A stretch of DNA of 64,000 bases from Candidatus Competibacter sp. (GTDB lineage Bacteria; Pseudomonadota; Gammaproteobacteria; Competibacterales; Competibacteraceae), in NCBI GenBank assembly GCA_029624815.1, contig JARSSH010000045.1, forward strand, positions 1-64,000, written 5' to 3'. The position numbers were made by a program, and so were the translations under genes. Positions within the stretch are counted from its first letter, which is position 1, and every line of letters starts with the position of its first letter. Under the pieces are notes generated by a model that saw nothing but the letters and a program-made list of their open reading frames with translations, was not told the DNA's origin and searched no databases. Positions 1-64,000 of the stretch are shown here, in pieces.

Positions 1-73
1 TGTGGGTGTTCCGATCGCTGACGGTGACTTTATATTACGTGGCTGGGCGAGGTAACAATAGTTCGGACAGTTT

Positions 74-1411
74 TCAGGCGGCGATGGGATGAATGAGGCC
101 GTAGTTGCAAAAGGTTTCATACTCGGGGCTATTTTCCGCCAAGCGGCCCCCATCGGCCAAATGGGCTAAAAGTCGCCGGAGAAGCTGTTCATTAAAACCA
201 CGACGGACGATGCTGGCCATGGAGAAAGGAACGGGAAGATGGCCGAGGGTTTTGAGCACTTGAAGTTTGGCCAGGGACACAGCGGTCAAGCTGGCATTAA
301 GGTGGAAGGTCAAGGTGTCGGTACGGCGTGCCTGGCAATGGGTCAGACCGGCAAACTGCTTACTGTCGCGAAACAGAAATTCGATTTGGAAGCGGGCCAC
401 GTAATAACGGTACAAGGTGACCGGATCCAGTTCCAGGTCGGTGCTGAACAGGACGGCCAGACCGCGAGTCTGGTGGCGGGTCACCACCACGATTCGGAGG
501 CGGCGGCGCAGGCGAGGAGCGTAAACCACGGCGGTGTCCAGGATCAGGCTCGGATCGGGCGAGGGAACGGCGGTGAAGCGGTCGCGCCGAGCCAAGTCGA
601 CCTTGCCGTCGTAGAGACGGGGCCGACCTCGACCGACATAGGAGCCGGTATAGAGATAACGCAGATCGGCATCTCGACGCAGTTTGCTGATCAAATCCAG
701 CCCTAACGCTTTGATGCCATCGACAAACTTCACCTTGCCGAAATAGCCGTCGGCGGTCAGATGGCGCGGCACGGACAACCGGTGATGGGGAATCACTTGT
801 TGCAAATGCGTGAGATAGGCATCCACGCGGCTTTCCTCGACATCGACTTTGGCTACCTTGGCCTTGGCCTTGGCCTTGGCCTTGGCCTTGGCCTTGGCCT
901 TGGCCCGGACCTGCGCCAGCACAGTGCGGGTCGGCCCGTCGGAGGCAGTCGCTTCGGTCGCCTCCCCGGCGGCTTTCAACCTCGCCGTTGGCGATTTCGG
1001 CGGCGTGAGCGCTGCACTGATGGCATACGCGGTATTGGCGGTCACGTCCACCCAACTCAATACATTGACTTCCAAGCCCGCCTCCACCCGACCGGCCCCG
1101 CCATTCCAAAACCGGCCCAGACCCGCAGTGTGTTTCCCGCTTTTGGGTATGAAGCTCGGGTCAAACGCCAACATCGCTTCGTGCTCGGCCGGCACTACCG
1201 TTCGAATCGCCGCCACGTTCAACCTGGCCCAGTCCAACTCCCGCCGAAACCATCGGCTGAAGGTCTTCTCACCGTAGTCACTATAGCGGCTCAGGTTGCG
1301 GAACGTCGCCCGCCCCGGCACGATGATCAGCAGCATCAGCACCTCTCGCAGAAATCGTCGAGCAGGTTGGCCCAACTTCATCCTCGCCAGTACAGAGTCC
1401 AGCAGATGCAT
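74..1411 (-). CDS. DDE transposase of the IS4 superfamily, with an internal Ala-Lys repeat
   Basis: This 445-residue protein should cut and rejoin the ends of the surrounding element. The first catalytic Asp lies in AFDPSFIPKSGK (about residue 85), the second in LTADGYFGKVKF, and the C-terminal part has a YREK signature, Y-x2-R-x3-E-x6-K, in the stretch YYVARFQIEFLFRDSK. Between the first and second Asp, residues about 170-190 form an (Ala-Lys)n run coded by eight perfect copies of a hexanucleotide at 858-905. The run lies in an apparent linker and breaks no catalytic motif. The stop codon overlaps the end of the left inverted repeat. The IS family within the superfamily was not determined. 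Confidence 0.85.
   Translation of the reverse strand: MHLLDSVLARMKLGQPARRFLREVLMLLIIVPGRATFRNLSRYSDYGEKTFSRWFRRELDWARLNVAAIRTVVPAEHEAMLAFDPSFIPKSGKHTAGLGRFWNGGAGRVEAGLEVNVLSWVDVTANTAYAISAALTPPKSPTARLKAAGEATEATASDGPTRTVLAQVRAKAKAKAKAKAKAKAKVAKVDVEESRVDAYLTHLQQVIPHHRLSVPRHLTADGYFGKVKFVDGIKALGLDLISKLRRDADLRYLYTGSYVGRGRPRLYDGKVDLARRDRFTAVPSPDPSLILDTAVVYAPRLRRRLRIVVVTRHQTRGLAVLFSTDLELDPVTLYRYYVARFQIEFLFRDSKQFAGLTHCQARRTDTLTFHLNASLTAVSLAKLQVLKTLGHLPVPFSMASIVRRGFNEQLLRRLLAHLADGGRLAENSPEYETFCNYGLIHPIAA
858..905. repeat. Hexanucleotide microsatellite, 8 x TTGGCC
   Basis: Eight perfect tandem TTGGCC units lie inside the transposase gene and encode alternating Ala and Lys on the minus strand. Unit gain or loss keeps the reading frame because the unit is 6 bp. 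Confidence 0.95.
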
Positions 1412-1519
1412 CGGGTTCTCCGTCGGATCGATTGTTGTTCACAACTCCACCTTATCCGAAGCCAACCCGGTGCGGTTACTTCCCGACCTTGTACCCCCTC
1501 AAAACTGTCCGAACTATTG

Positions 1520-3027
1520 GAGAGAAATGGCCAGACATTTCTCCTGCCACCTCAAAAGCTGACATGGCGAGAGCACTTAACGATTTTGAAGCATCGCACC
1601 CAGATATATGCAGCTTGATTCCAAGTGAAGATCAATTTTATGGTGTTTCGAAAGGAGCAAATAGACTGGCTCCCCACTTGCAGTGGGTTTTTGTATCTGC
1701 GTCAAAAGACTTTTCAGAAGAGGCAGAAGAAAATAAAAACTCTGCCCTTGGACAGCTCCTCTCAAGAGCCATTCGGGCAAAAGTAAATTTTACGGAGAAA
1801 GTTATAGGCTTGCGCGATGGCTTAAGGAAAAGCTACCAGGAAATGCTAGATGAGGAACAGAGTGTACTTTCTAGCATATCTGCATCACTTGAAGCCAAGT
1901 TGAAACTTTGGGCAAACCCTAACGCAACAGCCAAAGTGCTTTGGAAAAATGATGCTGAAAAGTCCATCAAAATTGAAGAACCCTTTGCTCACATTCAGAT
2001 TGGCGAGAAGGGTTTCGAAAGTGAGTTGGCGCGATTTGGTCACGGTATGCAGAGATCATACCTTTTAACTCTTTTGCAAGAGCTGGCTGGCACAGAAGAT
2101 GAGAACGCGCCAACCCTAATCATGGCGATTGAGGAGCCGGAATTATATCAACACCCGCCGCAAGCAAGATATTTGTCTGAGGTGTTACAAGAGTTAGCTA
2201 GCGAAAACTCCCAAATAATTGTTTGCTCTCACAGTCCTTACTTTATTCCTGGTGATGGCTTTCACAACGTACGAATGGTTAGAGAAGTTGGCTTACCAAC
2301 TTTCTCAACAGTTACATCGCTAACCTACTATGACTTATCTAAAGAATTAACTGATGCTGGTGAAAAGTCGGTCAAAGAAAATAGAATGATCGCAAAGCTA
2401 TATCCAACACTGCGACCCGAAATCAGCGAAATATTTTTCAGTAGAAAATTGGTTTTAGTCGAAGGCATTGAGGATGTTGCCTATTTAACCTCTTATATTC
2501 AACTGATGGGGCGGTTAACTGACTTTAGGCGTTCTGGCTACCACATTATCCCTGTTGGCGGGAAAAATGAGCTAATTAAGCCATTGGCCATCGCTAAGCT
2601 TTTGAATATTGAAGTATTTGTGGTATGTGATGCTGATACCGATAAAACGAGAGAAGAGGAAATCAACAAGCATAAGAAAGATAATGCCGCCATCTTATAT
2701 TTGCTAGGCCATGATAAGGGTGAAAATTGGCCGGATGCTGATATTAAAAAAACTAATCTTAGGATGTGGAAGACGAATATCACAGATTCAGTTGGCGCAG
2801 AATTGGGCGAAAGCTGGAAAAAGCATGAAGATCAGGCTGCTGCGCACTACGGAAATACAGGCGGGTTAAAGAAAAATCCTCTGGCAGTTTCCAGAGCGCT
2901 AGAGGGTGCATGGAACAGTGGATTAAGGTCCGCAACACTACAAGAATTAGTCAATAGCCTTTTATCGCATGACACGCCAAAAGTTAACAAGTCAATGCGA
3001 CCGACCGCTGATGCGGCGGCTGATTGA
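1520..3027 (+). pseudogene. 5'-truncated OLD-family ATP-dependent nuclease (ABC ATPase + TOPRIM), cut by an IS
   Basis: The reading frame continues leftwards into the insertion sequence with no native start, so roughly 500 codons of an OLD-type protein remain. Visible parts are an ABC-signature-like region (RFGHGMQRS), a Walker B region (LIMAIEEPELYQHP), a switch His (IIVCSHSPYF), and a C-terminal TOPRIM domain (LVLVEGIEDVAYL, then VCDADTD). The N-terminal Walker A lobe is missing. OLD-family enzymes are nucleases often involved in phage defence. No UvrD-like helicase follows, so this is not a Gabija pair. The DNA is clearly more AT-rich than its surroundings, which suggests horizontal transfer. 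One frame of bases 2-54 is open and could be the lost 5' side, but it is too short to assign. Confidence 0.8.
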
Positions 3028-3147
3028 GGCGTAGTGCGGACGCTTCGCGCCCGTACTACGGGGCGGCGGATGGCAATCCGTATGGTTGCTTGGCGCTCCG
3101 CGCCGCGCAACCGCGCGGACACGCTCCCCTCTCCCAGCGGGAGAGGG

Positions 3148-4568
3148 TAATGCTGTTGAATTAAGCCTTCGCCATTCGTTTGGCTTTATCGACTTGCCAT
3201 TTATTGATGGGTTGTTTTGATACGCGGGGTTGCGAGGGTCGTGGCGTTTTGGGTCGGTAATAGCGCACACGAGCGATCTCATCGAGGAGTTCGGCGAATA
3301 TCAGCAGGGCCAGCGCAGGACATTTTGGCGTCAGGACGAAGGCTTCTTCGGCCAGGGTGATCATGGCATGCTTGAACTGGGGTTCGGCTCGCGCCGGATG
3401 GTCGGAATCGGTCATCCAGACCATCAAGAGCCGAGCGATGACGGCCATGATCAAAATGGCGAACAACTCCTGACGAACACCGTTTTCGGTCTGGCCATGG
3501 AAGGTTTGGATGTCGAGGGAGGTTTTCTCGTCGCGGTAATGGGTTTCCACCGCCCAGCGTCGAAAATAGAGCGCGATGATGGCGGCGACAGGAAAGCGAG
3601 CACGATCATGCAGGTTGGTGAGGAGCACCGAGAGCTCGCCATCGGGACTTGCCATACGAACGGCACGTAACGCGATCGGTTCGGCCGTCGGCGGGATTAG
3701 GGTGAGGGTCGCCTCGGTTTGCCCCGATTGCCCGAAAGCCTCGACGGCGGGAAAGGTGGCGGCGGTGGGACAGCGGATGACCCAATAGCCCCGATACCGG
3801 CGCAGCAGGTAGTCGATGAGGTCGTAACTGGGGTAGCCGCGATCGAACAGCACGACCCCGCCGAGCGGGATCCGCGGCAACAGAACCTTGACCTCTTCGC
3901 GCTCGTTGGCGTGGGCGATCGATTGCACGGTTCGGGCGATGGGCAGACGGCGGAAGACATCATAAACGGTGGAGACGAGGCATTGGGGATAATGGCCTTG
4001 GCCGGGATGATCCAACCCGCTGTCCGGGTCGAACGCTTTCCGCAAGGCGTCCGCGGCCGGCAGGCGATACTTGGCGCCATCAATGGCAAATACCGATAGG
4101 CCCAGCCAGGTCTCTTCGTCGGATGCCGGCCAGAGCTCGTAGGCGAGGCGCACCGCATCGTGATGTACTCATTCGAAGGCCGTCCAGGAGAGCTTGGCCC
4201 GCGCTTTGGTGACCGTGCTCCGGTGGACGGCTTCGGCGCCGGGCCATAAGCCGCTCCGTCGCGCCTGGCGGAACAAGGCTCCCACCTTGCCGTCGACGCC
4301 TTGACGCTTGCCACTGGCCGTCAGGGACAGCAGGAGCACGATCAGGCTGGGCAGCGTGAGCTTGCACTGACGAACAAACGCTTTGGGTGAAAGCGGGAAG
4401 GGGGTTGACGACGGCCGGTGCGGGATTAATTGCAGAATAGCATCAAGAAGAAAGGAAAGTTGCATGGATTTTCAAACCAGGATTTGCGTTATTGATCGGG
4501 TCTTCTGGGATTAATATTAAACTAATTCAATATGTTGATCTTGAAATCGCGTTAATTCAACAGCATTG
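3148..4568. mobile_element. IS4-family insertion sequence with 16-bp inverted repeats and 11-bp target duplication
   Basis: Seen: 3149-3164 is the reverse complement of 4552-4567. Just outside, the 11 bases at 3137-3147 (GCGGGAGAGGG) are repeated exactly at 4569-4579, as expected for the 10-13 bp duplications of IS4-family elements. The target was itself a C-rich/G-rich intergenic palindrome; a related copy remains at about 9026-9048. Confidence 0.9.
3161..4465 (-). pseudogene. IS4-family transposase interrupted by an in-frame TGA
   Basis: Two open stretches on the minus strand, 4465 to 4169 and 4153 to 3161, are in the same frame and separated by a TGA at 4171-4169. Together they give a normal-length IS4 transposase of about 434 residues. 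The N-terminal piece carries the IS4 N-terminal region. The C-terminal piece has the DDE core: FAIDGAKYRLP, VLFDRGYPSYDL, and the YREK box in YFRRWAVETHYRDEK. A single C-to-T change (CGA or CAA to TGA) would explain the stop. No other decay is seen, so inactivation is recent or readthrough occurs. Confidence 0.85.
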
Positions 4569-4762
4569 GCGGGAGAGGGGTCGGGGGTGAGGGCGTTGGC
4601 ATCGCCCGGGCATCCACAACCCGCATAGGATGGCTATAGGCCAGGACGGGTGAAGAAAATAGCGCAAGCGTTCTGGCCGGCATTTGTCCGGCTGGAGCGC
4701 CAAACGGACCCTTGGCGCCAGCCACATCGACCAGGACAGGATCGTCCGGCGACAAAACGCGA

Positions 4763-5191
4763 TTATGTCCCCACGCCCAGAATGACGCTGGTGGACTTGA
4801 ACACGGCAATGGCCTCGACGCCTTCCTTGAGTTCCAGCCCGTCGATACTCTCGTTGGTGATGATGGCGGTGACGGTTCCGTCACCCGGCAACTGGATCGT
4901 CACCTCACCGTTGACCGCGCCCTTCTTGCAGCGGATCACGCGACCCCGCAACTGATTGCGGGCGCTCAGCTTCAACGGCGCGGACCCGCTCATGATCATG
5001 ACCGACGACGCCTTGACCAGCGCGTGGATCTCGACGCCGTCGCGGATGCCCAGATTTTCCAGGCTCTTGGTGGTGATCAGGGCATTGATCTGGTCACCGC
5101 CGCCGATATCGACGCTGACATCGGCGTTGATCTGGCCGATGCGCAGGACGGTTGCCTGACCCTTGAACTGGTTTCTGGTGCTGATCTGCAT
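4763..5191 (-). CDS. Molbindin-like protein with two Mop/TOBE domains
   Basis: A 142-residue protein made almost entirely of two tandem Mop domains, about residues 2-70 and 73-140, each beginning with a version of SARNQLRG (residues 3-10 read STRNQFKG) and ending in a VKASSVM/FKSTSVI motif. Mop domains oligomerise to bind molybdate or tungstate. The ATG at 5191 is chosen because GGAG lies about ten bases upstream and the residues before it in the longer frame do not fit the domain. As the last gene of the nif block it probably buffers molybdate for FeMo-co synthesis, like ModG/Mop proteins; the role is inferred from family and position. Confidence 0.88.
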   Translation of the reverse strand: MQISTRNQFKGQATVLRIGQINADVSVDIGGGDQINALITTKSLENLGIRDGVEIHALVKASSVMIMSGSAPLKLSARNQLRGRVIRCKKGAVNGEVTIQLPGDGTVTAIITNESIDGLELKEGVEAIAVFKSTSVILGVGT

Positions 5192-5314
5192 CGTCGATCT
5201 CCGCGTAAAGTAGGCAGGTTGGCGGCCGGGGCGCCGATGGCGGACCACCCGTGCGTCCGGCGGTTGACCGGACGACGGGCAGTCTACGGAAACGATGCCC
5301 GGGTGGCGATGCCT

Positions 5315-5632
5315 TTAGGCCGCCAGCGGCAGCGCCGAGTGGCTGAAGCAGGCCTTGGGGCAGACCCGCGAGCACGCCTCGCAGCCGATGCAATCCATGG
5401 GATTGGTGAGCGTCATGAACGAATTGTCGCTATCGTCATCGTCATCGTCATCGTCATCGTCGAAGTCCACATCGTCCACCGCCCGCTGCACGATGGTCAG
5501 CACGTCGCGCGGGCAAACCTTGTAGCAGCGGCCACAGCCGATGCATTTGCCCTCGTCCAAAGCGACCGCGAATTGAGGAACCCAGGCGGTTCCTCCGCGA
5601 GTGACGCCGGTGATATTGGGTTCTGCGCCCAT
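5315..5632 (-). CDS. fdxB: nif-associated 2[4Fe-4S] ferredoxin III (FdxB)
   Basis: A 105-residue ferredoxin with two cluster motifs: Cys30-x2-Cys33-x2-Cys36-x3-Cys40 and Cys81-x2-Cys84-x2-Cys87-x3-Cys91, plus an extra Cys95. The spacing and the phrases GKCIGCGRCYKVCPRDV and CIGCEACSRVCPKAC match the nif-specific ferredoxin III family found after nifX. Between the clusters is an acidic loop with ten consecutive Asp (residues 58-67), coded by a GAT/GAC hexamer repeat. The family commonly has an acidic insert here, so the loop is probably tolerated. A good AGAGAGG ribosome site precedes the ATG. Confidence 0.92.
   Translation of the reverse strand: MGAEPNITGVTRGGTAWVPQFAVALDEGKCIGCGRCYKVCPRDVLTIVQRAVDDVDFDDDDDDDDDDSDNSFMTLTNPMDCIGCEACSRVCPKACFSHSALPLAA
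5434..5459. repeat. Hexanucleotide repeat (CGTCAT)n encoding poly-Asp in FdxB
   Basis: About four tandem CGTCAT units on the plus strand read as alternating GAT and GAC codons on the minus strand. The repeat codes for the uninterrupted Asp run between the two iron-sulfur motifs. Confidence 0.9.
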
Positions 5633-5705
5633 ACATGACCTCTCTATTCATACATGATGTCCCGGCGCGGACGTGCGACCGGACCGGGAGCGGTTAGGGA
5701 ATCGT

Positions 5706-6185
5706 CTATTCCTGCCAGCCTTCCGCTTCCATCGCCTCGAAGCGCTGGGGATCGTTCCGCCGCCGGCGCGCGCCAGCCAGCCAGGGCGCCGTTCCAGCGC
5801 GCAGCGCGGCCCGCGCCTCATCCAGCAGCCGCTCGACCGGCGTGCCCTCCTCAACCCGGATCGGTTGCACCCCGGCGGCCAGCAACTGCCGGATGGCGGA
5901 ACCGCCGATCGCCTGGCAGTACACCGCCGCGCAGTCCCGCACCAGCGCCAGCTTGGCGGCCAGCTTGTCTTCGTGACCGTCTTGCTCCAGGTCGCCGAAT
6001 TGGGCGAACTCCAACAGGGTGGCCTGCTGCTCGTTCACCGCGTAGATGGCCAGGCCGCAAGCGGAGCCAAAGTGCTGGTCCACCCGCTTGCGGTCGCTGC
6101 TGGCGAAAGCCAGCCTCACGGTCGTCGTCATCGCCGCTGCCTCAGTGCCACCCGTGACGATCCATAGATGCCGTCGCAGTTTCAT
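5706..6185 (-). CDS. nifX: NifX, FeMo-cofactor precursor carrier
   Basis: A 159-residue protein of the NifX/NifB-C-terminal superfamily, which binds NifB-co and the VK-cluster on the way to NifEN. Family landmarks are [18 protein letters not shown] near residue 25, [31 protein letters not shown] and [24 protein letters not shown]. It follows nifN, the normal place for nifX. The ATG at 6185 overlaps the end of nifN by 44 bases and has a strong GGAGGA site. A second ATG at 6131, after the nifN stop, also has a GAGG-like site. The longer form is preferred because NifX proteins usually have about 20 residues before the conserved FASSDR motif. Confidence 0.93.
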
Positions 6186-7569
6186 GTCCGTGTTCCTCCG
6201 GCCGATGATCGGGTTTTGGGGAATAGAGGGAGTGGTAGGGCGTCACCGGTTGCTGATGCGCGCCAAGCAGGCCGTTGGCCAGATCGAACAGAGTTTGCCG
6301 GCTGCCGCGATAGCCGATCCAGGTGCGCCGGTACGCGCCGATCTGGTCGTACAGCGGAAAACCCATGCGCAACAACGGCAAAGTCAGGCGCTGGGCCATG
6401 TCCGCCATGTGGGAGTTGCCCAGTAACAGTTCCGCCTCGTTCCGTTGCGCCAATTGCTCCAGATCCTCCAGGTCGCCGATATGCACCTGAGCTACCGGAA
6501 TGTGTTCCAGCACCGCCGCGCGGCAGGAAGTGACCGCCGCCACGATTTCCGCGCCGATCTCGACGCCCAGCGCGCAGGCGGCGTGCAACAGATCGGCGTC
6601 GGCGGCGATGGCCAGGCGCGCTTGGCCGAGCAGGAAATGGGTATCGAGCATGGCGTCCTGCAATTGGGCGCGCTGCCGCTCCAGTCGCGCCGGCACCCGG
6701 CAGCCGGCAATGCCCGCCAAGGTCATGATCAGCCGGTCGTTGGCCTCCAGTCCCCAAAGATGATCGAAGCGATGCAGCGGCGTGCCGGTGCGTTGGGCCA
6801 GCCGTTCGGCGGCGGGGTACAACGACGCGCCGATGACCAGGGTGGCGGCGGCATCGCCCAGGGCGGCGAAGGCGGCGACCGGGGTGCCGCCGGTGGTGAG
6901 CGGCGAGAATTCGTCGGTGGCCAGATGGCCGTCCAGGGAATCGCTCAGGTCGGGCAGCAGCAGCGGGTGCAGATCGAAGCTCTCGATCAGTTCCTTTAGC
7001 GCTTCCAGATCGCCCGGCGTCAGGGAAGGCCCGCACAGCACATTGATTTGCCGGGGCCGGCGGCCGGGCCGGACACCGCTGGCCGCGACGGATGGGGTCC
7101 AATGTTCGATCATCGCCCGCACCGCCGCGGCGAAACCGGATTCCAGGCCACCGTCGAAGTCCGGGGTGTTCACCGGTACGATACGGATCGCCCGAAATTC
7201 CGGATGGCGTTCGCGGAAGATTTTGAGCACCCGATGGATGTCGGCGCCTTGAGTTTCAGTCAGTCCGGTGGTCAACAGACCCACCGCCGCCGGTCGGTGC
7301 TTCTCGCAAACGGTGCTCAATCCTTCCAGCAGGCTGTCGTCCGCGCCCATGATGCTACTGATCTGGTCCAGTGCGGTGGTTTGCAGCGGGATCGGCTCGC
7401 GGAAATGGCGCACGAAGAATACCTTGGCAAAGGCGGTGCAGCCCTGGGCGCCGTGCAGCAACGGGATGGAGCGATCGAGGCCAAGCACCGCCAGGCTGGC
7501 GCCCAGCGGTTGGCTGGTTTTCAGCGGACTGACGGACAGGGGCTTGTTGCGGCGAACGATTTCAGCCAT
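6142..7569 (-). CDS. nifN: NifN, beta subunit of the FeMo-cofactor scaffold NifEN
   Basis: A 475-residue homolog of NifK that pairs with NifE to mature the FeMo-cofactor. It begins [20 protein letters not shown] and has the NifN-typical segments [25 protein letters not shown] and [18 protein letters not shown]. The frame is open about 64 codons further upstream inside nifE, but those residues are nifE antisense-frame noise. The ATG at 7569 fits the family and overlaps the nifE stop by eight bases, implying translational coupling. A Cys equivalent to a NifK P-cluster ligand is kept in HGAQGC, as usual for NifN. Confidence 0.95.
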
Positions 7570-8959
7570 GGGTCGTCTCCGGGGTCGCGGTCCAGGGCGC
7601 GGGACGGCGCACGGCGTCCCACACCGGATTTTCCAGGGCGCGGACCAGTTGCCGCGCCAGCGTCGCCATGCCCCGATAGCCGGCGTAGCCGTGTTCCCGT
7701 TCCTGGTTGACATCCAGAAACGGCAACCGGGCCTTGAGGGCGGTGTACATGTTGCGACCACCGGCGATCAGGATGTCGGCCTGGTTGGCGCGGGCCAGAT
7801 CGAGCAGGCCACGCGGATTGCCATCGTCGATCATTTGGGCATCCTCGCCCATCAACTCCCGAATCCGCGCCTTGTCTTCCTCAGTGGATTTCTTGGTGCC
7901 GGTGGCAACCACCGTCAGTCCCAAGTCCTGCAGGGCGGCGACGATGGACCAGGATTTGACTCCGCCGGTGTACAGCAGCGCCCGCTTGCCGCGCAGTCGC
8001 TCCCGCCACGGGGCCAGTTCGGCATGAATGCGCGCTTCCTCGCGAGCGATCAGCGCCTCGGTGCGGGCGTGGAGATCGGGATCGTCGAGCAGGCGGGCGA
8101 AATCACGCAGGGCGGCGGACACGTCGCGGATGCCGTAGAAGCTGCCCTCGAACCAGGGAGCGCCATAGCGTTCCTTCAGCTTGCGGGCGACGTTGAGCAT
8201 GGCGCGGGAACAAACCACCATATTGACCTCGGCCCGGTGCATGGTCTGGATTTCCCGGAAGCGAGCGTCGCCGGACAGGGCGCACAACACCCGCAACCCC
8301 AATTCGTCGAACAGCGGCAGGGTGTGCCACAACTCTCCAGCGATGTTGTACTCGCCGATCAGATTGATGTCGTGGACGCGCAGCGCCGGCCGCGCGGGGT
8401 CCACCGGCGGCGGTTCCGGCTCGCGGCCGCCGATCACGTACTTGAGCATCGCCTCGCCGGCAATGCGGTTGCCGAGATTCTTGCTGCCGAAGAAACCGGC
8501 CGAGTCGATCGGAATGACCGGCACGCCCCAGCGTTGCGCCGCCGCTTTGCAGACCGCCTCCAGATCGTCGCCGATCAGCGCCGTCACGCAGGTGCTGTAC
8601 ACGAACACCGCCGCTGGGGCATGGCTGTCGACCACCTGCTTGATGGCGTGAAACAGGCGCTTTTCGCCGCGCCCCATGATCACGTCCTGCTCGCCGAGAT
8701 CGGTGGTCAGACCGAGCTTGTACAGGGTGGGGCCGGTGGAGCGGGCGCCGCGATTGTCCCAGGCGTTGCCGGCGCAGGAGATCGGTCCATGCACGATGTG
8801 CGCGACATCGGCAATGGGTAGCAGGGCGATCTGCGCGCCATCGAAGGCACAACCGCCGGCGGCGGCTCCCGGCTTGGGGCGGGCGCAACCGGACTTGCTT
8901 TTCAGGTTGTGGGTGCAAGCCGGTTCGTCGATCAGTGCGGCGAGATCGCTAGGCTTCAT
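7562..8959 (-). CDS. nifE: NifE, alpha subunit of the FeMo-cofactor scaffold NifEN
   Basis: A 465-residue NifD-like scaffold protein. Conserved pieces include [29 protein letters not shown] near residue 35-62, [31 protein letters not shown] and [23 protein letters not shown] near the C terminus. It forms the start of the nifE-N-X-fdxB-mop group. The 120-base gap from nifF contains a G/C-rich hairpin but no convincing -24/-12 promoter, so it may be read from the nifH promoter or from a promoter I cannot recognise. A GAGGA ribosome site precedes the ATG. Confidence 0.96.
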
Positions 8960-9023
8960 CGGATGGTCCTCGGACGCGGTTCAGGGTTCACAGGGGGCCG
9001 AGCATGGGAGCCTGTACGGAAAC

Positions 9024-9052
9024 TCCCCTCTCCCCGTGGGAGAGGGGTTGGG
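9024..9052. terminator. Hairpin in the nifF-nifE gap (member of a CCCCTCTCCC/GGGAGAGGGG repeat class)
   Basis: CCCCTCTCCC and GGGAGAGGGG form a 10-bp stem around a 3-base loop. The same palindrome type flanks the IS4-family element at 3.1 and 4.6 kb. It could attenuate or process the transcript between nifF and nifE. No T-run follows on the minus strand, so it is not a standard terminator. Confidence 0.4.
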
Positions 9053-9080
9053 AGTGAGGGTTATCTTCGACGCATCGACC

Positions 9081-9605
9081 TCAACCCGTCACCGCCGCGC
9101 CCAGCAACTCGGGCTTGACCTGTTCGAGCCATTCTTCCAGCCGCTCGTCGGTCAGGTCCGCCTGATTGTCCTGATCGAGCACCAGGCCGACGAATTCGCC
9201 GTCGCGCAGGGCCTTGGATTTCTCGAACTCGTAGCCTTCCGCCGGCCAGCCGCCGATCAGATTGGCGCCCAGCTTCTTGAGCTTTTTGTAGGTGATGCCG
9301 AGCGCGTCCACGAACTCGGTCGGGTAGCCGACCTGATCGCCCAGGCCGAACAGGGCGATGGTCTTGCCGCTCACATGGCTGCTGTCCAATTGCCCGAGAA
9401 ATTCCGTCAGCGGCTCGGGCAGTTCACCATCGCCCAGGGTCGGGGTGCCGACGATCAGCGCTTCGCAGTCCTTCATCGCGTCCGGGGTGGTCTTGGCGAA
9501 ATCGAACAGTTCGATTTCCCCTTCCTCGAACTGCTTCTTGATCCGCTTGGCGATCTTGCGGGTATTGCCGGTGTCGGTGGCGTAGAACAATCCGATCTTG
9601 GCCAT
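9081..9605 (-). CDS. nifF: NifF, flavodoxin electron donor to nitrogenase
   Basis: A 174-residue flavodoxin. The FMN phosphate loop is FYATDTGNTRKIAK (residues 7-20), the isoalloxazine loops are VGTPTLGDGELPE and GLGDQVGYPTEFVDAL, and the protein has the long-chain flavodoxin insertion. Long-chain flavodoxins of this type deliver low-potential electrons to NifH. It lies 36 bases after the DUF6129-type gene and is probably in the nifHDKTY transcript. A GAGGATATC ribosome site precedes the ATG. Confidence 0.93.
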   Translation of the reverse strand: MAKIGLFYATDTGNTRKIAKRIKKQFEEGEIELFDFAKTTPDAMKDCEALIVGTPTLGDGELPEPLTEFLGQLDSSHVSGKTIALFGLGDQVGYPTEFVDALGITYKKLKKLGANLIGGWPAEGYEFEKSKALRDGEFVGLVLDQDNQADLTDERLEEWLEQVKPELLGAAVTG

Positions 9606-9641
9606 GGGCGATATCCTCTATTTGCTTCATGAATAAATGGG

Positions 9642-9914
9642 TTAGTTCGTTTCTTCCAGTACCGCCGCCAGTACGATGCCGGTGGCCACCTGCAAATCGT
9701 CGGTCAGGCGCAGGCAGTGTTGGCGTCCATCCACCAGATAGAGGTTGAATCCGGCGCCTTCCAAGGCGGGTTCCATGTCGTTGATGTCGTCGTCCAGGCA
9801 GTAAGTGAAATAGGTTCCTGGATACACTTGGCGCAAACGAGAAACGGTCGTGTGATCCAAGCCCTGGTCCGCCGTCAGACGGGCGATGTCGGTGAGCTGG
9901 CGTTGGGTGATCAT
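9642..9914 (-). CDS. Small nif-operon protein (DUF6129-like)
   Basis: A 90-residue protein starting MITQRQLTDIARLTADQG. It contains an apparent short helical N-terminal half (LTDIARLTADQGLDHTTVSRLRQVYP) and a C-terminal part rich in beta residues. Small proteins of this kind recur directly after nifY in gammaproteobacterial nif operons; their function is not known to me. Its ATG overlaps the nifY stop (ATGA), so the two are translationally coupled. Confidence 0.75.
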   Translation of the reverse strand: MITQRQLTDIARLTADQGLDHTTVSRLRQVYPGTYFTYCLDDDINDMEPALEGAGFNLYLVDGRQHCLRLTDDLQVATGIVLAAVLEETN

Positions 9915-10624
9915 GGCGTGACTCCCGCCCGCGCCGGCCGTTGTTCGCCGACAGCGCGCGCGCGGAGCTTGGCCAGCCAGGGCGGCGGATCGCCGGCCAG
10001 CACTTGTTGCAATTCGGTCAGCAGCACTTGGATGTCGCCGATCGCGCCGCGCTTGATCGGGTGGATGCCGCTGTTCACCACCCGGGCGGCGGCCGGTCCG
10101 CCGATGGACAGCACACACAGCAAATCGCAGTCGCCGATCAGCGCCACTCGCTCCGCGCTGTGGTCCACGCTGAGCCGGGCGATGTTGGGCGCCGGGCGCA
10201 CCGCGATCAATCGCGCCTCGGTCGCCGAAACCTGATAGATCAGGAACCGGGCGCAGGAGCCGAAATGGCCGTCCAGCCGTTCGCCGCTGTTCGAAGCGCA
10301 GGCCAGCCGGATGGAGTGGGGCATCTCGCTCTCGCGATAAGGCTGGGGTTGCGGGATCTGGGCCGAGGCATCCGTCTCGTTCTCGCCTTTCAGGGCGCTC
10401 AGCGCCTGTCGCAGCAGCGCGCCGTCGACTTCGCGCAGGGCGCCATCGGCGGCGTTCTTGAGATCCTTGACCGTCAGGCCGTTCAACTTGATTTCGGTCA
10501 GGGGTTCGCCCAACGCCGTCAGCAGGATGCGCAGCAATTGGCCCGAACCGGTATCGGGGAGTTGCCGTGCCGCCAGGGCAATGCGCAGCGCGACGCAACG
10601 CGGTAGCGAATCGGCGACGGTCAT
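9911..10624 (-). CDS. nifY: NifY, nitrogenase-associated FeMo-co/apo-MoFe binding protein
   Basis: A 237-residue member of the NifX/NifY superfamily. The N-terminal roughly 90 residues are a NifY-specific helical domain (LRIALAARQLPDTGSGQLL to LKGENE). The C-terminal domain begins IRLACASNSGERLDGHFGSC and includes VLSIGGPAAARVVNSGIHPIK, parallel to NifX. NifY/gamma proteins hold apo-dinitrogenase or FeMo-co before assembly. The position after nifT matches nifHDKTY in Azotobacter. The start ATG overlaps the nifT stop by four bases. Confidence 0.9.
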   Translation of the reverse strand: MTVADSLPRCVALRIALAARQLPDTGSGQLLRILLTALGEPLTEIKLNGLTVKDLKNAADGALREVDGALLRQALSALKGENETDASAQIPQPQPYRESEMPHSIRLACASNSGERLDGHFGSCARFLIYQVSATEARLIAVRPAPNIARLSVDHSAERVALIGDCDLLCVLSIGGPAAARVVNSGIHPIKRGAIGDIQVLLTELQQVLAGDPPPWLAKLRARAVGEQRPARAGVTP

Positions 10625-10833
10625 AACCGCTTCACTCTGACGGTCAACGGCAACTTGGGCGTTTGTTCCAAGGGTTCCAGATAGAATCGCGAACCATCGG
10701 ACAACCGCATTTCACCACCCCAAGCGCCGGGCCCCGCGTGTTCCAGCGCCACCACGGTTTCCTCGTGGTCCTTCTTGGTGATGTATAACACCAGTTGACC
10801 GGCTGCATTGTTCCGCAACATGACATTGGGCAT
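10621..10833 (-). CDS. nifT: NifT/FixU small nitrogen-fixation protein
   Basis: A 70-residue protein beginning MPNVMLRNNAAGQLVLYITKKD, the characteristic NifT start, with WGGEMRLSDGSRFYLEP in the middle. The exact role of NifT is unknown; mutants in model species often have mild effects. The ATG at 10833 is preferred over one six codons upstream because GGAG lies eight bases before it and the family begins at this Met. It is immediately downstream of nifK. Confidence 0.92.
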   Translation of the reverse strand: MPNVMLRNNAAGQLVLYITKKDHEETVVALEHAGPGAWGGEMRLSDGSRFYLEPLEQTPKLPLTVRVKRL

Positions 10834-10897
10834 GGCTGAGTTCTCCAGCACGGGTGGAAACGGGTTTGGCCACCCGTCTCCGCCGTGCGGTCGGTCG

Positions 10898-12463
10898 TCA
10901 ACGAATCAAATCGAAGGCGTAATCGGTTTCGCCCAGGGTCATGGTGTCCTGATCGAGTTTTTCCATCACCGCATTCACCAGGGTCTTGAGCATGTGCATC
11001 GCGCCTTCGTAGCCCAGGGTGGTGTCACGGTGCAGGTGGTGACGGTCGAACAGCGGGAAACCAATCCGAATCAGCGGCACTTCGTGCTCCTTGCCCTTGT
11101 GCAGGGTGTCGCGCTGAATGAACTTGCCGTAGGAATTGCCGATCAGGAAATCGGGTTTGTTGCTGAACACCAGCGAACGCAGATGCCAGAGATCCTTGCC
11201 GACGTAGACCTCGGCTTCCTGACCGTAGGGCGAGTCCTTGAGCAGTTTGGTGATGTCCTTGGTCCAGCGCTTGTTGGCGTTGTGACACAGCACATGCAGG
11301 GGTTCGGCGCCCAGCTCCAACAGGAATTGGCACATGCCGGTCACGAAGTCGGGATCGCCATAGACCGAGAAACGCTTGCCATGCAACCAGGTGTGGGAGT
11401 CGGTCATCATGTCCAGCAGCCGACCGCGTTCCAGAGCCAACGATTCGGGGATCGGCTTGCCGGTGAGTTCCGACACCTTCATCAGGAACTCGTCGGTCCA
11501 GCTCAATCCCATGGGGATGCGAATCGAGCTGACGGGTTGCTTCCAGGTGTCCTCGATATATTTCCTGGTCTTGGGCAACTGCCACGGTTGCAGCAACAGC
11601 GTGTCGATGGCGTTGGGCGCATCCTTGATTTCATCCTGCGTGGTGCCGCCCGCGTACATGCGGAATTCACCGTCGGTCGGGGTGTCGAGAACCTCCTCGG
11701 GATCGGACAGGAAGGTGTAATCGACCTCCATCTCCTTCAGCATCCGCTTGATCACCCGGAGGTTGCCGAGATAGGTTTCGAAACCGGCCACGATGTTGAT
11801 CTTGCCGTTGCCGCCGACCGTCTTGCCCTCCATCGAATTCAGGGTGAAGTAGCGCAGGATGCCTTCCATCATGTTGTCCCAGCCGGTGGTGTGGCTGCCG
11901 ACGAAGCTGGGGGTATGGGCGAACGGCGTGGGGAAATCCATCGGCACCCGCCCGTCCTTCTTGGCGTTGGTGATGAAGGCGTTCAGGTCGTCGCCGATGA
12001 CTTCCGCCATGCAGGTCGTCGACACCGCGATCATTTCCGGCTGATACATGACCTTGGAGTTCTCCAACCCCTCGAACATGTTTTTCTGTCCGCCGAATAC
12101 CGCCGCGTCTTCGGTCATTGAGTCGGAGACGGCGGCGATCGGTTCGCGGAAATGGCGGTTGAAGTAAGTGCGGAAATAAGCGACGCAGCCCTGCGAGCCG
12201 TGGACGTAAGGCAGGGTTTTGTAAAAGCCCAGCGCGCACAACACCGCGCCCAGCGGCTGACAGGCTTTGGCCGGGTTGATGGTCAGCGCCTCGCGCTGGA
12301 AATTCAGTTCCTTGTACGCCTCGGTGGTCGTCCACTGGAACACTTCCTCCAGTTTTTCGCGTGGAGGCGCTTCCTCGAACACCCGCTTGCGGGCAAAGGC
12401 TGCCTGGTATTCATCGGTATTGAACAGCGGGAAGCCCGGTTTGATCGTTTCAACGTCTTGCAT
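10898..12463 (-). CDS. nifK: NifK, beta subunit of MoFe nitrogenase
   Basis: A 521-residue dinitrogenase beta chain. P-cluster ligand cysteines are Cys68 (AKACQP), Cys93 (GSQGCVAYFR) and Cys151 (STTCMAEVIGDD). Other hallmarks are YFRTYFNRHFREPIA, FVGSHTTGWDNM and DRHHLHRDTTLGYEGAMHML. Length matches the group I enzymes, without the N-terminal shortening of some groups. With NifD it forms the alpha2beta2 tetramer that reduces dinitrogen at FeMo-co. Confidence 0.99.
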   Translation of the reverse strand: MQDVETIKPGFPLFNTDEYQAAFARKRVFEEAPPREKLEEVFQWTTTEAYKELNFQREALTINPAKACQPLGAVLCALGFYKTLPYVHGSQGCVAYFRTYFNRHFREPIAAVSDSMTEDAAVFGGQKNMFEGLENSKVMYQPEMIAVSTTCMAEVIGDDLNAFITNAKKDGRVPMDFPTPFAHTPSFVGSHTTGWDNMMEGILRYFTLNSMEGKTVGGNGKINIVAGFETYLGNLRVIKRMLKEMEVDYTFLSDPEEVLDTPTDGEFRMYAGGTTQDEIKDAPNAIDTLLLQPWQLPKTRKYIEDTWKQPVSSIRIPMGLSWTDEFLMKVSELTGKPIPESLALERGRLLDMMTDSHTWLHGKRFSVYGDPDFVTGMCQFLLELGAEPLHVLCHNANKRWTKDITKLLKDSPYGQEAEVYVGKDLWHLRSLVFSNKPDFLIGNSYGKFIQRDTLHKGKEHEVPLIRIGFPLFDRHHLHRDTTLGYEGAMHMLKTLVNAVMEKLDQDTMTLGETDYAFDLIR

Positions 12464-12487
12464 GACTCAATCCTCGTTAGCGCGGCG

Positions 12488-12520
12488 CATCACCCAACAT
12501 GGTGAAAGTGTTGGGTGATG
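12488..12520. other. Perfect 12-bp stem hairpin between nifD and nifK
   Basis: CATCACCCAACA (12488-12499) and TGTTGGGTGATG (12509-12520) are exact reverse complements around a 9-base loop, in the 85-base nifD-nifK gap. There is no T-run after it on the minus strand, so it is more likely an RNA-stabilising or processing hairpin than a terminator. Confidence 0.7.
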
Positions 12521-12548
12521 GCCTGTGGCCTCACCCAAGCGACGGGTT

Positions 12549-14024
12549 TCAGGCGGCCGCCGATTCCAATGCTTCCGTGCCGGCGCGTTTCCAGGGAGCC
12601 TGTAAATTCTTCCAGCAGGGATTGTTGATCGTCATATCCATGTCACGGGCAAAGATGGCGAAACCGTCGTAGCCATGATAGGGGCCGGAGTAATCCCAGG
12701 AGTGCATCTGCCGGAACGGAATGCCCATCTTGTGGAACACGTATTTTTCCTTGATGCCGGAACCGATCAGATCGGGCTTCAGCCGTTCCACGAAGGATTC
12801 CAGCTCGAAGCTGGTGGCGTCGTCGTAGATCAGCGCGCCGTCCTGCACCTCCTTGAAGGTGCGGTCGTAATCGTCGTTGTGAGCGAACTCGTAGCCCGCG
12901 CCGATGATTTCCATCCCCAAATCTTCATAGGCGCCGATGACGTGGCGAGGCCGCAGGCCGCCGACGAACAGCATGACCCGCTTGCCTTCCAGGCGGGGGC
13001 GATACTTGGCGACGATGGCGTCCATGGTGGGCTGATATTTGGCGATCACCCGTTCGGCGTTTTCCTTGATCGTGTCGTCGAAGAACGCGGCGATCTTGCG
13101 CAGGCTTTCGGCGATCTTGGTCGGCCCGAAGAAGTTATATTCCAGATAGGGAATGCCGTACTTTTCCTCCAAGTGCCGACTGATGTAATTCATCGAACGG
13201 TAGCAGTGCAGCAGATTCAGCTTGGCGTGGCGGGTCGATTCCATTTCCGGGATCGAGCCATCGCCGGACCATTGCGCGATGACTCGCAGGCCGATCTCCT
13301 CGATCAGAACCCGCGAACTCCAGGCGTCGCCGCCGATGTTGTAGTCGCCGGTGATCGCCACGTCGTAAGGCGTGGACTCGAAACCGTTGTCTTCGTCGCG
13401 GTTGTGCAGCACCCAGTCGCGCAACGAGTCGTTGGCGACATGGTGGCCGAGGGACTGGGAGACGCCCCGGAACCCTTCGCAGCGCACCGGCACCACCGTC
13501 TTGCCGATTTCCCTGGCCGATTTCTTGGCCACGGCTTCGATGTCGTCGCCGATCAGGCCGATGGGGCATTCCGACTGCACGGTGACGCCCTTGGCCAGCG
13601 GGAACAGGGTGTCGATCTCGCTGATCAACTTGGCCAGCTTCTTGTCGCCGCCGAACACCACGTCCTTTTCCTGGAAATCCGAGGTGAAGTTCATGTCGCC
13701 GAATACGTTGACGCCGCTGTGGCCGGTGATGTAGTTACGGCGGCCCGCGCGGGAAAATTGCCCGCAGCCGACCGGGCCGTGCGAGATGTTGACCACGTCC
13801 TTGACCGGTCCCCACACCACGCCCTTGGCGCCGGCGTAGGCGCAGCCGCGCGCGGTCATCACGCCGGGCAGCGCCTTCTTGTTGGCAACGATGCACTTGT
13901 TGGATTTTTCCAGGGTGGGGTCGTTGGCCATCAGATGCTTGGCGCGTTGCTTGCCGGTGGCTTCCGGGTAAACTTCCAGCACTTCCTGAATCAGTTGTTC
14001 GGTTTCTTGGCGGTTCATGGTCAT
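12549..14024 (-). CDS. nifD: NifD, alpha subunit of MoFe nitrogenase
   Basis: A 491-residue dinitrogenase alpha chain. FeMo-co ligands are Cys274 ([10 protein letters not shown]) and His441 ([18 protein letters not shown]). P-cluster ligands are Cys61, Cys87 and Cys153 ([11 protein letters not shown]). These are one less than the Azotobacter numbering, so the alignment is essentially gap-free up to the active site. [12 protein letters not shown] and [18 protein letters not shown] are further signatures. It starts 23 bases after nifH, with GGAG upstream of the ATG. Confidence 0.99.
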
Positions 14025-14047
14025 AATTAGGCGTACTCCAGTGGGCC

Positions 14048-15040
<993 letters not shown>

Positions 15041-15081
15041 TCAGTAACCATTATCAGAGACAACAAGGATCGAAATCGGAC

Positions 15082-15957
15082 ATGACAAACGCGACGGTTT
15101 GTCGGGTTGATGACAATCCGATTGCGGCGCCGGTCGATGGCATCGGGCCGCGTTTGCCCAAGGGCTCCTATCTGCCGATCAACCGCTGCAACCTGCCGGC
15201 GGCGATCCTGGGCGGCCTGACTTTTCAGCGCCATCCGGCCCCGCTGCTGCTCGACGGAGTGGCGGAACTGCACCACCGGTTGTTCCGGTCGCTGGAGCCC
15301 TTGACGGAACCGGCCGAACGGGCGCGGCGGTTCATGGACTACATGACGGTGTACTTTCGGTTGGAAGCGCTGGAGGAAGTGGGCCTGACGCCGGGTCGGC
15401 GCAAGCTGCGCGGGCGGGCGGATTACCTGCGCATGGTGCGCGGCTGGGCCTTCGATCCCAACAGCCAGGAAGGCGCGGTGCTGAAAGCCTGGGTGGAATC
15501 GCGTTTCGGCCTGCTGGCTCGGTTCCACGGGGGATTGCTCGACGACCGCGTCCGGGACGATGCCTACACGCACTTTCTGGAGGCGTGCAGCCGGGGGTTG
15601 TACAACACCAACGCGTTGGAAGCGCAATTGGATCTGCTGTACGCCTATGGCCAATACGAACAGCGACGCCAGCAGTCGGCGGTGACACACCTAAGCCTGT
15701 ATCGCGGCTTCAACCGCTTCAGCGACGACCAGATATTGGCGAAACCCGAACGTCGGCGCTGGATCGTGCTGCTCAACAACCTCAGCTCCTTCAGCGTCCG
15801 CCGCGAGCGGGCCGAAGAGTTCGGCGACCATCTGCTGCGGGCGCAAATCCCGTTGGCCAAGGTGTTCTTCCATAACCGGATGTTGCCGGGGATGCTCAAG
15901 GGTGAGGACGAGTACGTGGTGGTCGGCGGGATTTACGAGGTGGAAAGGCTGTGTTGA
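15082..15957 (+). CDS. draT: DraT, NAD+-dinitrogen-reductase ADP-ribosyltransferase
   Basis: A 291-residue protein divergent from nifH. Segments LPINRCNLPAAILGGLTFQRHP (residues about 30-51), MVRGWAFDPNSQEGAVLKAWVESRFGL, LYNTNALEAQLDLLYAYGQYE and LSLYRGFNRF are those of DraT, which switches nitrogenase off by ADP-ribosylating the NifH Arg when ammonium or darkness signals. The ATG at 15082 is the first that fits the family. A second longer frame start at 14974 would lie in the promoter region. The partner draG, needed to reverse the modification, is not in this window. Confidence 0.9.
   Translation: MTNATVCRVDDNPIAAPVDGIGPRLPKGSYLPINRCNLPAAILGGLTFQRHPAPLLLDGVAELHHRLFRSLEPLTEPAERARRFMDYMTVYFRLEALEEVGLTPGRRKLRGRADYLRMVRGWAFDPNSQEGAVLKAWVESRFGLLARFHGGLLDDRVRDDAYTHFLEACSRGLYNTNALEAQLDLLYAYGQYEQRRQQSAVTHLSLYRGFNRFSDDQILAKPERRRWIVLLNNLSSFSVRRERAEEFGDHLLRAQIPLAKVFFHNRMLPGMLKGEDEYVVVGGIYEVERLC
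15100..15115. promoter_or_regulatory. Candidate NifA upstream activator sequence for nifH (inside draT)
   Basis: TGT-N10-ACA, centred about 125 bases upstream of the expected nifH start site, a typical distance for NifA. It lies in codons 7-12 of draT, so the same bases serve as coding and control DNA. Confidence 0.65.
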
Positions 15958-16056
15958 AAGCCTGTTCTCGGGCCGCGCCCGACATGTCCGTGACGGACTG
16001 TCTTGCGGCGCGGATGGGCTACGCTTTTGTTTCTTGCACAGCTCTTTGATGATCCT

Positions 16057-16077
16057 CTAGAAATTCCCGATTTCTAG
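16057..16077. other. Perfect 8-bp inverted repeat upstream of the TRAP operon
   Basis: CTAGAAAT and ATTTCTAG are separated by five bases. It lies about 70 bases before the DctP start, in a 191-base gap after draT. It could be an operator; no regulator is adjacent. Nothing else recognisable was seen in the gap. Confidence 0.4.
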
Positions 16078-16148
16078 CCTAAGGTTTACACACAAGGTCG
16101 ATTGTTTGCTCGATCTTGTTCGAAAACCCAAAGAGAAGGATCATCGCG

Positions 16149-17303
16149 ATGATAAAGCCCAAAATCCTGCTCGGTCTGTTGACCGCGTTGTCCTTGATGC
16201 TGACCAGCCCTTCCTTTGCGGCCCGCGAGAAGTTCGGCGCCGATCAGCGGCATGAAGAGGTCAAAAAGGAGTTGCGGACCATCAAGCCGTCCAAGGAAGA
16301 ATTCAAATGGAAGATGGTCATGCCCTGGACCGAAGGCATCCTGTTTTACGACATGGCCCAGCACTTCGCCGATACCGTCGCCCTCGCCTCGGGTGGCCGG
16401 CTGGAAATCAAACTCTTTCCGGCCGGCGCGCTGGTCGGCGCCATGGAAAGTTTCGATGCCGTCAGCAAGGGTTCGGCCCAAATCGGCCACGACTGGCCCG
16501 GCTACTGGAAGGGGAAGAACGAAGCTTTCGTGGCGTTCGCCTCGGTGCCTTTCGGCCTGGATACCGAGGGTTATAACATCTGGCTGTACGAGCGCGGCGG
16601 CCTGAAGATGATGCAGGATCTGTACGGGCAATATAACCTGTACGCCCTGCCCGGTGGCAACGGCGGCCAGGAGATGGGCCTGTTTTCCAACAAAAAAGCC
16701 ACCAAGATGGCTGATTTCAAAGGTCTGCGCGTGCGCACTCCCGGTTGGTACATGGATATCATGAATGGCCTGGGCGCCAGCGTGACGCCCCTGCCCGGCG
16801 GCGAGGTTTATCTGGCGCTGGAGCGCGGCGTCATCGACGCGGCCGAGTTCAGCACCCCGGCCATGAATTACCCCATGGGCTTCGACGAAATCACCAAATA
16901 CGTCATCGAACCCGGCGTGCATCAGCCTTCGGTCCAGTGTGCGTTTTTCATCAACAAGGATGCGTGGGACAAGCTGCCGTCCGATCTGAAATGGATCGTC
17001 GATACGGCCGCCAAGGAAACCCAGCTCTGGTCCACCGCCTGGCAGGAGAATCTCAATATCGAGGCGATCGAGCGCTTCAAGGGCAAGGTCGAATTCGTGC
17101 GCATGGACGACGAGACCATCACCAATTTCGCCAAGCGGACCAAGGAATATCTGGATGAACTCAAGGCCAAGTATCCCGACGTGAAAAAGGTGCTCGATTC
17201 CCAGGATAAATTCCGCAAGGACTTCGCCGAATGGCGCGAAATCCGCAGCGGCGTGACGCCGTGGCCGCTGGACGATTACATCGCCGGCAAGCGGACCCAG
17301 TAA
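16149..17303 (+). CDS. dctP: TRAP transporter substrate-binding protein, DctP family
   Basis: A 384-residue periplasmic binding protein. It starts with a signal peptide (MIKPKILLGLLTALSLMLTSPSFAA, cleavage near residue 25). The mature part has the DctP fold landmarks: FKWKMVMPWTEG, FADTVALASGGRLEIKLFPAGALVG, VRTPGWYMDIMNGLGASVTPLPGGEVYLALERGVIDAAEF. The ATG at 16149 is chosen for its AGAAGGA site and because it begins the signal peptide. Proteins with VGAMESFDAVSKGSAQIGHDWPGYW often bind 2-oxo acids or related carboxylates; the ligand cannot be read from sequence. Confidence 0.92.
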   Translation: MIKPKILLGLLTALSLMLTSPSFAAREKFGADQRHEEVKKELRTIKPSKEEFKWKMVMPWTEGILFYDMAQHFADTVALASGGRLEIKLFPAGALVGAMESFDAVSKGSAQIGHDWPGYWKGKNEAFVAFASVPFGLDTEGYNIWLYERGGLKMMQDLYGQYNLYALPGGNGGQEMGLFSNKKATKMADFKGLRVRTPGWYMDIMNGLGASVTPLPGGEVYLALERGVIDAAEFSTPAMNYPMGFDEITKYVIEPGVHQPSVQCAFFINKDAWDKLPSDLKWIVDTAAKETQLWSTAWQENLNIEAIERFKGKVEFVRMDDETITNFAKRTKEYLDELKAKYPDVKKVLDSQDKFRKDFAEWREIRSGVTPWPLDDYIAGKRTQ

Positions 17304-17419
17304 TCGCCTTTCCACTTCAATCCCGTTTGCATTTGCCGAGAGGCGTGGCCGGTCGATACCCGGTCCCGCCGCTCTCTCTTGGCCGGGAATCGCCGGACAC
17401 CGTTATGGAGGGATGGCTC

Positions 17420-17917
17420 ATGCTCAAAATCGCTCGGACAATCGATGCCCTGAATGAGAATGTCGGTTATTACGGCGCTTTTCTGGTTCTTCCCCTGTTG
17501 GGCGTCGTCAGCTATGAGGTGGTCATGCGTTACGGTTTCAACGCCCCCACTTCCTGGGGATTCGAAGCCACCACCTTTCTCTACGGCGTGCATTTCGTGT
17601 TGGGTCTGGGCTACACCCACAAACACAACGGCCACGTCGCCATCGATGTCTTCGAAGCCAAACTGGAGCATCGTCCCCGCACCCTGCTCCGGATCGTGGT
17701 CAACCTGATCGTTTTTATGCCGACCATGGGCCTGATGGCTATCTGGTCGGTGATCTATGCGAGTACGGCCTGGATGCAATGGGAAGTCGCCTCCACGTCC
17801 TGGGCGCCGCCGCTCTACCCCTTCAAGACGCTGATGGCCCTCGGTTTCGTGCTGCTGTTTCTGCAGGGCGTCGCCAAGCTGATCCAGGATTTCCACAGCC
17901 TGCAATCTTCCGACTAG
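17420..17917 (+). CDS. dctQ: TRAP transporter small permease, DctQ family
   Basis: A 165-residue membrane protein with four predicted membrane segments (around residues 17-37, 49-70, 91-113, 135-155) and the DctQ signature EVVMRYGFNAPTSWGFEATTFLYG. It is the small subunit that pairs with DctM. The ATG at 17420 has GGAGGG six bases upstream; an ATG five codons earlier lacks a site. Confidence 0.92.
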   Translation: MLKIARTIDALNENVGYYGAFLVLPLLGVVSYEVVMRYGFNAPTSWGFEATTFLYGVHFVLGLGYTHKHNGHVAIDVFEAKLEHRPRTLLRIVVNLIVFMPTMGLMAIWSVIYASTAWMQWEVASTSWAPPLYPFKTLMALGFVLLFLQGVAKLIQDFHSLQSSD

Positions 17918-17944
17918 GTCGGCTTCCCTCGGAGAAAAACGCCC

Positions 17945-19285
17945 ATGAGTTCCGAACTGCTGACCCTCCTGATGTTCGCCACCCTGATCGTCTGCATTCC
18001 CCTGGGGCATCCGCTGGCGATCACCCTGGCCGCCGTCGCCACCCTGTTCGGGCTGATCGATAACGGCTTCAACGTGCCGGCCCTGCTCGATCTGTTCGTC
18101 AACAACAACTGGGGCACCTTCCTGAATTACACCCTGGTGGCCATTCCCCTGTTCATTTTCATGGCGCAGATTCTGGATCGCTCCAAGGTGTCCGAGGGGC
18201 TGTTCGACGCGCTTTATCTGTCGTTGGGCAAGGTGCGCGGCGGTCTGGGTTTGGCGGTGATCGTGGTCAGCACGGTGTTCGCCGCCACCACCGGCATCAT
18301 CGGCGCCTCGGTGGTGGCCATGGGTCTGATGGCCGGGCCGGCGCTGTTGCGGCGCGGCTACGACCGGGGCCTGTCGGCCGGCATCATCTGCTCGTCCGGC
18401 ACGCTCGGCATTCTCATTCCGCCGAGCATCATGCTGGTGGTGTACGGTGGCTTGACCGGTTTGAAGGAAACCTCGGTCGGCAACCTGTTCGCCGGGGCGA
18501 TTCTGCCGGGGCTGGTGTTGTCCGGGTTGTATATCGGCTATGTCGCCATCCGCTGTGGCATCAACCCCCGTCTGGGTCCGCCCGTGCCCACCGAGGAGGA
18601 CGTCCACACCGCCGGGCAGAAAGCCGGCATGATCCTCAAGAGTTTCCTGCCGCCATTCGGTTTGATCCTGCTGGTGATGGGCACCATCCTGGCCGGGGTC
18701 GCCACGCCCACCGAAGCCGCCGCGCTGGGCGGGGTCGGGGCGCTGGTGCTGGCGGCCCTCAACCGGAAGCTGACTTGGGAGGTCGTCGTCCAGTCTTCGC
18801 TGTCCACGCTGCGCACCACCGCCATGATCATGCTGCTGTTCGTTGGCGGCAAACTGTTCAGCGTGGTGTTTCTCAGCATGGGCGGCGGCGACGTGGTCGC
18901 CGATCTGCTGCTGGGCATGGACGTCAGCCCTTACGTGGTGCTGGCGATCATGATGAGCGTGGTGTTTTTCCTGGGGATGTTCATCGACTGGGCGGCGATT
19001 CTGCTGGTCACCGTGCCGATCTTTACCCCGATCGCGCTGGATCTCGACTTCAACCCGCTGTGGTTCGCCATGCTGGTCTGCGTCAACCTGCAAACCTCGT
19101 TTCTGACGCCGCCGTTCGGTTACGCGCTGTTTTATTTCAAGGGAGTCGCGCCGGTCGAATACACCATGGGCGATATTTACAAGGGCATCGTGCCTTTTGT
19201 CATGATCCAGCTTCTGGGATTGATCCTGATGATTGTTTTTCCCGGCTTGATCACCTGGTTGCCGGAGTTGTTTTTCGGCGGCTAA
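17945..19285 (+). CDS. dctM: TRAP transporter large permease, DctM family
   Basis: A 446-residue membrane protein with about twelve hydrophobic segments. Family motifs are IPLFIFMAQILDRSKVSEGLFDA, GLGLAVIVVSTVFAATTGIIGASVVAMG and GTLGILIPPSIMLVVYG. It uses a Na+ or H+ gradient to import the DctP-bound ligand. It follows dctQ by 27 bases and has a GGAG ribosome site. The gene is convergent with a universal stress protein gene. Confidence 0.95.
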   Translation: MSSELLTLLMFATLIVCIPLGHPLAITLAAVATLFGLIDNGFNVPALLDLFVNNNWGTFLNYTLVAIPLFIFMAQILDRSKVSEGLFDALYLSLGKVRGGLGLAVIVVSTVFAATTGIIGASVVAMGLMAGPALLRRGYDRGLSAGIICSSGTLGILIPPSIMLVVYGGLTGLKETSVGNLFAGAILPGLVLSGLYIGYVAIRCGINPRLGPPVPTEEDVHTAGQKAGMILKSFLPPFGLILLVMGTILAGVATPTEAAALGGVGALVLAALNRKLTWEVVVQSSLSTLRTTAMIMLLFVGGKLFSVVFLSMGGGDVVADLLLGMDVSPYVVLAIMMSVVFFLGMFIDWAAILLVTVPIFTPIALDLDFNPLWFAMLVCVNLQTSFLTPPFGYALFYFKGVAPVEYTMGDIYKGIVPFVMIQLLGLILMIVFPGLITWLPELFFGG

Positions 19286-19307
19286 ACCGCGGCGCGAGCC
19301 GCAACGA

Positions 19308-19340
19308 CGGGGTGCGTTCGAAATGCCGGCGCGCACCCCG
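19308..19340. terminator. Bidirectional hairpin between dctM and the usp gene
   Basis: CGGGGTGCG and CGCACCCCG form a 9-bp stem around a 15-base loop in the 61-base gap between convergent genes. There is no T-run, so Rho-independent termination is uncertain. Confidence 0.45.
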
Positions 19341-19346
19341 CCGCGA

Positions 19347-19841
19347 TCATTCGCGTTCGATGGGAACCAGAAAAACCGGAATTTTTGGGCCGCGGGCTTT
19401 CATGAGGACTTTGTGAGCCACCGACCCCATGAACATTTCACCCAGGGCGGTTTGACCGTGCGAGCCCAGCACGATCAAATCCGCGCCGACCCGCTTGGCT
19501 TCGTCCAGGATGACTTGCGCCGGGTGCCCTTCCGCGACGCGCATCTCGGCCACCACGGTATCCGCCTCGGGATGCAGGTGTTCCGCGCAGAATTTCTCCA
19601 GTCGCCGACGCATTTCCCGGTTAACCTGCTCGAAACCTTCTTGATGCAGGGTTTTCAGGGTGTCGGGCGGCACCATGGTTTCGACCAGGGATTGCGCATA
19701 GTCGCTCATCGGTTCCAGCGCATGGATCACATGAACCTTGGCGCCATATCGTTTGGCGAGCGAGAAGGCGTGATTGAAAACCTCCGCACCGTGAGGCCCC
19801 AGGTCGGTGGCATAGAGAATCGTGCGAATCGTGTAATCCAT
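19347..19841 (-). CDS. Universal stress protein, UspA family
   Basis: A 164-residue single-domain Usp with the nucleotide-binding pattern IRTILYATDLGPHGAEVFNHA at the N terminus and LIVLGSHGQTALGEMFMGSVAHKVL near the C terminus (G-x2-G-x9-G-S/T), which predicts ATP binding. It is convergent with the DctPQM operon. Usp proteins next to TRAP genes are known modulators of uptake (for example TeaD with TeaABC), which suggests a similar role here. Confidence 0.88.
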   Translation of the reverse strand: MDYTIRTILYATDLGPHGAEVFNHAFSLAKRYGAKVHVIHALEPMSDYAQSLVETMVPPDTLKTLHQEGFEQVNREMRRRLEKFCAEHLHPEADTVVAEMRVAEGHPAQVILDEAKRVGADLIVLGSHGQTALGEMFMGSVAHKVLMKARGPKIPVFLVPIERE

Positions 19842-19961
19842 GGCGGTGCTCCAAAAGGCGCGGAGTAGGTCAAGGGCAGCGAATTGGGGCTAGGATAACA
19901 CAATGGTAAACGCGGTTTCCGGCGTTATACCGTTTCTCAATAGATTTTATGATTCAGAGGG

Positions 19962-20046
19962 GTAGGGCGGGTTAGGGCGTCGGCCCGTAACCCGCCGATT
20001 TGATTGTGACTTCGGCGGGTTACGCTGCGCTAACCCGCCCTACGCG
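19962..20046 (-). repeat. Double-palindromic repeat A, dispersed copy in inverted orientation
   Basis: An 85-base copy of the repeat also found at 43.0, 44.0, 44.8 and 45.7 kb, here in reverse. The outer arms GTAGGGCGGGTTAG/CTAACCCGCCCTAC and the inner arms TAACCCGCC/GGCGGGTTA can form nested stems. The centre between the inner arms differs from the other copies. Confidence 0.9.
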
Positions 20047-20075
20047 GGAAATATAAAACTTACCGGGAATTGGTA

Positions 20076-20678
20076 TTACTCCTCGGGGCCAAAGCAATGG
20101 GAATAGTCGCCACAGACCGCGCAGGAGGGCGCGCGGCAGAGATAAACGCCTTCCTGAATGCACAGTTGCTTGTAGAGAAATTTTTTCCACTTCATGTCGT
20201 GGTCGTTTTTCGCCGCCAGCGTCGGGAAGTTGCGTTGCATTAATGCGCTTAAATCCCGCCGCGACCACAAACCCAGATCCTCCCAGAGATGATCGTTGCT
20301 CATGCAGCCGGTGGCGACGATCACGCTCAGCCAGTGTTCGGATTGATCCCGCCCCGCCCGATATCGTTGCAGCAAGTGGATCAGCTCGCCCAATTCTTCC
20401 ACCAAGCGGGAATCCCACCGCGGCGTTGGACGCGGTGGGGCGACCGGTCGGGAAGCGCCGGGGAAATGCCGTGCCAGCAATGCCTCGAAGTCGGTGAATT
20501 CCAACCCCAGGTTAGCGGGCAACGCTCCGCCGCCCATAACTTGCGTGGCTAGCATCCGCGCCAGGGTATCGTCGTTGGGCAAGCCGCGCCGATGGCTCAT
20601 CAGGATGCCATACGGCTCCCGCCGGGGATCGGTGTCGACGGGAGCGGTAAGCGCTTCCGGCCGCAACGCCAATTCCAT
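20076..20678 (-). CDS. nifQ: NifQ, molybdenum donor for FeMo-cofactor
   Basis: A 200-residue NifQ, which carries a Mo-Fe-S cluster and delivers molybdenum to NifEN/NifH. The C-terminal motif C-x4-C-x2-C-x5-C is intact (CRAPSCAVCGDYSHCFG, residues about 181-197). N-terminal landmarks are HRRGLPNDDTLARMLATQVMGGGALPANLGL and SVIVATGCMSNDHLWEDLGLWSRRDLS. It is the last gene of the nifB group and lies 12 bases after the FeSII-like gene. Confidence 0.95.
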   Translation of the reverse strand: MELALRPEALTAPVDTDPRREPYGILMSHRRGLPNDDTLARMLATQVMGGGALPANLGLEFTDFEALLARHFPGASRPVAPPRPTPRWDSRLVEELGELIHLLQRYRAGRDQSEHWLSVIVATGCMSNDHLWEDLGLWSRRDLSALMQRNFPTLAAKNDHDMKWKKFLYKQLCIQEGVYLCRAPSCAVCGDYSHCFGPEE

Positions 20679-20690
20679 GAGCAGTGACCG

Positions 20691-21038
20691 TTAATATTCG
20701 ACCAGGATTTCTTCGTCCCGCACGATCATCTGACACGCCAGCCGCCACGGCGGCGGAATGTCGTCCACCAGGATGCGGCTGATATCCTCGTCGCTCAGTT
20801 TGCCCAATTCTTTCAGCAGGTTCCTTTCCTTCTCGGTGGGTGGGCCACTCATCCGGGGTTTTTTATCGATACTCGACACTTTCACCAGGCAAGTGCCGCA
20901 TTCGCCATCCTGACAATCGAAGGCAATCGGAATCTGATTGTCCTTGGCGATTTTCAAGATTGTTTCGGTATGGCTGCCGGCCGCGGCATAAACCGTCTTG
21001 ATGTCATGCTTGGAGTTTGAAAAAGTAATCAATGGCAT
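20691..21038 (-). CDS. Shethna FeSII-like 2Fe-2S ferredoxin (nitrogenase protection)
   Basis: A 115-residue plant-type 2Fe-2S ferredoxin with ligands Cys42, Cys47, Cys50 and Cys102 (DCQDGECGTCLVK ... RLACQ). The residues around the cluster, an insert with TEKERNLLKELGKL, and the end DDIPPPWRLACQMIVRDEEILVEY closely follow the Azotobacter FeSII protein as I remember it. FeSII binds nitrogenase under oxygen and holds it in a protected, inactive complex. The nif operon position supports this assignment. A generic 2Fe-2S electron carrier is the alternative. Confidence 0.8.
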   Translation of the reverse strand: MPLITFSNSKHDIKTVYAAAGSHTETILKIAKDNQIPIAFDCQDGECGTCLVKVSSIDKKPRMSGPPTEKERNLLKELGKLSDEDISRILVDDIPPPWRLACQMIVRDEEILVEY

Positions 21039-21065
21039 CGGCGTAATCTCTCGAAAGTAAAAATT

Positions 21066-21368
<303 letters not shown>

Positions 21369-21402
21369 CTAATCGCTCAATAAAGCAGTTGCGGTGGATT
21401 GC

Positions 21403-22830
21403 TCACGCGCTTGCGGGTTGGGCCACGCGCGCGGGCGTGGATAGCCGTCCGTTCGTCCGCCATTCCCGATGGATGGCCCGGAGCGCGTCTTCAATTCGTT
21501 CTCCGCCGTGTTCGCTGTTGGGTTGGATACCCGCATCTTCCAGTGCCCGCCATGGCGTAAAACCGACCCGTGCGCACAGCAGCGCCGCGCAATCGCGCAG
21601 GGCATGGATCGCCCCCGCCAGGGCGGCTTCCGAATCGCCGCAAGTGGTCGCGCCATGGCAATAACGGGCGATATCGCGGCGCTCGATCAGATGGCTTTCA
21701 AGCGCGGAAACGTCGTAAACCAGCAGTTCCCGCAAGTGGCCAAAGTGGGCATCGAGTGTCCGACCGTCCAGGCTGCCTACCGCGATGCGCAACGATCCTT
21801 CGGTGCTCTGGGGACGTATCGCTATGATCGTTGGCGGCCGAACCGCCGGAGTCGAAGGCCGGGGTGCTTGTTCCAGCCGACGGACGATGGCCGCCCGTAC
21901 CTCCGCCCGCTTAACCATGGCCGCTTGCGGATCCACCGTCATGGCCTCGACCTTGGCCAGGCTGAATTCGCCGCTTCGATCCGTGCCCAACAAACCGGTG
22001 GCATCGGCGCGGCACTGCTGACAGTGGCTCATCATGCCTTCGTCGCTTTCGCAGGCGGAGCGGGTCGCCGCCAGTTCCTCGGCGGTCGGTTCGCGCTGGC
22101 CGGTGAGCCCGAAATGGGTGCCATGTTCCGGGCGGGCGATCAACGGCATGATGTTGTGCAGGATTGCGCCTTTTTCCCGCACGATGCGATTGACTTCCGG
22201 TAGGTGGGTGTCGTTGATGCCTGGAATCAGCACCGAGTTGATCTTGACCTGCACGCCGCGCGCCACCAGCCGATCCAGGCCGCGCAGTTGTTGCTCGATC
22301 AGCAGGGCCGCGGCCTCGCGCCCGCGCAGCCGGCGGCCCCGCCAGACGATCCACGGATAGATCCGGGCGCCGATGTCGGGGTCGACGCAATTGATCGTAA
22401 TGGTCACATGGTGGATGCCATGCTCCGCCAGGGTGTCGGCGTGTTCCGGCAGCGCCAGTCCGTTGGTGGACAGACACAACAAGAGGTCGGGCGCTTGTTC
22501 CCGCAGTTCCCGCAAGGTAGCGAACACCGGTTCGGGATTGGCCAGCGGATCGCCGGGTCCGGCGACGCCGACTACCGCTAGATGGGGGATGGCCGCGCCC
22601 ACCGCCAGCGCTTTTCGAACCGCCTGTTCCGGTTCCAGCAGTTCCGCCACCACGCCAGGGCGCGATTCATTGCTGCAATGATACTTGCGGTTGCAGTAGT
22701 TGCACTGGATGTTGCATTTCGGCGCAACCGCCAGATGCAGACGGGCGAAATGCCGGTGCGCCGATGGGGAGTAGCAGGGATGAAGCGCCGACGGATTGCC
22801 CGCGGCGGTCGGTCGGCTGTTCGGTTCCAT
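21403..22830 (-). CDS. nifB: NifB, radical-SAM NifB-co synthase with C-terminal NifX-like domain
   Basis: A 475-residue enzyme that fuses two 4Fe-4S clusters and inserts the carbide to make NifB-co, the FeMo-co core. The radical-SAM motif is Cys39-x3-Cys43-x2-Cys46 (CNIQCNYC), preceded by HPCYSPSAHRHFARLHL and followed by NRKYHCSNESRPGV. The C-terminal NifX-like domain starts LRIAVGSLDGRTLDAHFGHL. The ATG at 22830 is chosen because AGGGGA lies just upstream and because the longer frame start at 22920 coincides with the sigma-54 promoter. Confidence 0.97.
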   Translation of the reverse strand: MEPNSRPTAAGNPSALHPCYSPSAHRHFARLHLAVAPKCNIQCNYCNRKYHCSNESRPGVVAELLEPEQAVRKALAVGAAIPHLAVVGVAGPGDPLANPEPVFATLRELREQAPDLLLCLSTNGLALPEHADTLAEHGIHHVTITINCVDPDIGARIYPWIVWRGRRLRGREAAALLIEQQLRGLDRLVARGVQVKINSVLIPGINDTHLPEVNRIVREKGAILHNIMPLIARPEHGTHFGLTGQREPTAEELAATRSACESDEGMMSHCQQCRADATGLLGTDRSGEFSLAKVEAMTVDPQAAMVKRAEVRAAIVRRLEQAPRPSTPAVRPPTIIAIRPQSTEGSLRIAVGSLDGRTLDAHFGHLRELLVYDVSALESHLIERRDIARYCHGATTCGDSEAALAGAIHALRDCAALLCARVGFTPWRALEDAGIQPNSEHGGERIEDALRAIHREWRTNGRLSTPARVAQPASA

Positions 22831-22911
22831 GCATGTTCCCCTGGCGCGGCGAAATCGTCGAAAACGGGTGTCAACCCGCCGCCGTCCGGAAGCGGGCGGC
22901 GCGAGTTTTCT

Positions 22912-22927
22912 AGCAAGCACCGTGCCC
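22912..22927 (-). promoter_or_regulatory. Candidate sigma-54 promoter of nifB
   Basis: The minus strand reads GGGCACG-N4-TTGCT, matching the -24/-12 consensus at all but the first base. It lies about 80 bases before the chosen nifB start. Confidence 0.8.
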
Positions 22928-22989
22928 GTTTCGAATAGTCCGATAACTTATTGCCGAAAATGATTTTTGTCGCAGGGGGTCGGATGGTC

Positions 22990-23005
22990 TGTGGCGTTTG
23001 CCACA
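22990..23005. promoter_or_regulatory. NifA upstream activator sequence of nifB, extended dyad
   Basis: TGTGGC-N4-GCCACA contains TGT-N10-ACA and is a longer perfect dyad than the minimal NifA site. It is about 65 bases upstream of the -24 element of nifB. Because the site is symmetrical it could also act on the plus-strand TAXI transporter. Confidence 0.75.
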
Positions 23006-23445
23006 GGAGGAAGAGAGCGATTGTTGGTTATGGAACAAGAACGACACCGGGAGTCGGTTCGGACTGGTGTCCACACCCAACTCTTGCCTATGGCGCGGTA
23101 CGGTTGAATGGAAGCCGTATGGCTAGACGAGTGTGGTTGAGTCAGTTAAGTTAATAACTCGCGGAATAAAGCCAGTCGGCATATCCATGTAATTTTGTGG
23201 GTTCTTAAGCTTGCCAAGTAGTTGTTTTTTTCCAAAAAACAACAAAGAATTATAGCAATAAATTATAGCAATAAATTAGACAAATAAGATCTCTTCTACT
23301 ATATCCTTCTCCTATGGTTTGAAAAGTTGGTGGTTTACCAGCTATTTAATTTCATGTATTTTCGAATAAGCAGTTTAATCGGTCGCACTACCCCGTGTGG
23401 CCAAACCGGGCGATAGATTCGCTTTTACCACCAAAAAGAGAGGGC
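23006..23445. other. AT-rich intergenic region between nifB and the TAXI transporter
   Basis: About 440 bases with no credible gene. It holds a 10-bp perfect hairpin with a T/A-rich stem (GTTGTTTTTT, loop TCC, AAAAAACAAC at 23221-23243) and two tandem 13-base units ATTATAGCAATAA at 23249-23274 followed by a partial third. A 67-codon open frame at 22951-23154 runs through the NifA-type site and has no family resemblance; it is taken as chance. The plus-strand promoter of the TAXI operon is probably in this stretch, but I cannot mark it. Confidence 0.6.
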
Positions 23446-23448
23446 ATG

Positions 23449-24417
23449 ATGAAAAGATTCGCAACGGCTGCTTTATCCGCAACTTTGTTGCTGGGCTTGA
23501 GTGGCGCGAATGCCGCCGAGGAAAAATACGTCACCATTGGTACTGGCGGTCAGACCGGCGTCTACTACGTCGTTGGCCAATCCATCTGCAAGCTGGTCAA
23601 CCGTGAACAGGACAAACACGGCATCAAATGTACGGCGCCATCCACCGGCGGTTCGGTCGCTAATCTCAACGCGATTCGGGCCGGAGAACAAGACATGGGC
23701 GTGGCCCAGTCCGACCAGCAATACAAGGCGCTGAAAGGCGAGGGCGATTTCGAGGCGGCCGGCCCCTTCAAGGAATTGCGCGCGGTATTCGCGGTGCATC
23801 CTGAATCCTTCACCGTGGTGGCGCGCAAGGATTCCGGCATCAAGACCTTTGACGATCTCAAGGGCAAACGGGTCAACATCGGCAATCCCGGTTCCGGCCA
23901 GCGCGCCACCATGGATGCGTTGATGAAGGAAAAGGGTTGGGATACCGGCGTGTTTCAACTGGCCTCCGAACTGAAGGCGGCGGAACAGGCCCAGGCTCTG
24001 TGCGACAACAAGATCGACGCCATGGTCTATGTGGTCGGCCATCCGAACGGCTCCATCCAGGAAGCCGCTTCCTCCTGCGAGGCGATTGTCGTGCCCGTCA
24101 CTGGCCCGGAAGTGGACAAGCTGGTAAAGACCTATCCTTACTATGCCGTTTCCACCATCCCCGGCGGCATGTATCCGGGCACCGATAAAGACGTCAAGAC
24201 CTTCGGCGTGACCGCAACCTTCGTTTCCTCCACCAAGACGCCCGACGACACGATCTACGTGGTCGTCAAGGCCGTCTTCGATAATTTCGACCGCTTTAAG
24301 AAGCTGCATCCGGCCTTCGCCAATCTGGAGCCGGCCAACATGCTTAAGGATGGCTTGTCCGCGCCCCTGCACGACGGCGCCGTCAAGTACTACAAAGAGA
24401 AAGGCTGGCTGAAGTAG
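23449..24417 (+). CDS. TAXI-family TRAP transporter solute-binding protein, copy 1
   Basis: A 322-residue periplasmic protein. The signal peptide MKRFATAALSATLLLGLSGANA is followed by EEKYVTIGTGGQTGVYYVVGQSICKLV, the glycine-rich start of TAXI (TRAP-associated extracytoplasmic immunogenic) proteins. Other landmarks are GSVANLNAIRAGEQDMGVAQSDQQY and DDLKGKRVNIGNPGSGQRATMDALM. TAXI systems import glutamate, 2-oxoglutarate or similar compounds in the few studied cases. Two adjacent ATG codons are possible; the second, five bases after GAGAGG, is preferred. Confidence 0.93.
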   Translation: MKRFATAALSATLLLGLSGANAAEEKYVTIGTGGQTGVYYVVGQSICKLVNREQDKHGIKCTAPSTGGSVANLNAIRAGEQDMGVAQSDQQYKALKGEGDFEAAGPFKELRAVFAVHPESFTVVARKDSGIKTFDDLKGKRVNIGNPGSGQRATMDALMKEKGWDTGVFQLASELKAAEQAQALCDNKIDAMVYVVGHPNGSIQEAASSCEAIVVPVTGPEVDKLVKTYPYYAVSTIPGGMYPGTDKDVKTFGVTATFVSSTKTPDDTIYVVVKAVFDNFDRFKKLHPAFANLEPANMLKDGLSAPLHDGAVKYYKEKGWLK

Positions 24418-24519
24418 TCATCGTGGCCGGCGAGCGGGTGACCGGGAGGGTTGCCCGTTCGATCGATTTCCCTCGCAGTTAGGTATTTGGTTCGTGTTTT
24501 GATGTGGCCGGGGTGTCCT

Positions 24520-25494
24520 ATGAAAGCGAATCGCTTAACCAGCATTTTCGTCGCCTCGATGGTCCTGATTCTGGGAGCGGGCGCCGCGCGGCCGGTTGGG
24601 GCCGAGGAAATCGCCATCGGAACCGCCAGTCGCGCCGGTGTGTATTTTCAGGTCGGGCAGGCTATCTGCCGGTTGCTGAGCGCCGCCCCCGCCGGGCGTG
24701 ATCTGGCCTGCAAGGCGTTGCCAACGGATGGCTCCATCTTCAACCTGCAACAAATTCGATCTGGCAAGTCGCAACTCGGCGTCGTGCAGTCCGATTGGCA
24801 GTATCGCGCCACCAACGGCACGGGGGTATTCGAATCGGCGGGACCGGACACCGATCTGCGGGCCTTGTTTTCCGTGCATGGCGAACCCTTCACCGTGGTG
24901 GCTCGCCGCGACGCCGGCATCAAGACCTTTGACGATCTCAAGGGCAAACGGGTCAACATCGGGAACCTCGGTTCCGGTCAGCGCGCCACCATGGAAGTGC
25001 TCATGGACGCCAAAGGGTGGGACAAGAGCGTTTTTTCCCTGACCAACGATCTATCGGCCTCCGAACAGTCCCTGGCGCTTTGCCATGACCGCGTCCAGGC
25101 CATGGTCTACGTCGTGGGGCATCCGAACGCGTCCGTGGCCCAGAGCGTCAACCTGTGCGATGCCGTCATCGTGCCGGTGGAGGGGCCGGCGGTCGACCGG
25201 TTGCTGACCGACAACCCTTATTACGCCCGTACCCAGGTGCCTGGCGGAGTCTATAAGGGCAACTCGAAATCGGTCGGCACATTCGGCGTCAAGGCCACGG
25301 TCGTGGCTTCCACCCAGCTGAGCCCCGACACCGTCTATCTTTTGGTCAAGACGGTGTTCGAAAATCTGGATGACTTCAAAAAGCAGCACCCGGCATTCGC
25401 CGACCTGGAAGCGGCGGGCATGATCAAGGACGGACTTTCGGCGCCGCTGCACGAAGGAGCGCTGCGTTACTATCGGGAAAAGGGCTGGTTGTGA
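24520..25494 (+). CDS. TAXI-family TRAP transporter solute-binding protein, copy 2
   Basis: A 324-residue paralog of the preceding protein, with signal peptide MKANRLTSIFVASMVLILGAGAARPVGAEE. It keeps IAIGTASRAGVYFQVGQAICRLL and DDLKGKRVNIGNLGSGQRATMEVLM. A 49-base tract at 24914-24962 is identical to 23834-23882 of copy 1, although the rest has diverged considerably; this suggests gene conversion. The two copies may have different ligands and share one permease. Confidence 0.92.
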   Translation: MKANRLTSIFVASMVLILGAGAARPVGAEEIAIGTASRAGVYFQVGQAICRLLSAAPAGRDLACKALPTDGSIFNLQQIRSGKSQLGVVQSDWQYRATNGTGVFESAGPDTDLRALFSVHGEPFTVVARRDAGIKTFDDLKGKRVNIGNLGSGQRATMEVLMDAKGWDKSVFSLTNDLSASEQSLALCHDRVQAMVYVVGHPNASVAQSVNLCDAVIVPVEGPAVDRLLTDNPYYARTQVPGGVYKGNSKSVGTFGVKATVVASTQLSPDTVYLLVKTVFENLDDFKKQHPAFADLEAAGMIKDGLSAPLHEGALRYYREKGWL

Positions 25495-25608
25495 GCCCCT
25501 GCCTGGCGAGTTCCTGATTGTCTTTGCCAAGACGCTGTTGCGTATTGGTTTCCAAGCTGTTGACCCATGACCAACCCATGCCGGCAGTGCTGGGTATAGG
25601 AGACCCTG

Positions 25609-28212
25609 ATGAGCGATCAAGCTGCTAACGAATCGGCGATGTCGGAAGAGGAATTGCAGGATCTGGTGGCCGAGGCCGATACCGGCGCCCGATCCCCGCA
25701 AGGCATTCCCCAGAAGATTTTGCTCGGCGGGGCCGCCGCCTGGTCGCTGTTTCAATTATGGATCGCATCGCCCTTGCCTTTCATGATCGGCTTTGGCGTG
25801 TTCAACGATACCGAAACCCGCTCTATCCACTTGGCGTTTGCGATTTTCCTGGCTTTTCTGGGCTACCCCGCGCTCAAGCGATCGCCACGCCATTACATTC
25901 CCCTGCAGGACTGGGTCATGGCGGCGGTCGGCGCTTTCTGCGCCGGCTATCTGTTCCTGTTCTATAACGAGCTATCGCAGCGGCCTGGGGCACCCAACAC
26001 CCAGGATGTGATCGTGGCTTGCGTGGGCATGGTGCTGCTGCTGGAAGCGACGCGGCGGGCACTGGGGCCACCGCTGATGGTGATGGCCATGCTGTTTCTG
26101 GGTTATACCTTTGCCGGCCCCCACATGCCGTCGATCATCGCCCACAAGGGCGCCAGCCTGAACGCGGTGGTCAATCATCAATGGATCACCACCGAGGGCG
26201 TGTTCGGCATCGCCCTGGGCGTTTCCACCAGTTTCGTGTTTCTGTTCGTGCTGTTCGGGGCGATGCTGGACAAGGCCGGGGCGGGCAACTACTTCATCAA
26301 AGTGGCTTTTTCCTTGCTGGGGCACATGCGCGGCGGTCCGGCCAAGGCGGCGGTGGTTTCCTCGGGCCTGACCGGGTTGATCTCGGGTTCCTCCATCGCC
26401 AACGTGGTGACCACCGGCACCTTCACCATCCCCATGATGAAGCGGGTCGGCTTTCCGGCGGAGAAGGCCGGAGCGGTCGAGGTGGCTTCCTCGGTCAACG
26501 GCCAGATCATGCCGCCGGTGATGGGCGCGGCGGCCTTCCTGATGGTGGAATATGTCGGCATCTCCTATTTCGAGGTCATCACCCACGCGTTCATCCCGGC
26601 GCTGATTTCCTACATCGCCCTGGTGTATATCGTTCACCTCGAAGCCTTGAAGGCCAACATGCAGGGGCTGCCGAAACCTGGGGTGGCCAAACCCTGGTTG
26701 CAGCGCATCATCGGCACGCTGTTTGGGTTCCTGGCCACCGCCGCCCTGGCCATGGCGGTCTATTACGGCATCGGCTGGCTGAAGCCGGCCTTGGGCGATG
26801 CCGCCACCTGGGTCATTTCATTGTTGCTGGCCGTGGTCTATGTCGCGCTGGTTTGGGTCGGCTCCCGCTATCCCGAACTGGAAATGGACGATCCCAGCGC
26901 GCCGGTGGTTCATTTGCCGGAAACCGGACCGACCGTCAAATCCGGCTTGCATTTCATCCTCCCGGTCATCGTACTGGTTTGGTGTCTGATGGTGGAGCGG
27001 CTGTCGCCGGGCTTGTCCGCCTTCTGGGCCTCGGTGCTGATGGTGGTCATCCTGCTTACTCAGCGGCCCTTGTTCGCGCTGTTTCGCGGCGAAGGCCAGA
27101 TCGGCGCCGCCATCCGCCGCGGTTACGACGATCTGGTCGATGGATTGATCGCCGGCGCCCGCAACATGATCGGCATCGGCATTGCCACGGCCACCGCTGG
27201 GATTATCGTCGGCGCGGTTTCCCAGACCGGCGTCGGCTTGGTGCTGGCCGACCTGGTGGAGATTCTGTCGCTCGGCAATATCCTGCTGATGTTGATCCTG
27301 ACCGCGGTGCTTAGCCTGATTCTGGGCATGGGATTGCCCACCACCGCCAACTACATCGTGGTGTCGTCGCTGTTGGCGCCGGTCATCGTCACCCTGGGCG
27401 AGCAATCGGGTTTGATCGTGCCGTTGATCGCCGTCCATCTGTTCGTGTTTTTCTTTGGCATCATGGCCGATGTCACGCCGCCGGTCGGGCTGGCGTCCTT
27501 CGCCGCCGCGGCGATTTCCGGCGGCGACCCGATCAAAACCGGCATCGTGGCGTTCGTTTACAGCCTGCGCACCGCCATTCTGCCGTTTTTGTTCATCTAC
27601 AACACCGACTTGCTGTTGATCAACGTGGACTGGGTGCATGGCGTCATCATTTTTGTCGTGGCCACCATTGCCATGCTGTTGTTCGCCGCTGCCATGCAAG
27701 GCTATTTCTTCGCGCGGAGTCGGTTTCACGAATCCATTCTGTTGATGCTGATCGCCTTCACGCTGTTCCGTCCCGGTTTCTGGATGGACATGATCTTCCC
27801 GCCTTACGAGGAGCTGGCGCCCGCGCAGTTGATGGCGGAGGCTGATAAGCTGGCATCGGGCATGGAGATCCGATTGCATATCGATGGCACCGACGATGTG
27901 GGCAAGCCGCGCAGTTTTGTGGCCGTACTGCCGATGGGCGACGGCGCCACGGGCGAGGAGCGCCTGACGGACACCGGCCTTGAAGTGATCGCGGAAGACG
28001 GCAAGCTCTTGGTCGATAACGTCACTTTCGGTAGCGCCGCCCAGAAAGCGGGTTTGGCTTTCGATCAAAGCATCCACGGAGTGTTGTTGCCCCTGGATCA
28101 GCCCCGGAAGGAATGGTTGTGGCTTCCCGCGTTTTTGATTCTGGCGCTGATCGTCAAGCTGCAACGAGCGCGTCTTGGCCGTGAAACGGCGGCAGCGCCG
28201 GCTACCGTTTAA
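25609..28212 (+). CDS. Fused TRAP transporter permease (DctQ-DctM, TAXI type) with DUF3394
   Basis: An 867-residue membrane protein. It has a DctQ-like N-terminal part with four segments (about 45-165), a DctM-like large part (about 165-720, with SGLTGLISGSSIANVVTTGTFTIPMMKRVGF and NGQIMPPVMGAAAFLM), and a C-terminal extension (about 720-850) of the DUF3394 type beginning RSRFHESILLMLIAFTLFRPGFWMD. The fused permease and the TAXI proteins form one uptake system. It lies 114 bases after the second binding protein, with GGAGACCCTG before the ATG. Confidence 0.93.
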   Translation: MSDQAANESAMSEEELQDLVAEADTGARSPQGIPQKILLGGAAAWSLFQLWIASPLPFMIGFGVFNDTETRSIHLAFAIFLAFLGYPALKRSPRHYIPLQDWVMAAVGAFCAGYLFLFYNELSQRPGAPNTQDVIVACVGMVLLLEATRRALGPPLMVMAMLFLGYTFAGPHMPSIIAHKGASLNAVVNHQWITTEGVFGIALGVSTSFVFLFVLFGAMLDKAGAGNYFIKVAFSLLGHMRGGPAKAAVVSSGLTGLISGSSIANVVTTGTFTIPMMKRVGFPAEKAGAVEVASSVNGQIMPPVMGAAAFLMVEYVGISYFEVITHAFIPALISYIALVYIVHLEALKANMQGLPKPGVAKPWLQRIIGTLFGFLATAALAMAVYYGIGWLKPALGDAATWVISLLLAVVYVALVWVGSRYPELEMDDPSAPVVHLPETGPTVKSGLHFILPVIVLVWCLMVERLSPGLSAFWASVLMVVILLTQRPLFALFRGEGQIGAAIRRGYDDLVDGLIAGARNMIGIGIATATAGIIVGAVSQTGVGLVLADLVEILSLGNILLMLILTAVLSLILGMGLPTTANYIVVSSLLAPVIVTLGEQSGLIVPLIAVHLFVFFFGIMADVTPPVGLASFAAAAISGGDPIKTGIVAFVYSLRTAILPFLFIYNTDLLLINVDWVHGVIIFVVATIAMLLFAAAMQGYFFARSRFHESILLMLIAFTLFRPGFWMDMIFPPYEELAPAQLMAEADKLASGMEIRLHIDGTDDVGKPRSFVAVLPMGDGATGEERLTDTGLEVIAEDGKLLVDNVTFGSAAQKAGLAFDQSIHGVLLPLDQPRKEWLWLPAFLILALIVKLQRARLGRETAAAPATV

Positions 28213-28223
28213 TGGAGGCTCCC

Positions 28224-28652
28224 GTGTATAAAGATATCCTTTTTCCCATTGATTTGAATCACGAAAGTTCTTGGGTCGGCGTGTTGCCGTCGGTGATCGA
28301 GTATTGCAAAACCTTCAACTCGCGTCTGCACGTTGTCACGGTAGTGCCGGATTTCAGCATGCCGCTGGTCGGTAGCTATTTCCCCGCGAACTTCGGCGAC
28401 AAAATGGTGGAGGACACCAACAAGCGTCTGCACGCGTTCATCAGGGAGCATGTGCCCTCCGAGGTCCATGTGCAGCACATTGTCGCCGAGGGTGTCGTGT
28501 ATAAGGAAATCATCCGGGTCGCCAATGAAGTTGACGCCGATCTCATCATCATGGCCTCGCATCGCCCGGAATTGGGGGATTTTTTGGTGGGTCCAAACGC
28601 GGAGCGAGTGGTCCGGCATTTCAACAAGTCCGTGCTGGTGGTTAGAAATTGA
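28224..28652 (+). CDS. Universal stress protein, UspA family, coupled to the TAXI permease
   Basis: A 142-residue Usp (YKDILFPIDLNHESSWVGVLPS; LIIMASHRPELGDFLVGPNAERVVRHFNKSVLVVRN). The GTG at 28224 has GGAGG five bases upstream. An ATG at 28212 overlaps the permease stop but has no ribosome site. The typical G-x2-G-x9-G motif for ATP is weakened here (SHRPELGDFLVGPNAERV). This second pairing of a Usp with a TRAP transporter in one window supports a regulatory role in uptake. Confidence 0.85.
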   Translation: MYKDILFPIDLNHESSWVGVLPSVIEYCKTFNSRLHVVTVVPDFSMPLVGSYFPANFGDKMVEDTNKRLHAFIREHVPSEVHVQHIVAEGVVYKEIIRVANEVDADLIIMASHRPELGDFLVGPNAERVVRHFNKSVLVVRN

Positions 28653-28949
28653 AATGGGTTAGGCATAATTTCTTCACGGACACCGTCTTTCCTCAAGCAA
28701 AGAGTGGGTGGCGAGAAGGATAGTCACAAAGACTGACTCCCCGCCGTCACTCTGGCTTCCCGCTACGTTGTTTTATTGCTTTATCCAGGATATCACCATT
28801 CTTTTCCTCCTGAAGTCGGTGCCGCTTGTGGATTGCTCGCGCTTGAGTATCCGATTGGGAAAACAAGCCCGACTTCGATGGATAACGGTTGTGAAGACAG
28901 TGGTTTATCGAATCGCTTGATAACGAGAATCCCACCAAAGGAAACCATC

Positions 28950-31835
28950 ATGGCACTTAAGACAAAATCGGAAAAGGTGCAAGGCAAGGCAAGTAAAAAA
29001 GCAGGCATTTCACTCAATGCCTGCCGCAATATCATACAGTTGCGAACGGATAGCTGGAAACGTCTTAAGAATGACGCCAAACGCCTTGCGGATGCGGTGG
29101 TCGAGGGAAGGGATCACGAAAGACTGAAACAAAAGGTTGGCGATGGCTTGGCATTGTTGGAACCTATCGACAGCTATTGGGCATTTCCAAGCCGGCAGGA
29201 TTTTCAATATCTTTACGAACTGTTCGATGGGGGCGAGTACGATCGGCTAAGCAAGGTATGCACCCGTGTCAATCGGACCCTGACCAGCTTGTCTTATCGC
29301 CATAAGCCGATTTCCCTGAGCAGTAGCGACGGTGGCGTCGATGTGGGGGACGATTCGGAAGATTTTTCGGACGCTTACCAAGAGCGGGAGGGTCAGAATT
29401 ATCTGAACCGACCTTATTTCGAAGTCTTGATCGTGGATAACATTTCGCCCCGCGAAGAGGAAGCACTCAAGATCGGATTGCGCAAGATGCGCAGAATCGA
29501 AGATAAATTCGTCTATGAAATCGTCGTGGTTCCGAGTTTCGAAGATGCCATCATTGCAGCCCTGTTCAATTTCAATATTCAGGCTTGCGTCATTCGCTAC
29601 GGTTTTCCATTCAAGTCCAAACACCAGTTGGAGATGCTTCGCCAACTTCTGGAAGATCATGAAGGCGAGGAGAATGAGAATCTATCGGAAAGCGACTATG
29701 GTCCGGTGCTTGGCGCCAAGATCGCCGAGATTCGCCCTGAAATCGATTTGTACCTGGTGACCGATGCGGCGGTCGAGAGCATGGCTGGCAAGCTGTGCCG
29801 TAACTTCAGGCGTGTCTTCTACCGCGAAGAAGACTACATGGAACTGGATCTCAGTATCCTGCGCGGTATTGGCGCCCGTTACAACACGCCGTTTTTCACC
29901 GCGCTCAGGGAGTACAGCAAACAACCGACCGGTGTGTTCCACGCCCTGCCTATTTCCCGAGGCAAATCCATCATCAAATCCAACTGGATTCAGGACATGC
30001 TCCAGTTTTATGGACCCAATGTCTTCATGGCGGAAACCTCGGCCACCTCGGGCGGGCTGGATTCCCTGCTCGATCCGACTGGCCCGATCAAGAAGGCCCA
30101 GGAATTGGCCGCCCGCGCATTCGGCGCGCGCCAGACGTTTTTCGTGACCAACGGCACTTCGACCGGCAACAAGATCGTGGTGCAGGCCTTGGTCGAGCCG
30201 GGCGACATCGTGCTGGTGGATCGTAACTGTCACAAATCGCACCATTACGGCGTCGTCCTGGCGGGCGCACAGGTCGCTTATCTGGACGCTTATCCGCTGG
30301 AAGCGTACACCATGTACGGGGCCGTGCCTCTGCGGCATATCAAGGAAACCTTGCTGGCCTATCGCCGCGCCGGCCTGTTGGATCGGGTGAAAATGATCAC
30401 GCTCACCAACTGCACCTTCGACGGAGTCATCTACGACGTTGAGCGGGTCATGGAGGAGTGTTTGGCGATCAAGCCGAACCTGATCTTCCTGTGGGACGAA
30501 GCCTGGTTCGCCTTTGCCTACTTTCACCCGACCTACCGGCGGCGCACCGGGATGGCCACGGCGGCGCGCCTGCGCGAACGCTACCGGGACTCGACGTATC
30601 GGGAACGCTATCGGGTCTTCAAGGAAGCATTCGACCAGCGCGACCCAAACGATGATCGGAGTTGGCTGGAGACCCGTTTGCTACCCGATCCCGACCGAGT
30701 CCGGGTGCGCGTCTACGTCACGCAATCGACCCACAAGCGACTGACTTCGTTGCGTCAGGGATCGATGATTCATGTGCACGATCAGGACTTCAAGCATCGG
30801 GTGGAGGACGCTTTTCATGAAGCGTACATGACCCATACGTCCACCTCGCCGAATTACCAGATTCTGGCGTCCCTGGATATCGGACGGCGCCAGGTCGAAC
30901 TGGAGGGTTTCGAACTGGTGCAGAAGCAAACGGATCTGGCCATGGCGCTGCGGGAAACGGTCGGTAGCCATCCTTTGCTCCAGAAGTATTTTGCTTTCCT
31001 GGCCATTCAGGATTTGATACCGGCCCAATATCGTCCTTCCGGAATCGATCTTTATTACAGCGCGGAGAAAGGCTGGTCTCGCATGGAAACCGCTTGGCGA
31101 CGGGATGAATTCGTGCTCGATCCTAGCCATTTGAACTTGAATATCGGTTTAACCGGAATCGACGGCGATCATTTCAAACATGACTATTTGATGGATAAGT
31201 ACGGTATTCAGATCAACAAGACCACCCGCAATACGGTCCTGTTCATGACCAATATCGGCACGACCCGCAGTTCCGTCGCTTATCTCATCGAAGTACTGGT
31301 CAAGATCGCTCAGGAGTTGGATGAAACTTTGGAGGAAATGAGTCCGATAGAAAGGCGTCTGCATCAGCAAAAGATCAAGTCCCTGACCGAGGATAATCCA
31401 CCCTTGCCCGATTTCAGTTATTTCCATCCCTTTTTCCGGTCTCACCCGGAAATACCGACCCGCGAAGGGGATCTACGCCAAGCGTTCTTCATGTCCTATA
31501 AGGACAGTTTGTGTGAGTATCTCAAGCTTTCGACGGTGCGCAAGCAAAGCGCTGCCGGGCGGGAAGTGGTCTCCGCCATGTTCGTCATTCCTTATCCACC
31601 CGGATTTCCCGTGTTGGTGCCGGGACAGGTCATCAGCGAAGGCACTCTGGCATTCATGCAGGCGCTTGATACCCGCGAGATCCATGGCTATCGGCCGGAA
31701 TTGGGTTTCCGGGTTTTTACCGAGGCTGCCTTGAAGATGGATCAAGCAGCTAAGGATCGGATCGGGAATGTCGGACAAGTCGACGAAAAATCCACTCTTC
31801 ATGCGGCGGTGGAAATTGCCGCTTCCGAGGGATAG
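28950..31835 (+). CDS. Large fold-type-I PLP-dependent Arg/Lys/Orn decarboxylase
   Basis: A 961-residue member of the Orn/Lys/Arg decarboxylase family. N-terminal residues 1-130 are Lys-rich and helical with no recognised domain. A receiver-like wing domain follows (about 150-280), then the PLP domain: FVTNGTSTGNKIVVQ, DRNCHKSHHYG, FLWDEAWFAF and the Schiff-base Lys596 in STHKRLTSLRQGSM. It is about 200 residues longer than AdiA or LdcI. Substrate (Arg, Lys or Orn) cannot be told. It leads a cluster with an ATP-grasp ligase and a C45-type hydrolase. AAAGGA precedes the ATG. Confidence 0.88.
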   Translation: MALKTKSEKVQGKASKKAGISLNACRNIIQLRTDSWKRLKNDAKRLADAVVEGRDHERLKQKVGDGLALLEPIDSYWAFPSRQDFQYLYELFDGGEYDRLSKVCTRVNRTLTSLSYRHKPISLSSSDGGVDVGDDSEDFSDAYQEREGQNYLNRPYFEVLIVDNISPREEEALKIGLRKMRRIEDKFVYEIVVVPSFEDAIIAALFNFNIQACVIRYGFPFKSKHQLEMLRQLLEDHEGEENENLSESDYGPVLGAKIAEIRPEIDLYLVTDAAVESMAGKLCRNFRRVFYREEDYMELDLSILRGIGARYNTPFFTALREYSKQPTGVFHALPISRGKSIIKSNWIQDMLQFYGPNVFMAETSATSGGLDSLLDPTGPIKKAQELAARAFGARQTFFVTNGTSTGNKIVVQALVEPGDIVLVDRNCHKSHHYGVVLAGAQVAYLDAYPLEAYTMYGAVPLRHIKETLLAYRRAGLLDRVKMITLTNCTFDGVIYDVERVMEECLAIKPNLIFLWDEAWFAFAYFHPTYRRRTGMATAARLRERYRDSTYRERYRVFKEAFDQRDPNDDRSWLETRLLPDPDRVRVRVYVTQSTHKRLTSLRQGSMIHVHDQDFKHRVEDAFHEAYMTHTSTSPNYQILASLDIGRRQVELEGFELVQKQTDLAMALRETVGSHPLLQKYFAFLAIQDLIPAQYRPSGIDLYYSAEKGWSRMETAWRRDEFVLDPSHLNLNIGLTGIDGDHFKHDYLMDKYGIQINKTTRNTVLFMTNIGTTRSSVAYLIEVLVKIAQELDETLEEMSPIERRLHQQKIKSLTEDNPPLPDFSYFHPFFRSHPEIPTREGDLRQAFFMSYKDSLCEYLKLSTVRKQSAAGREVVSAMFVIPYPPGFPVLVPGQVISEGTLAFMQALDTREIHGYRPELGFRVFTEAALKMDQAAKDRIGNVGQVDEKSTLHAAVEIAASEG

Positions 31836-31925
31836 GCTGTCTTGAAAAGATATGGCAGGCTAGTCGATTGGCTTTTGACAGAACTGCGTAAAATTTGGAA
31901 TAAACCAGCGTTGGAGATAACAGGC

Positions 31926-33383
31926 ATGAAGAAAACCTTGCAAGGCATTTCCGATATTCGTCGCTATTTTCATCGTAACGAGCGGCCGGTGTTTTTTATC
32001 AGCGCCACTAACTTCAATCTACTTGGCATCGACGAGTGGGTAAAGGGGTTTAAGTACATTTGCTATATCGATTGTTACGATGGCCAGCATCCGAATGTCT
32101 TCGTGCCGAGCGAGATTCCTCATCCGGAATTCGAAAGCATCGAGGATATTAATAACTATCTGTTGGAACACAAGGAGGTGATCGATTATATTAGGAGTCA
32201 CGGCGACAATCCGGTGGCGGTATTTTTGATGTTCGACGAAAAGACCGAAGCCCTGTGCCGGGAACTCGGCATCGAAATCTGGTTTCCGCCGGCCAGCCTG
32301 CGCAGCCGCTGCGACAACAAGATGGAGACGGTGCGCATCGGCAACATGGCGGGTGTGCCCAGCGCGCCCAATGCGCTGTCCAAGGTGGAGAGCTACTCGC
32401 ACTTGCGCGCGCTGGCCAAGGAACACCGTTTGGGTGACGATCTGGTGATTCAGACCGCGTTCGGCGATTCCGGCCACACCACTTTTTTCATTTCCAGCGA
32501 GGAAGACTGGAACAAGCACGCCGACGAGATCGTCTGCGATCCCGAAGTCAAGATCATGAAACGCCTCAACTGCCGGGGTTCGACCCTGGAAGCCTGCACC
32601 ACGCGCAAGGGCACCATCGTTGGGCCTTTGCTGACCGAAGTCGTGGGGGCCAAGGAGTTGACACCCTATAAAGGCGGTTGGTGCGGCAACGAAATTTTTC
32701 CGGGCGCTTTCACCCAGCGCATTCGCGACCAGGCGCGCGATTACACCTTCAAGTTCGGCGAGCAACTGCGCAAGGAAGGCTATCGCGGCTACTTCGATCT
32801 GGATTATCTGATCGATTTGGACAGCGGCGAACTCTATCTGGGCGAACTCAACCCGCGGGTCACGGGCGCCAGTTCGATGACCAATCATGCGGCGTTCGCT
32901 CATGCCGACGCGCCGCTGTTCCTGTTTCACCTGCTGGAATTCGCGGGCGTGGATTTTTCCTTTGATGTGGATGATCTCAATTCACGCTGGTCGGATCCCG
33001 ATTACATCGACAGTTGGTGTCAGTTAGTGATCAAGCACACCGAGGATAGCGTGGATGTGGTCACCCAGGCGCCCGCCAGCGGAATCTGGAAAATGAACGA
33101 CGATGGTTCGATTGCCTACAGTCGTTTCGATTATCATCGGCGCGCGGTGGCCAGCGAGCGCGAGGCGTTTTTCCTGCGGATTACCGGTCCCGACGATTTT
33201 CGCTATGAAGGCGCCGATTTGGGGATTCTGATCCTGCGTGGCCGGTCGATGACCGACGATTTTGTTTTGAACGATCGAGCGCATGCCTGGATCAAGGGGA
33301 TTCTCGATCACTATCAAGCCAGACCCCTGGAAACGGCGCAGGTTGAATCGGCGCCCACGGCGGGTGCTTTCAAAATCCTCTGA
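31926..33383 (+). CDS. ATP-grasp ligase of unknown substrate
   Basis: A 485-residue ATP-grasp protein. The N-terminal part (1-130) has MKKTLQGISDIRRYFHRNERPVFFISATNFNLLGIDEWVKG. The ATP-grasp core is about 135-345, with a nucleotide-binding Lys region and the metal-binding motif GELNPRVTGASSMTNHA around residue 310. The C-terminal part (about 350-470) is unassigned. ATP-grasp enzymes usually join a carboxylate to an amine via an acyl phosphate. It sits 90 bases after the decarboxylase, so the amine made there is a plausible acceptor; this is inference. Biotin carboxylase annotation is unlikely because its partner domains are absent. Confidence 0.8.
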   Translation: MKKTLQGISDIRRYFHRNERPVFFISATNFNLLGIDEWVKGFKYICYIDCYDGQHPNVFVPSEIPHPEFESIEDINNYLLEHKEVIDYIRSHGDNPVAVFLMFDEKTEALCRELGIEIWFPPASLRSRCDNKMETVRIGNMAGVPSAPNALSKVESYSHLRALAKEHRLGDDLVIQTAFGDSGHTTFFISSEEDWNKHADEIVCDPEVKIMKRLNCRGSTLEACTTRKGTIVGPLLTEVVGAKELTPYKGGWCGNEIFPGAFTQRIRDQARDYTFKFGEQLRKEGYRGYFDLDYLIDLDSGELYLGELNPRVTGASSMTNHAAFAHADAPLFLFHLLEFAGVDFSFDVDDLNSRWSDPDYIDSWCQLVIKHTEDSVDVVTQAPASGIWKMNDDGSIAYSRFDYHRRAVASEREAFFLRITGPDDFRYEGADLGILILRGRSMTDDFVLNDRAHAWIKGILDHYQARPLETAQVESAPTAGAFKIL

Positions 33384-33476
33384 CACCGTGGCGGGTTGTG
33401 GTCGTCATCGCATCGTTCGACGCGATGACGAACCCGGCAACAGGGATCGAGTTTCGCAGTATTGAGGAATCCGCCC

Positions 33477-34475
33477 ATGGAGCGCGTTTTTGAAGCTATT
33501 GAGGAGGATCAGCCAGGCCCCAAATGGCAGGATCTTTTCCTGAAACACTGGCCAGCCTACCGGCGCTGGTTTTTGAGCGAGGGCAATAAGGCGCGACCCT
33601 TGTATCTCAGCTCGATTCGTCGCTTGAAAACGCATATGCCGGAATTGATGGCCACCTACGAGCGTCTCGTGGAACTGGGCGGTGGCGGCGATTTGGCCGC
33701 CCGTTTCCTGTCGTTGTATTGTCCGCCCCCTTATTTGAGCGGTTGCTCCCAGGCGGTTTGGTCCGGAGCAATCCCCTTGCTGGTTCGCAACTACGATTAC
33801 AGCCCGCAATTGTTCGAGGCGGTGATTCTGAAAACGGCTTGGAACCGCCGTCGGGTCATCGCCGTGAGCGATTGCCTGTGGGGGGTGCTGGATGGCTTGA
33901 ACGAGGATGGCTTGGCCGTTTCCCTGACCTTCGGAGGACGGCGGGTCGTGGGCGAGGGGTTTGGCGTGCCACTGCTGTTGCGCTATATCCTGGAATTTTG
34001 CACCACTACGCAGGAGGCGGTGGAGGTGCTGAAGCGGGTGCCGACCCACATGGCCTACAACATCACCGTGTTGGATCGCGGCGGAACCTTCATGACGGTT
34101 TTCATCGCTCCCGACCGGTCGGCGATCGTCAAGCCCGTCCCTGTCACCACCAATCACCAGCAGGAGGTAGAGTGGCATCAGCACGCCCAAGCCACGGCGA
34201 CCCTGGAACGGGAGCGCTTTCTACGTTTTCGGCTGCGGGAGAGCATCGAGAGTCCCGACAAGTTGGTGCAGGCTTTTCTGCGCTCGCCGGTGTACTCGAC
34301 CGCCTATGCGCGCGGTTTCGGCACGCTGTATACGGCGGTATACCGGCCGCTGAGCGGAGAAGCCGAGTATCTTTGGCCCAACGGCGCCTGGAAACAGTCC
34401 TTTCACGCCTTTGAAGAGGGCGGGCGCGTCGTGCGTTTTCCCCATGCCCTCGAACCGACCGAAATGCTGCATTGA
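33477..34475 (+). CDS. C45-like Ntn-hydrolase (acyl-CoA:6-APA acyltransferase/carcinine-hydrolase type)
   Basis: A 332-residue protein of the C45 N-terminal-nucleophile family. The likely self-processing site is before Cys90 in YLSGCSQAVWSG, with the downstream RNYDYSP stretch typical of C45 proteins. VSDCLWGVLDGLNEDGLAVSLTFGG matches the second conserved block, and NITVLDRGGTFMTVFIAPD the third. Members cut or transfer amide-linked acyl groups: isopenicillin N, carcinine, acylated amines. Together with the ATP-grasp enzyme this suggests making and breaking of one amide bond. ATG at 33477 follows GAGGA; an upstream TTG is also possible. Confidence 0.78.
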   Translation: MERVFEAIEEDQPGPKWQDLFLKHWPAYRRWFLSEGNKARPLYLSSIRRLKTHMPELMATYERLVELGGGGDLAARFLSLYCPPPYLSGCSQAVWSGAIPLLVRNYDYSPQLFEAVILKTAWNRRRVIAVSDCLWGVLDGLNEDGLAVSLTFGGRRVVGEGFGVPLLLRYILEFCTTTQEAVEVLKRVPTHMAYNITVLDRGGTFMTVFIAPDRSAIVKPVPVTTNHQQEVEWHQHAQATATLERERFLRFRLRESIESPDKLVQAFLRSPVYSTAYARGFGTLYTAVYRPLSGEAEYLWPNGAWKQSFHAFEEGGRVVRFPHALEPTEMLH

Positions 34476-34533
34476 GCCACGATGTGAGAATTTTCTCCCG
34501 GCGTCAGCGGAGGAAAACGGGAGAAAGCGATTT

Positions 34534-35829
34534 TTATTGGGGCAGACCCGATGCTTCCACCAGACGATCGATGGGTTGTTCCGCCCTGAGCAGTTCGAAA
34601 CGCACGGTGTTGTCCTCTCCGATGCGAAAGCCGTAAACGGCGGCATCGGGGAGGCTGTTGTACTGGAAGGGCGTGGAAAAATAGTAGGCGCCGGTATCGT
34701 GGGCCAGGATGAAATCCCCCGGTTCGAGCAGCGGCAGCGGGCGTTCGTGAGCGATGATGTCGCCGGCGAAGCAGCACGGACCCGCCACATCCTGAGGAAC
34801 CTTCTCGCCCCGCTTGAACCGGCCTTGCGCGTCGAAGGCGCTCAGGCGGATGGCCCACATCTCCGGCAGGAACACCGTGCGCGCCGCGACCTGCGCGCCG
34901 GCGTGGGTGATGGCGATATGCCGGCCGCCGCTGGTTTTGGTGTACTCCACGCGGGCGGCGATGAAACCGTTCTTGGCCACGACCGACCGTCCGAACTCGG
35001 TAATGACCCGATAGTCTCCCGAAAACAGGGCGGGCGCGCGGGCGCGCAGCAGCGCGGCGTATTCGGCGTAACTCGGGGTGAATTCGTCGCTGGCGAAGTT
35101 GACCGGCAAGCCGCCGCCGATGTCGAGAACTTGCACCTGCCGGCGTCCCACGGCGGCATTGATCTCCTCCGCGAAGGCCACCACCTTGGCGATGCCGCTG
35201 GCGATGAGTTCGAGCGAACAGCCTTGCGAGCCGACATGGGTATGCACGCCGGTCAACCACGGCCGCTCGATATACGCTTGAATCAGCCGGTCTCGCTGGC
35301 CTTCATCTTCGAGTGGGATGCCGAATTTCGAGGTGCGGGTGGCGGTGCTGGTGGCGGCGATGGCGCCGACCCCGACCTGCGGATTGATGCGAATACCGAT
35401 CTCGGAATTCGACGTTAAAGTGGCCATCAGCGTGGTCACCCGCTCCAGCTCCTGGAAGTTGTCGATGTTCAACGCGATGCCCTGCCGCAACGCCTGTTCG
35501 ATTTCCCCCAGCGTCTTGGCCGGGGAGTCGAGCACGATTTCATGGGGCAGAAATCCGGCGCGGCACGCTTGCGCGAACTCGCCGGGGCTGGCGACCTCGC
35601 ACCCCATGCCGCATTCGCGCAATAGAGCGAGCACTCGATGCAGGCAGTTGGCCTTGGCCGCGAAGGCGTGGGTGAAGTGGCCGTCGAACGCCGCCCGTAG
35701 GTCAGCCACGGTCCTTGCGATGCCGTCCAGGTCGATAAAGGCCGCCAGCAGGTGGGTTTCCCCCAGCAGTCCTCGCGCGATGGCCGCCTGCATTACGGCT
35801 GCTTTGCGGAGAGAGATGTCGTCGTTCAT
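34534..35829 (-). CDS. Fold-type-III PLP decarboxylase (Orn/DAP decarboxylase family)
   Basis: A 431-residue alanine-racemase-fold decarboxylase. The PLP Lys is Lys59 in HAFAAKANCLHRVL; later motifs are GCEVASPGEFAQAC, GIRINPQVG, TGVHTHVGSQG, LDIGGGLPVNF, ITEFGRSVVA and GPCCFAGDIIAHE, the Cys-containing partner-subunit loop. YYFSTPFQYNSLPDAAVYGF is near the C terminus. It differs from LysA and biosynthetic SpeA in length. It is convergent with the C45 gene, so co-regulation is possible but not shown. AAAGGAG precedes the ATG. Confidence 0.88.
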   Translation of the reverse strand: MNDDISLRKAAVMQAAIARGLLGETHLLAAFIDLDGIARTVADLRAAFDGHFTHAFAAKANCLHRVLALLRECGMGCEVASPGEFAQACRAGFLPHEIVLDSPAKTLGEIEQALRQGIALNIDNFQELERVTTLMATLTSNSEIGIRINPQVGVGAIAATSTATRTSKFGIPLEDEGQRDRLIQAYIERPWLTGVHTHVGSQGCSLELIASGIAKVVAFAEEINAAVGRRQVQVLDIGGGLPVNFASDEFTPSYAEYAALLRARAPALFSGDYRVITEFGRSVVAKNGFIAARVEYTKTSGGRHIAITHAGAQVAARTVFLPEMWAIRLSAFDAQGRFKRGEKVPQDVAGPCCFAGDIIAHERPLPLLEPGDFILAHDTGAYYFSTPFQYNSLPDAAVYGFRIGEDNTVRFELLRAEQPIDRLVEASGLPQ

Positions 35830-36444
35830 GGTTGGCTCCTTTAGCGGATTGTCGACCATTGCCATGGTCTCCGATTACGGTCAACACGGAAGCCGGCAAA
35901 AAGGTGCGCGCCGCGCCGATTTGGCGCTCAGGCAGTCGTCGGCTGGAAAACTGTCCATTATATATATCCATAAGATCATGATTTTTTGAATTAAAAAAGG
36001 GAAATCTCCTCCCCCCTCGCGGGGAGGGCGAGGGAGGAGGGTGAGGTTCGATCGCAACCCCCCGAGTTCGCGACCCGAGAATCGGGCAACCCCCCACCCC
36101 AACCCTCCTCCACAAGGGAGGAGGGCGACTTGTGTGTAACGGACAGCCCCACAAGGGAGGGCGCTTGGTGAAAGGACGCCAGCCGCCTGGAAAGGCTAGC
36201 GTGATTGAGGAAATCGATCATCAGTATGTCACTTGACGTTGTCATTCTGCGCCATGTCGCGCTTGGGAGTGTATCTGACTAAGTTACTCTGTTGAAAAAC
36301 AAAAAAGCAGTGCTATAAAGTCATCGTCAAATTCTTGCTTCCAATACGAAACAGTAATACCGGGCCTCTCGCGAGGGAGGCGGAAAGTCGCGGGGCCTTG
36401 AAAGGCGGCGCGGCTTTGTGTTTTAGCGGACGAGGGGAGACGAG
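35830..36444. other. Intergenic region with G/C-rich palindromes, upstream of the RHS gene
   Basis: About 615 bases without a gene. At 36005-36135 are C-rich and G-rich blocks (CCTCCTCCCCCCTCGCGGGGAGGG type and a second CCTCCTCCACAAGGGAGGAGG), which can form hairpins and resemble dispersed intergenic repeats. The last 40 bases hold a GAGGGGAG ribosome site for the RHS gene. No promoter was recognised. Confidence 0.6.
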
Positions 36445-39400
36445 ATGCGAAACCGTGGCTCCATGCTGTTGGGGATTTTGGCGATTCTGGGCAGTGGCTT
36501 TTTGCTGGTGGCGGACCCGGTTTCGTTCGCCGCCAAGCCCAGAACCCCGGCCGCCCGCGCCGCGGTCGTCCAAGCGGTCGCGGCCGGGGACATCAATGGC
36601 GACGGCGTGGTCAACGCCCTCGACGTGGTCGCGGTCATCAATCATCTCCTGGGCCTGCAATCCTGGCCCGGCGCCGATGTCAACGGCGACGGCGTGGTCA
36701 ACGCCCTCGACGTGGTGTTCGTCATCAACCAGGTGCTGGGGATCGCGGTCAACCAGGCTCCGCAAGTCCACGCGGGAGCCGACCAGACCATCACTCTGCC
36801 CGCCGCCGCGAACCTGAGCGGCACGGTCAGCGACGACGGCTTGCCCAATCCCCCCGGCGCGGTCACGATCGCCTGGTCCAAGGACAGCGGCCCCGGCACG
36901 GTGGCGTTTGGCAACGCCCATGTCGCCAGCACCACCGCGACCTTCGGCGCGGACGGCGTGTATGTCCTGCGCCTGACCGCGAACGATGGCGCGTTGCCCG
37001 CCAGCGATACCGTGCAGGTCACCGTCAATCCGGTCGGCGGCGGTACGCTGCCGCCCGATCCGGCCGACGTGGCTCCGCCGGTCGATCCCACGGTGACCAC
37101 CACCATCGGCGTGGCCACCGAGTTCCTCTACACCGGCGGCAATCCGATTCAGACCGGCGTCGCGCCGGGAACCATCGAGGCCAAACGCGCCGCCGTGCTG
37201 CGCGGACGGGTATTGGACAAGCAAAACAATCCGCTGTCCGGTGTGACGCTCACCGTTTTGAATCATCCCGAATTCGGCCAGACCTTGAGCCGGGCCGATG
37301 GCGGGTTCGACATGGCGGTCAACGGCGGCGGCTGGCTGACGGTGAATTACCGGAAGGTCGGCTATCTGCCCGCCCAGCGGCAGGTCAACGCGCCGTGGCA
37401 GGATTACGTGGTGCTGGATGACGTGGTGCTGATCGCCCGCGACGCGCAGGCGACGACCGTGGATTTGACCCAGCCCACCGTGCGGGTCGCGCAGGGTTCG
37501 GCGGTGACGGATCAGGATGGGACGCGCCAGGCGACCCTGCTGATCCCGCCGGGCACCACCGCTCAGGTCTACAACCCGGATGGCACGACCCGGACGGTAT
37601 CGAGCCTGACCTTACGGGCGACCGAGTACACCGTGGGCGCGAACGGTCCGCAGACCATGCCCGCGCCGTTACCCCCGACCAGCGGTTATACCTATGCCGT
37701 TGAATTGAGCGCTGACGAAGCGACAATGAAGAAAGACGGCCAAGATGTGCTGTTCAATCAGCCGGTGCCATTCTATGTCGAGAATTTCCTGAATTTCCCG
37801 GTGGGCGGCGAGGTGCCGGTCGGCTATTACGACAATACGAAAGGGGCATGGATACCGTCGGAGAATGGACGGGTCATCAAGATTCTGGGCGTCGCGGGCG
37901 GTCGCGCTAATCTGGACGTGACGGGTAGCGGTCAACCGGCGGATGCGGCGGCCCTAGCGGCGCTGGGGATTACCGACGCCGAACGGGAGCGCTTGGCGGG
38001 ACTCTATCCGGCCGGCAAGAGCTTGTGGCGGGTCAGGCTGACGCATCTTTCGACCTGGGATTGCAATTGGCCGTTTGGGCCACCGCCAGATGCGGAAGGT
38101 TCTAAGGAAAAGTCGAAAAATGAAGATGATCACCGACCGGATGATGAGTGTCGTGCTTCCGGCTCCGTCATCGGCTGCGAAAGTCAGACCTTGGGCGAAG
38201 TCATCCCCTTGGTTGGAACCAGTCTCTCGCTCAATTACCGCAGTGACCGGGTACCGGGGCATCTTTCTGCCCGTACTTTGAAAATCCCACTCAGCGGCGA
38301 CACGATCCCCGCCAGCCTCAAGCGAATTGAAGCGTCCGTGAACGTCGCGGGTCGCAGCATTGATCTTGGTACCTTCCCAGCCCAAACCAACCAGACCACA
38401 ACCTTTACCTGGGATGGCCAGAACGCCTATAAACAGGTGCTTCAGGGTAGACAGCCCGCGACCGTCAAGGTCGGTTATGTATACGACGGCGTTTATCAAA
38501 GCCCAGTACGATTTGGCGAAGCTTCGGGAGTCACGATCACCGGTAGCCGTACCCGTCAGGAAGTGACCTTGTGGCGAAGCTTTGAGACCTATGTCGGTGT
38601 TTTTGATCTGCGGCAAGCCGGCGTTGCGGGTTGGAGCCTGGACGTGCATCACATCTACAATCCCATGGGCAAGGTGCTTTACCAGGGCAATGGAACACAG
38701 CGTAGTGCGGAAAATGTGAAAAACATCATCATCACCCTTGCCAGAAGCTCCACCACGCCGTTCGCAGTCTACATACCAGAGGAGGTCGCGGTCGGGATTG
38801 ATGGCAGCATCTTCATTGCGGAAGCTGGCAACAACCGTATCCAGCGGGTGGGACCAGACGGCATTATCACCACCTTCGCCGGCACGGGACAAGCAGGATT
38901 CAGCGGCGACGGCGGCCCAGCTACCCAAGCAAAATTATACTATCCTGAGGGAGTTGCGGTCGCGGCCGATGGCAGTGTCTTCATTGCGGATACTTACAAC
39001 AGCCGCATCCGGCGGGTGGGGCCAGACGGCATCACCACCACCTTCGCCGGCACGGGACAAGCAGGATTCAGCGGCGACGGCGGCCCAGCTACCCAAGCAA
39101 AATTATACTATCCTGAGGGAGTTGCGGTCGCGGCCGATGGTAGTGTCTTCATTGCGGATAGTTTAAACGGCCGTATCCGGCAGGTGGGGCCAGACGGCAT
39201 CATCACCACCTTCGCCGGCACTGGGCAAGCAGGATTCAGCGGCGACGGCGGCCCAGCTACCCTGGCAAGATTAAGCCGCCTAGGTGGAGTTGCGGTTGCG
39301 GCTGATGGCAGTGTCTTCATTGCGGATACTTACAACAGCCGCATCCGGCGGGTGGGGCCAGACGGCATCATCACCACCTTCGCCGGCACGGGGCAAGCAG

Positions 39401-42400
39401 GATTCAGCGGCGACGGCGGCCCAGCTACCCTGGCAAGATTAAACTACCCTGATGGAATTGCGGTTGCGGCCGATGGCAGCGTCTTCATTGCGGAAGCTAA
39501 CAACAACCGCATCCGGCGGGTGGGGCCAGACGGCATCATCACCACCTCCGCCGGCACGGGGCAAAAAGGATATAGCGGTGACGGCGGCCCAGCTACCCAG
39601 GCGCAATTAGGCCTCCCTGAGGGAGTTGCAGTTGCGGCCGATGGCAGTGTCTTCATTGCGGATACTAACAACGGTCGTATCCGGCGGATTCTAAACCTGC
39701 TTCCCGAATTCGATCTCAATGAGTTAAGCATCGCCTCCACCGACGGTCGCCTGCTTTATCGCTTTGACCAATACGGTCGCCACCTCAGCACGGTGGATAC
39801 CTTCACCGGGGCGCCACTGTACACCTTCGCTTACGACAGCGCCGGGCGGTTGAGCAGCATCACCGACGCCGATAACAATATCACCACCATCGAACGGGAC
39901 GGCAACGGCAATCCCACCGCCCTTGTCGCGCCCTTCGGCCAACGCACCACGCTGAGCGTGGACGGCAACGGCTATCTGGCCAGCGTTACCAATCCGGCGG
40001 GCGAAACCTATCAGATGCAATATACCGCCGACGGCCTGTTGACCCGCTTCACCGATCCGCTCAACCACGCCTCGCAGTTCGCCTACGACGCCTTGGGGCG
40101 GTTGCGGAACGACGCCAACGCGGCGGGTGGCAGCCAGACCTTGGCCCGAACCGAACTGGCGGACGGTTACACCGTCACTCGCGGCACCGCGCTGAACCGG
40201 ACCACAGCCTACACCGTGGAAGACCGGTCCACCGGCGACCGCCGGCGCACCATCGTTACGCCCGATGGTTTAACCACACAAACCCTGCTCGGCACCAATG
40301 GCAGCGCCCACGTCACCGCCCCGGACGGCACCGTGACCGACTCGCTGGATGGTCCCGACCCGCGTTTCGGTATGCAGGCGCCGATCACTAGCAGCAGCAC
40401 GGTTACCACTGGCGGCTTGACCGCGACCACTGCCAGCGCCGCCACCGTGAACCCGGCGGCTCCGACCGATCTGCTAACCTTCAACACGCTCACCCGTACC
40501 GCCACGATCAATGGGCGCACCTCCACCAGCGTTTACGACAAAGCCACCCGCAAGACCACCGTCACCAGCGCCGCCGGGCGGCAGGGTTACAGCGTCCTCG
40601 ATGCCAAAGGGCGGGTGATCGAAGTTGGCGTGACCGGTCTCGAACCGATCACCATAAGCTACGACGCCCGTGGTCGCCTGAGCAGCTTCCACCAAGGCAG
40701 CGGCGCAGACGCCCGCACCACCACCTTCAACTACAACGTGGCGGGCTATCTGCAATCCGCCACCGACGCCCTCGGCCATAGCGGTCAGTTGGAGTATGAC
40801 GATGCCGGACGGGTCATCGTCCAAACCTTGGCGAACGGCCAACAGATCGACTTTGGCTACGATGCCAAGGGCAATCTGACCAGCCTCACCCCGCCCGGTC
40901 AACCGGCGCATGGCTTCACCTACAACGCGGTGGATCTGGCGACGAGCTACCTCCCGCCCACGGTGCCCGGTGGCGGCGATACCGGTTACGAGTACAACGC
41001 CGACCAGCAACTGACGAAAATCACTCGCCCCGACGGTGGCGTATTGAGCTACGCCTACGATGCGGCGGGTCGGTTGAGCACGCTCACCATTCCGGCGGGT
41101 CAATACGGCTACAGCTACAATGCCGCCGGGCAACTGAGCGGCATTACGGCCCCCGGCGGCCTGACCCTTGCCTATGGCTATGCTGGTTCCCTGTTGACCA
41201 GCGCTACCTGGAGCGGCGGGATCAGCGGCAGCGTCGGGTTCGGTTATGACACCGACTTCCGCGTCAACCAGATCATGGTCAACGGCGCCAATCCGGTCGC
41301 CTACCAGTACGACGCCGATAGTCTGCTCATCCAAGCAGGCGATCTCACCTACGCCCGCGATGCTGACAATGGCCTGCTCACCGGCAGCACCTTGGGCAGC
41401 GTGAACGACAGCACCACCTACAACGGTTTTGGCGAACCGACCCAATATCTCGCCCGCGCCAACGCCACCGATTTGTTGAACATCGCCTATACCCGCGACA
41501 AGCTGGGGCGGATCACCCAAAAGGTGGAAACCGTGAGCGGCGGCGCGGCGGTCACGTATGACTATGGCTACGACGCCATCGGCCAGTTGATCGAGGTCAA
41601 GCAGAATGGCGCGACCGTCGCCAACTACGTCTACGACGCCAACGGCAATCGGCTGAGCAAAACCGCCGGTGGCAGCACGGTCACCGGCGCCTACGACGCC
41701 CAGGATCGGATGCTGACTTACGGCAACGCCACCTACACCTACACCGCCAACGGCGAGTTGAAGACCAAAGTAGTCGGCGGCCAAACCACCGCCTATGACT
41801 ATGACGCGCTCGGCAATTTGCGCGGTGTGACCCTGCCCAGCGGGACGCAGATCGCGTATCTGATTGACGGCAAAAATCGGCGCGTGGGCAAAAAGGTCAA
41901 TGGCGCGCTGGTGCAAGGCTTCCTGTATCAGGGTTGGTTGCAACTTGCTGCTGAACTTGACTCTAGTGGGGCCATCGTCAGCCGCTTTGTTTACGGCAAG
42001 GGAATCAACGTGCCGGATTATATGGTCAAGGGCGGCGCGACCTATCGCATCGTCACCGATCACCTCGGTAGTCCGCGTTTGGTGGTGAATACCGCAACCG
42101 GCGCGATTGAACAGCGGATGGATTATGACGAATACGGCAATGTGCTGACGGATACCAATCCGGGATTCCAGCCGTTTGGCTTTGCGGGGGGGATTTATGA
42201 CCGGGATACCGGGTTGGTCAGGTTCGGGGCAAGGGATTATGAGGCGGTGAGTGGGAGGTGGATGTCGAAGGATCAGTCTGGACTTGCTAATGATTTAAAT
42301 TCCTATAGATATGCTATCAATAATCCGACGGTATTCAGGGATATCAATGGTAAAGATGTCACTTTAGGTGATGCCTTATGCGTACAAGCAGCGGCCGCAT

Positions 42401-42780
42401 GTGTTCTGGTACCGACACCTCCGACTTGCATTGTAGCTGGTTTGTCTTGTCTTGATAATTGGATGGGTAATATCGATGAGAGGAAGCATAAATATAAAGA
42501 GAGCTTGCTAGAAGCAGAGATCGATCGGCTCAATTCTCTTATAAGCGATCTAAAGTTCCTACTTAAAATGTGTTCGGAAGAGAGGAAACGCTATCAAGAT
42601 GAGCTTCGTAAGACAACACAAGAATTGGCTGACCTAAAAAATAAATATCAAGAACTTATTTCAAAAAACGATCCATTCGAAGATCTTTCACGAAGACTAG
42701 ATGAGAGGATGGAGAGTAGAAATAATTTGCCACAACAACGGCATCCAACACCTCCTCCAATGACGCTTGAGCGATTCTAA
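36445..42780 (+). CDS. Secreted RHS/YD-repeat protein with dockerin-like repeats, PKD-like and NHL domains
   Basis: A 2111-residue protein. Order: signal-like N terminus (1-30); two dockerin/EF-hand-like repeats DINGDGVVNALDVVAVINH and DVNGDGVVNALDVVFVINQ (about 50-105); a PKD-like Ig fold (about 105-195); a carboxypeptidase-regulatory-like domain (about 250-325); a variable region; six NHL blades (about 770-1085); many YD/RHS repeats (about 1090-1870); the RHS core DHLGSPRLVVN ... GRWMSKDQSGL (about 1872-1950); and a C-terminal tip (about 1950-2111) that is AT-rich and ends in a coiled coil (SLLEAEIDRLNSL ... LRKTTQELADLKNKYQELI). RHS shells usually encapsulate a C-terminal toxin. The tip matches no toxin I know, and no immunity-like gene follows directly. 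Confidence 0.88.
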   Translation: MRNRGSMLLGILAILGSGFLLVADPVSFAAKPRTPAARAAVVQAVAAGDINGDGVVNALDVVAVINHLLGLQSWPGADVNGDGVVNALDVVFVINQVLGIAVNQAPQVHAGADQTITLPAAANLSGTVSDDGLPNPPGAVTIAWSKDSGPGTVAFGNAHVASTTATFGADGVYVLRLTANDGALPASDTVQVTVNPVGGGTLPPDPADVAPPVDPTVTTTIGVATEFLYTGGNPIQTGVAPGTIEAKRAAVLRGRVLDKQNNPLSGVTLTVLNHPEFGQTLSRADGGFDMAVNGGGWLTVNYRKVGYLPAQRQVNAPWQDYVVLDDVVLIARDAQATTVDLTQPTVRVAQGSAVTDQDGTRQATLLIPPGTTAQVYNPDGTTRTVSSLTLRATEYTVGANGPQTMPAPLPPTSGYTYAVELSADEATMKKDGQDVLFNQPVPFYVENFLNFPVGGEVPVGYYDNTKGAWIPSENGRVIKILGVAGGRANLDVTGSGQPADAAALAALGITDAERERLAGLYPAGKSLWRVRLTHLSTWDCNWPFGPPPDAEGSKEKSKNEDDHRPDDECRASGSVIGCESQTLGEVIPLVGTSLSLNYRSDRVPGHLSARTLKIPLSGDTIPASLKRIEASVNVAGRSIDLGTFPAQTNQTTTFTWDGQNAYKQVLQGRQPATVKVGYVYDGVYQSPVRFGEASGVTITGSRTRQEVTLWRSFETYVGVFDLRQAGVAGWSLDVHHIYNPMGKVLYQGNGTQRSAENVKNIIITLARSSTTPFAVYIPEEVAVGIDGSIFIAEAGNNRIQRVGPDGIITTFAGTGQAGFSGDGGPATQAKLYYPEGVAVAADGSVFIADTYNSRIRRVGPDGITTTFAGTGQAGFSGDGGPATQAKLYYPEGVAVAADGSVFIADSLNGRIRQVGPDGIITTFAGTGQAGFSGDGGPATLARLSRLGGVAVAADGSVFIADTYNSRIRRVGPDGIITTFAGTGQAGFSGDGGPATLARLNYPDGIAVAADGSVFIAEANNNRIRRVGPDGIITTSAGTGQKGYSGDGGPATQAQLGLPEGVAVAADGSVFIADTNNGRIRRILNLLPEFDLNELSIASTDGRLLYRFDQYGRHLSTVDTFTGAPLYTFAYDSAGRLSSITDADNNITTIERDGNGNPTALVAPFGQRTTLSVDGNGYLASVTNPAGETYQMQYTADGLLTRFTDPLNHASQFAYDALGRLRNDANAAGGSQTLARTELADGYTVTRGTALNRTTAYTVEDRSTGDRRRTIVTPDGLTTQTLLGTNGSAHVTAPDGTVTDSLDGPDPRFGMQAPITSSSTVTTGGLTATTASAATVNPAAPTDLLTFNTLTRTATINGRTSTSVYDKATRKTTVTSAAGRQGYSVLDAKGRVIEVGVTGLEPITISYDARGRLSSFHQGSGADARTTTFNYNVAGYLQSATDALGHSGQLEYDDAGRVIVQTLANGQQIDFGYDAKGNLTSLTPPGQPAHGFTYNAVDLATSYLPPTVPGGGDTGYEYNADQQLTKITRPDGGVLSYAYDAAGRLSTLTIPAGQYGYSYNAAGQLSGITAPGGLTLAYGYAGSLLTSATWSGGISGSVGFGYDTDFRVNQIMVNGANPVAYQYDADSLLIQAGDLTYARDADNGLLTGSTLGSVNDSTTYNGFGEPTQYLARANATDLLNIAYTRDKLGRITQKVETVSGGAAVTYDYGYDAIGQLIEVKQNGATVANYVYDANGNRLSKTAGGSTVTGAYDAQDRMLTYGNATYTYTANGELKTKVVGGQTTAYDYDALGNLRGVTLPSGTQIAYLIDGKNRRVGKKVNGALVQGFLYQGWLQLAAELDSSGAIVSRFVYGKGINVPDYMVKGGATYRIVTDHLGSPRLVVNTATGAIEQRMDYDEYGNVLTDTNPGFQPFGFAGGIYDRDTGLVRFGARDYEAVSGRWMSKDQSGLANDLNSYRYAINNPTVFRDINGKDVTLGDALCVQAAAACVLVPTPPTCIVAGLSCLDNWMGNIDERKHKYKESLLEAEIDRLNSLISDLKFLLKMCSEERKRYQDELRKTTQELADLKNKYQELISKNDPFEDLSRRLDERMESRNNLPQQRHPTPPPMTLERF
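38770..39690 (+). repeat. 168-bp tandem repeats encoding NHL propeller blades
   Basis: Units of 168 bases (56 residues) begin near 38847, 39015, 39183, 39351 and 39519, each coding GPDGI-T-FAGTGQAGFSGDGGPAT and VAADGSVFIAD-NSRIRRV. With the half-unit before the first, six blade motifs result, the number of a closed NHL propeller. Several units are nearly identical in DNA, so the array is young or homogenised. Confidence 0.92.
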
Positions 42781-42809
42781 TCAAACTAACCACGTTACTT
42801 CGGAAGCCA

Positions 42810-42831
42810 GGTAGGGTGGGCACCGCCCACC
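42810..42831. repeat. Partial copy of repeat B (GGTAGGGTGGGCACCGCCCACC)
   Basis: Only the first 22 bases of the 113-bp repeat B are present, 30 bases after the RHS stop. It is itself a palindrome (GGTGGGC type arms). Confidence 0.8.
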
Positions 42832-42920
42832 GTAACCGTTCAGTCCCCTCCCGGTAACGGCTGACTTCCCCTCAAGGGGCAGGCATGGAACACTATAGCC
42901 AAACCCTCTGATCGACCGCC

Positions 42921-43049
42921 ATGCACCTAAGCGAACACAGCCTGCGCCAATTAGACCGCGCCTATCTGGATGCCCTGGATGAAGCGGCGTTGCGGGCGCT
43001 GTCGGCCCGGTTGCTGGATGACTTGAAGGAAGCGCGTAGGGCGGGTTAG
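42921..43049 (+). pseudogene. N-terminal remnant of an IS66-type transposase
   Basis: A 42-codon frame starting MHLSEHSLRQLDRAYLDALD and continuing LRALSARLLDDLKEAR resembles the extreme N terminus of IS66-family transposases, which continue with ERLNQNPxNSSRPPS. Here it ends within four codons because repeat A begins. The rest of the gene is absent. The assignment is from memory of the family and is moderate. Confidence 0.5.
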
Positions 43050-43140
43050 CGTAGCGTAACCCGCCGATTCCGTGGGACTTCCCCCAAGGCGGGTTACGGG
43101 CTGGCGCCCTAACCCGCCCTACGGTTTGCCTTTTGAGCCG
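43032..43140 (+). repeat. Double-palindromic repeat A, copy before the MNT/HepT module
   Basis: Starts GCGCGTAGGGCGGGTTAGCG. Outer arms GTAGGGCGGGTTAGCG/CGCCCTAACCCGCCCTAC and inner arms TAACCCGCC/GGCGGGTTA give nested stems. It ends CGGTTTGCCTTTTGA, shared with two other copies. Confidence 0.93.
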
Positions 43141-43253
43141 GGTAGGGTGGGCACCGCCCACCTTTTACATCATCCGACGCCCCCGACATGGCGGGCCATG
43201 CCCGCCCTACTCATTGGCAACACGATTGAAATGGCGGGCCATGCCTACCCTAC
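43141..43253 (+). repeat. Repeat B, copy 1 (113 bp)
   Basis: A 113-base repeat found again at 45491-45603 with only a few differences. It contains GGGTGGGCACCGCCCACC and GGCGGGCCATGCCCGCC palindromes and directly abuts repeat A. Confidence 0.93.
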
Positions 43254-43339
43254 ATCGCCGCCGCCTCGTGGTACACTTCCCGATGAGGCTCGACGGGAGA
43301 ACTGCCAGGATTGACCGCTTGAACTTCGGGAGGTGATGC

Positions 43340-43651
43340 ATGGCTGTGGAAACGAAAGAACAGATTTTCTTGCTTCTCGATCAGTCTGACGAAAAACTGA
43401 AAAAATTTGGCGTTAAGCGATGCGGTTTATTTGGCTCTTTCTTGCGTGATCGCCAAAATCTTCAGAGTGACATTGATCTACTTGTCGAATTCGAGATGGG
43501 TAAAAAAACCTATGATAACTATATTCACCTAGCTTTTTTTCTTGAAGAACTCTTCGGGCGATCAGTTGATTTAGTGACACCTGAATCATTAAGCCCCTAT
43601 ATTGGACTGCATATTTTGCGTGAGGTCGAATATGCCTCCAACCGCACGTGA
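43340..43651 (+). CDS. MNT-type nucleotidyltransferase antitoxin (MntA-like)
   Basis: A 103-residue minimal nucleotidyltransferase with the signature G-S-x10-D-x-D (Gly32, Ser33, Asp44, Asp46). MNT proteins polyAMPylate HepT toxins and neutralise them. It overlaps the HepT gene by 20 bases and has GGGAGGTGATGC before the ATG. The gene is more AT-rich than the surroundings, as is common for mobile toxin-antitoxin modules. Confidence 0.92.
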
Positions 43652-43970
43652 GTATTTGCAGCATATCCTGGATGAAACCAGCTACCTTGGCGCGAATTTG
43701 CCAGGATTGGACAGGGAAGAATTTCTGCGCAACCCTACCCTTCAACGAGCTTTCGTTCGCAGTATTGAAGTCATCGGCGAAGCAGCAAAACAAATTCCCG
43801 ACTCGTTACGCGAAAACTATCCACACATTGAATGGCGCGCAATTACAGGTATGCGAGATCGGTTGATTCATGGCTATTTCGGTGTCGATTACGAGATTGT
43901 CTGGGATGTAGTTTGCAATAAAATACCCATTCTGGAAAAAGACATCAGGCAAATTCTTGAAGCCAAGTAG
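43632..43970 (+). CDS. HepT-like HEPN ribonuclease toxin (DUF86)
   Basis: A 112-residue HEPN-domain protein with the RNase motif R-x4-H-x-Y (Arg75, His80, Tyr82 in RDRLIHGYF), the site modified by MNT antitoxins. It starts within the MNT gene (ATG at 43632), implying coupled translation. The pair forms a type VII toxin-antitoxin module. All key residues are present, so it is probably functional. Confidence 0.92.
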
Positions 43971-43976
43971 CGCGTA

Positions 43977-44100
43977 GCGCGTAGGGCGGGTTAGCGCAGC
44001 GTAACCCGCCGATTCCGTGGGACTTCCCCCAAGGCGGGTTACGGGCTGACGCCCTAACCCGCCCTACGGTTTGCCTTTTGATCGGGCGGTGAATGGGGCA
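43977..44100 (+). repeat. Double-palindromic repeat A, copy before the DUF4160/DUF2442 module
   Basis: Begins six bases after the HepT stop. It differs from the 44761 copy at only two positions over about 125 bases, including the 3' flank GATCGGGCGGTGAATGGGGCAAA that runs up to the next gene. Confidence 0.95.
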
Positions 44101-44138
44101 AACTTTCTGCCATGTCACCTTTGGAAAGAATCGCTGCC

Positions 44139-44444
44139 ATGCCCAAACTTTACGAGTACTTTGGACTGATCGTGATGTTCTATGCCAATGAACACGAACC
44201 GGTCCATGTACATGGGAAATGTCAGGGACGCGAATCCAAAGCCGAGATCATCGTTCTGAATGGGGTAGTCACCGAGATCCGATATTCGGAAGTAGCCGGC
44301 CGAGCATCGCTAGAATTTCGTGAAATGAAATATTTTCAGGAACTGGTCAGCGCACGCGCCAACGATATCGTTCAAAAATGGATCGATTTCTTCGTCCTAC
44401 ACAAGTCCATCAAGCCAGAACGCCTCACTGGGAGAGTCCAATGA
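44139..44444 (+). CDS. DUF4160-family protein
   Basis: A 101-residue protein starting MPKLYEYFGLIVMFYANEHEPVHVHGKC, the typical DUF4160 pattern with clustered His (EHEPVHVHG). Function is not established; members often pair with a DUF2442 protein in a presumed toxin-antitoxin-like module. The ATG at 44139 is preferred because the family starts just before the FYG-like motif; an ATG at 44112 in frame would add nine residues. It overlaps the next gene by four bases. Confidence 0.82.
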   Translation: MPKLYEYFGLIVMFYANEHEPVHVHGKCQGRESKAEIIVLNGVVTEIRYSEVAGRASLEFREMKYFQELVSARANDIVQKWIDFFVLHKSIKPERLTGRVQ

Positions 44445-44722
44445 GCCAGCCTGCTATTAACATCGTCGCCGCCGAACCAGTGGGCGATTATCGCTTGCGC
44501 CTCACCTTCGATGACGGCATGGAACAGATCGTCGATTTCAAATCCTTCTTGACTCATGCCCGCCATCCCGATATTCGGGCCTATCTCGATCCGGCGATGT
44601 TCTCCACTTTCCATATCGAATACGGTGACTTGGTTTGGGGAGATTATGATTTGTGCTTCCCGATCATCGATCTGTACCGGAATCAACTGGAACACAAGAA
44701 TCATCAAGAAGAAGCTGCTTGA
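44441..44722 (+). CDS. DUF2442-family protein
   Basis: A 93-residue protein with LRLTFDDGMEQIVDFKSFL and FHIEYGDLVWGDYDLCFPIIDLYR, the DUF2442 pattern. ATGA overlap with the DUF4160 gene shows a two-gene operon. The biochemical role is unknown; presumed antitoxin-like partner. The module is flanked by repeat A copies on both sides. Confidence 0.85.
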   Translation: MSQPAINIVAAEPVGDYRLRLTFDDGMEQIVDFKSFLTHARHPDIRAYLDPAMFSTFHIEYGDLVWGDYDLCFPIIDLYRNQLEHKNHQEEAA

Positions 44723-44760
44723 CGATGACTGCCGGGTGGCGCGATGCACACCACGGTACA

Positions 44761-44886
44761 GCGCGTAGGGCGGGTTAGCGAAGCGTAACCCGCCGATTCC
44801 GTGGGACTTCCCCCAAGGCGGGTTACGGGCTGACGCCCTAACCCGCCCTACGGTTTGCCTTTTGATCGGGCGGTGGATGGGGCAAA
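44761..44886 (+). repeat. Double-palindromic repeat A, copy before the DUF6883/DUF4926 module
   Basis: Nearly identical to 43977-44100. The conserved 3' flank again ends at the start of a small module, just before ATG codons at 44887 and 44896. Confidence 0.95.
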
Positions 44887-44895
44887 ATGACTGGC

Positions 44896-45226
44896 ATGAA
44901 GCTTCCCAACGGCGAACGAGCCGATCTTGGTGTCAAACTCGAAGACTACGTGCTGAATCCGCTGCATCGCGAAGGCCAGCAAAGCCCATGTGTTTGCCTC
45001 GGTTCTTGACATCACCTTGGCCAACGCACAAGTGCTTCGAAATGCACTGCTCGATGCGGCGGCATCCTCCGACAGCGTAGAGCCAAGAGGCGACAACGGC
45101 TTCGGAGCGGTCTATGTTCTTCGATTCCCACTCGCTACGGCGCAAGGCGCGGCGACGGTGCTGTCCGCGTGGATCATCCGCCACGGCGAAGACTTTCCCA
45201 GACTAACGACTTGTTATATCGTCTAA
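44896..45226 (+). pseudogene. DUF6883-like gene with a +1 frameshift
   Basis: The first frame reads MKLPNGERADLGVKLEDYVLNPLHREGQ and then leaves the family pattern. The next frame continues AKHVFASVLDITLANAQ ... AWIIRHGEDFPRLTTCY, which is the family's C-terminal part. One extra base near 44978 (in GGCCAGCAAAGCC) would explain it. A sequencing error is possible. It precedes a DUF4926 gene, a common partner. Confidence 0.7.
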
Positions 45227-45230
45227 TTTT

Positions 45231-45476
45231 ATGAATACAAAATTTCATCTGCACGATGTCGTCGCTTTACTTGAGGATTTACCGGCCAAGCACTTTGAAA
45301 CCGATCAGCCGTTGCTGCTCCGCCGTGGCCAGATCGGCACGATCGTGATGACCTACGACGGAAACGCTTTTGAAGTCGAGTTCGCCGATCCCGATGGACG
45401 GACTTATGCCCTGCTCCCCGTCCAGGCCGGTCGGTTGATGCGGTTACGGGATGTACCCGAATACGCGATGGCCTGA
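45231..45476 (+). CDS. DUF4926-family protein
   Basis: An 81-residue protein with FHLHDVVALLEDLPAKHF and RRGQIGTIVMTYDGNAFEVEFADPDGRTYALLPV, the DUF4926 pattern. The family is found in small two-gene modules with DUF6883 and is of unknown biochemical function. It lies four bases after the DUF6883-like frame. The start has no strong ribosome site, consistent with coupled translation from the upstream gene. Confidence 0.82.
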   Translation: MNTKFHLHDVVALLEDLPAKHFETDQPLLLRRGQIGTIVMTYDGNAFEVEFADPDGRTYALLPVQAGRLMRLRDVPEYAMA

Positions 45477-45490
45477 TCATCATTCAGCCT

Positions 45491-45603
45491 GGTAGGGTGG
45501 GCACCGCCCACCTTTTCCATCATCCGACGCCCCCGACAGGGCGGGCCATGCCCGCCCTACTCATCGGCAACACGATTGAAATGGCGGGCCGTGCCCGCCC
45601 TAC
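45491..45603 (+). repeat. Repeat B, copy 2 (113 bp)
   Basis: Same length as 43141-43253 and more than nine tenths identical by eye. It closes the third module on its right side. Confidence 0.93.
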
Positions 45604-45717
45604 CTTCATTCGCCGAAATCGGTTTCCGTGGCGGTCGCGGCGTTTCCACCGCCCCAATCCGCCGGGTATGTCCCCTCCGCCACATACCGATGGAACGTGG
45701 AATACGGCCAATCGCTA

Positions 45718-45830
45718 GCGCGTAGAGCGAGTTAGCGTGGCGTAACCCGCCGATTCATTGATGTCCCTCCGAAGGCGGGTTACGGGCTGGCGCTTTGGGC
45801 GAAAAACGCGCTAGCCAGCCGTAGGATTTC
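45718..45830 (+). repeat. Degenerate copy of repeat A
   Basis: The start GCGCGTAGAGCGAGTTAGCG and inner arms TAACCCGCC/GGCGGGTTA are kept, while the right outer arm has decayed (CGCTTTGGGCGAAAAACGCG). This is the right-hand limit of the module array. The remaining stretch to 45953 shows a minus-strand open tail without start that I cannot assign. Confidence 0.8.
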
Positions 45831-45953
45831 ATTAGCCTTGCCTAGAAGTCCGCTGGATTTTTAGCGGCGGCTCCAACCATCTGTCCAAAACGCAGATTCA
45901 ACCACAACACCCAATGAATTCCGGTCGAGTTCAGCTCGATGCGGGAGAAGCGC

Positions 45954-46856
45954 TCAATCGCGTCCCCGCGAACGCTCCGTCGTATTCCAATACACCGCCA
46001 TTTCCTCGCGGACTTTCTCGAAGGTAGCGATGGTATCCAGGGTTTCCTGCCCGCCTTGGGCGACCACAAAGGCCAGGAGCGTTTCCAACAAAGCGATGAT
46101 GGCCACCGCCGACGCAAAATACTGGGGGCTTTGCGTCGGCACGACGAACACATGGTCGGCGAGGTAACTCAGGGGTGCCGCCACGCTATCGGTGATCGCG
46201 ATCAGCTTGGCGCCACGCGACTTGGCATACTCGCAGGCTTGTAGCGTGTCCTTGGCGTAGGGCGCGTAGCTCAGCGCCAGTACGACATCCCGATCCCCCA
46301 CCAGCGCGAGATCGTCGAACGGCGCGCTGACATGCCGGGGCACGAGATTCAGATTCGGCATGGCCATTCGCCCCACATAGAAAAAGTAATGCGCCAGAGA
46401 GTACGAACTGCGCGAGCCCAGCACGTAGGCTTGCCGGGCTTGCGCGAGTTCAAGGGCGGCCTGCTCCAGTTTAAGAGCGTCATTCTCCGAAAACGTTTGT
46501 TGCAGGTTGGACACGCAGGCGGAAGCCATCCGTGCGTACAGCGGCGCAAGTCCTTCACCTTGCCCCAGTTGCTGCAACCAGCGCGCCTGACTGCTGATGG
46601 CGTGTGGACCCTGTTTCAATGCTTCTCGAAACGGCTGGCGCAGATGGTCATAGGTTTGGTAACCGAGCAACTGCGCCAGACGCACCAGAGTATTGGGGCT
46701 GACCTGCGCTTGCGCCGCTACATCGCGAATCGGCAGTAGTCCAATCTCGTTCGGATGATCCAGGATGAACTTGGCCGCTCGCCGCAACGCCGGTCGCAAC
46801 TCAGGCAGTTCCCGTTGCAACCGGGCAATGATGTCCCGGCGCTCGGCATCGGTCAT
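45954..46856 (-). CDS. RpiR/MurR-family transcriptional regulator (HTH + SIS)
   Basis: A 300-residue regulator with an N-terminal HTH_6 domain (about 1-80, DVAAQAQVSPNTLVRLAQLLGYQTYDHLRQPF) and a SIS domain (about 125-260, YVLGSRSSYSLAHYFFY and DVVLALSYAPYAKDTLQACEYAKSRGAKLIAITD). RpiR proteins usually sense phosphosugars. Here it is the last gene of an acyl-CoA operon and overlaps the enoyl-CoA hydratase gene by four bases, so it probably controls that operon and may sense a different ligand. Confidence 0.9.
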   Translation of the reverse strand: MTDAERRDIIARLQRELPELRPALRRAAKFILDHPNEIGLLPIRDVAAQAQVSPNTLVRLAQLLGYQTYDHLRQPFREALKQGPHAISSQARWLQQLGQGEGLAPLYARMASACVSNLQQTFSENDALKLEQAALELAQARQAYVLGSRSSYSLAHYFFYVGRMAMPNLNLVPRHVSAPFDDLALVGDRDVVLALSYAPYAKDTLQACEYAKSRGAKLIAITDSVAAPLSYLADHVFVVPTQSPQYFASAVAIIALLETLLAFVVAQGGQETLDTIATFEKVREEMAVYWNTTERSRGRD

Positions 46857-47668
46857 GATGACTTCCCGTTACTGTGCTGGCGCGCCAAAAAATCACTGAC
46901 CGCGACCAGGTGCTCCTCGCTGTTGTGGCACATCCCCTGAAAACCGGCGCAGCGGTCGAGAAAGTCCGGCAGATTCTCGCGTTGGGCGATTTTCAGCAGG
47001 CGCTTGGTCAGCCGCAGCGCTTTCGGCGGCTGCCCGGCGATACGCCGGGCCAGGGCGTGGGTCCGCTCCAGCAGCTCCGCTTCAGGCACCACCTCCAGCA
47101 ACAGCCCCAGAGCCAGAGCTTCCTCGGCCTTCACCAGACGCCCGGTTAAGGTCAGCTCGGCGGCACGCTGGTAGCCTATCAATCGTTGCAGAAACCAGGC
47201 TCCGCCGTCGCCGGGAATGATTCCCAGATTGAGGAAAGTCTCGCCGAACACCGTGCGCGGCGAACCGATGCGTAGATCGCACATGCAGGCCAGATCGAAA
47301 CCGGCACCAATGGCCGGACCGTTGACCGCGGCGATGGTCGGAATTTCGGCCTTGTGCAATGCCAGCGGAATACGTTGAATTCCACGCCGGTAGCGCTCTT
47401 CGACTTCGGCCACGTCGCCGGCAAAATCGCCGCCACGGTTCGCCATGTCCTTGACGTTGCCGCCCGCTGAAAAGGCGGCGCCGGCGCCGGTCAGCACCAA
47501 TACCGAAACCGCCGGGTTGAGATTGGCCCATTCCACCGTGCGGACGATGTCGTCGATTAAGTGGGTTCCCGTCAGGGCGTTACGCACATCGTCGCGCCGC
47601 AGGGTCAGGGTAGCGACCCGGTTGTCGAGCGTCAGTTCGGCGTCTTGCAATTCCAGTGGAGCAATCAT
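46853..47668 (-). CDS. Enoyl-CoA hydratase/isomerase family protein (crotonase)
   Basis: A 271-residue crotonase-fold protein. Oxyanion-hole segments are GAAFSAGGNVKDMANRGG (about 65-82) and NGPAIGAGFDLACMCDLRIGS. The GETFLNLGIIPGDGGAWFLQRL stretch carries the catalytic region. The HxxSAGGN-type motif resembles short-chain enoyl-CoA hydratases. Substrate unknown. It is 14 bases after the ADP-forming synthetase gene. Confidence 0.9.
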   Translation of the reverse strand: MIAPLELQDAELTLDNRVATLTLRRDDVRNALTGTHLIDDIVRTVEWANLNPAVSVLVLTGAGAAFSAGGNVKDMANRGGDFAGDVAEVEERYRRGIQRIPLALHKAEIPTIAAVNGPAIGAGFDLACMCDLRIGSPRTVFGETFLNLGIIPGDGGAWFLQRLIGYQRAAELTLTGRLVKAEEALALGLLLEVVPEAELLERTHALARRIAGQPPKALRLTKRLLKIAQRENLPDFLDRCAGFQGMCHNSEEHLVAVSDFLARQHSNGKSS

Positions 47669-47682
47669 GAGGGTCGTCTCCT

Positions 47683-49827
47683 TCAGTCAGCCCGATCGAG
47701 AATCATACGAGCATCGACCACCGCGTAGCCATCGGGATAGGCTATCAGAGGATTAAGATCGATCTCCGCGATTTCGGGATGCGCCTCGACAATGCTAGCC
47801 ACCTTGAGAATCAATTCCACCAGCGCCGCTTTGCTCACGCCCGCCGCGCCGCGAGCGCCTTCCAGGATCTTGCGAGCCTTGATCTGATTCACCATGGATT
47901 CCGCGTCCTGCCGACTCAGCGGGATCGAACGGAAGGCGATGTCCTCCAGGATTTCCACGAAGATGCCGCCCAGTCCGAACATCATGACCGGGCCAAAGAT
48001 CGGGTCGCGGCTGACGCCGATGATGACTTCCACCCCTTTAGCGACCATCGGGGTGAGCAGAACGCCGGCGATGTCGGCGTCGGCCTGGTAAGCGCGGCAC
48101 GAGGCCATGATTTCCGCATAAGCAGCGTGCAGCGCGTCGCGTCCTTGCAGGTTCAGCTTGACCCCGCCCGCATCCGACTTATGCAGGATGTCCTTGGAAA
48201 CGACCTTCATCGCCACCGGCCGGTCGAGCCATTCAGGGTCCAGCGTGTCCAGATCGGCTGCGGTGGAGATCCAGCGTTGCGCCGGCACGTCGATGCCATA
48301 GGTGGCAAGCAGCTCCTTGGCTTCCGGTTCGAGCAGGTCGCGGCCCGCCTGGCGCGCGGCGACGATCCTCTGCCGTACCGACTCATTCGGCCGCACCGGT
48401 TCCACGTGAACGGCGTCGGCAGCGCGCCGGGCAAACTCGCCGCGTTCGCTCAGAGCGGCTAGTACTTCCACCGCATGCTCGATGGAGTCGTACACCGGCA
48501 CGCCGGAACCGCGCAACAGCTCCAGTGGTTCGGGTTTCAGCGGTGCGTACAGGCTGTAAACGATCAGGGGCTTGTCGCTCTTCTGCTTGATCGCGGCAAG
48601 TTCCTTGGCCGCGTCAAGTTCCTGACTGGCCAACTCTTGAGCGAAACGAATCCCATAGCCGCCGAACATGCCGACCAGGAAGACCTGATCGACGTTGCGG
48701 TCCTGGCAGAGAATCTCGGCGCAAGTCGCCAGCAAACCCGGATGGGCGTCGGTACTGCCGGCCACATCGATTGGGTTCGCCAGAGAAGCTTGGGGGAATA
48801 GCACGGTGCGTAACCGCTCGCGGGTTGTGGATTCCAGCTCGGCCAACTGCAAGCCGGCTTCCGAGAGACGATCGGAGGCGATGGTGGCCTGTCCGCCACC
48901 GTCGGCCAGGATGGCGACGCGCCGACCGGCGGCTTGCTGTAACAACCCCAACCCTTCGGCAACCGGCAAAATCTCATCGGACTTGCCGACCACGTTGACG
49001 CCGGCCTGGCGGAGCACATCGACGGTCATGGCGTAGCTGCCCGCCAACGCGCCCGTGTGCGAACTGGCCGCTTTCTGGCCGGCCGCCGTGCTGCCCGACT
49101 TGTAGACCACCACTGGCTTTTTCCGGGCGGTTTCCCGAGCGACCCGCAGAAACTTGCGGCCGTTCTTGAAGCCTTCCACATACAAGGTGGCGACCTGCGT
49201 GTTCGCCTCTTCGCCTAGATAATGCAGGTAGTCGGCGAACCCGATGTCGGTCTGGTTGCCCGGTCCAACATAGGTGCTAAATCCAATGTGACCGTTGTGC
49301 TGAGCTTCCAGCGCCAACGCCAACAGCATGTTGCCCGACTGCGAAATGATCCCGACGTTACCCGGCTTGACCGCGTCCAGTGCCAGCAAGTTGACTTTCT
49401 TATGCAGGTTGAACAGGCCGGAGGTGTTCGGACCGATGATGCGCACCCCACTACGTCGCGCCGCCTCCAGGGTTTCGCGTTCCAGCCGAACGCCGGCTTC
49501 CCCGGCCTCACCGAAACCACTGGCCAGAATCACGGCGCCCTTGACGCCATTCCGGCCGCTCAGTTCGAGAATGCCGGGCAAGGTCTTGGCGGGCGTGCAG
49601 ATCAGCGCCAAGTCCACCGGTTCCGGCACCTGTTCGATGGAGGGATAGGCTTTAAGACCCATGATCTCGTTCAGCTTAGGATGAATCGGATAGATCTTGC
49701 CGGCATAGCCATCGTTGAGGAGACCCACCAGCGCTTTGTAGCCACGCTTGGTCGGGTCCAGGGAAGCGCCAATGATCGCAATCGAATCGGGCGCGAGGAA
49801 TTGATGGAGCGGACTGTTCATGCTCAA
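47683..49827 (-). CDS. ADP-forming acyl-CoA synthetase (acetate-CoA ligase, NDP-forming family)
   Basis: A 714-residue single-chain enzyme. A CoA-binding Rossmann domain (about 8-135, IAIIGASLDPTKRGYKAL), succinyl-CoA-ligase-like domains (about 150-460, with the phosphorylated-His region SSHTGALAGSYAM), and a C-terminal ATP-grasp part (about 490-710, PVAMKVVSKDILHKSDAGGVKLNL) are visible. The reaction is acid + CoA + ATP to acyl-CoA + ADP + Pi, or the reverse. With two crotonases it suggests breakdown of a carboxylic acid through CoA esters. It overlaps the upstream hydratase by four bases. Confidence 0.92.
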   Translation of the reverse strand: MSMNSPLHQFLAPDSIAIIGASLDPTKRGYKALVGLLNDGYAGKIYPIHPKLNEIMGLKAYPSIEQVPEPVDLALICTPAKTLPGILELSGRNGVKGAVILASGFGEAGEAGVRLERETLEAARRSGVRIIGPNTSGLFNLHKKVNLLALDAVKPGNVGIISQSGNMLLALALEAQHNGHIGFSTYVGPGNQTDIGFADYLHYLGEEANTQVATLYVEGFKNGRKFLRVARETARKKPVVVYKSGSTAAGQKAASSHTGALAGSYAMTVDVLRQAGVNVVGKSDEILPVAEGLGLLQQAAGRRVAILADGGGQATIASDRLSEAGLQLAELESTTRERLRTVLFPQASLANPIDVAGSTDAHPGLLATCAEILCQDRNVDQVFLVGMFGGYGIRFAQELASQELDAAKELAAIKQKSDKPLIVYSLYAPLKPEPLELLRGSGVPVYDSIEHAVEVLAALSERGEFARRAADAVHVEPVRPNESVRQRIVAARQAGRDLLEPEAKELLATYGIDVPAQRWISTAADLDTLDPEWLDRPVAMKVVSKDILHKSDAGGVKLNLQGRDALHAAYAEIMASCRAYQADADIAGVLLTPMVAKGVEVIIGVSRDPIFGPVMMFGLGGIFVEILEDIAFRSIPLSRQDAESMVNQIKARKILEGARGAAGVSKAALVELILKVASIVEAHPEIAEIDLNPLIAYPDGYAVVDARMILDRAD

Positions 49828-50618
49828 TACCCCTTGAACCGTGGCGCGCGTTTTTCGGCGAAGGCATTGACGCCTTCTCGCCAGTCTTCGGTCACCGTGC
49901 AGCTAAACACGCCGTCCAGCTCCAGTTGCAATTGGGTGGCGAAATCATGACTGGCGGCTTGATTGAGCAAATTTTTCGCCACGGCCATCGACACCGGCGC
50001 TTTGCTTGCCAATTCCTGAACGAATTGCCGGGCGCGATCCAGTAGTTCCGCGTCAGGATGAACCTGGGTGGCCAACCCGATGCGCCGCGCTTCGATCCCG
50101 TTGATGCGGGTGCCCAGAAACAGCAGCTCACGCGCTTTGCCGAGACCGATCAGGCGCGGCAGGATCTGGGTGACGCCTCCGCCCACGCTGGTGCCGATGC
50201 TGACCTCGGGAAACCCGATTTGCGCGCTCTCGGCCATCAGCACGAAATCACAGGACACCGCCATTTCCGCCCCGGCGCCCAGCGCGTAACCATTGACGGC
50301 CGCCACCACCGGTTTGCTCAGCCGGAAGATTTTCTCGCACACGTCATTACCGAGTTGCAGGTATTGGCGCCGCTGATAGGCGGTGCGCTGCCCTGCCCCA
50401 TGTTCCTTCAAATCGGCGCCGACACAGAACGCCCGACCGGCGCCGGTCAGGATGACGGCCCGAATCGCCGGGTCGCGCTCGGCCAGCGCCAGCGCCGCCA
50501 GCAGTTCGGTGTAGAACTGCTCGACGACCGCGTTGAGGCGATGGGGACGGTTGAAACGAATTTCAGCAACTTGCTGTTCTGAATGGTAAATAATGGTTTC
50601 GAAGTTCGGCGTGTTCAT
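49824..50618 (-). CDS. Enoyl-CoA hydratase (crotonase)
   Basis: A 264-residue crotonase that heads the operon. Motifs are GAGRAFCVGADLKEHGAG (oxyanion hole 1), NGYALGAGAEMAVSCDFVLMAESAQIGFPEVSIGTSVGGGVTQIL and the C-terminal EGVNAFAEKRAPRFKGY. These match standard enoyl-CoA hydratases better than the paralog at 46853-47668. The ATG at 50618 has a GGGCTCCCGCA upstream stretch with only a weak ribosome site. Confidence 0.92.
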   Translation of the reverse strand: MNTPNFETIIYHSEQQVAEIRFNRPHRLNAVVEQFYTELLAALALAERDPAIRAVILTGAGRAFCVGADLKEHGAGQRTAYQRRQYLQLGNDVCEKIFRLSKPVVAAVNGYALGAGAEMAVSCDFVLMAESAQIGFPEVSIGTSVGGGVTQILPRLIGLGKARELLFLGTRINGIEARRIGLATQVHPDAELLDRARQFVQELASKAPVSMAVAKNLLNQAASHDFATQLQLELDGVFSCTVTEDWREGVNAFAEKRAPRFKGY

Positions 50619-50801
50619 TGCGGGAGCCCTTGGAAGATTACCTGGATATCATATTGAATAAGAAAAATACATTTGTGCTTTTCTAAAGTGTACACCAGTG
50701 AGCTTTCTTGTAAATATATTTGTTATTATTTTATAAAAAAATCACACATGTTTTTTTGTTGACGAGCTACACCACGTTGACTTGCGCTACCACGCTGCGC
50801 G

Positions 50802-50990
50802 TTGATACAAGGGAAAGGCTACGATGCGAATTCGCTCAGGGTGAAGTACAACGAAACTCCCCGCAAGACGATGGCCGTGGTCGCGGACCGGCGCGACAAT
50901 GCGAGCACCGAGTGCGGGACGCGCGGCGGCGGTATGGCGGATGAGGTGAACGACTACGTTTGCCGCATTTGTCGCCCGATCAAAAGGTAA
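50802..50990 (+). other. Unassigned open fragment, possibly a gene remnant
   Basis: A 62-codon plus-strand frame (MIQGKGYDANSLRVKYNETP ... VCRICRPIKR) without a recognisable family. It has a coding-like residue mix but no ribosome site and it abuts the broken transposase. The 50619-50800 stretch before it is AT-rich (promoter side of the acyl-CoA operon) with no motif I can name. Confidence 0.25.
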
Positions 50991-51709
50991 AATTGTGGTG
51001 CCGATCCTGCGCTGGTTGCGCCGGATACGTCCCGGTCAGGTGCTCGAACAGCGTCGGCTGGTTAGCTTTGACTTGCACCAGCCGGTGGTTACCGGTGGCC
51101 AGGATAGTTTCAACCGTTTTTTTGACAGTGCAGCGCATCCAGGGTGAACAGCCGTCCGGAGAGACCGAGTTCGTCAATGAGTTGCCGGGCCGCCGGAATT
51201 TCATGGGATTTGTCAGCGGCGCCGATCAGCACATGCCCCAGGATCAAGGTCCGATCCGTGGTCAGGGCGCTGAGTATCTGTAGCGCCTTCCGATCCTGGA
51301 ATCGATCGAAACCGCCGCGCAAGGTTTTGCCATCCAGCGCGACGCCGGTCAAACCGTCACTTGATCCGGCGAGCACCGCCGCGTGGCCTCGAAAGACCGC
51401 CTCGACGGCGGCCGGGTCTAACCCCTGCACGGTGTGGCGGATCGCGGTATGGGCCGGCGCTCGCTTCCAGTGTTGTACCCTGCAGAGTACGCTCAACCGC
51501 AGCAACCGGGCCGCGATGAAGCGCTGAATCTTGCGGTACGACGAGGCGTCCGACAGGATCGCTAGAATGCTGAACAACAACACATGCTCCAAGCGATACC
51601 GCCGACCTTGGGGACGGCGGTGGTCGGGAATCGCGGGAGAAAAGTCGGCAATAGCATCAGTGCATCCTATGATCTGAAAAGATGGCAGAATGAACTGGTT
51701 GATAAGCAT
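50985..51709 (-). pseudogene. ISAs1-family transposase, frameshifted and 3'-truncated
   Basis: The N-terminal part (51709 to 51110) has the ISAs1/H-repeat pattern: PDHRRPQGRRYRLEHVLLFSILAIL, AVDGKT-like GVALDGKTLRGGFD and FTLDALHCQK. At a run of seven A on the minus strand (near 51118) the frame breaks. Removing one A continues KTVETILATGNHRLVQVKANQPTLFEHL in the next frame. The protein then stops about 130 residues early, so the C-terminal catalytic Glu region is lost. No inverted repeats were identified. Confidence 0.8.
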
Positions 51710-51767
51710 TGAACAGCCTTGGGCAAGTCCCTTTCATTCGTTAGCTATTCATGCTTCGAGAAAAGTT

Positions 51768-52142
51768 ATGAACTTTGACATTCAAGCATCACAATTTGCA
51801 AATCTTCTAGAGATTGCAAGTCTTTCAGCATTAAATGGGGAAATTTACGAGTATCAAGAAAAACTCATAAAACTATTCCGTGAACGTAAAATGCCATTTT
51901 TGGCAACGATGCCAATGAGACACAGAGTAAAATGCGCAGAATGTCGAGTCGAAAGCGGGGAATCTATATATCATTTTGAAAATCCAGCAGTTAAAGCAAG
52001 CATTGACGGTGTTGAAATTATGTGGGGTCGCCCTGTTGGCCTATGGGTACAGGTTAAAACGGAAGAGTTACATCAAGTTTTAGCACATAAGGCCAAGCCA
52101 AGTGAGGCTCTTCAAAAGGTATTTGAAAGTGTCAATAGCTAG
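51768..52142 (+). CDS. Hypothetical protein, AT-rich
   Basis: A 124-residue protein starting MNFDIQASQFANLLEIASLS. It has a C-x2-C pair (KCAECRVESG) and no recognised domain. Base use is much more AT-rich than the neighbours, which suggests acquired DNA. AAAAG precedes the ATG. It lies just beside the broken transposase. Bases 52143-52331 after it contain no gene I can support. Confidence 0.55.
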   Translation: MNFDIQASQFANLLEIASLSALNGEIYEYQEKLIKLFRERKMPFLATMPMRHRVKCAECRVESGESIYHFENPAVKASIDGVEIMWGRPVGLWVQVKTEELHQVLAHKAKPSEALQKVFESVNS

Positions 52143-52331
52143 CAAATTGCTCAACTTGACGCATAACCTTCGCTTCGCGACTGACCTACGGCCATTTTAG
52201 CCGCGCACTACGCTCTCGATTATGCACAGAGGCTTTTAATACGAAACATGGCAAATTTGTGGCCTGTCGCCGCTAAGTACAATCAGGCATTTGTCCGTTC
52301 CTAACGTTAGCAATCACGCGTCATTGATGAT

Positions 52332-52928
52332 TCAAAACGAGGGCGGAGTACACACGCTGATCAACTCGCACTCCTGGTCGCCCACATTGCGAAAGCGGTG
52401 CGGCTGGCGGCTATCAAAGTAATAAGCATCTCCTGCCTCCAGTACACGGCTCTGGTCGCCCACCACGATCTCGATCCGCCCCCGCAGCACGATACCGCCT
52501 TCCTCGCCATCGTGTTGCAACATGAGTTTGCCGGTATCGGCGCCGGGCGCGTAGCGCTCGTGCAGGATTTGCAATTTACGGTTATGTAAATTCCTTCCCA
52601 CCTGGCGAAAGGAAATCGCCCCCTTGGCCAGCTCCAGCAATTCGCGCGCCTTGAAAAAAACTTGATCCTGAGAAGGCAGATCCAGGGTAAAGAACTCGCT
52701 GAGCGACAGCGGGATTCCATCCAACACTTTCTTCAGGGACGCCACCGACGGACTGTTCTTGTTTTGTTCGATCAGGGAAATGGTGCCGTTGGTTACCCCG
52801 GCGCGGCGGGCCAGCTCGCGCTGCGACAGACCGTATTGCTCACGCACGGCCCGCAGGCGGGTACCCAGGTCGAACCCCAGCTCCGCATCGGTCAGGCTAT
52901 CGGCGGGATGTTCAACAACGTTCGACAT
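52332..52928 (-). CDS. PuuR-like XRE-cupin transcriptional repressor
   Basis: A 198-residue regulator with an N-terminal XRE helix-turn-helix (about 22-76, LRAVREQYGLSQRELARRAGVTNGTISLIEQ) and a C-terminal cupin (about 125-195, EGGIVLRGRIEIVVGDQSRVLEAGDAYYFDSRQPHRFRN). The whole layout and the ending SVCTPPSF resemble E. coli PuuR, the putrescine-responsive repressor. It is divergent from gabD-gabT, so it probably represses them and is relieved by putrescine or a related amine. Confidence 0.85.
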   Translation of the reverse strand: MSNVVEHPADSLTDAELGFDLGTRLRAVREQYGLSQRELARRAGVTNGTISLIEQNKNSPSVASLKKVLDGIPLSLSEFFTLDLPSQDQVFFKARELLELAKGAISFRQVGRNLHNRKLQILHERYAPGADTGKLMLQHDGEEGGIVLRGRIEIVVGDQSRVLEAGDAYYFDSRQPHRFRNVGDQECELISVCTPPSF

Positions 52929-53188
52929 ATTAAACTTCCTTGAGGGGATGGATCATCAGAATACTAACCGATAAAATTATTAATAACAAATTGAAATAAA
53001 ATATAAATTATTTATTTATACGGATGTTTGGCGCGCTTTATGAAAACGTTCTAGATCGATTATTGTTTATTTTTTTAAACGATGCTAGGCTTGCGTTTAT
53101 CAATTCAAGATATCCAGATTATGGTCAGACGCTGCTTTTTCGGCCGGAATGCTGAGCGGCAGCCTCCCGCGAACCCATGGAGTTCCTC
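52929..53188. promoter_or_regulatory. Divergent promoter region, AT-rich, between the PuuR-like gene and gabD
   Basis: The stretch 52970-53030 is almost pure A/T with TATAAATTATTTATTTATA-like near-dyads, suitable for an XRE-type operator. A GGAG lies six bases before the gabD ATG. No exact PuuR consensus is claimed. Confidence 0.5.
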
Positions 53189-54649
53189 ATGCATCTGAAA
53201 GATCCTCGCCTGTTTCATCAACAGTGCTATATCGGCGGCGCCTGGATGGATGCCGATAACAAGGAAACGTTTCCAGTGAGCAACCCAGCCACGGGCGAAA
53301 CACTCGGTAGCGTGCCCAGGCTGGGCGCCACCGAGGTTAGCCGGGCGATCGCGGCAGCCCAGGAGGCTCTCTCCGGTTGGCGGGCGCGAACTGCAAAGGA
53401 ACGCTCGACCATCCTGCGCCGGTGGTTCAATCTGATGCTGGATCATCAGGAAGATCTGGCCGTGTTGATGACCCTGGAGCAGGGCAAGCCACTGACGGAA
53501 GCACGTGGCGAGATCGCGTACGCGGCTTCCTTCATCGAATGGTTTGCCGAAGAAGCCAAGCGGGTTTACGGCGATGTCATTCCTCCACATCAGGCCGACA
53601 AGCGCATCGTCGTCGTCAAGGAACCGATTGGTGTCTGCGCCGCCATCACCCCCTGGAACTTTCCCGCCGCCATGATCACCCGCAAGGCCGGCGCCGCGCT
53701 GGCCGCGGGTTGCACCATGATCATCAAGCCCGCCTCGCAGACCCCGTTCTCGGCGCTGGCGCTGTGTGAGCTGGCGGAACGGGCCGGCGTGCCGGCGGGG
53801 GTACTGAATGCCGTCACCGGTTCCGCGCAAGTCATTGGCGCTGAACTCACCGCCAGCCCGATGATCCGCAAGCTGAGCTTCACCGGCTCCACGGCCATTG
53901 GCAAGCAACTCATGCGGGAATGCGCCGGCACGATGAAGAAGCTGTCGCTGGAACTGGGCGGTAACGCGCCCTTCATCGTGTTCGACGACGCCGATCTGGA
54001 TGCCGCCGTGGAAGGCGCAATCATCTCCAAATACCGCAACACCGGTCAGACCTGCGTCTGCGCCAACCGCATCCTGGTGCAAGACGGCGTCTACCAGGCG
54101 TTCGCCGACAAGCTGAGCCAGGCAGTGGCGGCTCAACTCAAGGTCGGTAATGGTCTGGAGTCCGGCGTGACTCAAGGGCCGTTGATCGATGAGGCCGCCG
54201 TGGCGAAGGTGGAGGAGCATATCGCCGATGCGTTGAGCAAGGGCGCTCGCATCATGCTAGGCGGCCAACGGCACGAACTCGGCGGGACGTTTTTCCAGCC
54301 CACGATTCTGACGCAGGTGACCCCGGAAATGGCGGTGGCGCGGGAAGAAACCTTCGGTCCGGTGGCGCCGCTGTTCCGCTTCTCGACCGAGCAGGACGCC
54401 ATCCGCATGGCCAATGACACCGAGTTCGGCCTGGCTTCCTATTTCTACAGCCGCGACATCGGTCGGATCTGGCGCGTCAGCGAAGCTTTGGAATACGGCA
54501 TGGTCGGCGTCAACACCGGGCTCATTTCCACTGAAATCGCGCCCTTCGGCGGTATGAAGGAATCTGGCCTCGGCCGTGAGGGCTCCAAGTACGGCATCGA
54601 AGAATACTTGGAAATCAAGTATCTGTGCATGGGCGGCATCGACCGCTGA
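53189..54649 (+). CDS. gabD: Succinate-semialdehyde dehydrogenase (NAD(P)+)
   Basis: A 486-residue aldehyde dehydrogenase of the GabD group. NAD(P) site: AITPWNFPAAMITRKAGAALAAGCTMIIKPASQTP. The general base Glu is in LELGGNAPFIVFDDADLD and the nucleophile Cys in NTGQTCVCANRILVQDG. The pattern TCVCANR is specific to succinate/glutarate semialdehyde dehydrogenases. It completes GABA degradation by oxidising succinate semialdehyde to succinate. The start at 53189 follows GGAGTTCCTC. Confidence 0.93.
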   Translation: MHLKDPRLFHQQCYIGGAWMDADNKETFPVSNPATGETLGSVPRLGATEVSRAIAAAQEALSGWRARTAKERSTILRRWFNLMLDHQEDLAVLMTLEQGKPLTEARGEIAYAASFIEWFAEEAKRVYGDVIPPHQADKRIVVVKEPIGVCAAITPWNFPAAMITRKAGAALAAGCTMIIKPASQTPFSALALCELAERAGVPAGVLNAVTGSAQVIGAELTASPMIRKLSFTGSTAIGKQLMRECAGTMKKLSLELGGNAPFIVFDDADLDAAVEGAIISKYRNTGQTCVCANRILVQDGVYQAFADKLSQAVAAQLKVGNGLESGVTQGPLIDEAAVAKVEEHIADALSKGARIMLGGQRHELGGTFFQPTILTQVTPEMAVAREETFGPVAPLFRFSTEQDAIRMANDTEFGLASYFYSRDIGRIWRVSEALEYGMVGVNTGLISTEIAPFGGMKESGLGREGSKYGIEEYLEIKYLCMGGIDR

Positions 54650-54695
54650 GCCGTATGCTGCAACCTTTTCCCCTTTGCCGATGGAGTACCGAACG

Positions 54696-55982
54696 ATGAC
54701 CACCAACGCCGAACTGTTGTCGCGCCGCGCCCAAGCCGTCGCCCGCGGCGTGTCCAGCATTCATCCTATCGCCGCCGAGCGCGCCGAGAATGCCGAGATC
54801 TGGGATGTGCAAGGCAAGCGCTATATCGATTTTGCGGGCGGCATCGCCGTGCTCAATACCGGTCATCGCCATCCCCAGGTGATGGCGGCGGTTGAGGCGC
54901 AAATGCAGCGCTATACCCATACCTGTTTTCAGGTGATGAGCTATGAACCTTATGTGGCGCTGGCCGAGCGGCTCAATGCCCTGGCGCCGTGTCGGGAACC
55001 CAATAAAACGCTGCTGCTGACCACCGGCGCCGAGGCGGTGGAAAACGCTATCAAGATTGCCCGTTTTTATACCAAACGCTCGGCGGTCATCGCCTTCAGC
55101 GGCGGTTTCCACGGCCGGACCATGCTGGCGCTGGGTCTGACCGGCAAGGTGCCGGCCTACAAGACCGGTTTTGGCCCCTTTCCCGAGATCTACCACGCGC
55201 CGTTTCCCAATCCCCTGCATGGCGTCAGCATCGATCAGTCGCTGGGGATGCTGGAGTATTTCTTTAAAGTGGACGTGGAACCGGAGCGGGTGGCGGCGAT
55301 CATCATCGAACCGGTGCAAGGGGAGGGCGGTTTTTATATCGCGCCGCCGGAATTCCTGAAACGCCTGCGCCAGCTTTGCGATCAGCACGGCATTCTGCTG
55401 ATCGCCGATGAAATCCAGACCGGCGCGGCGCGCACGGGCAAGTTTTTCGCCATCGAGCATAGCGGAGTGGCGCCCGATCTGATCACCATGGCCAAAAGTC
55501 TGGCCGGCGGTTTTCCGCTCTCGGCGGTGGTCGGCCGCGCCGAGGTCATGGACAGTGTTGGTCCCGGCGGTCTGGGCGGCACTTATGCCGGCAGCCCGCC
55601 GGCCTGCGCGGCGGCTTTGGCGGTGTTGGACATCATTGAGCGCGAGGGCCTGCTGGAACGTAGCCTGCGACTGGGCGAAACAATCCAGGCCCGCCTCAAA
55701 AAACTGGCCGACAGTGTGACCCGCATCGGCGACGTGCGCGGCCTGGGGGCCATGGTGGCGATGGAATTTTTCAAGGACGAGGAACACCGGGTGCCCGACC
55801 CTGAATTGACCAAGGCGCTGGTGACCCGCGCGGCCGAGCGCGGTCTGATCCTGCTGTCTTGTGGCATGTACGGGAACGTCGTGCGTATCCTGGTGCCGCT
55901 GACCGCATCCGACGCGCTGGTGGACGAAGGCTTGACGATCATTGAACAATGCTTGGAATCACTGACGCTGGAAGTGGCCTGA
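54696..55982 (+). CDS. gabT: 4-aminobutyrate aminotransferase
   Basis: A 428-residue class-III aminotransferase. Motifs: NTGHRHPQVMAAVEAQMQRYTHTCFQ, TTGAEAVENAIKIAR, FSGGFHGRT, LLIADEIQTGAARTGKFFA and the Schiff-base Lys in TMAKSLAGGFPLSAVVG. The match is to GABA transaminases. It follows gabD by 46 bases in the same direction. It would convert GABA (or 5-aminovalerate) and 2-oxoglutarate to the semialdehyde and glutamate. Confidence 0.93.
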   Translation: MTTNAELLSRRAQAVARGVSSIHPIAAERAENAEIWDVQGKRYIDFAGGIAVLNTGHRHPQVMAAVEAQMQRYTHTCFQVMSYEPYVALAERLNALAPCREPNKTLLLTTGAEAVENAIKIARFYTKRSAVIAFSGGFHGRTMLALGLTGKVPAYKTGFGPFPEIYHAPFPNPLHGVSIDQSLGMLEYFFKVDVEPERVAAIIIEPVQGEGGFYIAPPEFLKRLRQLCDQHGILLIADEIQTGAARTGKFFAIEHSGVAPDLITMAKSLAGGFPLSAVVGRAEVMDSVGPGGLGGTYAGSPPACAAALAVLDIIEREGLLERSLRLGETIQARLKKLADSVTRIGDVRGLGAMVAMEFFKDEEHRVPDPELTKALVTRAAERGLILLSCGMYGNVVRILVPLTASDALVDEGLTIIEQCLESLTLEVA

Positions 55983-56058
55983 GCTTAGATTGCCCTCGAT
56001 GGTTCGGCCCAGTCGCCGGCCGCGAGGGCGCGGATTACAACCCAAAGGTAGCTTGATC

Positions 56059-56985
56059 ATGACTCCGTTTGCCATCGCCGGTATCCAAATGCACGTTTCG
56101 GCCTTGCATGACAACATCAATGCCATGGGGCGCCGGCTCGACTTGCTCATGACCCGGTTTCCCTGGGTGCAGATGGTGGTGTTCAGCGAACTGGCGCCGT
56201 TTGGGCCGTTGCCGGGGCACGCCCAGCACCTACCGGGTCCGGCCGAGGCCACGTTTTGCCAGATGGCGGCCCACCACAAGGTTTGGCTGATTCCCGGTTC
56301 GATGTTCGAGCTGATGGGCGAACACATCTACAACACGGCCAGCGTCATCGATCCCCACGGGCATGTGGTCGGACGCTATCGCAAGATGTTCCCGTTTCGC
56401 CCCTACGAGAACCATGTGGAAGCGGGAAAAGAATTTCTAGTGTTCGACGTTCCCGAAGTGGGGCGCTTCGGCGTTTCCATCTGTTACGACATGTGGTTTC
56501 CCGAGACCTCCCGCACCTTGGCCGCCATGGGCGCGGAGGTGATTCTGCATCCCTCCATGACCGATACGATCGACCGGGAGGTCGAGCTGTCGATCGCCCG
56601 CGCCACTGCCGTGACCAATCAGTGCTACTTTTTCGACATCAACGGCGTGGGCGACGGCGGGGTCGGTTCTTCGATCATCGTGGGGCCGGCCGGCTACGTC
56701 ATTCACACGGCCGGCGGCGGGGAAGAAACCATTCCGGTGGAAATCAACCTGGATCGGGTGCGGCGCGAGCGCGAAGTCGGCATTCGCGGTTTGGGGCAGC
56801 CCCTGAAAAGCTTCCGCGATCGGCCGGTGGATTTTCCGATTTACCAGCGGGGGAGTGGTTTCTCCGAAGATTATTTGCGCGGCCTGGGTCCGTTGGCCAA
56901 GCCGGAGCGGGGTTCCCGGGCCGGTTTAAAGCAGGACGCTACGCCACCCGTGGCCGGGCAGGACGGCTATAAGCCCTTGGCTTAA
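56059..56985 (+). CDS. Carbon-nitrogen hydrolase (nitrilase superfamily)
   Basis: A 308-residue nitrilase-superfamily amidohydrolase. The catalytic triad is visible as Glu44 (FSELAPFG), Lys near 109 (RYRKMFPFRPYE) and Cys near 142 (VSICYDMWFPE). Family members hydrolyse amides such as N-carbamoyl putrescine or omega-amides. It follows gabT by 76 bases, so it may release a GABA-pathway amine or acid; the substrate is inferred only. The start at 56059 follows AAGGT. Confidence 0.88.
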   Translation: MTPFAIAGIQMHVSALHDNINAMGRRLDLLMTRFPWVQMVVFSELAPFGPLPGHAQHLPGPAEATFCQMAAHHKVWLIPGSMFELMGEHIYNTASVIDPHGHVVGRYRKMFPFRPYENHVEAGKEFLVFDVPEVGRFGVSICYDMWFPETSRTLAAMGAEVILHPSMTDTIDREVELSIARATAVTNQCYFFDINGVGDGGVGSSIIVGPAGYVIHTAGGGEETIPVEINLDRVRREREVGIRGLGQPLKSFRDRPVDFPIYQRGSGFSEDYLRGLGPLAKPERGSRAGLKQDATPPVAGQDGYKPLA

Positions 56986-57059
56986 GAGGACAGCCGGCCA
57001 TTTTTTCGGGCATGTAAGATAATTTGTTATTTAAAACAGATAAATGCATTTTGTGGTGA

Positions 57060-58618
<1,559 letters not shown>

Positions 58619-58622
<4 letters not shown>

Positions 58623-60214
58623 GAATCGTCCTCGTATTTGATGGGCAGCAAGACGCGCCAGCGGCAGCCCGCGTCGTAGTCGGGATCAAGCGTGATCATG
58701 CCGCGCTGCTCGTTGACCACTTCCTGGACCATGGCCAAGCCCAGGCCAACATGGGTGGCGGCGCGTTTGGTGGTGAAGAACGGCTCGAAAATCCGCCACT
58801 GCAAGTCCGCGGCCACGCCGGGACCGGTGTCCTCGATCGCCACCGATACCGCCTGCTCCTGAGTGGCGGTGGTGATGCGCAGTTCGCGCGGTTGGTGACG
58901 ATTGCTGTCCATGGCGTCCAGGGCGTTGTCGATCAACTGCTTGAACATGCCGCGCAAGCGGCTGGCCCGCGCGGTGACGGCGGGCAGCATCGGCGCGGGC
59001 TTCCAGTCAACGACGGTGCCGCCGGCCAACAGACGCTGCTTGCACAGCTCCAGCACCTCGCGCAGCAACTGATTGATGTTGACCGGCGCCGCCGCTTCCG
59101 GGGGCACCGCCGGCACCAGCGCCCGCAGCCGTTCCAGCGCCGTTTGACCGGTCGCGGCGGCCTGATTCAGGGCGTGGCGCAAAGCGGGATCAGCCTGGGC
59201 GCCGCGCCGTTCCAACAGGTCGCGGGCGGCGGAGATCAGGTTCATCGGTCCCTGCATCTGGAAGATGGCGGCTTGCAGCGCCTCGCGCATGCTGCGCACC
59301 CGTTCCTGCTCGGCCAGCAGAGCGCGCATGGCGTTCATGCCCACGGCTTCCTGCTGGCGCTTGAGCGCGGTGATTTCGTTGGCCATGAGCAGCAGATAGG
59401 TCTGCCGCACCGGCTTGAAGAAGGTGGCGGCGCTGCTGTCCTGTTCGCGGAACCACACGCCCGAGCAGGAAAACCAGCGCGGTTGCCCCTTGCCGCCCGG
59501 GTCGAAACTGACCTCCCGATCGCGAAAGCCGTGCTCGGCGTTCGCGCCCCACGGAAAGGTTTCGCCCAAGGTTTCCCGCAGGGCGCGCAGGAATTCGGCC
59601 GCCGGTTCCCGCACCCGCAGGTCGCCGACCAGCTTCTTGTATTCGTGGTTGTCGAGGATGACCCGGCCGTTTTCATCGAGCAGGGCGATGACCGCCGGGG
59701 CGGCATCCACCATCGATTCGATCAGCGCCTTTTGATAGTGCACCTGTTGTTCCAAATGGTGCATGGCGGTCACGTCGCGATGAATGCCGAGAAAGCAGGC
59801 GGTTTCCGTCCGAAGATCCTGGATCGGAATGACGGTCAGTTCCGCCAGATAGACGGTGGAGCGCTTGCGGCGGTTGACCAGCAGCCCGGTCCAGGGTTTG
59901 CCGCGCTTGATCTGCCGCCACAATTGGTCGTAGACCCGGGCCGGCGTGCAGCGATCGGAGAGCATGGCGGTGTTCTGGCCGACGACCTCGCTGGCGGCAT
60001 AGCCGGTGACTTCGGTGAAAGCCGGGTTGACGTAGAGGATGTTGGCGTCGATGTCGGTGAGGCAGACCGCGATGGTCAGATGGTCCACCACCTTGGCGAA
60101 CACCCAGGGCGGCAGGGCTTCGGCGGTGGATTGCACTGCCTTCGGGTCGCCTTGGGCGGCGGAGAGATAGCCGAATGTTCTCTGATCGTTCTGGGCCATG
60201 GGGGTACTCGGCAT
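58619..60214 (-). CDS. nifL: NifL, redox and nitrogen-sensing anti-activator of NifA
   Basis: A 531-residue protein. PAS1 (about 37-155, CLTDIDANILYVNPAFTEVTGY) binds FAD in NifL proteins; a second PAS (about 165-290) precedes the transmitter-like region (about 305-390) and a HATPase domain (about 420-530, LIDNALDAMDSN, IEDTGPGVAADLQWRIFEPFFTTK). The usual phosphoacceptor His is missing: AAIFQMQGPMNLISAA stands in place of an H-box. NifL works by binding NifA, not by phosphotransfer, so this is expected. The first ATG lacks a good ribosome site; 60199 is an alternative. Confidence 0.93.
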
Positions 60215-60392
60215 GGTGGGAGGCTAAAACCATTGAAAAATTGTATGCAAATTCATGGCCAGTGTGAGGGATGCGAAGAGTAAGGATCGAGCATGAGGCG
60301 AGGCGACGGAGGGATTCGCTTCGATCTTCCATGGCCTCTTTTCATCCGCAATGCGGCATTCATGACAAGCGAGCCTCGTTTCCCCTCGTCAT

Positions 60393-60408
60393 TGTCGCGA
60401 ACCTCACA
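60393..60408. promoter_or_regulatory. Candidate NifA upstream activator sequence for rnfA
   Basis: TGT-N10-ACA, about 80 bases before the -24 candidate of the rnf operon and about 185 bases upstream of the nifL start on the other strand. Confidence 0.65.
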
Positions 60409-60487
60409 ATTGCTCCGCGCTCGCTTGGGGAGAGTCGTGATCGGCAAGGCATTGAACGTTTAGGGAATGGTATGCCTTCAATGCTGT

Positions 60488-60503
60488 TGGCACGATTGCT
60501 GCC
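60488..60503 (+). promoter_or_regulatory. Candidate sigma-54 promoter of the rnf operon
   Basis: TGGCAC-N5-CTGC, with GG-N10-GC spacing. The -24 half is consensus; the -12 half has C in place of the first T. The predicted start site is about 20 bases before rnfA. The region 60215-60534 has no gene besides these elements. Confidence 0.6.
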
Positions 60504-60534
60504 GAGTAGCGAGCCAGGAACGCGGAGGGCTGTC

Positions 60535-61116
60535 ATGCGGGATTACCTGTTCATCCTGTTGGGCGCGGCGCTGGTCAACAACGTGGTGCTGGTGCGGTTT
60601 CTCGGGTTGTGCCCGTTCATGGGCGTGTCGAACAAGATCGACTCCGCCCTGGGCATGGGCATGGCCACCACCTTTGTGCTGACCTTGGCGGTCGCGGCCA
60701 GTTGGCTGTTGGAGCATTACCTGCTGGTTCCGCTCGACATCGAGTTTTTGCGCATCCTGGCGTTCATCCTGGTGATCGCCGCTCTGGTGCAGTTCACCGA
60801 GATGTTCGTGCGCAAGGCCAGCCCGACGCTCCATCAGATGCTGGGCATCTACCTGCCGCTGATCACCACCAACTGCGCGGTGTTCGGTATCGCGCTGCTC
60901 AACGTCCAGCAAAAATATAATTTTATCAGCAGCCTGTTGTACGGCTTCGGCTCCGCGCTGGGATTCACCCTGGTGATGATGTTGTTCGCGGGGATTCGGG
61001 AGCGGCTGGCCATGGCCAACGTACCGGCCACTTTTGCCGGCGCTCCCATCGCTTTCATCGCCGCCGGCTTGCTGGCGCTGGCGTTCATGGGTTTCGCTGG
61101 GTTGCCGGTGCGTTAG
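60535..61116 (+). CDS. rnfA: RnfA, membrane subunit of the Rnf electron transport complex
   Basis: A 193-residue integral membrane protein with six predicted membrane segments. [32 protein letters not shown] is the RnfA start, and [15 protein letters not shown] carries the conserved Cys that helps bind a membrane 2Fe-2S cluster with RnfE. Rnf uses the ion gradient to drive NADH-dependent reduction of ferredoxin/flavodoxin for nitrogenase. GGAGGGCTGTC precedes the ATG. Confidence 0.95.
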
Positions 61117-61145
61117 CCGTCGGCCCCGATCGGGAGTTCAACAAA

Positions 61146-61670
61146 ATGATTGCCGCCATGATGACGTTGACCGTGCTGGGGTCGCTGCTGGGACTGCTGT
61201 TGAGTCTGGCCGCCCGCTATTTCCAGGTGCCGAGCGATGCCTTGCGCGAGGACATCATGGAACTGTTGCCCGGCGTGAACTGCGGGCAGTGCGGTTATCC
61301 CGGTTGCGGTGGCGCGGCGGACGCACTGGTGGCCGGCACTGCCGCGCCGACGCTATGTCCGCCCGGCGGCGCGGCCTTGGCGCGGGCCTTGGCAGCCAAG
61401 CTGGGTCGGGCTCTGGATGTCTCGGCAGGTCCGCCACTGCTGGCCGAGATCGACGAAAGCCTGTGCATCGGTTGCGCCCATTGCGGCAAGCTCTGCGCCA
61501 CCGACGCCATCATCGGCGCACCCAAGCAGATTCATGTCGTTTTGCAGGAAGCGTGTACGGGCTGTGGTGTGTGTGTCGATGTATGTCCGACCGAATGCCT
61601 GCGACTGCGTCCCCAAAAACCGACTTTCGAGAGCTGGTGCTGGCCCAAGCCGGCACTGGCGGGAGTGTGA
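61146..61670 (+). CDS. rnfB: RnfB, ferredoxin-like subunit of the Rnf complex
   Basis: A 174-residue protein with an N-terminal membrane anchor (about 1-25), a 4Fe-4S domain GVNCGQCGYPGCGG (about 43-56) with a fourth Cys further on, and two ferredoxin motifs: CIGCAHCGKLC (about 107-117) and CTGCGVCVDVCP (about 138-149). RnfB passes electrons between soluble ferredoxin and the complex. It ends in a short tail rather than the long repeats of some RnfB proteins. Confidence 0.94.
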   Translation: MIAAMMTLTVLGSLLGLLLSLAARYFQVPSDALREDIMELLPGVNCGQCGYPGCGGAADALVAGTAAPTLCPPGGAALARALAAKLGRALDVSAGPPLLAEIDESLCIGCAHCGKLCATDAIIGAPKQIHVVLQEACTGCGVCVDVCPTECLRLRPQKPTFESWCWPKPALAGV

Positions 61671-61673
61671 GCG

Positions 61674-63143
61674 ATGCGTCTGCATGACTTCCGTGGCGGG
61701 GTCCATCCGCCCAGCCGGAAACATCTCAGCGCCGGGCGGCCGATCGAGTCCCTGCCGTTGCCGTCGCGTCTCCATATCCCGTTGCAACAACACGCCGGCG
61801 CCCCGGCGCTGCCGGTGGTGACGGTCGGCCAGCAGGTCGGCAAGGGCGAATTGCTGGCCCGCGAGCAAGGCGTCACCTCCGCGCCGCTGCACGCGCCCAG
61901 TTCCGGGCGGATCGCCGCCATCGGCGAGTTCACCGCGCCGCACGCCTCGGGGCTGCCGCTGCCGACCATCATCCTCGACACCGACGGCGAGGAACGTTGG
62001 GCCGAGCGCGAGCCGCCCGCCGATCCCTTCGCGCTGAGCCCGGAAGAAGTCGCGCATCGGGTCGGCGCCGCCGGCATCGTCGGCATGGGCGGCGCCAACT
62101 TTCCGGCGGCGGTCAAGCTCAGCAAGGCCCGTCAGGCCGGTGTGCATACCCTGGTGATCAACGGCGCGGAATGCGAGCCGTATGTGACCTGCGACGACCA
62201 GCTCATGCGCGAACGCGCGGGGGAAATCGCCGACGGCATCGCCATCATGCTGCACGCCTTGCAGGCACCGCACGCCGTGGTCGCCATCGAGAACAACAAG
62301 CCGGAAGCGGTCGAGGCCATGAGCGACGCCTGCCGGCACGATGCCCGGATCGAGGTGCTGAGTCTGCCCAGTCGCTATCCCGCTGGCTCAGCCAAGCAGT
62401 TGATTCAACTGCTGACCGGTCTGGAAACGCCGGCCGGAGGGCGCGGCACCGATACGGGACTGCTGGTGCATAACGTCGGCACCGCCTATGCGGCGCATCG
62501 GGCGCTGCGTCACGACCGACCGCTGATCTCGCGCATCGTCACGGTCAGCGGCGGGGCCGTGCCGGAGCCGCGCAACCTGGAGGTTCCCATCGGCGCGCTG
62601 GCGGCCGATCTGCTGGCCTACTGCGGTGGCGTCAGCGACGAGCGCGCCCGCCTGCTGATGGGCGGGCCGATGATGGGACAACCGTTGCCCGGACCTCAGG
62701 TGCCGGTGATCAAGGGCACCAACGGCATTCTGGCGCTGACTCCCGACGAAATCGGAGAGGCGGTCGAGCCATCGCCGTGCATCCGCTGCGGTCGCTGCGT
62801 GGACGCCTGTCCGATGGGCCTGCTGCCGCTGGAATTGTCCAAACGGGCGCGCGGCGAGGATTGGGAAGGCATCCAGGCGCTGGGATTGAACGACTGCATG
62901 TCCTGCGGTTCCTGTGCTTACGTTTGTCCGTCGCACATCCCGCTGCCGCAATACTTCGCCTACGCGCGCGGCATGTTGGCGGCGCAGCGGCGCGAGGAAC
63001 AGAAGGCGCGGCGCACCCGTGAATTGATGGAGCAGCGTCAGGCGCGGTTCGAACGGCAGGAGCGAGCCAAGGCGGAAGCGGCGGCGCAACGGCGGGCGGC
63101 AAAGAAACCACGAACCGCGGTTCTGGAAGCGGATGAAGACTAA
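61674..63143 (+). CDS. rnfC: RnfC, NADH-binding subunit of the Rnf complex
   Basis: A 489-residue peripheral subunit. N-terminal barrel-sandwich region (HFRGGVHPP-like start, RLHDFRGGVHPPSRKHLS), the NADH/FMN domain with GIVGMGGANFPAAVKLSKAR and INGAECEPYVTCDDQLMRE, and two 4Fe-4S motifs, CIRCGRCVDACPMGLLP (about 365-381) and CMSCGSCAYVCPSHIPL. The C-terminal about 50 residues are an Arg/Lys/Ala-rich helix, shorter than the repetitive tail in E. coli RsxC. Confidence 0.95.
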   Translation: MRLHDFRGGVHPPSRKHLSAGRPIESLPLPSRLHIPLQQHAGAPALPVVTVGQQVGKGELLAREQGVTSAPLHAPSSGRIAAIGEFTAPHASGLPLPTIILDTDGEERWAEREPPADPFALSPEEVAHRVGAAGIVGMGGANFPAAVKLSKARQAGVHTLVINGAECEPYVTCDDQLMRERAGEIADGIAIMLHALQAPHAVVAIENNKPEAVEAMSDACRHDARIEVLSLPSRYPAGSAKQLIQLLTGLETPAGGRGTDTGLLVHNVGTAYAAHRALRHDRPLISRIVTVSGGAVPEPRNLEVPIGALAADLLAYCGGVSDERARLLMGGPMMGQPLPGPQVPVIKGTNGILALTPDEIGEAVEPSPCIRCGRCVDACPMGLLPLELSKRARGEDWEGIQALGLNDCMSCGSCAYVCPSHIPLPQYFAYARGMLAAQRREEQKARRTRELMEQRQARFERQERAKAEAAAQRRAAKKPRTAVLEADED

Positions 63144-63173
63144 AACCCTAACTTTTGAATCGAAGGTCTGGGC

Positions 63174-64000
63174 ATGAGTGCGAATTCATTCGCTGGCGCT
63201 CCCCATGCCCACGACCGGGACAGCGTGCCTCGGTTGATGGGGGCGGTGTTGCTGGCGATCCTGCCGGCGACCGTGTACGGCTTCTTTTTGTTCGGCTGGC
63301 CGGCGTTCAATCTATTGGCGATCACCGTCCTGGTGGGTTTGCTCTGTGAAGCGGGCTGCCTGTGGCTGGCGGGGCGACCGATCCGGCCAGGAGTCATGGA
63401 CGGTTCGGCGCTGCTGACCGGGGTGTTGCTGGCCTTGTCGCTGCCGCCCTGGGCGCCGTGGTGGATCGGCGCCATCGGCGCCGGTTTCGCCGTCGTGGTC
63501 GGCAAGCAGGTGTTCGGCGGCACCGGTCAGAACATTTTCAATCCGGCGATGCTGGCGCGAGTGATGCTGCTGGTGTCGTTTCCGGTGGAGATGACCACCT
63601 GGTTGACGCCGCACCCCTGGTGGTCCGGAACGGCGCCGGGCTGGTTGGACGGCTGGCTGATCACCTTGGGGTACTCCACCGCGACCGATGGCGTAACGGG
63701 CGCCACTATCCTGGGCCACGTTCGCACCGAACTGGGCATGAATCATTCCCTGGGCCAGATTTTACCGGGGCATTATCAGGCCGGCGCCGCCGCGCTGGGT
63801 TGGACCGGCGGCAGTCTGGGCGAAACCGCCGAATGGCTGGTGTTGCTGGGCGGCTTGTGGCTGCTGCGGCGACGGGTCATCACCTGGCACATCCCGGTCG
63901 GAATGCTGGGCGCGGTGCTGGTGCTGGCCAGCGGTTTCCACCTGCTCGATCCCCAGCGCTTCGCCGACCCTGTGCTGCACCTGTTGTCGGGCAGTCTGAT
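63174..64000 (+). CDS. rnfD: RnfD, membrane subunit of the Rnf complex (runs off the window)
   Basis: The open frame starts at ATG 63174, 30 bases after rnfC, and continues past the window edge, giving the first 275 residues. Several membrane segments are visible (about 21-60, 75-105, 115-140, 220-260). The FMN attachment motif is present as TGATIL in TDGVTGATILGH (about residue 170), where the second Thr carries FMN in RnfD. GGKQVFGGTGQNIFNPAMLAR-type sequence (KQVFGGTGQNIFNPAM) is the family hallmark. Confidence 0.93.
   Translation, partial: MSANSFAGAPHAHDRDSVPRLMGAVLLAILPATVYGFFLFGWPAFNLLAITVLVGLLCEAGCLWLAGRPIRPGVMDGSALLTGVLLALSLPPWAPWWIGAIGAGFAVVVGKQVFGGTGQNIFNPAMLARVMLLVSFPVEMTTWLTPHPWWSGTAPGWLDGWLITLGYSTATDGVTGATILGHVRTELGMNHSLGQILPGHYQAGAAALGWTGGSLGETAEWLVLLGGLWLLRRRVITWHIPVGMLGAVLVLASGFHLLDPQRFADPVLHLLSGSL

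What the first reader, a model, noticed from the sequence alone, without database searches (positions are those of the whole stretch)
20691..21038. FeSII-type nitrogenase protection protein together with DraT in one nif region
The 2Fe-2S protein resembles Shethna FeSII, which shields nitrogenase from oxygen, while draT beside nifH predicts reversible ADP-ribosylation. Azotobacter uses the first and phototrophs and Azospirillum the second; both in one nif locus suggest an organism facing oxygen bursts and nitrogen shifts.
Basis: partly seen in the sequence, partly recalled or inferred. Interest (0 to 1): 0.62.

Follow-up and report, generated by a model that had tools for sequence, protein, structure and literature searches.

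The report
Nitrogenase oxygen shield plus off-switch
A sludge bacterium carries, in one nitrogen-fixation gene region, a protein that shields nitrogenase from oxygen and an enzyme that switches nitrogenase off; the pairing has been reported before, but the usual enzyme that switches nitrogenase back on was not found.

Summary
Window 20691-21038 (-) encodes an FeSII (Shethna II) orthologue: PDB search E 7e-27 to Azotobacter FeSII against 1e-3 for the next ferredoxin, 49% identity, N-loop insert present; the 14 best fold matches are all FeSII. It is gene 3 of a nifB-fdxC-FeSII-nifQ operon behind a conserved NifA/sigma-54 promoter. DraT, divergent from nifHDK, keeps its presumed R-S-ExE residues. 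The host is Candidatus Competibacteraceae (activated-sludge GAO). The pairing itself is not new: Acidithiobacillus ferrooxidans (2008) and Rhodobacter capsulatus have both, as do 22 of 39 family genomes and 17 of 29 FeSII-bearing genomes outside the family. What is unusual is the missing partner: canonical DraG reached its cut-off in 0 of 22 DraT-bearing genomes of the main Competibacteraceae clade, against 17 of 17 outside the family. draT is nevertheless under purifying selection. In 15 of 22 a different hydrolase type (HydrA, Tri1/Thermus-like), acquired more than once, could do DraG's job; one genome has no hydrolase of the family at all. Of three residues implicated in nitrogenase binding only Lys14 is kept (Lys15 to Thr, His55 to Ser), as in the relatives sampled. 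No experiment shows function.

The parts
20691..21038 (-). FeSII (Shethna protein II) orthologue, 115 aa
   Evidence: PDB phmmer E 7e-27; fold matches 1-14 all FeSII; conserved in 27 of 39 family genomes
21066..21353 (-). 2Fe-2S ferredoxin of the FdxC/FdIV type (nitrogenase-related ferredoxin of R. capsulatus)
   Evidence: PDB 9i2a 'Ferredoxin-4' E 3.9e-38, next 1.2e-7
20076..20678 (-). nifQ
   Evidence: PF04891 E 7.4e-57
21403..22833 (-). nifB, first gene of the operon
   Evidence: TIGR01290 576 bits, over cut-off
22912..22927 (-). sigma-54 -24/-12 element of the nifB-fdx-FeSII-nifQ operon
   Evidence: GGCA-N6-TTGC present downstream of the activator sites in 15 of 15 relatives read; the motif alone is not above chance in the window
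22990..23037 (-). two NifA upstream activator sites TGT-N10-ACA, 32 bp apart
   Evidence: pair at 32 bp in 12 of 15 relatives, at least one site in 15 of 15
15082..15957 (+). draT, 291 aa
   Evidence: PF07357 E 2.5e-94; R208, S236, E275, E277 (numbering; R210, S238, E277, E279) kept in 44 of 44 rows
14048..14941 (-). nifH, with the DraT target Arg101 (GCAGRG)
   Evidence: TIGR01287 over cut-off; residue check
12549..14024 (-). nifD
   Evidence: TIGR01282 over cut-off
10898..12463 (-). nifK
   Evidence: TIGR01286 over cut-off
14993..15008 (-). candidate sigma-54 element of nifHDK
   Evidence: one mismatch to TGGCAC-N5-TTGCW; conservation not tested
57060..58622 (-). nifA, the activator expected to drive the operon
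   Evidence: TIGR01817 683 bits, over cut-off
58619..60214 (-). nifL
   Evidence: TIGR02938 620 bits, over cut-off

Best explanation
The gene is a true FeSII. It is made together with nitrogenase assembly proteins under NifA/sigma-54 control and, when oxygen rises, is expected to lock the Fe protein and MoFe protein in an inactive, oxygen-tolerant complex that falls apart again when oxygen is gone. DraT acts on a different signal: under ammonium or energy stress it ADP-ribosylates NifH Arg101 and stops nitrogenase. In this family the canonical eraser DraG is gone; reversal, where it happens, is most likely done by a Tri1/Thermus-type ADP-ribosylarginine hydrolase (HydrA, here on another contig, G000:C35). 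Shown here: gene identities, operon order, promoter, conserved residues, absence of a DraG equivalog, presence of HydrA with its active-site residues. Inferred: the protective complex, DraT activity, HydrA acting on NifH. A consequence (inferred): ADP-ribosylated NifH cannot dock, so it should fall outside FeSII protection; the two protections would exclude each other on one molecule.
For: FeSII: E 7e-27 against 1e-3 for other ferredoxins; the model's 14 best PDB matches are FeSII, the first being FeSII as bound in the nitrogenase filament 9cu1 (moderate model, pLDDT 70.9). Order nifB-fdx-FeSII-nifQ in 16 of 21 relatives' FeSII loci read. Promoter conserved in 15 of 15 relatives; nifLA in the window. 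DraT residues in 44 of 44 rows; draT dN/dS about 0.08-0.25 in the 10 pairs tried. DraG absent: TIGR02662 over cut-off in 0 of 22 DraT-bearing main-clade genomes versus 17 of 17 outside the family. HydrA in 15 of 22 DraT-bearing versus 1 of 15 DraT-lacking genomes, with the DraG-type aspartate in 15 of 15 rows, and in G029 between draT and nifQ.
Against: Lys15 and His55 of A. vinelandii FeSII, implicated in nitrogenase interaction or its redox control, are Thr and Ser here. Other ferredoxins of nif operons are electron carriers, not protectors. HydrA is not a DraG by the curated cut-off, is not one clade and also occurs in genomes with DraG, is not beside nif genes in 14 of the 15 cases read, has no NifA site in the 367 upstream bases checked in the host, and among nif-bearing genomes the association is not significant (15/22 versus 1/6, p 0.057). 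Seven DraT-bearing genomes lack HydrA.
Confidence: 0.62

Rival explanations
1. The FeSII-like protein is mainly an electron carrier or assembly ferredoxin for the nitrogenase system and not an oxygen protector.
For: It lies in the nifB-nifQ assembly operon beside an FdxC-type ferredoxin; two of three mutagenesis-implicated residues differ.
Against: Sequence and fold are closest to FeSII by a wide margin, insert included; R. capsulatus FdD (fdxD), an FeSII-like ferredoxin, does not donate electrons to Mo-nitrogenase in vitro according to a table seen and is linked to oxygen protection.
Confidence: 0.2
2. DraT works one way in this family: it retires Fe protein for good, and activity returns only by new synthesis, so no DraG is needed.
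For: Canonical DraG in 0 of 22; G001, 98% complete, has draT but no ADP_ribosyl_GH family protein at all; G017 and G030 (100% complete) and G026 (99%) have draT but only the HydrB type, which lacks the DraG aspartate; draT between G017 and G030 is under purifying selection.
Against: 15 of 22 carry HydrA; all 17 DraT-bearing comparison genomes outside the family keep DraG; MAG gaps can hide genes in single genomes.
Confidence: 0.2
3. DraT is a decaying leftover with no role.
For: Its usual partner is missing.
Against: No in-frame stops in any of the 24 draT matches, presumed catalytic residues kept, dN well below dS, position beside nifH kept.
Confidence: 0.06

Closest known systems
Azotobacter vinelandii FeSII (Shethna protein II, PDB 5ffi, 9cu1)
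   Same: Fold, four cluster cysteines, N-loop with lid helix, Lys14, conserved TxKE and RLACQ segments
   Different: 49% identity; Lys15 to Thr, His55 to Ser; here inside the nifB operon
Acidithiobacillus ferrooxidans nif region (PMC2607301)
   Same: FeSII homologue near nifK plus dra genes divergent from nifHDK in one locus
   Different: Has draG with draT and no nifL; here FeSII is in the nifB operon, nifL is present and canonical draG was not found
Rhodobacter capsulatus FdxD with DraTG (PMC6925177, PMC8777916, PMC10936413)
   Same: NifA-driven FeSII-like ferredoxin plus DraT in one organism
   Different: fdxD adjoins nifH there; DraG present
DraT/DraG switch of Rhodospirillum rubrum and Azospirillum brasilense
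   Same: DraT family, NifH Arg101 target context
   Different: No DraG equivalog found in this genome
Tri1 / Thermus thermophilus ADP-ribosylglycohydrolase (PDB 6dre, 2cwc)
   Same: HydrA's closest solved relatives, 244 and 257 bits, versus 128 for R. rubrum DraG
   Different: HydrA's match begins at residue 71 of Tri1, so it lacks that N-terminal part; it keeps the aspartate that Thermus lacks

Membership tests
FeSII (Shethna protein II) | Closer to FeSII than to other 2Fe-2S ferredoxins | tested here: met
   E 7e-27 versus 1e-3; fold matches 1-14
FeSII (Shethna protein II) | Four cluster cysteines and N-loop insert (59-96) with lid helix | tested here: met
   Cysteines in 86 of 86 rows; model helix 69-77; N-loop limits from PMC11301756
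FeSII (Shethna protein II) | Lys14, Lys15, His55 implicated in nitrogenase interaction | tested here: inconclusive
   Lys14 position K in 83 of 86 rows; Lys15 position Thr in 85 of 86; His55 position Ser in 81 of 86; only the Azotobacter row has K and H
FeSII (Shethna protein II) | Forms an oxygen-tolerant complex with NifH and NifDK | not testable with these tools
   needs purified proteins
DraT (dinitrogenase reductase ADP-ribosyltransferase) | PF07357 match and R-S-ExE type residues | tested here: met
   E 2.5e-94; 44 of 44 rows. That these residues are the R-S-ExE signature of arginine-specific ARTs is recalled, not from a call
DraT (dinitrogenase reductase ADP-ribosyltransferase) | Target Arg101 in NifH | tested here: met
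   GCAGRG, Arg at 102 counting Met
DraT/DraG reversible switch | DraG (TIGR02662 equivalog) in the genome | tested here: not met
   best 172 bits versus cut-off 337
DraG | HydrA reaches the DraG cut-off or nests in the DraG clade | tested here: not met
   the 11 DraG rows form one clade (98/99) without HydrA
Tri1 immunity hydrolase | NF041672 cut-off and N-terminal extension | tested here: not met
   309 versus 490 bits, match starts at profile position 67

The most novel reading that the evidence does not exclude
Competibacteraceae run a rewired nitrogenase off-switch: DraT without DraG, with the eraser's job taken over, more than once, by ADP-ribosylarginine hydrolases of another clade (HydrA), and in some members with no eraser at all, so that DraT retires Fe protein for good while FeSII alone gives the reversible protection during aeration cycles.
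Probability: 0.35. Interest if true: 0.62.

Novelty: new variant of a known kind. Interest (0 to 1): 0.42.

Why it matters
According to PMC11301756, FeSII protection has been shown only in two Azotobacter species; a large gammaproteobacterial FeSII set with one of the two lysines and the histidine replaced lets one test which contacts really matter. The DraG-less DraT is a natural test of whether ADP-ribosylation of nitrogenase must be reversible, and of whether another hydrolase class can erase it. Both concern organisms that meet oxygen in cycles in wastewater plants.

Tried and rejected
Ordinary ferredoxin: rejected by the E-value gap and fold ranking. draG elsewhere in the genome: looked for with PF03747 and TIGR02662; two family members found, neither a DraG. 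The second one (HydrB, G000:C54) was set aside: it lacks the DraG aspartate. HydrA as a single ancestral replacement: not supported, it falls into groups mixed with sequences from genomes outside the family. HydrA in the nif regulon of the host: no NifA or sigma-54 site in 367 upstream bases; it follows nadA. DraT structure model: useless (pLDDT 40, 10 sequences), not searched. Plasmids: one distant hit each for FeSII and DraT. The first sigma-54 scan of relatives found none because my pattern demanded T or G at the first base; corrected. In one search the DraG reference was cut in the wrong frame, so its 'DraG' labels are unreliable; remade. The cryo-EM papers of the FeSII-nitrogenase complex did not appear in my search and the 2014 fdxD paper is not held, so interface residues from the complex were not tested.

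Full report
What is there. The ORF at 20691-21038 (-) encodes 115 aa. Pfam sees a Fer2 domain and no NCBIfam model reaches its cut-off. Against PDB sequences it matches Azotobacter FeSII at E 7e-27 and every other ferredoxin at 0.001 or worse. Identity to A. vinelandii FeSII is 49% over the 103 residues shown. A model from 39 sequences (pLDDT 70.9, pTM 0.59) has the lid helix at 69-77, and its first 14 PDB matches are FeSII chains, led by FeSII as seen in the nitrogenase filament 9cu1.

Contact residues. PMC3045800 (passages) cites mutagenesis implicating Lys14, Lys15 and His55. In an alignment of 86 rows (window, A. vinelandii, the 80 loci kept of 381 found, and 4 divergent family members; the 80 are the nearest to the query, so conservation is biased upward) the Lys14 position is K in 83, the Lys15 position T in 85, the His55 position S in 81; only the Azotobacter row has K and H there. 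The four cysteines, T68, K70, E71, L75, K80, D93 and RLACQ are in 86 of 86. In window numbering the three are K14, T15 and S56; the match of numbers assumes that the mutagenesis paper counts without the first Met.

Operon and control. Genes run nifB, FdxC-type ferredoxin (PDB 9i2a, E 3.9e-38), FeSII, nifQ with gaps of 49, 27 and 12 bases. The same order is present in 16 of the 21 relatives' FeSII loci that I read. Upstream lie two TGT-N10-ACA sites 32 bp apart and a GGCA-N6-TTGC element; the pair recurs in 12 of 15 relatives, at least one site in 15 of 15, and the element in 15 of 15. Alone, each motif is not clearly more frequent in the window than chance. nifL and nifA lie at 57-60 kb.

DraT. 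PF07357 E 2.5e-94; it is divergent from nifH. R, S and ExE residues are in 44 of 44 rows (some genomes occur twice). NifH keeps GCAGRG. In 10 pairs draT dN is 0.04-0.23 with dS 0.33-1.34.

Organism. The best FeSII relatives are Candidatus Competibacteraceae; G002, placed in the host's genus, shares the contig length 105395 with a contig of Ca. Competibacter phosphatis. These are glycogen accumulators of alternating anaerobic/aerobic sludge (PMC9041414, passages).

How common the pairing is. In 39 family genomes: FeSII 27, DraT 24, both 22, FeSII only 5, DraT only 2, neither 10. Of 29 genomes outside the family (29 of about 58 such loci kept; all FeSII-bearing by construction) 17 have DraT (a thirtieth, G065, is the same genome as G015 and is left out). 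In print: A. ferrooxidans with an FeSII homologue and draGT in one nif region (PMC2607301, passages); R. capsulatus FdxD and DraTG (PMC6925177, PMC8777916, PMC10936413, passages). PMC11301756 (two of three parts of the text) notes that protection is shown only in two Azotobacter species. So the pairing as such is already described.

The missing partner. The host has two ADP_ribosyl_GH proteins; neither reaches the DraG cut-off (172 and 89 bits of 337). In the family DraG reaches its cut-off in 2 of 39 genomes, both of genus g6, beside a draT that is only 41-43% identical to the window's. In the other 22 DraT-bearing genomes it is 0 of 22. Outside the family it is 17 of 17; there draG adjoins draT in 8 genomes (the Methylobacter/Methylovulum type) and is on another contig or far away in 9 (the purple sulfur type). 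The family's DraT groups with the purple sulfur DraT, so a nif-draT block could have come without its distant draG (inference).

Candidate eraser. HydrA (G000:C35) is closest to Thermus ARH (257 bits) and Tri1 (244), then R. rubrum DraG (128). It has the metal-site motifs and the aspartate called DraG-specific in PMC7050489 (passages); 15 of 15 HydrA rows have it, 0 of 5 HydrB rows. HydrA is present in 15 of 22 DraT-bearing genomes (one, G004, only as two contig-end fragments) and in 1 of 15 without DraT (Fisher p 2e-4, relatedness ignored). Restricted to nif-bearing genomes it is 15/22 versus 1/6, p 0.057. HydrA is not one clade and similar proteins occur in some genomes that have DraG. In G029 it lies between draT and nifQ, in a gap that is an insertion hotspot. 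Seven DraT-bearing genomes lack it; G001 (98% complete) has no member of the hydrolase family at all, nor has G010 (75%).

Verdict. FeSII and DraT are real and probably work; the pairing is known; the DraG-less state of DraT across this family is the part worth a specialist's time. My literature searches for it listed no paper whose title or shown abstract says so, and the passages I read do not; PMC12903952 (passages) and PMC4465626 (passages) describe the opposite, draG without draT. Most subscription papers are outside that library.

Noticed in passing
window 16116-19841: A TRAP transporter (DctP, small subunit, DctM) plus a UspA gene sits between draT and nifQ; the cassette is also in G002, G005 and G033, while in G025, G026, G027, G030 and G038 draT and nifQ almost touch: an insertion hotspot between convergent genes.
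   Followed up: partly
window 36445-42780: 2111-aa protein with dockerin, teneurin-like TTR, NHL and RHS/YD-shell domains.
   Followed up: no
window 23395-28212: Two tandem TAXI-type binding proteins and a large TRAP-like membrane protein just upstream of nifB (only the first was scanned, the rest by eye).
   Followed up: no
window 28776-35865: Orn/Lys/Arg decarboxylase, an ATP-grasp-like ORF (by eye) and a second PLP decarboxylase close together.
   Followed up: no
G056, contig C1 (the genome of L066, Thiocapsa sp. KS1): draT matches come in three separate pieces, the outer ones about 10 kb apart, so the gene looks broken although DraG is over its cut-off.
   Followed up: no
G063, contig C69 (the genome of L081): DraG-like match with four in-frame stops and no draT in that genome: a decaying draG.
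   Followed up: no
L024: A record titled Synechococcaceae cyanobacterium carries Competibacteraceae nif genes and gives the same draT place as G015: probably a mislabelled MAG.
   Followed up: partly
window 1432-3027: OLD-like AAA ATPase/TOPRIM protein next to a transposase, at the edge of the nif region.
   Followed up: no

Follow-up and report, generated by a model that had tools for sequence, protein, structure and literature searches.

A conserved ATP-grasp ligase and C45 hydrolase module in Candidatus Competibacter and other proteobacteria, with a probable role in breaking down a compound of the arginine or ornithine type to GABA

Introduction

Two described routes to GABA come closest to the locus examined here. 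In the Puu pathway of E. coli (PuuA, B, C, D, E and R), gamma-glutamylated putrescine is converted to GABA; PuuA is related to glutamine synthetase, and the hydrolase PuuD is of the class-I amidotransferase type. The arginine transamination network of S. meliloti, or CATCH-N, degrades arginine or ornithine by way of GABA and succinate, and its AruI homologue IlvB1 prefers 5-amino-2-oxopentanoate, according to the portion of PMC7268258 used here. A third point of comparison is the M. tuberculosis protein Rv2531c, for which cryo-EM structures exist (PDB 9N0N, 9N0O and 9N0P) and to which no activity has been assigned (PMC12910592).

We compared these systems with a locus from a Candidatus Competibacter sp. 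genome, using a window of 64,000 nucleotides (the whole stretch of DNA analyzed). A preliminary description of the window had proposed a cluster of four genes: a fold-type I PLP decarboxylase (DC1), an ATP-grasp ligase (GRASP), a C45 Ntn-hydrolase (C45) and a fold-III decarboxylase (DC3). All four were found in the places and directions given. It also knew of no described pathway with these genes, and our search of the open-licence literature likewise found no published description of the module.

Methods

Occurrence of DC1, GRASP and C45 was determined in a single sample of 299 genomes from the phylum. Partner genes were counted at 88 GRASP loci, where each count refers to genes in the flanks.

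Conservation and Layout of the Module

The same nine of the 299 genomes hold DC1 (above 1400 bits), GRASP and C45, with seven families represented, and the association of the three is far beyond chance. C45 was close to GRASP at all 88 loci and directly adjacent at nearly all of them, DC1 was close at 74, and a carbon-nitrogen hydrolase family (CNhyd) was found at 75. Relatives of GabT occur at 37 loci (28 of these at 52% identity or more), while relatives of GabD and of PuuR occur at 19 each. As no relative of DC3 was found at any of the 88, the proposed cluster stands for three of its members, which are nearly always together, but the four together were never seen. The unit of DC1, GRASP and C45 is real, conserved and undescribed.

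Many loci also carry genes for GABA breakdown (GABA transaminase and succinate-semialdehyde dehydrogenase), for a regulator resembling PuuR or GabR and for a transporter of the TAXI-TRAP type, and in Acinetobacter piscicola (L034) a GabR-like gene, gabT, gabD, CNhyd, DC1, GRASP and C45 form one run. The module ranges over alpha-, beta- and gammaproteobacteria, in Acinetobacter, Cupriavidus, Delftia, Bradyrhizobium, Leisingera and Accumulibacter, and is also found on Rhizobium leguminosarum symbiosis plasmids, near nif genes. When 67 flanking proteins were assigned to Pfam families to look for recurrent additional neighbours, no other family turned up in more than two of them.

In the window, the transporter lies at 23–28 kb, the cassette at 29–34 kb and PuuR, gabD, gabT and CNhyd at 52–57 kb, so that every component of the module save GabR is present. 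Four forward-strand genes ahead of DC1 are accessory: two TAXI-type TRAP solute-binding proteins (23,395–24,417, a relative of which adjoins the cassette at about 22 of 88 loci, and 24,451–25,494, with 300 bits to TIGR02122, above the cut-off), which are also paired at one other locus (L019); a fused TRAP transporter permease (25,609–28,212; TIGR02123, 690 bits, above the cut-off; about 22 of 88 loci); and a universal stress protein (28,212–28,652; Pfam Usp, E 2e-22). The order TRAP, Usp, DC1 recurs in 12 loci. The group 20 kb further on had been overlooked in the preliminary description. It comprises a PuuR-like XRE-cupin regulator (52,332–52,928, reverse strand; NF007408, 156 bits, below the cut-off of 211) that is divergent from gabD and, on the forward strand, gabD itself (53,177–54,649; NF008415, 886 bits), gabT (54,576–55,982; TIGR00700, 591 bits against a cut-off of 507) and CNhyd (55,990–56,985), which is 80% identical to the CN-hydrolase adjoining C45 in L019. 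Both GABA-catabolic enzymes are above their curated cut-offs. The gabT reading frame overlaps gabD, and its real start is probably near residue 41; that of CNhyd is likely the ATG at 56,059.

The Module Enzymes

DC1 (28,950–31,835, forward strand) is an intact protein of 961 amino acids that matches Pfam OKR_DC_1 (PF01276; E 1e-74, 252 bits) and carries an invariant PLP-lysine motif, STHK (S593, T594, H595 and K596). Rv2531c is a full-length relative (PDB 9n0n, 832 bits), but it belongs to a lower-scoring group, whose scores against the DC1 profile are about 1110 bits versus more than 1400 for cassette members; the four genomes of the 299-genome draw at the 1110-bit level all lack GRASP. Docking predicts that Glu526 of LdcI binds the substrate (PMC5607190). 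This VEKT-motif Glu is common to LdcI and AdiA and is absent from DC1, which has Asn756 at that position, a residue that all readable copies share with Rv2531c. The replacement would suit a masked, not a free, side-chain amine.

The module can occur without DC1, which is missing from 14 of the 88 loci, several of which carry an arginine/ornithine 2-oxo-acid route instead. At several DC1-less loci, GRASP and C45 sit inside an arginine/ornithine operon with genes for a racemase-arginase, a D-amino-acid dehydrogenase, a 2-oxo-acid decarboxylase, an aldehyde dehydrogenase and an agmatinase-family enzyme. The two branches look interchangeable, since in most genomes where the cluster lacks DC1 the gene is absent altogether. 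The AruI/IlvB1 decarboxylase, GabD/GabT and ureohydrolase families of CATCH-N also occur in these operons; by contrast, the portion of the CATCH-N description used here (PMC7268258) includes no step by an ATP-grasp enzyme, a C45 hydrolase or a decarboxylase of the Rv2531c type, and the paper nowhere uses the term "biotin carboxylase".

GRASP (31,842–33,383, forward strand) is intact, its homologues begin near residue 29, and its real start is likely the ATG at 31,926. It has no Pfam match and scores 775 bits to NF005096 ("biotin carboxylase") against a cut-off of 684. A predicted model (pLDDT 78) has an ATP-grasp fold, bearing out the earlier family assignment, and matches biotin carboxylase, PurK and PylC in a tie, all at Z about 21 and at only 9–15% identity, with urea amidolyase also among the fold matches. 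PylC acylates the side-chain amine of lysine. Its presence among the matches speaks for masking of an amine, as does the resemblance of C45 to isopenicillin N acyltransferase, while the tie itself counts against the pathway proposed below. Glu335, Asn337 and Arg339 are invariant in 31 sequences, keeping the Glu-x-Asn of the metal/nucleotide site and the nucleotide- and acid-site Glu, Asn and Arg of the PylC/PurK/biotin carboxylase group. Where biotin carboxylase reads NPRIQVEH, however, the GRASP family reads NPR[IV][TC]G[AC]S, with Thr or Cys at position 341 and Ala or Cys at 343 in the 31 sequences, and a profile alignment to pyruvate carboxylase showed that catalytic Glu296 and Gln294 are missing. 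The protein therefore aligns to a named family whose name fails on the active site.

C45 (33,462–34,475, forward strand) is intact, with 174 bits to NF040521 against a cut-off of 85. The top match of its predicted fold is the isopenicillin N acyltransferase precursor (2x1c), at about 14% identity. Cys95, the predicted nucleophile, is found in 31 of 31 sequences behind an N-terminal pro-segment, preceded by Gly in 25 and by Ala or Ser in 6, and R-N-x-D is conserved; C45 is predicted to cleave itself before this Cys. Isopenicillin N acyltransferase acts on the amide of an amino-dicarboxylic side chain. To take GRASP and C45 as an amide-making and amide-breaking pair, as was done before, remains the natural reading of the two families.

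Proposed Pathway

The gab genes, PuuR and the arginine/ornithine operon setting make GABA and succinate the most likely end points of the pathway. Probably, a compound of the arginine or ornithine type is broken down to GABA by way of a temporarily protected intermediate; the comparative evidence for the destination is solid, and the acyl-protection chemistry is what we infer. We give a probability of about 0.4 to the specific version in which an amino acid of the arginine family (ornithine itself, or arginine by way of ornithine) is taken through GABA to succinate with its side-chain amine masked. At the expense of ATP, GRASP would attach a carboxylic acid to this amine. The masked amino acid would then lose its carboxyl and alpha-amino groups through DC1 and a transaminase or, in the DC1-less clusters, through the racemase, D-amino-acid dehydrogenase and 2-oxo-acid decarboxylase, for all of which the genes are present and the use is proposed. 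An aldehyde dehydrogenase would yield N-acyl-GABA, C45 would strip the acyl group to free GABA, and GabT and GabD, families seen in the window, would complete the route to succinate. CNhyd may carry out one further amide hydrolysis, with no fixed place in the scheme. Masking would prevent the cyclisation of 4-aminobutyraldehyde-type intermediates, like gamma-glutamyl masking in the Puu pathway.

Several observations weigh against this pathway. A DC1-less operon could yield GABA without GRASP and C45, and the scheme gives CNhyd, which the Sym-plasmid versions of the cassette lack, no necessary role. At most loci neither GabT nor GabD is in the flanks, the part of those genomes that was searched. 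Agmatinase-family enzymes in the DC1-less operons indicate arginine, while no arginase-family enzyme was found in the genome of the window.

The module shares with the Puu pathway the GABA end product, the GABA transaminase and a PuuR-like regulator, and its ligase/hydrolase pair could mask and unmask an amine. It differs in that the pair is an ATP-grasp enzyme and a C45 Ntn-hydrolase, neither a homologue of PuuA or PuuD, and in that no PuuB-like oxidase recurs at its loci. More tentatively, GRASP and C45 may be a new mask/unmask pair replacing gamma-glutamylation, with DC1 (a new substrate class together with the Rv2531c group) decarboxylating acylated ornithine- or arginine-derived intermediates, to give GABA in bacteria without arginase, agmatinase or deiminase. 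Despite the broad occurrence of the module, its key enzyme GRASP carries a wrong database name. Identifying the substrate would add an arginine-family catabolic route, show what a large ATP-grasp family and a family of C45 enzymes do, and give a lead for Rv2531c.

Alternative Readings

The preliminary description had proposed a carcinine-like cycle. In such a scheme GRASP would form an amide of the DC1 amine or of GABA that serves for storage, as a solute or as a signal, C45 would cut the conjugate, and GabT and GabD would clear surplus GABA. The adjacency of GRASP and C45 fits such a cycle, and a ligase paired with a C45 enzyme follows the same logic as ebony and tan. The setting is catabolic, however (GabT, GabD, PuuR- and GabR-like regulators, transporters and arginine-degradation enzymes), and no exporter or biosynthetic genes recur at the loci. 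With CNhyd, gabT, gabD and PuuR indicating catabolism to GABA instead, we consider the cycle unlikely.

Salvage of an imported amide is a still weaker candidate. Here TRAP- or Dpp-type uptake would bring in an arginine/ornithine amide or dipeptide, C45 and CNhyd would open it, DC1 and GabT would degrade it, and GRASP would re-ligate one half. Peptide-type ABC transporters and an amidase adjoin the cassette on R. leguminosarum and Roseobacter ponti plasmids, and TAXI-TRAP genes are found in about 22 loci, but transporters differ from lineage to lineage, and an ATP-consuming ligase fits salvage poorly, although C45 has no more constant partner than GRASP.

Little more can be said for an opening of the guanidine group, which we hold to be slightly less probable again. 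DC1 would turn arginine into agmatine, and GRASP (by PurK-like carboxylation or guanidine acylation), C45 and CNhyd would free the amidine carbon, so that putrescine or GABA is formed with no need for an enzyme of the arginase type. The genome of the window has no match to PF00491 (arginase family), PF04371, PF02274 or AstB, and no agmatine deiminase or arginine deiminase was found in it; PF00491 is also missing from 3 of 22 other DC1-cluster genomes, including A. piscicola with its full operon, and PurK and urea amidolyase are among the fold matches of GRASP. Against this, the other 19 of the 22 have arginase-family enzymes, DC1-less operons have their own, and DC1 lacks the Glu common to LdcI and AdiA. 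We know of no C45 or nitrilase-type enzyme that cleaves an amidine.

A route from the glutamate side, with GRASP making a gamma-glutamyl amide that DC1 decarboxylates, and with C45 or CNhyd releasing GABA from the resulting GABA amide, is improbable. Asn756 would fit a side-chain amide, the end product is consistent, and CNhyd is an amidase relative nearest Nit2-type structures, but the arginine/ornithine enzymes of the DC1-less clusters are left unexplained. That GRASP is a biotin carboxylase, as its above-cut-off NF005096 match and fold would have it, is a reading we rejected, as the active-site motif speaks against the activity and GRASP loci have no recurrent gene for a carboxyl carrier or a transferase.

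Neighbouring Genes in the Window

DC3 (34,534–35,865, reverse strand) is an intact DapDC-like enzyme (Pfam E 2e-40) that scores 234.8 bits to the LysA model TIGR01048, under the cut-off of 297.9; the real lysA (531 bits) is elsewhere in the same genome. Its absence from the 88 loci led us to reject it as a module partner, leaving it a bystander. The cassette sits between nifB and nifLA. No nif/rnf query matched in the flanks of the 88 loci, and no NifA/sigma-54-type site was found ahead of DC1 or gabD in the window; we rejected NifA/sigma-54 control of the cassette and treat the closeness to nif as coincidence or local adaptation.

Three reverse-strand genes between the cassette and the gab group are possible accessories, each resembling a cassette gene of the Accumulibacter loci L025, L031 and L069: two crotonase-family enzymes (46,853–47,668, 72–75% identity, and 49,824–50,618, 61–63%) and, between them, an ADP-forming acyl-CoA ligase (47,683–49,827, 64–66%).

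The cassette and its neighbours in the window

All four genes that the preliminary description reported are present in the window as it described them. The fold-I decarboxylase DC1 (28950-31835, + strand) is a PF01276 protein whose closest solved relative is M. tuberculosis Rv2531c, matched over nearly its full length at 832 bits. The ATP-grasp enzyme GRASP (31842-33383, + strand, start probably at 31926) is a member of NF005096 "biotin carboxylase" with no match in Pfam, and the Ntn-hydrolase C45 (33462-34475, + strand; NF040521/PF03417) is the genome's sole PF03417 match. The fold-III decarboxylase DC3 (34534-35865, − strand) is an orphan lysA-like gene adjoining this cassette, resembling diaminopimelate decarboxylase and scoring under the lysA cut-off; a true lysA is encoded elsewhere in the genome, and three further lysA-like proteins were seen besides it. 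The translation of 36445-42780 reads as a 2111-residue protein with a dockerin-like start, repeated NHL-like segments and Rhs/YD repeats.

Co-occurrence was examined in a single draw of 299 genomes from the phylum, where GRASP was found in nine genomes spanning seven families. Exactly these nine exceeded 1400 bits with the DC1 profile, four further genomes stopping at 1110-1130 bits, comparable to the 1112 bits of Rv2531c itself, and exactly these nine held C45 at E <1e-140. The chance of two such sets matching exactly is ~2e-17 if genomes are treated as independent, which they are not. The three genes also lie close together in the other eight genomes, in varying order. A scan of named genomes added 80 alpha-, beta- and gammaproteobacterial loci, giving 88 overall, with C45 near GRASP at every one (directly downstream in 85) and DC1 near it at 74. 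The proposed four-gene cluster therefore holds for DC1, GRASP and C45, while its second decarboxylase drops out, relatives of DC3 being found at 0 of the 88 GRASP loci.

Further members of the module

Clustering of neighbours identified a carbon-nitrogen hydrolase (CNhyd) as the commonest further partner of the cassette (75/88 loci). GABA transaminase occurs at 37 loci, 28 of them at ≥52% identity, and PuuR-like regulators and GabD-like dehydrogenases at 19 each; a TAXI-TRAP transporter adjoins the cassette in ~22 loci, and a universal stress protein does so in 12. In Acinetobacter piscicola and a Zoogloeaceae genome (loci L034 and L024), a single stretch contains a regulator together with gabT, an aldehyde dehydrogenase, CNhyd, DC1, GRASP and C45. 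The window carries this gene set divided into two blocks, one at 23-34 kb (transporter, stress protein, DC1, GRASP, C45) and one at 52-57 kb (gabD-gabT-CNhyd with a divergent PuuR-like regulator), and its CNhyd shares 80% identity with that adjoining C45 in the nearest relative, L019. A crotonase/ADP-forming acyl-CoA ligase/crotonase trio at 46853-50618 may be an accessory of the module, since three Accumulibacter genomes have an orthologous trio (61-75% identical) after the cassette. Between this trio and the second block lies a partial ISAs1-family transposase (51110-51709), a possible cause of the split.

Substrate and route

DC1 is absent from 14 of the 88 loci, some of them contig ends. 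GRASP-C45 pairs lacking DC1 in Shinella, Labrys, Thiofilum and a Roseateles plasmid sit amid arginine/ornithine-type enzymes: a racemase (best model, ornithine racemase) fused to an arginase-like domain, a D-amino-acid dehydrogenase, an aldehyde dehydrogenase, an agmatinase-family enzyme, an amino acid permease and a 5-guanidino-2-oxopentanoate decarboxylase scoring over cut-off. A full-length DC1 is encoded elsewhere in just one of nine genomes with such a cluster, that of Labrys, which makes DC1 and this branch look like alternatives for stripping the carboxyl and alpha-amino groups from a five-carbon basic amino acid. The fusion (L053:19260-21143 and L104:12810-14597), annotated in the plasmid record just as alanine racemase, is possibly a one-protein arginine to D-ornithine enzyme.

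In S. meliloti, the homologue of this oxo-acid decarboxylase is reported to prefer 5-amino-2-oxopentanoate, the ornithine-derived acid (PMC7268258). With GabT and GabD added, the evidence points to a route from arginine or ornithine to GABA and succinate, and we give a probability of about 0.7 to the reading of the conserved module as catabolic, taking an arginine-family compound to GABA. A caveat is that searches of the window's genome (reported 99.97% complete) found no arginase-family enzyme, no agmatine or arginine deiminase and no AstB; of 22 further genomes carrying DC1 clusters, three likewise lack the arginase family. In these genomes, either the input is not arginine or the guanidine opens by undescribed means.

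Active sites and a possible masking mechanism

The predicted fold of C45 is that of isopenicillin N acyltransferase, with high confidence (pLDDT 93), and its Cys95 is invariant. The predicted fold of GRASP (pLDDT 78) matches biotin carboxylase, PurK and PylC equally (Z ~21), and its ATP and acid site retains Glu, Asn and Arg. Despite the NF005096 membership, the catalytic Glu296 of biotin carboxylase is missing, as the RIQVEH motif reads R-I/V-T/C-G-A-S.

DC1 retains the PLP lysine and has Asn756 in every readable copy, as does Rv2531c, at the position of Glu526 in LdcI and likewise Glu in AdiA; in a lysine decarboxylase, docking predicted that this Glu binds substrate (PMC5607190). We infer that the side chain of the DC1 substrate ends in a neutral group, which acylation of its amine by GRASP would produce; C45 would then take the acyl group off at the end. 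Such masking is alike in logic to the Puu pathway, but the enzymes are unrelated, and we hold it tentatively, at somewhat under even odds.

ALTERNATIVES

Other readings may also apply. A conjugate may be made and broken in a cycle, or the guanidine may be opened by an ATP-dependent device; alternatively, imported amides may be salvaged, or the route may run through a glutamyl-amide.

Nitrogen-fixation surroundings

In the window the module sits between nifB (21403-22920, − strand) and nifL-nifA-rnf, the nifA, nifL, rnfA and rnfC homologues at 57060-63143 being part of a nitrogen-fixation region in the genome. Upstream of nifB (22912-23037) are two NifA-type sites (TGT-N10-ACA; 22990 and 23022) together with a -24/-12 site with one mismatch at 22912-22927; counts of these patterns are near chance across the window, but they are arranged as is usual for nifB. 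On R. leguminosarum symbiosis plasmids, DC1-GRASP-C45 lies beside nifHDKEN (L106) or within ~12 kb of nifA-nifB. Proximity to nif is not a general feature of the module, because the flanks of the 88 loci gave no nif or rnf matches. On these plasmids (L106, L107, L136) the cassette is accompanied by a Dpp-type ABC transporter, an amidase, an RpiR regulator and a serine hydrolase; DC1 and a short hypothetical ORF are split in L106, and L136 has a C45 gene that is broken close to insertion sequences.
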